Virus record (IMG/VR): IMGVR_UViG_3300032322_002238
Coordinates: 1-28,765 of that record
DNA length: 28,765 nucleotides
From: a virus
Strand: one strand, 5' to 3'
Position 1 is the stretch's first letter. Each line of letters starts with the position of its first letter. Under the pieces are notes generated by a model. It was not told the origin of the DNA. It saw only the letters and a program-made list of their open reading frames with translations, and did no database searches. Shown piece by piece: positions 1 to 28,765 of the stretch. A program made the translations under genes and the position numbers.

Positions 1-384
1 CGTATCATCAACTGTTACTCTATCAGTAGATGCTGCGGTTGATGCAGTGGTCATGCTTATTACTGCGCCAGTGCTTGAAACAGTTCCTACAAATGTACCA
101 TCATAATATATTAATGAATCATTTTCTAATTCAGTATTATTCAATGTTCCTGCGTTTTGTGAACTTATTACGGCTGAACCTGTACTAGCATAATAAGTAC
201 CATACCAATTTTGTTCTATGCATACACTTCCGAATACTGCTATTGGACGAATACCACCTACTACACCTACTGCACTTGTTGTGAAGCCGTTAGTTGTAGT
301 ACCGTCATTAGGAAAACCTTGGTCAGTTACTCCATCTGGGCTTGCTGCTGCGTTTGTTTTTGCTATTTTTAAAGGGCGTCCCAT
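1..384 (-). CDS. Virion-like protein, N-terminal part (runs off the window)
   Basis: The first 128 codons of a gene whose 3' end lies beyond base 1. The product starts MGRPLKIAKTNAAASPDG and is rich in Gly, Thr, Ser, Asn and Val with few charged residues, the composition of a beta-rich phage structural protein. The ATG is well supported: AAGGAG lies 9 bases upstream (395-400), the strongest ribosome site in this part of the window. It sits directly downstream of the giant fibre gene and has its own late-type promoter at 472-479. I do not recognise a named family; a small virion, decoration or tail-fibre-associated protein is an inference from composition and position only. Confidence 0.7.
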   Translation of the reverse strand, partial: MGRPLKIAKTNAAASPDGVTDQGFPNDGTTTNGFTTSAVGVVGGIRPIAVFGSVCIEQNWYGTYYASTGSAVISSQNAGTLNNTELENDSLIYYDGTFVGTVSSTGAVISMTTASTAASTDRVTVDDT

Positions 385-471
385 TTTGTTTAATCTCCTT
401 GATTGTGAACGTTCTAGGTCCTACGTAGTTGGGGAACTACATAAGTCTCCCATATAGAGAGAGAACATATG

Positions 472-479
472 TATTTATC
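472..479 (-). promoter_or_regulatory. Late promoter GATAAATA for the 384 gene
   Basis: On the minus strand this reads GATAAATA, matching the (N)ATAAATA late promoter of T4-like phages. It lies in the 109-base gap after the giant gene's stop and gives a leader of about 80 bases before the ATG at 384. The leader contains a small hairpin at 425-440 (stem GTAGTT/AACTAC, four-base loop). Confidence 0.6.
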
Positions 480-493
480 CCCAACTGGTAGTT

Positions 494-3400
494 TTAGGTT
501 ATGCCGTAACCGTTTATGTACCAAGTATCAGTTGCAACTTTGATTAATGTAACGTCAGCAAAAGTTGACAGTATTCTTGCTCCTGTGCCGCCCTGATATC
601 TTAGTGTAGTTCCTATCGCAGGTTGAACAGTAACACTTTGACTTGCATCATTGTTTATGATACGCATTTCTGCACCTATAGCAATAGCTGCTGTAAGATT
701 CGTAGGAATATTCAACAATGTACCGCCGCTTTGACCACTGAATAGTAATGTTAAACCAGGATCATTTACAGTAACGGTATAACTTGTACTTAATGACTGT
801 ACTGGATAACCTCTATATCCAATTCTGTATTGAGATCCTAAAGCACTTACAAGTTGTGTACTATTTGCCCCGTTTATAATTAAATTGCCAGGTAGACTTG
901 TATTACCAGTATTATCCAATAGTGCAAGTTCTCTAGTAACTGTTGCAAATGGTCCTGATCCACCAGCAGTATACTGACGTACATAAATTGGTTCATCTCC
1001 ATTATCCGCAGTGTCTATTGACAAGAATCCAGAGTCGGCTGCGGTGCCACCAACTTGAATTCTGTAGTAGTCATTACTTGCAATAAGTCCAGTTATTACG
1101 TTGGCGTTAGCAGTGCCACTTATTCCCGGAGAGACAAAAGCACCGATTATATTACCACTAGTATTTAAGTTTCCTACAGTGGTATTACCTGCTACACTTA
1201 GATTACCTGGTAATATTGTTTGTCCATTACTATCAAGTAATGTTAACTGACGATTAATTGCATTGTATGGATTAGGCTGTGTAGAAATATACTGTCTTAC
1301 ATATATTGGCTCATTACCATCATTAGCAGTATCTAACGATACAAATCCTAAATCTGGTCCTGTGCCACCTACCTGTAATCTAAAGAAGTCAGTTCCTGCA
1401 ATAGTTGTGTTAATTATGTTTGCAGTTGTTGTGCCTGAAACACTAATATTTAAATTACCATTAAAATTATTAGCAGTAATATTGTTTGCAGTATTGATAT
1501 TGCCAACTACAGATAAGCTACCAGGTAATGATGTGTTTCCAGCTGCATCAAGAAGTGTGATTTGATTTGTTATTGTTGATGCACCAGTATACTGTCTAAA
1601 GAATATTGACTCATTACCGTTATCACCAACATCAAAACTAACAAATCCACTATCTGCTGCTGTACCACCAACGGTTACTCTAAAGTAATCACTAGTAGCA
1701 ATATTTGCTAAAATTAAGTTCGCAGTTTGAGTACCTGTTAATGTATTACATGTTAATGTTCCGTTTAGGTTACCACCAAAGAAGTTATTTGATGTAAAGC
1801 TATTTGCATTTACATCTCCTGTTAGTGAGAAATTAGCTAGAACATTACCTGCTGTTAGGTTACCACTAAGAGACATATCTCCTGAATATGTCAATGGTCC
1901 TGTGCCTGCTCTACCTAATTTCGCAGAGTTATTACCGTTACCAAAAACTATATAACCATTTGCAGCATTACCTTGACTACTTAACATTAATGTGTCAACA
2001 ACACCAATATCACCTAACCAAGTAGTAGTTCCTACTCTAAAGTTTTGTCCTGTACCTGTTGCACTAGATACGACTGTAGCTCCAGTAACACTTCCTGTAA
2101 CACTAACTGTTGTACCTGTTGAGTTAATAATTACTGCAGATGTTGCACTTAAATTACCAAACAGATTTGCACCTGTGATGTTGCCCGTAACACTTACTGT
2201 TGTACCGATATGAGTTGGTGCGTTTACATTCCCAGTTGCAGAAAGATTTCCAGCTATTACATTTGCACCTGTGATGTTACCTGTAGCTGAAACTTGACCT
2301 GCAGTTGTAAGGTTTCCTGCAGTAATATTTGCTGTTGCACTTATTATTCCTGCTGTGCTAAATGAACCACCAATGATACTTCCTACAGCAGAAATATTTG
2401 ATGCAGTTGTAATATTTCCTGTGGCACTTATTCTTTGTGATGCAAGAACATTTCCTGTCGCACTTAAGTTTGCAACTGTAAAGTTGCTTGTAGTAACAAT
2501 ATTTCCTGCGGCAGATAAATTACCACCTATACTCAACTCACCTGGGAATATTGTTTCACCGTTTGGACCTAATAATGTAGCCTGACGTAGTATTGAACCA
2601 AATGCATTACCACCTACATTTACATACTGTCTGACATATATTGGTTCTGTGCCATTATCCGCAGTATCTAAAGATGCAAATCCTTGATCTGTTCCTGTGC
2701 CACCAACTTGTAATCTAAAGAAATCACCACTTGCCATTGCTGCTGAAATTACGTTAGCAGAAGTTGTTCCGGTAACTGATACTTGTAGATTACCATTTAA
2801 GAAATTAGCAGTGATACTACCGCTGGTACTTATATTACCACCTAAGCTTATGTTACCACCTAAGTTAATGTTTGATGTAACACTTAGACTATTTGGTAGT
2901 ATTGTATTACCTACAGCATCAAGTAATGTAACTTGATTCTGTATATTTGCACCATTGTACTGTCTGAAATATATTGGTTCTGTACCATCGTCACCTACAT
3001 CAAATGAGGCAAATCCTTGATTTACGCCAGTTCCGCCAATTCTCAACCTAAAGTAATCATTTGTCGCCATATTAGCTAGTATTAGATTACCATTAGCCGA
3101 ACCTATTAATGTGTTTGATGTAAGTAAGCCGTTGAAATTGCCACCATAGAAGTCATTGGACGTGAAGCTATTTGCACTAATATCCGCATTTCCAATATTA
3201 ATATTTCCAACAAAGTTATTAGCAGTCACATTACCACTAAGTGACATATCTCCTGAATATGTCAACGGTCCTGTACCTGCTCTACCTAAACTTTGGCTAT
3301 TATTTCCATTACCAAATATTATATAACCATTTGCAGCGTTCTGTTGGCCTGTTACAATTAAAGTGTCATTTACATTTACTTCACCAATCCAAGCTCTTGA

Positions 3401-6400
3401 ACCAATTCTAAAGTTTTGCCCTGTGCCTGTTGCTGTAGAAATTAATATGCCGCCTGTTATATTACCTGTTAGACTTGCGCTCGTTCCAGTTAAGCTTGTT
3501 ATAGAAGCTGCTGATGCTGATACATTACCAATCAACGTACCGCCTTGAACGTTACCTGTAGCAGAAAGATTTACACCAGCACTAATATTACCTGTTGCAG
3601 TTACAAGTGTCACTGAGACTCTGTTTGCTGTGAGATTACCCACGGCACTTATATTACCGTTTACACTTACCTCTCCTGTTGCAGATAATGTAGCACCTCT
3701 TATAGTAGTACTGCCTATAATTGAACCGGTTGCTGAAACTGTTGTTGCATTTAAAGTGGATGATGTGTTTATGTTTCCTATAGCACTTATATTCTGTGCT
3801 GAAGAAATATTTCCACTTGTGCTTATGTTACCACCAGCATTTAATTGTGGGACAGTAATATTACCCGCAACTGAAAGATTTCCTGCTGCTGAAACATTGC
3901 CAGATGCTGTAATATTACCAGGGAAAACGCTGTTTCCATTATTATCTAGTAGAGTTAGTGAGCGAACTAATGAGTTATAAGTTAATCCGCTGAACTGTCT
4001 AAATATGATTGGAGTTGGTGAATTACTTGACCCGTCAGTAGTATCAATATTAACAAATCCTTGATTTGTACCTGAACCACCAATTACTAATCTAAATCCA
4101 TCAGTTGATGCCATTGTACCACTAACAATACTAGTGTTAGTAAACTGTGTAGGAGTTGTGACACTCAAATTACCAACAAAGTTATTTGATATAACATTCT
4201 CAAATATTGAATTACCATTTGCATCTAATAGTGTAACTTCATTCTGTATGGTTACGCCATTATATTGTCTAAAGTATATTGGTTCATTACCTTGATCACC
4301 TGTTTCAAAAGAAACATATCCTTGATCTGTACCAGTACCACCAACGATTACCCTAAAGTAATCATTATCAGCAATGTTTGAACGTATAAGTTCGGCTGTG
4401 TTTGATCCTGTAATAGTATTTGTAGTTAATTTTCCGAAGAAATTACCACCATAATAATTATTACCAGTAAAGCTATTAGCAGTTAAATCACTACCTGCAA
4501 TATTGAAATTACCAACAAAGTTATTTGCTGTAATAGTTCCTGTAGCACTTATATTACCTGTATATGTAAGTGGTCCTGTACCTGATCTACCTAAGGTTTG
4601 GCTATTATTTGCTGTACCAAAGACTATAAAACCATTTCCAGGATTACTTTGTCCTTTAATAACAATTGTATCTGCTACATTTATATCACCAATAAATGCA
4701 TCATTTCCAATTGCGTAGTTATTTCCTGTTCCGTCGCTGGTAGCTCTAATATTATTTGCAGTAACATTACCGGTAATACTGATATTACCACCTGTACGAC
4801 TTGCAACATTTGATGCACTCGCAGTTAAATTACCAACTAAGTTAGAACCGGATACTGTGCCGGAAACACTTACTGTATTACCTGTATAAACATTTGCAAT
4901 CACACTTCCTTGAGCAACGTTAAGATAAGTAGTTAAGTTTATAATACCGCCATTAAAAACAGATGCATTTGCATTAGTAGCAGATAAATTACCTACAAAA
5001 TTTCCTGCATTAATGTTTCCGGTAGTACTAATATTACCAATAATATTATTTGCGGTAACGTTGCCACTAGCAGTTATATTACCACCTGTAAATCCTGGTG
5101 CATAAATACGACCAGGGAATGATGTTTCTCCGTTAGAATCAAGTAGTGTTACCCTACGTAACTCAGTTGCAAAATTAGATCCAGTAAATTGTCTGAATAC
5201 AATACTTTCAGTACCTTCATCACCTACATCTAGTGCAACATATCCTTGATCAGATAGATTACCTCCTATTTGTAGTCTAAATGCATCACTACCTGCCATT
5301 ACTGCATTGATAATGTTTGCAGTTTGCGGAGCAGGTATAAATGCAGTTAAATTACCGATTAAATTACTAGCAGCTACATTACCGTTTGCACTTATATTAC
5401 CAGGGAAGCTTGTATTACCATTTTGATCCAATAGTGTAACTTGTCTTTGAATGTTAGGACCATTGTATTGTCTAAAATATATTGGTTCTGAACCATTATC
5501 ACCTGTATTAAATGACACATATCCAAAGTCTTGACTAGTACCACCAACGTCAACACTGAAGTAGTCAGCATTAGTAGGTCCTGCGATATTCGCACGAATC
5601 ATTTCTACTACATTTGCGCCAGTAACTGTAGTAATTAATCTACCATTGAAGTTGCCGCCAGTGAATGTATTAGAAGTAAAGCTATTTGCAGAAAGGTCTG
5701 TGTTAGCTACATTAATATTACCAACAAAATTATTAGCAGTGATTGTGCCACTAACAGATAAGTTACTATTCCATGTTAATGGGCCTGTACCACTACGACC
5801 TAATTTAGCAGTTGAGTCGGATCCAAATGTTACATAACCAACTGTATCGTTTTGCTGACTTCTAACAGCTAAACTATCAGATGTGTTACGATCACCTAAC
5901 CAAACACTATTACCTACTCTGAAGTTATTACCTGTACCAACATTGTTTGAATGAATTACACCATTCGCTACAACGTTACCTGAAACACTGATGTTTCCTG
6001 TATTGAATACAGGTGCTGTAATGTTTTGAGCATTAATATTACTTACTTGAAGGTTCTGAACGTTAGTGATATTACCGTTAGCATGAATTCCTATTAAATT
6101 GTTTACAACCACACTACCATTAGCACTTAACAAACCTGCAGTAACACTATTACCAAATATGTTTGTGGTACTGTTTGCTGGTGTTGTAAAATTACTTGAT
6201 ATAGTGTTAACTATTAAAATAGGAGTAGTGACGTTTCCTGTAACATTTGCAAAAGGAGCAGTGAAATTACCTGATGCTGATATATTTCCGGTTGCTGTAA
6301 TATTTCCATTTACTGTTACGTTTGCGTTATTAATTGTTTGAATTATGGCGCCACCAGCACGTATAGCTATTTCACCGTTTCCAGTGTCACCATTTGTAAT

Positions 6401-9400
6401 TACTATGTTACTTGTAGTTCTACCAAATACATTTCCCGTAACTTGTGTAATATTTGCACCGGTAGCAACAAATGAGCCACCAATTTGTAATGCACCTGAA
6501 ATTACAGCGTTGCCGCCTGAGTAAATATTTCCACTAAATCCAGCACCACCTGTAACAACTAATGCACCAGTTGTTGTTGACGTAGACTGTACACCTGTAC
6601 GAACTCTTAATCCTGCACCGGTTTCTGATTCAATTCTTGCAGAAATTATGTACTTTGAACCATCACTATAAACGTAGAAGAATTGACCAATAGCATAAGA
6701 AATTATTACAGTACCTGTTCCTGTATAACCTGATCCCTCAAATGTTCCACTAGGTGTTATCAACGTAACAAATTGCCCAGATGTTCTCAATCTAAATGTG
6801 AAATTGACACCCTGATTTCCAACTGGAGTTGGTAATATAATTTGATAACTACTATTGACAATATCAACTAGAGCTCCTGCTCTATTAGCAGTGAGAGTTG
6901 TATTGGCTGAGGTACTTAAATATGATACTCTTAAACCACTTGTATTAACTATTCCGGAAGCAGTAATATTATTAACACTGCTGATATTACCGGTGTAATT
7001 TGGTAAGTAATTTGCTACATTGGCATCGTTATATATGTCAGTATTAACACCCGTTAAGAATGCACCATTACCAAATAAGTAAGTACCTGTAATATTACCA
7101 ACAGCACTTAGATTGCCATTAGCAGTTATTCTGTTTCCTGCAGTAATGTTTTCAAATACACTTAAGTTACCACCAATTCCAGTATCAGGAGTAATACTAA
7201 AGTTACCTGGGGAGATAGTAGCGACACTTGCGCCACCAACTGTTACACTTATATTTCCGTTTGCTACAGGAATATTGATGTTACTTACACCATTAGCAAT
7301 ACGTGCAACGTTTGCTGTTACATTCGTGAGTAATGCACCATTTCCAATAAATCTATCTGCTGTTATGTTTCCTATTGCAGACATTGATCCCGCAGCAGTG
7401 ATGTTTGTAGCTGCAGCGATATTTCCTGCAGCACTTATTGTGTTAGTTGAAAATAAATTACCTACATTTGCATTTGCTCCTGCAACTACGTTATTTCCAG
7501 TGATGTCACCAGTAGTACTTAATGTATTTCCTAATATTCTATTTCCTGTTATATTACCAGTTAATGAGATATTACCACTTCCGTTTAACGTGTTACCTAA
7601 ATTAGCAGCACCAATGTTTAACTGACCAGTAACTGTAGCTGCTCCTGTTACAGATAAGTTTGCAGAAGTTGTTATATTTCCGGTTGCGCTTACTACACCT
7701 GGTGTTATTATATTTTGACCTATGACGTTACCAGCAGTACTTAAAGTAGAACCTAAATTAACATTACCATTTATGTTTGCATTTCCAGTAACACTTAAGT
7801 TACCTGTTAGATTAGCTAACTGCGGAGATAGTACAAATACGTTTGGTGTGCCACTAACTGCAAATGTTATATTACTTGCACTTGCAGGAATACGAACATT
7901 ACTTGATCCATTAACAATTGATGTACCAACTGATGGGGTTACAAAACTTAAGTTACCTGTACCATCTGTACTTAATACATCACCTGCATTGCCACCTGGG
8001 ATATTTAAGGAGTCTATATTAGCTAAGTTTGCGTTACCTATGACTGATAAATCACCTGTTATGTTAACTCTATTTGATGATACAACAACAACGTTGGGAA
8101 CTCCTGTAACACCAATCGTTACGTTTGCATTTGGATTAACTGAAACATTACTATTTCCACCTGCTATTTGATTTGCTGCAGGTAAATTCCCCCAAGCTAA
8201 ATTTCCCGTACCATCAGTTGCAACTAAAATGTTGCCTGCAGCACCACCTGTAATTTTTAATCTGTTTATATCAGTATTGATATTACCAGTTGCGTTTATT
8301 GCACCAGTTACATTAATACCTAAATTAGAAATATTAAGTGCTGTTGTTCCTGTAGCAACAGCAACAATGTTTCCATTTTGACTTATGGTTAAATTACTTG
8401 TACCGTTGCTAATTTGTGATGTCGGTGGTGATGATACCCAACTCAAGTTACCTGTTCCATCTGTGGACAGTAATTGATTTGCACCTCCACCAGTGATGAT
8501 TACATTAGCATTTGACCCTAAGTTTGATCTTCCATTTACAACTACACCTGTATTTGCTACTACAAATACATTTGGTACCCCTGCAACACTAGTGCGTACA
8601 TTACCACTTAAATCAACAGTAACATTACTTAAACCATTTACGATTGCGGGTGCTACTGGTGCTGATGCAAAGAATAAATTACCAGTACCATCAGTTGTTA
8701 ATATGCCATTAGCATTACCACCTTGTATTTTAACATTAGCAACATTACCTAAATTAGCAAGATTTGTGTTTATTATGTCAGTAGTACGTAATACACCTGT
8801 CTGTATACCAAATTGCGTAAATTGTGTTACATTAGGAGTACCATTAACACTAACTCTGATATTAGTGTTTGGTCCTACTACAATATTACTGTTACCGTTT
8901 ACAATAGACTGTGTTGCTGGTGCTGCTGCCCAACCAATTTGTCCTGCAATACCTGTAGTAGTAAGAACTTGACCATTTTGACCACCTAATATTCTGATAT
9001 TAGCAATTGTGCCTAAGTTCACAGTTGAGTAAAAGCTTACTGCTTCATTAAATAAACCTTGTACGTTTGATGAGAAAGTTGATTGCTCGATTCTAAATCT
9101 ATTACCAAATCCTGCTACAGTGAACACAATGTTACCATTTTGTTCAACATTCATTCCACTTAAACCATTGATTACCGAGGTCGCTACCGGCGAAGACCAA
9201 TACAGGTTACCAGAACCATCAGTCGTAACGTATTGATTACTCAACCCACCTGCAATGTGTAGATTACCAATTTGACCAAGTGTTACATTTGATGTATATT
9301 CAAAATTAACTACACCAGCAATGTTACTTACTGTTAGATTATTAAGATTACCTATGTTAGTGATGTTAGGTTGATTAGATGAGGTTAATACACCTGTTAA

Positions 9401-12400
9401 GAAATTAGCAATTGCAATATTTCCTAAATTAGCGTTACCTGCTCTTAAATTACCTACAACACTTAATGAGCTTAAGTTTCCTACTGCTGTAATATTTGCT
9501 TGTGATGGGAAAGTAACAGTGGTTGCTACTACTGCATTTGCTACTTGTCCAGTTATATTTGCTCCGGTTATACCAAATAATCTTGAAGCATTACCCGCAA
9601 ATGTACCACTTGTAACACCATTACTCTTAAAGAATCTTAATGCAGAAGAAGCATTAAAAACACCATTGTCATTAAATTGAATTTCAGTATTGCCACCAGC
9701 TGCTGGAACAATCGCTAATACGTTAGCATATGATACAATTCCGTTTCCGTCAGTTGATAATACGTCACCTGCATTACCACCTAATATCCTTAAGTTACTA
9801 ACGAATCCTAAATTAGCGTAGTTAGCAACATTTAAATCTGTAAGTGATGCTGATGGAATAATAGTATTAGTTGCTGTTATTGTTAATTCAGTTACATTTG
9901 ATGTTAAAGATGTTTGTCCAACAGATATACCTGAAGGACTTACAGCTAAGCTATGCCAGCTATTAGATGGGATACCTAAATAATAAGTATCGTCTACATT
10001 AGGAATTAAGTTTGACTGAACAAAACTTGATACCGATAAATTATTGAGCGTTGCATTAGAATTGATGACTAGTGTGTTTGCATTTACAATATTGGATTTT
10101 ACATTACCAAACGCACTTATGTTAGTAGTTGAAATTAAGTTAGCAACATTAGCTAAGTTACCAACGGTTAGATTAGTAGTCGCACTTAAATTATTTGCAG
10201 AAACTACATTTCCTGCAGTAATATTAGCCACTGCTGATACATTAGCACCTCTTATTAATCCAGTTGCTGTAACAACACCATTTGACACTAAGTTACCTAC
10301 TGTAGCGTTTCCGGTAACATTTTCAGTGTTAGAATTTACAATGTTTGCGTCAACATTTGCAGTCGTACTGATTATGCCAGTAGTCAATAAATTGCCACCT
10401 ACAATATTACCAGTTGCACTTAATTGACCGGTTACTGTTGTATTTGCTAAATTTGTATTTGTTGCTACAGTTAGATTACCAGCAGTAGATAAATTGCCTC
10501 CTTGAACATTACCAGATGCACTTATTGTTGATGAATTTACTGCGCCTGCGTTAACAGTTGTTAAGTTAGCAGTAGAAGCATTAATTGTGTTTACATTTGC
10601 TGCTCCTGTAACAGACAATGTTCCTGTAACTGCTAAAGTATTTTGGCTAATAACAACTACGTTTGCTGTATTGTTAACACTAACAGCTACGTTTGCATTT
10701 GCTGAAGGTACTACGATGCTGGTTGTACCATTAAATAAATTACCTCTTACATTACCTAAGAAGAAATTAGCAGTAACACTGTTGCCTAATGTAGCATTTC
10801 CTGCTGATACATTGCCTGATGCAGTAACTGATGTTGCATTTACATTCTGTATTCCAATATTGCCTGCAGCAAGTATATTACCTGTTATACTAATATTAGT
10901 AGCATTAACATTACTAGATACACTTAAATTTCCTGTTGAATTTAAATTAGCAGCAACTACATTTCCACTAGCAACTACACCAACTGTGCTAATAACACCT
11001 GTGACATTAGCATTACCTAAGGTAGCATTGCCGGCTGCTAAATTTCCTGCCGCAGTAATATTTGCAGTTGTAGAAATTGAACCGGTTGCACTAATATTTC
11101 CAGCAGCATTTATGTTAAGACCTAAAATGTTACCTGATGCACTTAAGAATCCTGCAGCATTAACATTATTAGCAGACAAATTACCACTAGCACTAACTGC
11201 GCCCGTTGTAATTAAATTGCCACCTGTAACATTTCCATTAGCACTGAGTGTACCTTTTACTGCTACACCCTGACTAGTTACTACTTGAACATTAGCGACC
11301 CCACCTGCCCCAACAGACACATTTCCATTGGCAGCAACGGTTACATTACTTGTACCATTTAGTAGTTGTGTGCCTGCACCTATCGTTAGATTTGTTAATA
11401 GACTACCGTCTCCTTGGAAGAAGTTAGCTCTTGCTAAATTACCTAAGTTTGCATTTTGTCCAATTATATTAGCGCCAACTGAAAGTTGGCCTACGATTGA
11501 CCCACTTGCGGCTGTTATTGCACCGCCTACACTTAAGCCTCCTCCTACTCCCAATGGACCAACATTAGCATTTCCAGTAACACTTAAGTTGCCTGCTGTT
11601 GATAAATTTGTACCTGATATATTTCCATTTGCGCTAAGAGCTCCTGATGATAGTCCACCTGTGCTTAACGTTCCGGTAGCTGTGATGTTTCCTGTAACGG
11701 ATAATCCTGTATTAGTAACTCTAACTACGTTGGCAACGCCGCCTGAGCCAATTCTAATATCACCATTTACGCTAGGAATAGACACATTACTTGTGCCATT
11801 TACGATTTGATTTAATCCACTTTGATTACCTAAGTTAATACCTGTTAGGAATGCACCATTACCTAAAATATAATTATCAGAAGTAATATTACCGGTTGAA
11901 CTTATTTCATTGTTTATTATTAAGTTATTAGATACGATATTTCCTGAAACAGAAATATTACCGGCATTTACTTGCGAGGCATTTACGGCGCCACTTGTGC
12001 TTACATTGCCTGATGTTAATAGATTTGCACCAGTTATATTACCGTTTGCGCTTATAGTACCAGCTGTTCTTAGATTTGCACCAGTTATATTACCGTTTGC
12101 GCTTACTGCATTTACTGCATTTAAATTACCTGCAATAACATTTCCTGTTAAATTTGCAGTATTAGAAAAAATTACATTAGCATTTACATTACCGGCAGTT
12201 GAAATTAAAGTGTTCGCAAAAAGATTAGCACCTTGAATGTTGCCATTTGCAAGAACTGTTCCTGTGCTTGAAATGTTTGCACCTCTAATGTTTGAATTAG
12301 AGATTATATTATTTGATATATTTAAATTTGTACCGTTTATATTTCCTGTAGCACTAATTGTTACAGACTGCAATGTGCTTGTGGCAGGATTAAAGGTTAG

Positions 12401-13954
12401 GTTTGGACTAGCTGCTAGTCCATCATTTACATTATATTGAATTTGATTTGTATTACCAGCAACAATATCAGGAAGTACGATAGGACTCCATGATAGATTA
12501 CCTAATCCATCTGTAATTAGTGTATAATCAGGGAATCCACCTGTGATCCTTACGTTTGCAACATCACCTAAATTTGTTGTTCCCTGAACGCTTAATCCTG
12601 TCAGTGTTCCTACAGTTGTTATGTTGGGCTGTGAAGATGAATCTGCAGTAAATATAGCTGATATGAAATTAGCGTTTACTAAATTTCCTAAATTGGCATT
12701 TTCAGCAGTAAGAACATTACTTGAAATTCCATTAGCGTTTGCAGTAATTGAAGTATCACCTAAATAAATGGTATTACCTGAAAGATAAAGTTCTTTCCAA
12801 CGCTGCGTTGGACTACCTAAGTTTTGTGCTAAATCAACTTCAGGGATCAAGTTACCTTTAACGATACCAGTTAATGATAAATTACCTATGTTTGCATTGC
12901 CTAATGTGTTTAGACCAGCAGTCGTAATTACACCACCCGCACTAATTTGTCCAGTAGTTCTTAGATTACCACCTGTAACATTACCGGTAGCACTGATAGT
13001 TGAGTTTGCTGCAACTGTTGTAAAGTTACCTGGATTAGCATTACCTGCTCCTAATCCAATTGAACCAACTAAGTTTGCTGAAGTTACAAGTGTTGTCGTT
13101 ATTCTTGTGATGTTAGCATTACCATTTAATGCTAAATTGTTTGTATCTTTGTTAAACGTTAAGTTTGCGCTTCCACCAAACAGTCCTGCTGTATCTTGGA
13201 ATTGAATTTGTGTATTTGCACCACCTGGCACACCTGTACCAGCTTGGTAGAATGAGCAAATAATATTACCCGTGTTTGATACTGCCGGAGTGAATCCAGT
13301 ACTATTAACAGCATTTGCTAATGCAGCGTCTGAATAAAGTGAGAATGTTTTATTTGTGAGTTTAACACCATAATACTTATTGGTACTATTTTCACCAGCA
13401 GTTGCGATTTGTGTCATTCCACTAACACCAATGATAGTTAATGGAATACCTGTAACAACAGTGTTATCGTTAATCGTTGTAACTACTGCAGGATTTGCTT
13501 TGGAGATATCCTGAATTCTAAATGTCCCTACTCCTGTACCTTCCCAAGTTAAATTACCAGTACCGTCTGTAGTTAACACATAGCCATTTAGACCACCACG
13601 CATTACAACATTATTTGCGTTGCCTAAGTCTATTTTAATATTGCTGTTTCCGCCAGCATTAACCCAAGTATTAGCATTAGATACTAATACTTGACCATTA
13701 CCAACTGGACCATTTAAAGAAATTTGTGTGTTAGCTGTGCCACCGATCTTAGACCAGTTTAGCACTGACACTTCTGTTAAAATTTCTGTTTGTGTAGTTG
13801 TTGCGTTGCCTGAAGGAGGAAATAAGTTGGGATCATTTCCTATATACAATCTACGTTCGTCAGTTGCGAACCCTAATTCGCCCTCAGCTAGTTGAGGCAA
13901 ATCAACATTTGCCCCTGTACGGTGTTGAATCTTAGAAATCTGTATAATAGCCAT
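494..13954 (-). CDS. Giant repetitive tail-fibre/adhesin-like protein (4486 aa)
   Basis: A single uninterrupted 4486-residue frame, extremely rich in Asn, Gly, Thr, Ser, Ala, Val and Ile, with very few Cys, Lys or Arg. Residues 1-60 resemble the N-terminal attachment segment common in phage tail proteins (LAEGELGFATDERRLYIGN). Much of the rest is a roughly 17-residue motif of the type SATGNITGANLxTxGxI. The N-terminal half also holds GG..TDGTGNL..W / NG.SNV modules, six of them in tandem at about residues 1565-2040. A beta-sandwich-like domain lies at about 2342-2443 and a similar one closes the protein (about 4388-4486). The C-terminal half carries four A-B-B super-repeats. It is probably a long, trimeric, beta-rich fibre with a receptor-binding or trimerising tip; family and structure are inferred. 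A late-type promoter lies 30 bases upstream. The ribosome site is weak (AAGAA). Confidence 0.85.
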   Translation of the reverse strand: MAIIQISKIQHRTGANVDLPQLAEGELGFATDERRLYIGNDPNLFPPSGNATTTQTEILTEVSVLNWSKIGGTANTQISLNGPVGNGQVLVSNANTWVNAGGNSNIKIDLGNANNVVMRGGLNGYVLTTDGTGNLTWEGTGVGTFRIQDISKANPAVVTTINDNTVVTGIPLTIIGVSGMTQIATAGENSTNKYYGVKLTNKTFSLYSDAALANAVNSTGFTPAVSNTGNIICSFYQAGTGVPGGANTQIQFQDTAGLFGGSANLTFNKDTNNLALNGNANITRITTTLVTSANLVGSIGLGAGNANPGNFTTVAANSTISATGNVTGGNLRTTGQISAGGVITTAGLNTLGNANIGNLSLTGIVKGNLIPEVDLAQNLGSPTQRWKELYLSGNTIYLGDTSITANANGISSNVLTAENANLGNLVNANFISAIFTADSSSQPNITTVGTLTGLSVQGTTNLGDVANVRITGGFPDYTLITDGLGNLSWSPIVLPDIVAGNTNQIQYNVNDGLAASPNLTFNPATSTLQSVTISATGNINGTNLNISNNIISNSNIRGANISSTGTVLANGNIQGANLFANTLISTAGNVNANVIFSNTANLTGNVIAGNLNAVNAVSANGNITGANLRTAGTISANGNITGANLLTSGNVSTSGAVNASQVNAGNISVSGNIVSNNLIINNEISSTGNITSDNYILGNGAFLTGINLGNQSGLNQIVNGTSNVSIPSVNGDIRIGSGGVANVVRVTNTGLSVTGNITATGTLSTGGLSSGALSANGNISGTNLSTAGNLSVTGNANVGPLGVGGGLSVGGAITAASGSIVGQLSVGANIIGQNANLGNLARANFFQGDGSLLTNLTIGAGTQLLNGTSNVTVAANGNVSVGAGGVANVQVVTSQGVAVKGTLSANGNVTGGNLITTGAVSASGNLSANNVNAAGFLSASGNILGLNINAAGNISATGSISTTANITAAGNLAAGNATLGNANVTGVISTVGVVASGNVVAANLNSTGNLSVSSNVNATNISITGNILAAGNIGIQNVNATSVTASGNVSAGNATLGNSVTANFFLGNVRGNLFNGTTSIVVPSANANVAVSVNNTANVVVISQNTLAVTGTLSVTGAANVNTINASTANLTTVNAGAVNSSTISASGNVQGGNLSTAGNLTVATNTNLANTTVTGQLSATGNIVGGNLLTTGIISTTANVDANIVNSNTENVTGNATVGNLVSNGVVTATGLIRGANVSAVANITAGNVVSANNLSATTNLTVGNLANVANLISTTNISAFGNVKSNIVNANTLVINSNATLNNLSVSSFVQSNLIPNVDDTYYLGIPSNSWHSLAVSPSGISVGQTSLTSNVTELTITATNTIIPSASLTDLNVANYANLGFVSNLRILGGNAGDVLSTDGNGIVSYANVLAIVPAAGGNTEIQFNDNGVFNASSALRFFKSNGVTSGTFAGNASRLFGITGANITGQVANAVVATTVTFPSQANITAVGNLSSLSVVGNLRAGNANLGNIAIANFLTGVLTSSNQPNITNIGNLNNLTVSNIAGVVNFEYTSNVTLGQIGNLHIAGGLSNQYVTTDGSGNLYWSSPVATSVINGLSGMNVEQNGNIVFTVAGFGNRFRIEQSTFSSNVQGLFNEAVSFYSTVNLGTIANIRILGGQNGQVLTTTGIAGQIGWAAAPATQSIVNGNSNIVVGPNTNIRVSVNGTPNVTQFTQFGIQTGVLRTTDIINTNLANLGNVANVKIQGGNANGILTTDGTGNLFFASAPVAPAIVNGLSNVTVDLSGNVRTSVAGVPNVFVVANTGVVVNGRSNLGSNANVIITGGGANQLLSTDGTGNLSWVSSPPTSQISNGTSNLTISQNGNIVAVATGTTALNISNLGINVTGAINATGNINTDINRLKITGGAAGNILVATDGTGNLAWGNLPAANQIAGGNSNVSVNPNANVTIGVTGVPNVVVVSSNRVNITGDLSVIGNANLANIDSLNIPGGNAGDVLSTDGTGNLSFVTPSVGTSIVNGSSNVRIPASASNITFAVSGTPNVFVLSPQLANLTGNLSVTGNANINGNVNLGSTLSTAGNVIGQNIITPGVVSATGNITTSANLSVTGAATVTGQLNIGAANLGNTLNGSGNISLTGNITGNRILGNTLSTTGDITGNNVVAGANANVGNLFSTNTISAAGNIAAATNITAAGSMSAIGNITADRFIGNGALLTNVTANVARIANGVSNINIPVANGNISVTVGGASVATISPGNFSITPDTGIGGNLSVFENITAGNRITANGNLSAVGNITGTYLFGNGAFLTGVNTDIYNDANVANYLPNYTGNISSVNNITASGIVNTSGLRVSYLSTSANTTLTANRAGALVDIVNSSYQIILPTPVGNQGVNFTFRLRTSGQFVTLITPSGTFEGSGYTGTGTVIISYAIGQFFYVYSDGSKYIISARIESETGAGLRVRTGVQSTSTTTGALVVTGGAGFSGNIYSGGNAVISGALQIGGSFVATGANITQVTGNVFGRTTSNIVITNGDTGNGEIAIRAGGAIIQTINNANVTVNGNITATGNISASGNFTAPFANVTGNVTTPILIVNTISSNFTTPANSTTNIFGNSVTAGLLSANGSVVVNNLIGIHANGNITNVQNLQVSNINAQNITAPVFNTGNISVSGNVVANGVIHSNNVGTGNNFRVGNSVWLGDRNTSDSLAVRSQQNDTVGYVTFGSDSTAKLGRSGTGPLTWNSNLSVSGTITANNFVGNINVANTDLSANSFTSNTFTGGNFNGRLITTVTGANVVEMIRANIAGPTNADYFSVDVGGTSQDFGYVSFNTGDNGSEPIYFRQYNGPNIQRQVTLLDQNGNTSFPGNISANGNVAASNLIGNLTAFIPAPQTANIINAVMAGSDAFRLQIGGNLSDQGYVALDVGDEGTESIVFRQFTGSNFATELRRVTLLDSNGETSFPGRIYAPGFTGGNITASGNVTANNIIGNISTTGNINAGNFVGNLSATNANASVFNGGIINLTTYLNVAQGSVIANVYTGNTVSVSGTVSGSNLVGNLTASASNVASRTGGNISITGNVTANNIRATSDGTGNNYAIGNDAFIGDINVADTIVIKGQSNPGNGFIVFGTANNSQTLGRSGTGPLTYTGNISATGTITANNFVGNFNIAGSDLTANSFTGNNYYGGNFFGKLTTNTITGSNTAELIRSNIADNDYFRVIVGGTGTDQGYVSFETGDQGNEPIYFRQYNGVTIQNEVTLLDANGNSIFENVISNNFVGNLSVTTPTQFTNTSIVSGTMASTDGFRLVIGGSGTNQGFVNIDTTDGSSNSPTPIIFRQFSGLTYNSLVRSLTLLDNNGNSVFPGNITASGNVSAAGNLSVAGNITVPQLNAGGNISTSGNISSAQNISAIGNINTSSTLNATTVSATGSIIGSTTIRGATLSATGEVSVNGNISAVGNLTANRVSVTLVTATGNISAGVNLSATGNVQGGTLIGNVSASAASITSLTGTSASLTGNITGGILISTATGTGQNFRIGSRAWIGEVNVNDTLIVTGQQNAANGYIIFGNGNNSQSLGRAGTGPLTYSGDMSLSGNVTANNFVGNINIGNADISANSFTSNDFYGGNFNGLLTSNTLIGSANGNLILANMATNDYFRLRIGGTGVNQGFASFDVGDDGTEPIYFRQYNGANIQNQVTLLDAVGNTILPNSLSVTSNINLGGNISLGGNISTSGSITANFLNGNLQVSVTGTTSANVISAAMASGDFFRLQVGGTGTDQGFASLDTADNGTEPIYVRQYVNVGGNAFGSILRQATLLGPNGETIFPGELSIGGNLSAAGNIVTTSNFTVANLSATGNVLASQRISATGNITTASNISAVGSIIGGSFSTAGIISATANITAGNLTTAGQVSATGNITGANVIAGNLSATGNVNAPTHIGTTVSVTGNITGANLFGNLSATSAVIINSTGTTVSVTGSVTGATVVSSATGTGQNFRVGTTTWLGDIGVVDTLMLSSQGNAANGYIVFGNGNNSAKLGRAGTGPLTYSGDMSLSGNLTAGNVLANFSLTGDVNANSFTSNNFFGGNLNGTLTCNTLTGTQTANLILANIATSDYFRVTVGGTAADSGFVSFDVGDNGNESIFFRQYTGASTITNQITLLDAAGNTSLPGSLSVVGNINTANNITANNFNGNLNISVSGTTTANIINTTIAGTDFFRLQVGGTGPDLGFVSLDTANDGNEPIYVRQYISTQPNPYNAINRQLTLLDSNGQTILPGNLSVAGNTTVGNLNTSGNIIGAFVSPGISGTANANVITGLIASNDYYRIQVGGTAADSGFLSIDTADNGDEPIYVRQYTAGGSGPFATVTRELALLDNTGNTSLPGNLIINGANSTQLVSALGSQYRIGYRGYPVQSLSTSYTVTVNDPGLTLLFSGQSGGTLLNIPTNLTAAIAIGAEMRIINNDASQSVTVQPAIGTTLRYQGGTGARILSTFADVTLIKVATDTWYINGYGIT
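913..5947 (-). repeat. Four A-B-B super-repeats inside the giant fibre gene
   Basis: Module A (about 65 residues, NFRVG..WLGD..D.L....Q.N..GYI.FG...LGR.GTGPLT) occurs at about 5740-5947, 4530-4740, 3232-3436 and 1862-2062. Module B (about 50 residues, YFR(V/L).(V/I)GGT..D.G(F/Y)VS.D.GD.G.EPI(Y)(F/V)RQ(Y)...TLLD) occurs nine times, at about 5425-5580, 5138-5299, 4222-4371, 3942-4113, 2918-3070, 2563-2736, 1545-1700, 1229-1398 and 913-1080. In transcription order the pattern is A-B-B four times with one extra B at the end. Spacing between A copies is about 1210, 1296 and 1372 bases. The last two A copies are also very alike in DNA, suggesting recent duplication. Confidence 0.85.
7830..9265 (-). 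repeat. Six tandem GG-TDGTGNL modules in the giant fibre gene
   Basis: Six consecutive units of about 75-90 residues follow one pattern: (I/L).GG..(N/G)..L.TDG.GNL.W, then NG.SNV, then a GN(I/V)...V.G(T/V).NV segment. More diverged or isolated copies lie elsewhere in the N-terminal half (about 13540-13615, 12480-12560, 9720-9800, and partial ones near 11260-11390 and 11700-11830). Boundaries are approximate and read by eye. Confidence 0.75.
12020..12105 (-). repeat. 35-bp exact direct repeat, 51-bp period
   Basis: Bases 12020-12054 and 12071-12105 are identical and 51 bases apart. This is one unit of the 17-codon repeat (SANGNITGANL...). It shows the basic repeat period of the giant protein at DNA level and suggests growth by slippage or unequal recombination. 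Confidence 0.8.
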
Positions 13955-13984
13955 AGTATAATTCTTATGAAAAGATGATTATAC

Positions 13985-13992
13985 TATTTATC
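13985..13992 (-). promoter_or_regulatory. Late promoter GATAAATA for the giant fibre gene
   Basis: The minus strand reads GATAAATAGTATAATC, matching the T4-family late octamer (N)ATAAATA. It lies in the 58-base gap between the nuclease gene and the fibre gene, 30 bases before the ATG, giving a leader of about 25 bases. Confidence 0.6.
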
Positions 13993-14012
13993 AATCATTT
14001 TTAGATTGGAAA

Positions 14013-14699
14013 CTATAGAAATTTACTGTAATATTCGTCTAATTTATTAAACCACAGGTCGGTATACTTGTCAAATTCAATACCTTCAATGATGAATTCT
14101 AAGTATTGATTGTCTGCAGTACACATAAAAATTACGCCTTTTCTTATTTTTGTACCGTAAACTTCATTGTGTGCGTTTGCGTAGGCAGCAGATTGTACGA
14201 AATAATCTTCAATCCACTCACGCTTTTTGACTTTATTGCTTTGTTTGTGGTCCATAATAGCTTCTTGCCCATCATGTATTCCACATAAGTCAGTAGTTCC
14301 AGCATAGATTTTAGGGAAGTATAATGGAACTTCAACTCCCCAAGCTTCATTGACTTTACTCAGACCCTGATCAATAATGCTCTGTGCCATTTTGTGACTT
14401 TGGATGCTATACGGATTAGACCCGGGTTCGTTTAGCACTCCAGTTTTAATGTAATCCTCAATGAACTTATGCATACGTGTGCCACGCCCAGCTGCTTCAG
14501 TTGTGATTTCCTGCGCACGTTTATGTCCCACACGATTGCGCCACTCCATCAGTGCTTTCTTGCTTTCTTCTGATTTAGTTGCATCAAGGATAGTTGTTAC
14601 GCTAGGAAGTTTTTCACCGTCGGGAGTTGCGTATTTACGTGAACCATCAATGGTTTCTTTACCGATCTTAACGTAATTGAATTTGTTTGGATTGTACAT
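14013..14699 (-). CDS. PD-(D/E)XK (RecB-like) nuclease
   Basis: A 228-residue protein with the motifs of the RecB/PD-(D/E)XK exonuclease group in order: an N-terminal GRGTRMH segment (His77), Asp137 in AGTTDL, the catalytic DHK triplet (Asp150, Lys152) in EAIMDHK, and the QxxxY motif (Gln169, Tyr173) in QSAAYANA. Such enzymes are Mg-dependent single-strand or end-processing nucleases; a role in phage recombination, DNA turnover or end repair is inferred. It has only two cysteines and so lacks the four-Cys Fe-S cluster of Cas4/AddB nucleases, despite the IscA-like gene next to it. It lies 36 bases downstream of that gene. The ATG has no clear Shine-Dalgarno site. The length is that of a stand-alone nuclease domain. 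Confidence 0.82.
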   Translation of the reverse strand: MYNPNKFNYVKIGKETIDGSRKYATPDGEKLPSVTTILDATKSEESKKALMEWRNRVGHKRAQEITTEAAGRGTRMHKFIEDYIKTGVLNEPGSNPYSIQSHKMAQSIIDQGLSKVNEAWGVEVPLYFPKIYAGTTDLCGIHDGQEAIMDHKQSNKVKKREWIEDYFVQSAAYANAHNEVYGTKIRKGVIFMCTADNQYLEFIIEGIEFDKYTDLWFNKLDEYYSKFL

Positions 14700-14705
14700 T
14701 CAAAG

Positions 14706-14735
14706 ATTGTATTACATTTTTACTAATAATACAAT
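14706..14735. other. AT-rich inverted repeat between nuclease and IscA genes
   Basis: A perfect 9-bp inverted repeat (ATTGTATTA / TAATACAAT) with a 12-base loop fills most of the 36-base gap between the IscA-like gene and the nuclease gene. It is AT-only apart from one G-C pair and is not followed by a clean T-run, so it is at best a weak terminator or RNA-processing site. Confidence 0.35.
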
Positions 14736-15062
14736 TTAAATGGTAAAGCTTTCCCCACAGCCACAACGTGCTTTTTCTTTTGGATTTATAAAATCAAATC
14801 CTTCGTTTAGACCTTGGCGTTTATATTCCATTGTTAGACCTGATACGTAGGGCAAGTCTTTTTGATCAACTATAATTATAATATCGTTACTTGCGTAACT
14901 CATATAGTTACCATTTGTAGGAAGATTATCAACGTATTCTAGTTTGTATGCTAAACCACTGCACCCAGTAGTTCGCACTCCTATCATTATGCCTAACCCT
15001 TTACCACGTTTTTGAATTTGTTGTTTGACTTTTTTTGCTGCTGTTTCTGTTAATGTAATCAT
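14736..15062 (-). CDS. iscA-like: IscA/HesB/SufA-family iron-sulfur carrier protein
   Basis: A complete 108-residue A-type Fe-S carrier, essentially the length of bacterial IscA (107 aa). All three cluster-binding cysteines are present at the expected places: Cys34 in TTGCSGLAYKLEY, and Cys100 and Cys102 in the C-terminal CGCGESF motif. The family carries Fe-S clusters (or iron) from a scaffold to apo-proteins in the cytoplasm. No scaffold (IscU/SufB), cysteine desulfurase or ferredoxin gene is nearby, so it would have to work with host partners. The start ATG overlaps the stop of the upstream gene (ATGA), so the two are translationally coupled. A-type carriers have been noted as auxiliary genes in marine phages. 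The target here is unknown: an Fe-S virion protein, a phage replication enzyme or a host enzyme. The split between IscA, SufA, ErpA and HesB cannot be made by eye. Confidence 0.92.
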   Translation of the reverse strand: MITLTETAAKKVKQQIQKRGKGLGIMIGVRTTGCSGLAYKLEYVDNLPTNGNYMSYASNDIIIIVDQKDLPYVSGLTMEYKRQGLNEGFDFINPKEKARCGCGESFTI

Positions 15063-15388
15063 CGTTTGTCGTTTGCTCTTTGAGCCATTTTAGCTACAGT
15101 TTTTTCTGCATCATCAACACTCATTGGAGTTTTACCGTCAGTTTTTTGACCTTTGAAAATTACTTCATCACCTTTAATATCATCTATGATATTAATAAGT
15201 GGTTCTTTGGAAATCATATCTCGTAAGTCACTTATATCTACACTGATGTCGTTATCATTCATCATTTGTAGGAAAGCATCAACCGACATAGGTTTATTTG
15301 CATGTAGGTATCTATCTTTAAGTTGGTCGGTTATTGCGACCAACTTAACTCTTAACGGATCACTACCTACAAATTCAAATAAACGCAT
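15059..15388 (-). CDS. Unknown 109-aa protein, possible head/core protein
   Basis: No family recognised. The protein begins MRLFEF and is acidic and mostly helical in appearance. Its N-terminus shares the M(K/R)LxE pattern with the products starting at 16113 and 18350. In T4, internal head proteins carry a short N-terminal targeting peptide cut by the prohead protease after (L/I)-x-E, so a head role is a possible inference. It begins 2 bases after the stop of the 240-aa gene and overlaps the IscA-like gene by 4 bases, so it is in one operon with both. Confidence 0.6.
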   Translation of the reverse strand: MRLFEFVGSDPLRVKLVAITDQLKDRYLHANKPMSVDAFLQMMNDNDISVDISDLRDMISKEPLINIIDDIKGDEVIFKGQKTDGKTPMSVDDAEKTVAKMAQRANDKR

Positions 15389-15390
15389 TA

Positions 15391-16113
15391 TTATCTTTTG
15401 CCGCGGCCTAACTTAGGAGCTGGCATTTCTTCGCTATCCATGTCAGCTTCAGGTGGTGTTGGTAATTCTTCTGCACCTTGTGCCATAGCGTCAACTTCAC
15501 CGCCCATTTCAGGTGCTCCCATATCGCCTGCCATGCCCATACCAGGCATGCCACCTGCGAATCCTGCGCCTTGACCTGTAACAACATTCAATGCACTTTG
15601 TAAGCCTGATTTAGCTTGTGTAAGTGCTGCTTGTAATCCGGTTAATGCTTCAGTTGCCATTGAATTGAACTGCTCACCTTGGTCACTGCCCATTTCTGCG
15701 CTAACACTTTCAACTACTGCAGGAAGTTCTTTAACTAGCATATCAGAAACATCTTCAACCATTTTCTGAACTGTGTCCATCATGTCCTTAGCTGCAAGAA
15801 CAACTTGCGCTTGTTCAATTTCCTCATTCTCAACTACGATACGACTATTGTATTTTGGCTGATTCTTAAGTTCAGCATAATAGTCTGATAGTGCTTGCTC
15901 CATAAAGATAAGCTTTAAATACTGAGGATTGTTTTCGCTTGAATAAACCTTATCTGTTTCTTTTACTTCGCTGAGTAAATTTTTAACTTTTCCTAACATA
16001 TCTCTAGTCTGAGATATGCTTAGTCTTTCAACCGCTAGGTCAGTGTTGAAATTTTCTCTTAGGGCCTTTTTGGCCATTGCATAAGGTTTTTGATTAAATT
16101 CTGTAAGTTTCAT
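15391..16113 (-). CDS. Probable prohead core/scaffold-type protein (tentative)
   Basis: A 240-residue protein. Residues 1-115 are charged and helical; about 115-180 are Ala/Gln/Leu-rich and probably coiled; 180-240 form a low-complexity Gly/Met/Ala/Pro/Glu tail. It starts MKLTEF, resembling a T4-type capsid-targeting peptide with an L-x-E cut site. Helical, acidic, low-complexity proteins of this sort are typical of phage scaffolds, but no specific family was identified. I use the ATG at 16113; a TTG at 16125 would add four residues and sits in TTGGGA, which may be the ribosome site. Two late-type promoters lie just upstream (16135-16142 and 16155-16162), fitting a late structural gene. Confidence 0.6.
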   Translation of the reverse strand: MKLTEFNQKPYAMAKKALRENFNTDLAVERLSISQTRDMLGKVKNLLSEVKETDKVYSSENNPQYLKLIFMEQALSDYYAELKNQPKYNSRIVVENEEIEQAQVVLAAKDMMDTVQKMVEDVSDMLVKELPAVVESVSAEMGSDQGEQFNSMATEALTGLQAALTQAKSGLQSALNVVTGQGAGFAGGMPGMGMAGDMGAPEMGGEVDAMAQGAEELPTPPEADMDSEEMPAPKLGRGKR

Positions 16114-16134
16114 AGTAATTCCCAAAGATGTATA

Positions 16135-16142
16135 GTATTTAT
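16135..16142 (-). promoter_or_regulatory. Late promoter GATAAATA for the 16113 operon
   Basis: The minus strand reads GATAAATACTATA; after the first base this equals the extended T4 late consensus TATAAATACTAT. It lies 21 bases upstream of the ATG at 16113, in the short gap after the 158-aa gene. Confidence 0.65.
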
Positions 16143-16153
16143 CAAGATTTGAA

Positions 16154-16630
16154 TTATTTATAGGAAGTTTGACTTAGCCAGTTTAGCTGATATTTCTTAG
16201 CTGTTTCACTTAAAGTCAATATTTCTTTAAGTAGGACGTTATGTTTTAGCTTGTTTTCAATGATTTTGTTAAGATATATGAACTTTTTGTCATTTTCCCT
16301 AGTTTTCTTCATATATCTTTCTAACAAACTAGTAGAGACACTCAATCCGTTCAATTGGGTATCTAAAAACTTAACCCTCTGAGCCTCAACAATCTTGTTT
16401 TTGTTATGTAATGTGCACCAAGTGAGCGCATTTTTTAGTGTTAAAAATGTATGCTCAATATCATTATGTAGTTGTGTTACTTTAAAACCCTGAGAATATT
16501 TGGTTATGATGTACTTTTCAAATACCCTGTACCCGTTCTTTTCTTGGATAATAACAAACTTCTTAATACTGTTTACAGTATTAGGATCAAGTATTTTCTT
16601 GATAGAATTTAAAAATTCATTGTCAGTCAT
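16154..16630 (-). CDS. Unknown 158-aa protein
   Basis: No family recognised. The protein starts MTDNEFLNSIKK and is Lys-rich and largely helical, with a central FVIIQEKNGYRVFEKYIITK segment that looks like beta strands. The frame is open further upstream to 16708, but the ATG at 16630 is preferred because it gives the compact 8-base overlap with the upstream gene (ATGACTGA) that is typical of this genome. It is probably co-transcribed with the 150-aa gene. A perfect TATAAATA late promoter for the next operon lies in its last codons. Confidence 0.65.
   Translation of the reverse strand: MTDNEFLNSIKKILDPNTVNSIKKFVIIQEKNGYRVFEKYIITKYSQGFKVTQLHNDIEHTFLTLKNALTWCTLHNKNKIVEAQRVKFLDTQLNGLSVSTSLLERYMKKTRENDKKFIYLNKIIENKLKHNVLLKEILTLSETAKKYQLNWLSQTSYK
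16155..16162 (-). promoter_or_regulatory. Late promoter TATAAATA for the 16113 operon
   Basis: An exact TATAAATA (T4 late promoter) on the minus strand overlaps the 3' end of the 158-aa gene, 41 bases upstream of the ATG at 16113 and 12 bases upstream of the GATAAATA element. The two could act as tandem late promoters. Confidence 0.55.
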
Positions 16631-17075
16631 ATGATAGCACTTTAAAGTAAATGTTACGTAATTCCGGAGTCGTATCCAATGACGATGGAATATTATTTGG
16701 GCTCGCACTAGTTTTAATCATGGGCACATCCTCACAATCATTATAAAGTGCTCCTAATTCATCTTCCCCATCTGAAAATACACTAGAATAATTAACAGAA
16801 AAGTCAAAATACCAAAATGTCTGTTGCTCGTCTACACTATATAAAAACCCAAAGTTTTCAGTTTTTTCGTCATCCAAACGATCTTGTGTGGGTTCAGTAA
16901 TATTTTCAGGTTGCGCCCGTAATGATATTACTTGAACAATTGTGTCTAAGTTACATTGGGTGTTCCTGCGATTTTGCCATTCTCTAGCTTCCTCAGGCGA
17001 AGCACCAAGTAAACTTTTTTTGCTCGTCACATTAGTTTTCGTAATATCAAACAAGCTAAAACATCTTAATTTCAT
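16623..17075 (-). CDS. Unknown 150-aa protein
   Basis: No family recognised. Mixed alpha/beta composition, with an acidic centre around DGEDELGALYNDCEDVP and aromatic strands before it (FWYFDFSVNYSSVF). It is the first gene after a strong hairpin terminator and has an exact late promoter TATAAATA at 17081-17088. There is no Shine-Dalgarno sequence before the ATG, and the predicted transcription start falls on the ATG itself, so it may be translated from a leaderless mRNA. Its stop codon overlaps the start of the 158-aa gene by 8 bases. Late expression suggests a virion or assembly role; that is an inference. Confidence 0.65.
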   Translation of the reverse strand: MKLRCFSLFDITKTNVTSKKSLLGASPEEAREWQNRRNTQCNLDTIVQVISLRAQPENITEPTQDRLDDEKTENFGFLYSVDEQQTFWYFDFSVNYSSVFSDGEDELGALYNDCEDVPMIKTSASPNNIPSSLDTTPELRNIYFKVLSYD

Positions 17076-17080
17076 AAAGC

Positions 17081-17088
17081 TATTTATA
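17081..17088 (-). promoter_or_regulatory. Late promoter TATAAATA at the 17075 gene
   Basis: An exact TATAAATA on the minus strand in the 64-base gap, 5 bases before the ATG at 17075. In T4 the late octamer spans -13 to -6, so +1 would be the A of the ATG. Confidence 0.65.
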
Positions 17089-17094
17089 GACGTA

Positions 17095-17123
17095 AAAAAA
17101 CCCGCAAATTTTGCGGGTTTTTT
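17095..17123. terminator. Bidirectional intrinsic terminator
   Basis: A GC-rich hairpin (CCCGCAA / TTGCGGG, 3-base loop, 17101-17117) is flanked by a run of A on the left and T on the right, so it reads as a terminator on both strands. On the minus strand it follows the stop of the 123-aa gene by about 17 bases and separates it from the late promoter of the next operon. Confidence 0.85.
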
Positions 17124-17139
17124 AATAAACTAAATTAAA

Positions 17140-17511
17140 TTAGTTTGTGAATATTGCTTGACCCGTAACAGCTACGTTTGCACTTGACCATGCATTTGTC
17201 AATTCATTATCTAATGTTACAGTTGTCCATGCACCTACTGGATAAACAGCGATTGCTAGTGTATCGTCAGTTGCGTTGGTGTATTCATAGATATGAATTG
17301 TTGCTAATTGCTGAACTGTTTGGAAAACAGTAGCAATGTTGTCTAGAACTTGTGTACCATTACCTGTAATAGTAAAGAACTCAAGTTTTGGACCTTGTGG
17401 TTGTACTGGTACTGCTGATGTAATTGCGTTTACTGAACCAACTGTATAACCAGATGTGTCATAGTTCATTAATGGCTGAAAATCGCCATGTACTTTTGTA
17501 AATTGTGCCAT
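17140..17511 (-). CDS. Virion-like 123-aa protein
   Basis: A small protein rich in Thr, Val, Ala, Asn and Gln with only four Lys/Arg and no Cys, predicted to be all-beta, starting MAQFTKVHGDFQPLMNYDTSG. It forms a single-gene unit: AAGGA lies 9 bases before the ATG, a late-like ACTAAATA lies 44 bases upstream, and a strong terminator follows. That suggests an abundant late virion component such as a small decoration or fibre-associated protein. Its composition resembles that of the partial gene at 1-384, but I cannot show homology by eye. Confidence 0.7.
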   Translation of the reverse strand: MAQFTKVHGDFQPLMNYDTSGYTVGSVNAITSAVPVQPQGPKLEFFTITGNGTQVLDNIATVFQTVQQLATIHIYEYTNATDDTLAIAVYPVGAWTTVTLDNELTNAWSSANVAVTGQAIFTN

Positions 17512-17554
17512 AATATCTTTTCCTTATAAAATGTGAGCGCAAAGGCTCTACTTT

Positions 17555-17562
17555 TATTTAGT
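17555..17562 (-). promoter_or_regulatory. Late-like promoter ACTAAATA (one mismatch)
   Basis: The minus strand reads GGACTAAATAAAAG upstream of the 123-aa gene. It differs from (N)ATAAATA at one base. The same variant, GACTAAATAAA, stands before the other isolated virion-like gene (21780), which makes a shared late-promoter subtype plausible. Confidence 0.4.
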
Positions 17563-17591
17563 CCTTTTGTAAAAAAATGGATATCTTAGAC

Positions 17592-18350
17592 TTATTTTGG
17601 CATTAGTTTTTGAAGATAAGCTAGTAATTCTTTCTTTTCTTCTTGGTCTAATTGTTGGAATTTAGCGATTATATTATTAACTTCATCGCTAATTGGCTCT
17701 GGTTCTGATGCAGGGGGCTGCGATTTTGCTTTTTGTGCTGCAGCTACATCATAAAGCATATCCCCTAATTTTCTAAGTGCAGGGACTCCAGCATTTTGCT
17801 GATATGTTAGTTCTACATTTTTAGCTAAATCTGTGATTTGCTTCATGTTTGAGGAAATATCTACTCCTTGCATATATTGCTGTACAACTTTTACAATATA
17901 ATCAGACATAGTTAGCTTCTTAACTTGCGGGGGCTGAGCCGGTGGTGCAGGAGCTTCAGATAAAATCTCAGCAAGCATTCTATCAAAGTATTTTGATTCT
18001 GATTGAACTGTGCCGGGTTGTGGAGTTTGAGCGGCTACACGGTCAGCTTCTCTAGCTGCAGGGTTAGCCCCGAATTGTAAATTTTGATTTTTCGCCTGCA
18101 TCTGCTGTTGAATATATTCAGCATCACGCTGCAATTCATTTTGACGTTGAACAACTTCAGGCCAAAGCCCTTGTAAAACTCCAATCATTTTTCGCACAAA
18201 GATATTGCGAAAGTTAGTCTTAGCCAATACATTCTGTGAGTATCGTCTATTGCTTTGACTTCCCATATTTGATGTGACTGGTTGAACCTCACCTTTAACA
18301 AGATCCATTACAGCCTCATTTACCTTTTTATCTACTTCTTGGAGTTTCAT
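17592..18350 (-). CDS. Unknown 252-aa protein, possible head-associated
   Basis: No family recognised. Residues 1-90 are helical, with a Gln/Glu-rich segment (QRQNELQRDAEYIQQQMQ) likely to form a coiled coil. A Pro/Ala-rich linker (APAPPAQPPQ) follows near residue 137, then a second helical region and an acidic C-terminal helix. The start MKLQEV matches the M(K/R)LxE pattern of two other proteins in the cluster, so a head-core or internal virion protein is possible. Its ATG overlaps the stop of the 77-aa gene (ATGA), so it belongs to the operon driven from 18600-18607. Confidence 0.6.
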   Translation of the reverse strand: MKLQEVDKKVNEAVMDLVKGEVQPVTSNMGSQSNRRYSQNVLAKTNFRNIFVRKMIGVLQGLWPEVVQRQNELQRDAEYIQQQMQAKNQNLQFGANPAAREADRVAAQTPQPGTVQSESKYFDRMLAEILSEAPAPPAQPPQVKKLTMSDYIVKVVQQYMQGVDISSNMKQITDLAKNVELTYQQNAGVPALRKLGDMLYDVAAAQKAKSQPPASEPEPISDEVNNIIAKFQQLDQEEKKELLAYLQKLMPK

Positions 18351-18580
18351 TTTCTTATTGATTTAGTAAAGCGTTCGGAATCTTTGCTCTTAATTGCACT
18401 GAGTAGTTTTTTCTCTAATATTGCTGCTTTATCGGAGTCATAATGCTTGTTAATTAACTCAACAAGATTTATAGCACTTGTAATAATGTTATGGGCACGA
18501 CTCTCAATAATGTGTTTGGTATCACGATTATTGCCCAGTGCTTCCAATTCTTCTAATAAACTACGGGTTTTGCGTTCCAT
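18347..18580 (-). CDS. Unknown 77-aa helical protein
   Basis: No family recognised. A short, charged, all-helical protein (MERKTRSLLEELEALG...) ending in a basic tail. It is the first gene of an operon downstream of the helicase, with a late-type promoter overlapping the helicase stop codon, and it is coupled by a 4-base overlap to the 252-aa gene. AGGA lies about 11 bases before the ATG, a slightly long spacing. Confidence 0.65.
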   Translation of the reverse strand: MERKTRSLLEELEALGNNRDTKHIIESRAHNIITSAINLVELINKHYDSDKAAILEKKLLSAIKSKDSERFTKSIRK

Positions 18581-18599
18581 AATGATAGGTTCCTAAATA

Positions 18600-18607
18600 T
18601 ATTTATC
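18600..18607 (-). promoter_or_regulatory. Late promoter GATAAATA overlapping the helicase stop
   Basis: The minus strand reads AGTGATAAATATA: the TGA stop codon of the helicase gene supplies the first bases of the promoter. It lies 19 bases before the ATG at 18580 and would switch on the 77-aa and 252-aa genes late, independently of the replication genes upstream. Confidence 0.6.
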
Positions 18608-20030
18608 ACTTTTTCAGACTGTTAAGCATAGCTTTTAATTTTGCGCTTTGTACGTCTGCTGCTACTTTTGGAACAGCTTGCACCACATCCGGCAATTCGC
18701 TATCATGTGTTGAGTTTATTTTAGCAGTAGGCTTAAGTCTAGAAATAATGTCATTAGGACTAGGCTGTGGGTTGTTATACTTTACACCTGCAGATTGCCC
18801 ATCTTCACCCGGGTCTGTGATGCGCAATGTTTCTACATTAAATTCAAGTTCAATTTTAGTTCCGACTCCTGAACTACTACGTGTTTTCATAAGTTGAATC
18901 TGATACTGGCCACGTTCACGCATACTGCGACTTGTAAAGATACCGAATACATTATCCGCTGTGTTAATCTTTGAAATACCACCTGAGATATGACTATGAT
19001 CAAACTCAATTTCTTCCACTGCACTACGATTTAATTGACTAGCTGTAACTAGCAGCACGTTCAATTCTTTAGACAAATTACGCAATTCTTCCGACACATA
19101 CTTGTCTTTAATAAACAAGTCTGAGGGGCTGACCTTTGCGCTGACGGGCATAAGGAGATCAAGATAGTCAATACAAAGAAAATCAATCTTTGCACCAGTC
19201 TTAATCTCATACTCTTTACAATATGCTCGTAAGTCATTTACTGTACTCTGTGCCGGCAAATACTTGATTTGTAACTTACCAGCTTTCTTTGCCAACATTC
19301 TGACTTTCATTTCAATGTCATCAATACTTTTAAAAATATCCCGACTGCTAGTTTCTGTCATCATGCTATCTATACGCATTGAACACAAACCCTCACTGAG
19401 TTCTAACGACACATAGATACCATTCAATCCTGCTTGACTCCAGTTGACGGCAAGATTTTGCATAAACAAACTCTTACCTGATCCTGAGCCGCCTGCAAAG
19501 ATTTGTAATTCACCACGATTAAATCCACCATATAGCTTACTGTCAACTGTAGACCAACCTGTACTGATTTGTCCATTGTTGCTTTTTAGTGCCATCAATC
19601 TACTACGTGGGTCAGAAAAGTAATCAGTGCCCATGTCTTTTGTGATACTAATTTGCACTGCGTCTTTTACAAGTTTTTCAACAGGATCGTAGTTGCCCTT
19701 TTCTAGTAGATCGGCTGCTTTTAATATTGCACGTTCTAGTTCTTGCCTGCGTGTGAATTTTTCAAATTCATCTAAGAACCATTCATAATGACCTTGTTGC
19801 AAATCAGTTATAGTTTCTAAGTCTACTCCACACGTTGCTAACACTTGATCAGGTTCAGGTAACACATTATATTTTTCAGAGTGTTCCGAAAAAAACTTTG
19901 CAATAGGCCTTAGTGACTTATCAAAGTTTTCAGCATTCATGATGTTACTAACTCTTGTGTATAACTCACCATTAGTGATCATCATACGCAAGAAAAGTTT
20001 CTGAACATCTATGTTATAATCAGTTACCAA
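18606..20030 (-). CDS. 41: Replicative DNA helicase, DnaB/T4 gp41 family
   Basis: A 474-residue RecA-fold helicase that unwinds DNA ahead of the replisome as a hexamer. The N-terminal helical domain spans about residues 1-130. The ATPase core carries Walker A GGSGSGKS (180-187), a catalytic Glu210 in SLELSE, Walker B FLCIDYLD (Asp288), the sensor TASQLNR (Gln332) and a QLMKTRSSSG segment (379-388) typical of the DnaB arginine-finger region. The C-terminal 60 residues are poorly ordered, a likely partner-binding tail. The start is a TTG inside the end of the primase gene (11-base overlap); GAGG lies 7 bases upstream, which supports that TTG over internal ATGs. The upstream primase is its functional partner, as gp61 is for gp41 in T4. 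Confidence 0.93.
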   Translation of the reverse strand: MVTDYNIDVQKLFLRMMITNGELYTRVSNIMNAENFDKSLRPIAKFFSEHSEKYNVLPEPDQVLATCGVDLETITDLQQGHYEWFLDEFEKFTRRQELERAILKAADLLEKGNYDPVEKLVKDAVQISITKDMGTDYFSDPRSRLMALKSNNGQISTGWSTVDSKLYGGFNRGELQIFAGGSGSGKSLFMQNLAVNWSQAGLNGIYVSLELSEGLCSMRIDSMMTETSSRDIFKSIDDIEMKVRMLAKKAGKLQIKYLPAQSTVNDLRAYCKEYEIKTGAKIDFLCIDYLDLLMPVSAKVSPSDLFIKDKYVSEELRNLSKELNVLLVTASQLNRSAVEEIEFDHSHISGGISKINTADNVFGIFTSRSMRERGQYQIQLMKTRSSSGVGTKIELEFNVETLRITDPGEDGQSAGVKYNNPQPSPNDIISRLKPTAKINSTHDSELPDVVQAVPKVAADVQSAKLKAMLNSLKK

Positions 20031-20985
20031 TTCGTTTCCTCATCATTTCTATTTTTATTTTGCTTGTAGTTGCACTCTGTATTATACTTAATAAAGTAGC
20101 TAGTTTTCCATATTTTATTACGGCATCATTAACGTCTTTAACGTCACTGTCCCAGTTAGGCAAACTTACTTTGTATCCTACTTCCAACGCCCGTTCACAA
20201 GTTTCTAATCCTGTTTTATCTCTGTCAGGAACAAAGATAACTTCTTTGTTTAATTGTCTAATAAAACGTACTTGATCATCGTTAATTGTGTTGTGAGTTA
20301 GTGCTAACCCATCAATGGCTAATGCGTCAAAAATGCCTTCCATCAATAATACAATTTCCCAATCACTCTTTTGATTATCATACCCAAACACATAACCAGG
20401 TTGCTGATCATTGATATATTTGGGAGTTCTGTCATCTAAGAATCTACTTGTGTGTCCTACTATTTCACCATTATAATAATAGGGGATAATAATTCTATTT
20501 GCATTTCTACCCTCATCAAATGGTGCTACATAAAACTCACGTTTTTTAAAATCAATTTTTCTTTTAATTAGATAATCAATGTATTTTTTATGGTCCTGAT
20601 TACTTTCATCAAGTAGTTCACTATCAGGTAATTGCTTGATTTTAAAATCTAATGGTTTTTCTTTTTTGAATTTTTGTGTAAAGTCAAGAAGGTCTTTGTT
20701 TTGCAAACTCTCAATGTTCCATCTTTGAATTTGTACTTCGTCAACACCACACCATTTCAACAACTCACGTGTTCGGTTTGTGATACTGCGACCCAATTCA
20801 TAATGGCAACTAAATGAACAGTTGAAGCAGTTATATGTCCAATTAGTTCCATCAAACTTTATGCCGCCCCTTTGCCTTCTATCAGCTTTGTGTCCACGCT
20901 TGTCGCAACATATAGCATTGAAACTATACCAGCCACTTTGGGTTAACTTTTTTTTGTTTGGAATTATTGATAGGATATCAAACAT
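20020..20985 (-). CDS. 61: DNA primase, T4 gp61-like (zinc-ribbon + TOPRIM)
   Basis: A 321-residue primase that makes RNA primers for lagging-strand synthesis. The N-terminal zinc-binding region has Cys26/Cys27, His32 and a CFNC ribbon (Cys53, Cys56, with Cys60). The TOPRIM catalytic core has the Glu of LLMEGIFDALA (Glu216, Asp220), the DxD of VPDRDKTG (Asp254, Asp256) and a downstream DVKDVND segment typical of these primases. The gene overlaps the helicase gene by 11 bases, so both are made from one mRNA. The promoter was not resolved: the 48-base gap upstream has only poor sigma70-like elements and no late octamer, in keeping with earlier expression than the flanking virion genes. Confidence 0.92.
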   Translation of the reverse strand: MFDILSIIPNKKKLTQSGWYSFNAICCDKRGHKADRRQRGGIKFDGTNWTYNCFNCSFSCHYELGRSITNRTRELLKWCGVDEVQIQRWNIESLQNKDLLDFTQKFKKEKPLDFKIKQLPDSELLDESNQDHKKYIDYLIKRKIDFKKREFYVAPFDEGRNANRIIIPYYYNGEIVGHTSRFLDDRTPKYINDQQPGYVFGYDNQKSDWEIVLLMEGIFDALAIDGLALTHNTINDDQVRFIRQLNKEVIFVPDRDKTGLETCERALEVGYKVSLPNWDSDVKDVNDAVIKYGKLATLLSIIQSATTSKIKIEMMRKRIGN

Positions 20986-21033
20986 ACTATGAGTGTAGCA
21001 TAATATGTATCAAAAATACAATAGATTGGTATT

Positions 21034-21780
21034 TTATCTTGCTAAAATATGTTCTATATTTCCACCAGTTGAGGTAAACTGTAACTGTATATATGGGTGG
21101 AAACCAGTAATAGTTGTTCCCAATGTATTGGTCTCTGCTGTGAAATTTCCTAATGCTTCTATAGTATACCAATCAGTGTCAACATTAGTAGAACCTAATA
21201 CATTGATGTTTCCTGAGTAATTACTTAATTTTGTTTGTAATGTAATTTTACTAGAACCATTTAATCCTAACACGCTACTGTAATATGTAGTACCAGAATT
21301 AGATATTTCTCCATGACTAGGTATAGTAACATTAGTGCTAGGAACATGTTTAGGAAGTATGCCCTCCATAATTTGACATACGCCCCTAGCATCTGCTTCG
21401 CTATTTGTAAAGATAGGCAGAACTAAATTACCCTCAACAATGTCCAAACTAAAGCTACCGATTTGAGCATCTATCTGCATCAATTCGGCTTGTGTTACGG
21501 TTAGATTGGCTAGTCCTTTTAGTGCTAGTGTAGCATTTACAGTTTTTTGTATATCTACGCTAGTACCTTCTGAATTAATAAATCGGAACGTGATTTGCTT
21601 CCCAGTCAAGTCAACGGGCTTCTGCTCTTGGTTCAAGAATTGAAATTGAATTCTGTTATCAACTCCCTTGTTTAGGGTTAAATTTTTTGAGTACACGATC
21701 TGATATCTCCTAGGTGAGTCCCCTTCAAATAGAACAACTTGATATTTTGGTGTATAGTTGTAAACGCTTGTTGAGTACAC
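21034..21780 (-). CDS. Virion protein, probable baseplate/tail-fibre type
   Basis: A 248-residue, beta-rich, low-Cys protein. Residues 25-115 (a stretch including PVDLTGKQITFRFIN and GSFSLDIVEG) resemble the immunoglobulin-like N-terminal domain of phage baseplate upper proteins (BppU type); this is a resemblance by eye. The C-terminal half contains a strand-rich segment (GSTNVDTDWYTI...) ending in GNIEHILAR. The start is GTG, supported by AAGGA 8 bases upstream. It is isolated between the plus-strand gene and the primase, with its own late-like promoter ACTAAATA. A baseplate or fibre role is an inference. Confidence 0.65.
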   Translation of the reverse strand: MYSTSVYNYTPKYQVVLFEGDSPRRYQIVYSKNLTLNKGVDNRIQFQFLNQEQKPVDLTGKQITFRFINSEGTSVDIQKTVNATLALKGLANLTVTQAELMQIDAQIGSFSLDIVEGNLVLPIFTNSEADARGVCQIMEGILPKHVPSTNVTIPSHGEISNSGTTYYSSVLGLNGSSKITLQTKLSNYSGNINVLGSTNVDTDWYTIEALGNFTAETNTLGTTITGFHPYIQLQFTSTGGNIEHILAR

Positions 21781-21798
21781 TTTTAAAGTCCTTTTCTT

Positions 21799-21806
21799 TA
21801 TTTAGT
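21799..21806 (-). promoter_or_regulatory. Late-like promoter ACTAAATA for the 21780 gene
   Basis: The minus strand reads GACTAAATAAAG, the same one-mismatch variant as at 17555-17562, 18 bases before the GTG start. It lies only two bases from a plus-strand TATAAATA, giving a back-to-back pair. Confidence 0.4.
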
Positions 21807-21808
21807 CA

Positions 21809-21816
21809 TATAAATA
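21809..21816 (+). promoter_or_regulatory. Late promoter TATAAATA for the plus-strand gene
   Basis: An exact TATAAATA on the plus strand, followed by a second octamer of the (N)ATAAATA type, AATAAATA, at 21829-21836. Either could drive the only plus-strand gene in the window. The choice bears on whether translation begins at the TTG at 21839 or the ATG at 21881. Confidence 0.55.
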
Positions 21817-21838
21817 TGCTATAAGGTTAATAAATATT

Positions 21839-22258
21839 TTGGATAAAATATACGATAAATATTCCAAGAATTACAACAAAATGCACAACGAATTTTTTAA
21901 AAAACTATCTGAAAATCATCCCTTTATCACAGTATGCTCTTACTCAGGGCAGGACTATGTAGGAATCATACAAAATCGTGACGATATTGTAACCACAATA
22001 TACGACTACGGAGCAATAGTCCATAACGAAATGCGAGAACGTTTCTTAGAACTTGGGGAAGTATGGTGGTGGGAAAGTAACAGACTTATTCCTATAAATA
22101 TGTTTCTTAAAGAAGAATGGCTACCATTTAAACTCTATTTGAGGACCTTTAACAACAAAAGCCTAGAAATAATACATGGTCCTGTTTGCAGCATGAGCGA
22201 TTTGCATAAGAAGAAAACAAAACGCAGAAGCATTACACTAGTTCAACGTATGCCCTGA
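21839..22258 (+). CDS. Unknown 139-aa protein, only plus-strand gene
   Basis: No named family recognised. The sequence is conserved-looking: an SYSGQDYVGIIQN segment, then ELGEVWWWESNRLIPINMF, and a basic C-terminus (KKKTKRRSI). A nucleic-acid-binding role is possible from the basic tail but unproven. The longest frame starts at a TTG with AAGG 12 bases upstream; the first ATG (21881) would give 125 residues. It is divergent from the 21780 gene and converges with the polymerase-like gene, overlapping it tail to tail by 16 bases, so it is transcribed against the main direction. Confidence 0.75.
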   Translation: MDKIYDKYSKNYNKMHNEFFKKLSENHPFITVCSYSGQDYVGIIQNRDDIVTTIYDYGAIVHNEMRERFLELGEVWWWESNRLIPINMFLKEEWLPFKLYLRTFNNKSLEIIHGPVCSMSDLHKKKTKRRSITLVQRMP

Positions 22259-22815
22259 TTTGCAAGCAAGTTCATGTGTACGACCACCAAATGTGCATAC
22301 GCAACACTATGACTTTTCTTAAAACTATACCCGTCATCAGTTTTATCCCAAACAGTTTTAGATACCTCAGACCAACTTTTCCCTAATAAATGTTTTTTAG
22401 CAGGTCTAATACAAGCCAAAAACATTGCAAGTCTAGGAATGCTATCTACAGGCTCCGGCATTTTTTGTAGATTATTGTAATGATTTCCCAAATGCACCAA
22501 CTGTTCTACAACCTCTTTTTTGTTTAATAGACTCCAATTAGGTTCCCGCATTAAGTCAATAAGCTCGGTCTCTGATTTTATTTGATCATAAACATGTACA
22601 TTAAGAAGGTCTAGTTTAAGATACCCGCGATCTTCTGCTTCAGTATAATCAATATTGGCCATATCATTGAATGAATCATATGGGATTTCAGTTACATAGA
22701 CCCCTGTATTATGCTTCTTTATAGGAGATACATTGCGCATAGCCGCAGCTATATGTTTAATGTGCTGCAAAACTAAATCTCTATTACCAAAGTCAATATC
22801 AATGTCAAAGTTCAT
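22243..22815 (-). CDS. Miniature C-family (DnaE/PolC-like) DNA polymerase core protein
   Basis: A 190-residue protein whose motifs follow bacterial DNA polymerase III alpha (over 1100 aa) in the same order. FDIDIDFGNRD (Asp6, Asp8) matches the catalytic DVDF of E. coli DnaE (Asp401, Asp403). KKHNTGVYVT matches KHAGGVVI. GYLKLDLLN (Asp69) matches LVKFDFLGL (Asp555). LAMFLACIRPAKK matches the ALFRPGP segment. GYSFKKSHSVAYA (162-174) matches the FNKSHSAAYA signature. All three catalytic aspartates are kept, but the PHP domain, most of the fingers, the thumb and the clamp/OB regions are missing. It could be a tiny nucleotidyl-transferase or a degenerate accessory protein; activity is not demonstrated. 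Its ATG overlaps the stop of the DEDDh exonuclease gene (ATGA), so the two are coupled. Homology is judged by eye. Confidence 0.7.
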   Translation of the reverse strand: MNFDIDIDFGNRDLVLQHIKHIAAAMRNVSPIKKHNTGVYVTEIPYDSFNDMANIDYTEAEDRGYLKLDLLNVHVYDQIKSETELIDLMREPNWSLLNKKEVVEQLVHLGNHYNNLQKMPEPVDSIPRLAMFLACIRPAKKHLLGKSWSEVSKTVWDKTDDGYSFKKSHSVAYAHLVVVHMNLLANQGIR

Positions 22816-23378
22816 TTAAGCAAAAACCCTTTATCCATTAACTTCTTATATGCATCTTGCACGACCAATGCCTGATGCTCTGCATCTTCTACTGCTTTGT
22901 GTGTGGTTTTACTACTATACTTTTTGTCTTTAAGACTAACACCTGCAATTTCAAATAATGTTCTGGTATCACGCACTGTATAAAAAGGCCAAGGTATAGG
23001 GTTAGGTCTATCTGTCAATGTTTGACGCATTGCAGTTTCCATTGCAACAACATCAAATGGTGCGCCATGACTCCACACTGCACGGCGATTCCAACAAAAT
23101 TTATAAAGTTGTTCCATACAATCTTTTAGTGATTCTCTACCCCAATCACTCATTGCTTCTTCCATTGCTGAAGGGTTTTGTGTACTCCACCAGCGTATAG
23201 TATCATCATTAATTATTCTATTGTACTGCTCTGTTTGATCTTCTAATGTAGGACGTAATTCTAGTTTTTCTACTATACCGTCACCCCTAGGATCAAATCT
23301 GACCGCACCGATAGTTAGGATTACACAATACGGGCTTGTGTCCAAACTTTCAATGTCAATCATAATATCATTTGCCAT
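22812..23378 (-). CDS. dexA-like: DEDDh 3'-5' exonuclease, DexA/DnaQ-like
   Basis: A 188-residue exonuclease of the RNase-T/DnaQ fold with all five DEDDh residues: Asp8 and Glu10 in MIDIESLDT, Asp109 in WSHGAPFDVVAM, and His160 and Asp165 in THKAVEDAEHQA. The TIGAVRFDP and DDTIRWWSTQNPSA segments resemble phage exonuclease A (T4 DexA) and the 3'-5' exoribonuclease group. It removes nucleotides from 3' ends, of DNA in the case of DexA; DNA or RNA cannot be decided here. It overlaps the upstream 62-aa gene by 11 bases and the polymerase-like gene by 4, so it could serve as a proofreading or trimming partner of that protein, which is an inference. Confidence 0.88.
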   Translation of the reverse strand: MANDIMIDIESLDTSPYCVILTIGAVRFDPRGDGIVEKLELRPTLEDQTEQYNRIINDDTIRWWSTQNPSAMEEAMSDWGRESLKDCMEQLYKFCWNRRAVWSHGAPFDVVAMETAMRQTLTDRPNPIPWPFYTVRDTRTLFEIAGVSLKDKKYSSKTTHKAVEDAEHQALVVQDAYKKLMDKGFLLK

Positions 23379-23556
23379 TAGTATGATCTTTCTTCACTAT
23401 TGGACTACACAAAGTAACAAACTTCTTTTCCCATTCTTCTTTAGCTACAAAACATTCTTCTCTTGTAGGATATTCTTTTTTATAAATGAATTTCATTGTA
23501 GGCGGAGGATCATCCCAAAGCTGAACAATTAATAACCAAACTGTTATAGGTTCCAT
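23368..23556 (-). CDS. Small 62-aa protein, tandem paralogue
   Basis: No family recognised. The start ATG at 23556 is preceded by AAGGAG at 5 bases, better than the longer TTG-started frame at 23574. The N-terminus is hydrophobic (ITVWLLIVQLW), too short for a sure membrane segment, followed by a KKEYPTREECF motif and a Lys/Glu-rich end. The same layout (W.L.V.L, then Y..E...EECF, then a Cys near the end) is seen in the 50-aa gene just upstream, so the two look like a tandem duplication. It overlaps the exonuclease start by 11 bases. Confidence 0.65.
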   Translation of the reverse strand: MEPITVWLLIVQLWDDPPPTMKFIYKKEYPTREECFVAKEEWEKKFVTLCSPIVKKDHTNGK

Positions 23557-23708
23557 TATTTCTCCTTTGTACAAATAGGCTTAAATGGGTACTCATTATA
23601 AAAGTTTACCCATTTAAAACATTCTTCCTCAGAATTATAAATTTCTGTTCTATATATTTTTATTGGATTACTAGTAAGCAAATAAACTGTCAATACCCAT
23701 GCACTCAT
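23556..23708 (-). CDS. Small 50-aa protein, tandem paralogue
   Basis: A short gene easily missed by length cut-offs. It reads MSAWVLTVYLLTSNP, then IYRTEIYNSEEECFKW, and ends PICTKEK followed by TAA. That TAA shares its last A with the ATG of the 62-aa gene (TAATG). It starts 1 base after the stop of the 76-aa gene. The hydrophobic start, the EECF motif and the Cys near the end match the 62-aa gene, which supports both being real. Function unknown. Confidence 0.6.
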   Translation of the reverse strand: MSAWVLTVYLLTSNPIKIYRTEIYNSEEECFKWVNFYNEYPFKPICTKEK

Positions 23709-23709
23709 T

Positions 23710-23940
23710 TCACCCCCAAACAAGCAAAAAAGCGGTTATCTCTTTTTGATCTTTAAACTTAAACATATCAAATGACATTCTAACACCGCATTTGGATTTT
23801 TCACACCAGTCTTGTACCGGAATCAAATCTTCTTCACGCAATCCTGTAGGTGTTATTGCGCCATGAGTATACTCTAAATTGGCATACAATACTAATGGTT
23901 TAGATTCGTGTTCCTTCCAAACTATCCTTACAGGTTTCAT
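23710..23940 (-). CDS. Unknown 76-aa protein
   Basis: No family recognised. I choose the ATG at 23940 over the in-frame ATG at 23970 because it gives the ATGA overlap with the upstream gene and has GAGG close upstream. The product starts MKPVRIVWKEHESKP and contains two Cys (WCEKSKCG) and mixed strands. It sits in a run of tightly packed small genes leading to the exonuclease. Confidence 0.6.
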   Translation of the reverse strand: MKPVRIVWKEHESKPLVLYANLEYTHGAITPTGLREEDLIPVQDWCEKSKCGVRMSFDMFKFKDQKEITAFLLVWG

Positions 23941-24155
23941 ACCCACCTCAACACAAACCAAGTTGCACATGCCTCTGTGTAGAAAATAAAAACAGTGTGT
24001 TCAGGATCTACAGAATCCCCACTCCAGTCTTGATACTTTGCTTGATTATATCTAAAGTCAAAATCTTTACCCTGAATCATGCCATTGTCTCGCATTTCTC
24101 TCACGATATCAACTATTTCGGTTGGCTTACGATATTTAAGAACTATCTCTTTCAT
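23937..24155 (-). CDS. Unknown 72-aa protein
   Basis: No named family recognised. It starts MKEIVLKYRKPTEIVDIV and has a GKDFDFRYN segment and a C-terminal TVFIFYTEACATWFVLRWV stretch that looks like buried strands or a helix. It begins on the base directly after the zinc-finger gene's TAG stop and is coupled by ATGA to the 76-aa gene. Confidence 0.65.
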   Translation of the reverse strand: MKEIVLKYRKPTEIVDIVREMRDNGMIQGKDFDFRYNQAKYQDWSGDSVDPEHTVFIFYTEACATWFVLRWV

Positions 24156-24848
24156 CTACCATTTCAATTCTTTAAGTAACGATTTTACTTCACCCACATT
24201 GTCTTGTTCTTTACTAAACTTTATTGCCCATTGCACGGGATTAATGTAATCATATATAAACTTAATCAAATCTTCTTGTATGTCATCTAAAAATTTAGTT
24301 CCACTTTCTGAATGATACAATAGCCACGGACTGATTCTTCCTGTAACTACTAAATGGCAAATTTTATTTCTGCTACCATAACGCAAGTAATCCTTGCTTT
24401 GTATTTTTTCTTCTTCTGCATATTCAATGCAACTTTCTACACTACGATGAACCGCATCTAGTGGATCTTCGCACTTTAAATAATCAATTAAGTAGACGTT
24501 GTAATTTAGGTCACTATTCCAGTTATCTATTTTTACATTTTCTTTCAGATAGTATTCTACTAGTCTAGGAACGTTTAACGCATTAATGTCAACGCAGTAA
24601 TTACCAAACTTGACAAAAGCAGTATAATACGCAGATTTAATAAATTCTTCGTATGTTTTTTCCTTCTTTGCAGCACTGTGTTTTTTATAGAACTGCACAA
24701 AGCTTTGAAAGCCTATTTGATTTCCTCGGCGATCACGTTCTAGCCAACGATGTTTGTATTCGCAGATATGCTTAAGCATCGTGCTTTCTCTAATAAAAGT
24801 ACGATTGCAAAATTCACATCCAAAACTAGTATCCGAGGTCTTTTTCAT
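24156..24848 (-). CDS. C2H2 zinc-finger protein of unknown function
   Basis: A 230-residue protein with a classical C2H2 finger at the N-terminus: Cys11-x2-Cys14-x12-His27-x5-His33, with the usual hydrophobic Phe18 and Leu25 (CEFCNRTFIRESTMLKH). The rest is helical and charged with no motif I can name; an IQSKDYLRYGSRNKICH segment and ISPWLLYHSESG look conserved. DNA or RNA binding, perhaps in replication or middle-gene control, is inferred from the finger only. I use the ATG at 24848 rather than a TTG six bases upstream. It overlaps the gp62-like gene by 23 bases. Confidence 0.72.
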   Translation of the reverse strand: MKKTSDTSFGCEFCNRTFIRESTMLKHICEYKHRWLERDRRGNQIGFQSFVQFYKKHSAAKKEKTYEEFIKSAYYTAFVKFGNYCVDINALNVPRLVEYYLKENVKIDNWNSDLNYNVYLIDYLKCEDPLDAVHRSVESCIEYAEEEKIQSKDYLRYGSRNKICHLVVTGRISPWLLYHSESGTKFLDDIQEDLIKFIYDYINPVQWAIKFSKEQDNVGEVKSLLKELKW

Positions 24849-25413
24849 ACTCAATTATTTGCTCATCCGAAACAACTTCGTTTAGTACCTCTATATCAGA
24901 AACTTTTAAATCAGGAAAAAGCTGTGCTAGTTTAAATTTTCTTTTTTGAATTCTTGTAAATTCTTCACTTATTTCAACCAATAAGTTTTTGTCAGCACTT
25001 GCATATACTTTAGAAAAGTAATCCTGAACTTCTTTCTGTTTTGCTTCTTCCAGCAAAAGTGTATAGTTACGCTTGATATGCGGAATCCATTTATGATATT
25101 GTTTTCCCATACCAGGACTTACTGCACATAACATTAACCATTGCAATTTATTGTGTTTAATAATGTTTTCGTGAAACATATGCTTGTTCGCTGCAAGGTC
25201 AGTATTTTGCAAATAATATCGCTGCAAGTCTGGGATTCCAGTAACTGCACTGAGCCAATGTAACAGCATAAAAGAACTAAACCCTTTTTGTTGTTCTACA
25301 GTAAGTCTATCAAAAAACTCATAATCCTTTTTATCTAATGCTGCTAATGCATCAAACAGTGGGAAGTCTATATCTGTAAATTTTTCGTCAGCAGATAATT
25401 TTTGCTTACCCAT
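24826..25413 (-). CDS. 62: Possible clamp-loader small subunit, T4 gp62-like
   Basis: A 195-residue helical protein, close to T4 gp62 (187 aa). The segment LQWLMLCAVSPGMGKQYHKWIP parallels the T4 gp62 stretch with LMAAVPRGKRYGKWAK (pattern LM.AV..G..Y.KW), followed by a long helix in both. gp62 joins gp44 to load the gp45 sliding clamp on DNA. gp44 and gp45 are not in the window, so context cannot confirm it. The start overlaps the previous stop by one base (TAATG). The call rests on one motif and on length and is tentative. Confidence 0.5.
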   Translation of the reverse strand: MGKQKLSADEKFTDIDFPLFDALAALDKKDYEFFDRLTVEQQKGFSSFMLLHWLSAVTGIPDLQRYYLQNTDLAANKHMFHENIIKHNKLQWLMLCAVSPGMGKQYHKWIPHIKRNYTLLLEEAKQKEVQDYFSKVYASADKNLLVEISEEFTRIQKRKFKLAQLFPDLKVSDIEVLNEVVSDEQIIEYEKDLGY

Positions 25414-25913
25414 TAGAAAGCCTGTCTATAATCAACTATTTCACAATTTCTACTAACTTCTTTTACAAAATAAACGCATCTAGGCTTTTCAGTATCTTCA
25501 ATAGGCACACACAAAAATTGACCATTCTTTAATCTAGGTGCATACCAAACTACATCGTGATATATGTCCATTACTTCTATATCACAAAATGTTGGTTTAA
25601 AACTACTTAACGGATTGAATTCAAATGCTTTGAAGCCCCTATCATTAATACTTGTTAGTGGTAACGTTTCTAGATCACCTAGTTCTGGTTCACCTATAAG
25701 TATTTGCCATTCAACAGGCATCTTGATTATTTTATCCTCAATACGCAACACCAATGCAGGACTATTAAAACTTTCTAAAAATATTAAGGGTATGTAATGA
25801 TAATCTACATTTGCAGGATTGCTATTGTCTAAGATAGCGAAACGTAGGTCATCTATTTCTTCTGGTAATGTTTCTAAGTTATATACTATGTTGTCTAAGG
25901 TTAATATTTTCAT
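25413..25913 (-). CDS. Unknown 166-aa protein
   Basis: No family recognised. Acidic, beta-rich protein (MKILTLDNIVYNLETLPEEI) with a conserved-looking centre, WQILIGEPELGDLETLPL followed by NDRGFKAFEFNPL. It has its own strong sigma70-like promoter (TTGAAA, 17-base spacer, TATAAT) in the end of the uvsW gene, and the predicted transcription start falls on the ATG. There is no Shine-Dalgarno sequence. It is coupled by TAATG to the gp62-like gene, so a replication-related role is possible. Confidence 0.65.
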   Translation of the reverse strand: MKILTLDNIVYNLETLPEEIDDLRFAILDNSNPANVDYHYIPLIFLESFNSPALVLRIEDKIIKMPVEWQILIGEPELGDLETLPLTSINDRGFKAFEFNPLSSFKPTFCDIEVMDIYHDVVWYAPRLKNGQFLCVPIEDTEKPRCVYFVKEVSRNCEIVDYRQAF

Positions 25914-25919
25914 GTTGTT

Positions 25920-25948
25920 ATTATATCATTTATAATCTAACTTTTCAA
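25920..25948 (-). promoter_or_regulatory. Sigma70-type promoter for the 25913 operon
   Basis: On the minus strand: -35 TTGAAA (25948-25943), a 17-base spacer, and -10 TATAAT (25925-25920), a near-perfect host sigma70 promoter. Six bases separate the -10 from the ATG at 25913, so +1 is predicted at the A of the start codon. It would drive the 166-aa, gp62-like and zinc-finger genes early. Confidence 0.65.
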
Positions 25949-27383
25949 TACTAAATGGATAGTTAGCTTCTCTATAAAACTCTTTGCGTTTGGTTAAATG
26001 TCGTTTGGCAAACTTACATGAACTTGTTATGTCCCATATTTGGACAAAATCTTTGTCCTCAGCCTTACGAATACCTCGTCCGATACTTTGAATGACCCTA
26101 ACAAAACTCTTGCCCGGTTCTACTAGAACCAAATTAAAGATACGTGGAATGTTAATACCCACAGCAGCAACACCATAAGTAGCAATAGCCACTTTGTCAT
26201 CACTAGTCGCAAAGTCATCATATTCTTCTTTACGTTCTGTGAGTTTAGTATCACCGCTGACAAATACAGCATCAGACAATCTGTCTAACAATTCTTTACC
26301 TGCGTTAACTCTATCAACTAAAATAAGAGTATTACCAGTTTGTTTAATGTTTAGTGCTAGTTCAGCAATTGTGTCTAATCGTGTTTTATCTTCAAGCAAA
26401 TGTTTTAATTCACTTTGATAGTTTGTAAACTCTACATGATCCTGTAATTGCACAATATTCACATGGCAATTTGCTAGTACACCACGATCTTGTAATTCAC
26501 TTGCTGCAAGTTTATTGATTACAGGACCTATGCTAACAAACAATGATTGACTTGCAAACAACTCTTTAGGTATAGTTCCTGTCAGTCCCCAACGAATGGG
26601 AACATTTGCAAATATACCAGTAAGCATAGTTTTAAGTACATCTGCCTTTGCTTGGTGTACCTCATCAATCATTACGCATATTAAATCCTGCATGAATGAT
26701 TCAATCTTTTCCTGAGAGGTTAATTCTTCTCTAGTTTTTATAAGATGATTCAAACTTTGCCACGTACAGATAGTGTGTGTCTTGCCTAGTTCTTTTCTGT
26801 CACCAAAGTATACACCTACGTCAAGACCAAGGTTGATGTAGTCTGCTTCAGTTTGTACTACAAGTGACTTGTTAGGTACAATAACAATACTGCGCCCATA
26901 CTGTTCTATGCTTTTGCTGAGTGCGGCAGTCATCAATGTTTTACCTGCGCCAGTCGCTACCTCTTGTATGCTTTGTGGGTTCTCTAAAAAGCCATTAATG
27001 ATTTCAATCTGATAGTCACGCAATAGAATAGGTTGTCCTGCCATTGGATGACCTTTTGGCCATACCTTGTCAGAAAATGTATCCTCGGACACTTGAGTAA
27101 AATCAAAACTATGGACTGTTTCACGCAAGTCATCCAATTCAATATCATACCCTGCACTGTCAACTACGGGAATAATTTTGTCTAACAGATTGATATATGA
27201 ACTACCACCTAAACTAAAGTAACTTACTTTACCATTCCATCTACCAAGTCTAACAGAAGGAAGGTACCTTGCACCCGGTACCTCGTATTCAAACATCTTC
27301 ATTAATTTTTTACGTTCGGTTAACTCAAGACCTTCTATCTTACAGTTTACCTCATCTTTTATAATTATTTTACATGGTTTCAT
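25926..27383 (-). CDS. uvsW: UvsW-type SF2 DNA helicase
   Basis: A 485-residue superfamily-2 helicase like T4 UvsW, which unwinds R-loops and branched DNA and drives recombination-dependent replication and fork regression. An N-terminal substrate-binding domain covers about residues 1-115. The helicase core has an LRDYQ motif (121-125), Walker A ATGAGKT (143-149), a DEVH box (240-243), motif III LTGTIP (267-272), the second RecA domain with LVEPGKS, and motif VI QSIGRGIR (432-439). It overlaps the upstream 345-aa gene by 4 bases (ATGA), with GAG about 7 bases before the ATG. Its 3' end holds the promoter for the next operon. Confidence 0.93.
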   Translation of the reverse strand: MKPCKIIIKDEVNCKIEGLELTERKKLMKMFEYEVPGARYLPSVRLGRWNGKVSYFSLGGSSYINLLDKIIPVVDSAGYDIELDDLRETVHSFDFTQVSEDTFSDKVWPKGHPMAGQPILLRDYQIEIINGFLENPQSIQEVATGAGKTLMTAALSKSIEQYGRSIVIVPNKSLVVQTEADYINLGLDVGVYFGDRKELGKTHTICTWQSLNHLIKTREELTSQEKIESFMQDLICVMIDEVHQAKADVLKTMLTGIFANVPIRWGLTGTIPKELFASQSLFVSIGPVINKLAASELQDRGVLANCHVNIVQLQDHVEFTNYQSELKHLLEDKTRLDTIAELALNIKQTGNTLILVDRVNAGKELLDRLSDAVFVSGDTKLTERKEEYDDFATSDDKVAIATYGVAAVGINIPRIFNLVLVEPGKSFVRVIQSIGRGIRKAEDKDFVQIWDITSSCKFAKRHLTKRKEFYREANYPFSIEKLDYK

Positions 27384-28417
27384 TTAATCTCAATTGGGTT
27401 AGAATTTACTAAATTAATTACCTTTGATGCGTATGGACTTCCGGATCCTGCGAAACTATATGATGACATAGACTTCAACAAAACTGGCATATCATATTTT
27501 TTACTGCTCCATGTTATCTTGCGCACATTAGATGTTTCTACTGGGAAGTCAACATATTGTGCTAATATTTTAGCAAAGTCATGTATATCTTCTTTGGTAT
27601 ACATCATTGATGCATGTAATGCATAGTCACACTTTATTTTTTCAAGTTTTTCTGCTAGTCCTTCTACGTCAGACACTTCATGTGTAACTTGTCTGGTGAC
27701 TGCAAAATATAGATCCTCAACAGAATATTCTGATAATAATTGTTTTTGTAGTTTATGACTAACCTTTATTCCATAGGAACAAAGAGTTGCTAGTGTATTT
27801 AAACTTGTGTTTAGTTCAATGCCTGTTATTGCCTTATCTAAAGATTCATTTAGATTAGCAATATACAATCTACCGTTACACTTAACTAATGTAGGATCCC
27901 AACATTGATTTTCATCATACATTGAAATTTCATTAATGATATTTTGTATTGTATCACAAAATTTTATTTCATTGTAATGTTTCATAACACAGTTAATTAT
28001 AATTCTTAACTTATACAAACCATATTCTGTGTTATATAATTTTTTTTCTCTATCCCAAACCATTACAGAATGATCCCTAAACTCCTGTACAAAAGCTTGC
28101 TTGAAGGGACATTTCAAAATTAATTCATTGTTTTCAATACTTATTTGTGCATGAGTAAATTCAGGGCTGCTTTGTATAACTGGTAGTGTCCAGGGTATCT
28201 CAGATAATTGTTCTGCATCAAATTGTAGTGTAGATAATTGCTTCTTGTATTTTTTAACTACTTTAGTAAATAGTTTAGCCTGATTACTGGTGATTGCTTT
28301 TCTAGGCAACACGTTTATCAAGTGCAGATTATAAAAAAACTTTTGGTCATAACGTGATAGACTTACATGATTCAACATTAAGTCCAAAACTTCTTCAGCA
28401 TTTAGTATCCTGTTCAT
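27380..28417 (-). CDS. Unknown 345-aa protein coupled to uvsW, possible HARP-like segment
   Basis: No family identified. Mixed alpha/beta protein, MNRILNAEEVLDLML at the start. Residues about 90-145 (strand NELILKCPF, then a VQEFRD helix, then VMVWDREKKLYNTE and a LRIIINCVMKHY helix) resemble the layout of the HARP domain of SMARCAL1-type fork-remodelling helicases (strand, helix, RWD..KKW, helix). This is a weak resemblance by eye. The coupled overlap with uvsW suggests a partner in fork or branch processing. A sigma70-like promoter with its -10 element 6 bases before the ATG and no Shine-Dalgarno suggests a leaderless mRNA. Confidence 0.65.
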   Translation of the reverse strand: MNRILNAEEVLDLMLNHVSLSRYDQKFFYNLHLINVLPRKAITSNQAKLFTKVVKKYKKQLSTLQFDAEQLSEIPWTLPVIQSSPEFTHAQISIENNELILKCPFKQAFVQEFRDHSVMVWDREKKLYNTEYGLYKLRIIINCVMKHYNEIKFCDTIQNIINEISMYDENQCWDPTLVKCNGRLYIANLNESLDKAITGIELNTSLNTLATLCSYGIKVSHKLQKQLLSEYSVEDLYFAVTRQVTHEVSDVEGLAEKLEKIKCDYALHASMMYTKEDIHDFAKILAQYVDFPVETSNVRKITWSSKKYDMPVLLKSMSSYSFAGSGSPYASKVINLVNSNPIEIK

Positions 28418-28423
28418 AGTAAT

Positions 28424-28452
28424 AGTATAACTTAGTTAGAAACTTTATACAA
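28424..28452 (-). promoter_or_regulatory. Sigma70-like promoter for the 28417-uvsW operon
   Basis: On the minus strand: -35 TTGTAT (28452-28447), a 17-base spacer, -10 TATACT (28429-28424), then 6 bases to the ATG. The -10 is good (5 of 6) and the -35 weak (3 of 6). It sits directly after the UUCG hairpin of the preceding gene. Confidence 0.45.
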
Positions 28453-28459
28453 CACAAAT

Positions 28460-28488
28460 GGCTAATGGGAGCCGAAGCCCCCATTGCC
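28460..28488 (-). terminator. C(UUCG)G hairpin, terminator or mRNA-stabilising
   Basis: The minus-strand RNA folds as GGC-AAUGGGGGC-UUCG-GCUCCCAUU-A-GCC: nine pairs (one G-U) capped by a very stable C(UUCG)G tetraloop, then three more pairs after a bulged A. It follows the stop of the ATPase-like gene by 12 bases. No clean U-run follows (AUUUGUGUU), so it may be a weak terminator or a 3'-end-protecting hairpin, as T4 intercistronic UUCG hairpins are thought to be. Confidence 0.7.
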
Positions 28489-28500
28489 TAGTTGTGAATC

Positions 28501-28765
28501 TTAACCGCGTTTCATGCAAGTAGTGCTTGCTAGCATCTTCCAGTTCGGGCTAATCTTGACCAGATCAGCAATCTTCAGACACATACGCAAACTCAATTCA
28601 TGCAATTTGTTTTTGTTTTCTTGCATGAATTCAAAGATTTGTTCTGCAACACCATCTTCAAAATTGTAGTCGCGGAACAGACCACCATCGCTATCGCGGT
28701 GTACTTGCTTGATACGCAACATCTTGTCACGCTCTGTGTCAATCGTCAGGTCAAGAAAGTGACAA
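28501..28765 (-). CDS. C-terminal end of a possible AAA+ ATPase (partial)
   Basis: The frame is open to the window edge, so this is the last 87 residues of a longer gene rather than a 73-aa gene starting at the internal ATG (28722). The visible part reads LDLTIDTERDKMLRIKQV, then EQIFEFMQENKNKLHELSLR, then MCLKIADLVKISPNWKMLA. A strand followed by a helical lid with a LSLR segment before a KIADL helix resembles the lid and sensor-2 region of AAA+ ATPases, where an Arg contacts ATP; no Walker motif is visible because that part is off the window. The fold call is tentative. Confidence 0.6.
   Translation of the reverse strand, partial: CHFLDLTIDTERDKMLRIKQVHRDSDGGLFRDYNFEDGVAEQIFEFMQENKNKLHELSLRMCLKIADLVKISPNWKMLASTTCMKRG

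Follow-up and report, generated by a model that had tools for sequence, protein, structure and literature searches.

A split minimal Pol III alpha was described in group 2.2 jumbo phages by Iyer et al. 2021 (PMC7824862), with Atu_ph07, PA5oct, RaK2 and CBB as examples and PHROG 11127 and PHROG 11778 as the corresponding families. In the portions of that paper on which we draw, the enzyme consists of an N-terminal NTP-binding unit and a C-terminal Mg- and template-binding unit, encoded by distant genes in phages that carry a B-family polymerase (PolB) alongside. Earlier genome papers had already recorded proteins resembling Pol III alpha in Atu_ph07 and, in truncated form, in CBB, and no experimental test of the split enzyme was found in the open-access literature, later papers included.

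Here we analysed a viral DNA stretch of 28,765 nucleotides (the window), in which a 190-aa protein was found to be a stand-alone homologue of the Mg- and template-binding unit of this system. It differs from the published cases in its surroundings: in the clade of the window a DexA-like exonuclease gene lies directly upstream and overlaps the polymerase gene, a linkage of which there is no mention in the same portions of PMC7824862. Because the split minimal Pol III is already contained in Iyer et al. 2021, the novelty of the locus is limited. The basic prediction has been published, and what we add is the precise breakpoint between the two units, a large conservation set and the clade-limited linkage to the exonuclease.

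Compared with bacterial DnaE and PolC, the split pair shares the palm and fingers motifs, the three catalytic aspartates, the KH and KSHS motifs and, in the partner protein, the GRGS motif. It differs in being made of two chains (~170-177 and ~190 aa) and in having no PHP domain, thumb, beta-binding domain, OB fold or tau-binding tail. The initial annotation of the window had described the 190-aa protein as lacking the PHP domain, the clamp-binding tail and most of the fingers, and we agree: neither half gave a PHP domain match, the clamp-binding tail is missing from the C-terminal half (C-half), its thumb is absent and its fingers are reduced. Since the thumb is absent, DNA grip and processivity would need another source.

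The two open reading frames on which that annotation was based were recovered exactly, together with their ATGA overlap. The features of the locus are as follows:

22243..22815 (-): C-terminal half of a predicted split, PHP-less C-family DNA polymerase, 190 aa (PHROG 11778, invariant residues, AlphaFold2, Foldseek)
22792..22806 (-): codons 4-8 of this gene, DIDID (Asp4, Asp6, Asp8); Asp4 and Asp6 are equivalent to E. coli D401 and D403
22693..22716 (-): codons 34-41, KHNTGVYV, the KHxxGVxV motif (E. coli KHAGGVVI, K510-H511)
22609..22611 (-): codon of Asp69 within LKLDLL, equivalent to E. coli D555; Lys67 is equivalent to K553
22402..22407 (-): codons 137-138, the invariant Arg-Pro of the fingers (E. 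coli R639-P640)
22294..22323 (-): codons 165-174, the FKKSHSVAYA motif (E. coli FNKSHSAAYA)
22812..23378 (-): DEDDh 3'-5' exonuclease, DexA / Rv2179c-like, 188 aa (PF16473, T4 DexA PDB matches, intact active site)
20020..20985 (-): DnaG-type primase, T4 gp61-like, syntenic (PHROG 47, E 1.6e-36; Toprim_2; same position in relatives)
18606..20030 (-): DnaB/T4 gp41-type replicative helicase, syntenic (PHROG 19, E 2.1e-71)
25926..27383 (-): UvsW-type helicase, syntenic (PHROG 16, E 2.7e-74; UvsW_N weak)
21839..22258 (+): small convergent gene that overlaps the 3' end of the C-half gene by 16 nt

The C-half gene thus sits in a conserved replication block with the genes of UvsW, the primase and the gp41-type helicase. 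The convergent gene at 21839-22258 (+) gave no Pfam match, and a small gene on the opposite strand overlaps or abuts the 3' end of the C-half gene in most of the relatives examined. Further upstream, at 24156-24854 (-), the window encodes a 232-aa protein in which a C2H2-type zinc finger was weakly matched; in phage PAC2 the gene next to the C-half on its upstream side likewise bears a C2H2 annotation. Almost half of the window is taken up by a single open reading frame of 4486 aa at 494-13954 (-).

C-family ancestry and invariant residues of the 190-aa protein

All five C-family signatures reported for the 190-aa protein (DIDIDF, KHNTGVYV, LKLDLL, IRP and FKKSHSVAYA) were found, in the order in which they occur in DnaE. 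The numbering of the catalytic residues had to be revised in part. Asp69 had been correctly assigned to D555, whereas Asp6 and Asp8 had been taken for D401 and D403. Because PDFDVDF in E. coli DnaE has D401 as its first Asp, Asp4, Asp6 and Asp8 are equivalent to D401, D403 and D405, and the three catalytic aspartates of the C family (E. coli D401, D403 and D555) are represented by Asp4, Asp6 and Asp69.

The initial annotation had proposed Pfam profiles as a means of recognising a C-family polymerase. These gave no significant domain in the C-half in a single-sequence search, and single-sequence phmmer gave no PDB match, so that family profiles were required. PHROG 11778, annotated as 'DNA polymerase', matched the protein with an E-value of 2.6e-56, and PHROG 405, the full-length DnaE type, matched it more weakly (E 5.8e-7). 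When a profile of 107 relatives was searched against PDB sequences, all seven matches were Pol III alpha; they were weak (E 0.1-0.9), and their sub-threshold pieces were collinear, covering DIDID, the region around D555, RPG and KSH. Alignment with hhalign placed the C-half on E. coli DnaE with an E-value of 0.0012 over the stretch from KH to RPG, and on a 559-aa single-chain phage DnaE with an E-value of 3.8e-5. These results confirm that the 190-aa protein is of C-family (DnaE) ancestry. The C-halves of sequenced phages are ~27-48% identical to it.

Conservation of the catalytic residues, on which the earlier claims had been staked, was borne out. Across 202 distinct C-halves, thirteen positions never varied (D4, D6, D8, H35, G38, K67, D69, L71, W94, R137, P138, K140 and H169), and these include the catalytic aspartates. 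Purifying selection on the gene is strong, with a dN/dS of about 0.03-0.04 against two close relatives; against near relatives dN was 0.03-0.05 and dS about 1.1, synonymous changes far exceeding replacements. AlphaFold2 run on the natural alignment predicted the fold of the C-half with a mean pLDDT of 95.6 and a pTM of 0.85. A Foldseek search of this model against the PDB returned Pol III alpha as all of the best 11 matches (E 2e-3 to 0.2), followed by an unrelated protein at E 1.2. By predicted secondary structure, Asp4, Asp6 and Asp8 lie at and in a strand at residues 5-9, and Asp69 in a strand at residues 67-72. The missing thumb and the reduced fingers are reflected in the spacing between Asp8 and His35, which is ~27 residues in the C-half versus ~106 in E. 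coli DnaE.

A search for the C-half in bacterial and archaeal genomes found only five MAG contigs, and the family therefore looks phage-restricted. Four contigs with C-half relatives (L348-L351) are labelled as bacterial MAGs, of Neomarinimicrobiota, Gammaproteobacteria and uncultured bacteria; they are probably misbinned phage contigs.

A separately encoded N-terminal half

The initial annotation had interpreted the 190-aa protein as a condensed polymerase. We found instead that it is not self-contained and is the C-terminal half of one, the nucleotide-binding part of the palm being encoded by a distant gene. The palm of E. coli DnaE starts ahead of D401 with the nucleotide-binding region GRGSGAGS, and this region is missing from the 190-aa protein. 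In Atu_ph07, Phosso and PAC2, PF07733 was found as a separate gene of 169-177 aa, hereafter the N-half. This protein exceeds the Pfam cut-off of PF07733 and corresponds to PHROG 11127. A complete pol-beta-like palm is thus not present in one chain, as its Gly-Ser nucleotide-binding motif is encoded by the N-half, in which GVGRGS was invariant among 47 sequences.

The position of the split was located by hhalign, which placed the N-half on residues 238-393 of E. coli DnaE (E 1.5e-4). The alignment ends at FLN393, eight residues ahead of D401, and in nearly all of 95 loci the C-terminus of the N-half falls at EFLK/FLN or a few residues away from it. No fusion of the two halves was seen among 234 C-half and 95 N-half loci. 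AlphaFold predicted the lone N-half confidently except for part of GRGS and the last 14 residues, where pLDDT fell below 50; in a joint active site these parts would be expected to contact the C-half.

The distance between the two halves ranges from 11 to 224 kb and is 34-49 kb in the metagenomic contigs nearest to the window. The 28.8-kb contig of the window is a fragment, and PF07733 was not found in it. In the same-clade contig G002 the N-half is about 43 kb from the C-half, and from this and other relatives the phage of the window would be expected to encode an N-half as well. Both halves were present in 11/11 sequenced phages of the family tested, namely Atu_ph07, Phosso, PAC2 and eight more C-half phages of jumbo or large size; Gordonia phage Beyoncage was left out of this set, as its only match was a larger DnaE of its own with a different split. 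Among long metagenomic contigs, 13 of the 17 with an N-half also had a C-half, and 7 of the 10 with a C-half also had an N-half. The N-half was not detected in three C-half contigs of 191-201 kb. In one long jumbo-phage contig with an N-half and a B-family polymerase (G021, the record of L132, 348,701 bases) the C-half went undetected even with the PHROG model. Contigs with one half only may be fragments. The suggestion that the protein represents an additional polymerase in phages already equipped with a B-family enzyme agrees with the gene content of the relatives, since a B-family polymerase was found in 14/14 large relatives checked; the window is too short to show one.

Given these results, we consider it probable, at roughly two in three, that the 190-aa protein forms the C-terminal half of a predicted accessory DNA polymerase of the C family, which has two subunits and neither a PHP domain nor a thumb. 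The C-half would supply the metal-binding Asp4, Asp6 and Asp69, the conserved Lys67 and the reduced fingers region, and the N-half, usually encoded tens of kilobases away, would supply the GVGRGS nucleotide-binding part of the palm. Both chains would assemble into one pol-beta-like active site. In the T4-like jumbo phages that encode it, which have a B-family enzyme as main replicase, the pair may serve in gap filling, in repair or on one class of replication intermediate. In the clade of the window, where the C-half is in an operon with the DexA-like exonuclease, the latter may trim ends or clean them for the polymerase. An active pair, with about 360 aa divided over two chains, would make a very small C-family polymerase and show what Pol III alpha can do without; it would also mean that two unrelated DNA polymerases operate in large T4-like phages. 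Now that the split point, the invariant residues and the gene pairs are defined, this reading can be tested directly.

It is also conceivable, but in our judgement unlikely, that the two halves form a nucleotidyltransferase other than a polymerase, or a signalling or repair enzyme, which has kept the C-family active site and given up template-directed synthesis. The absence of a thumb and the shortened fingers would fit such an enzyme, as would an active site that is still invariant in phages where a B-family replicase is already there. However, the template-side motifs of the fingers (RP and the KSHS type) are conserved too, and the gene neighbours are a primase, a helicase and UvsW.

A clade-limited exonuclease neighbour

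The start codon of the C-half overlaps the stop codon of the exonuclease gene directly upstream by 4 nt (ATGA). The exonuclease matched PF16473 with an E-value of 1.8e-33 (116 bits versus a cut-off of 27), its sole Pfam match; it had no NCBIfam match, and no DnaQ-type profile was among its hits. Its only PDB sequence matches were 8KEL and 8KEN, both T4 DexA, and the annotated phage proteins that it matched include DexA and exonuclease VIII-type proteins. The DEDDh active site is intact, as had been noted at first, with D8, E10, D109, H160 and D165 invariant in 92/92 homologues. The protein therefore shares the DEDDh fold family with T4 DexA (8KEL) and the Rv2179c-like proteins of PF16473, and differs from T4 DexA in lying next to a split C-family polymerase in an operon. 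With E. coli epsilon (DnaQ), which works with a C-family polymerase, it has in common that it is a DEDDh 3'-5' exonuclease, whereas its profile match is to Rv2179c/DexA and not to DnaQ.

A survey of the neighbourhoods had been proposed to see whether homologues always sit beside such an exonuclease, and they do not. In a tree of 202 C-halves, the linkage was confined to one group of 93 members, within which the exonuclease was adjacent in 56, within about 1 kb in 27, and absent or unknown in 10. Outside this group, it was never found beside the C-half in the same tree. In the relative G003, tens of kilobases separate the exonuclease gene from the C-half, and the two are found in different parts of the contig. 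As the linkage is limited to one clade, the partnership with the exonuclease would be a local addition and not a defining feature of the family.

The parallel with the alpha-epsilon pair of Pol III, drawn in the initial annotation, was downgraded, because the exonuclease is DexA-like and its linkage clade-limited. The 4-nt overlap, the linkage kept within the clade and the active site intact in every homologue compared are what a true alpha-epsilon-like proofreading complex would lead one to expect. The PHP domain binds epsilon in E. coli, however, and the C-half is without it; a proofreading domain is usually part of PolB enzymes themselves; and the two genes are unlinked in all other lineages. 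Together with the DexA-like rather than DnaQ-like profile of the exonuclease and its distance from the C-half in G003, these points make such a complex improbable. At similarly low odds, the DexA-like exonuclease might join both polymerase halves in a three-part machine in the clade of the window. This would be a minimal accessory core of Pol III, with a trimming subunit recruited independently of DnaQ.

Other proposed roles for the C-half, and other C-family forms in phages

The remaining proposals of the initial annotation concern the C-half without a polymerase partner. According to one of them, the palm has been repurposed for binding to DNA, to primase or to host Pol III; in this case the protein would be catalytically dead and act as a decoy or inhibitor. 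Its small size and the B-family polymerase at hand for replication would suit this role, but a decoy needs none of Asp4, Asp6, Asp8, Lys67 and Asp69, all of which are invariant in 202/202 distinct homologues, and GVGRGS of the N-half is likewise invariant. Conservation in both halves thus favours catalysis over a decoy role, which we regard as quite improbable. The other proposal, a minimal nucleotidyltransferase formed by the 190-aa protein alone with a trimming partner, is the least credible of all: the C-half does fold confidently by itself in prediction and has all three catalytic aspartates, but the Gly-Ser part of the palm is on a partner that ends where the C-half begins, this partner accompanies it in each of the 11 sequenced phage records, and the exonuclease is not adjacent in any lineage outside the one clade.

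Two further arrangements of C-family polymerases were observed in phages. The single-chain polymerase of 559 aa without a PHP domain that was used in the hhalign comparison is encoded at L346:1504-3183 (IMGVR_UViG_3300027804_000045, the record of L298). It carries PF07733 (1.3e-42) and the finger domain (1.4e-16), and its contig also has the split pair; its nearest match, at 38% identity, is in the 484-kb uncultured phage LR756508. In Gordonia phage Beyoncage (MH576972, L067), the DnaE annotation is divided between gene 64 (318 aa) and gene 66 (811 aa), which flank a small gene; this represents a different split of a C-family polymerase.
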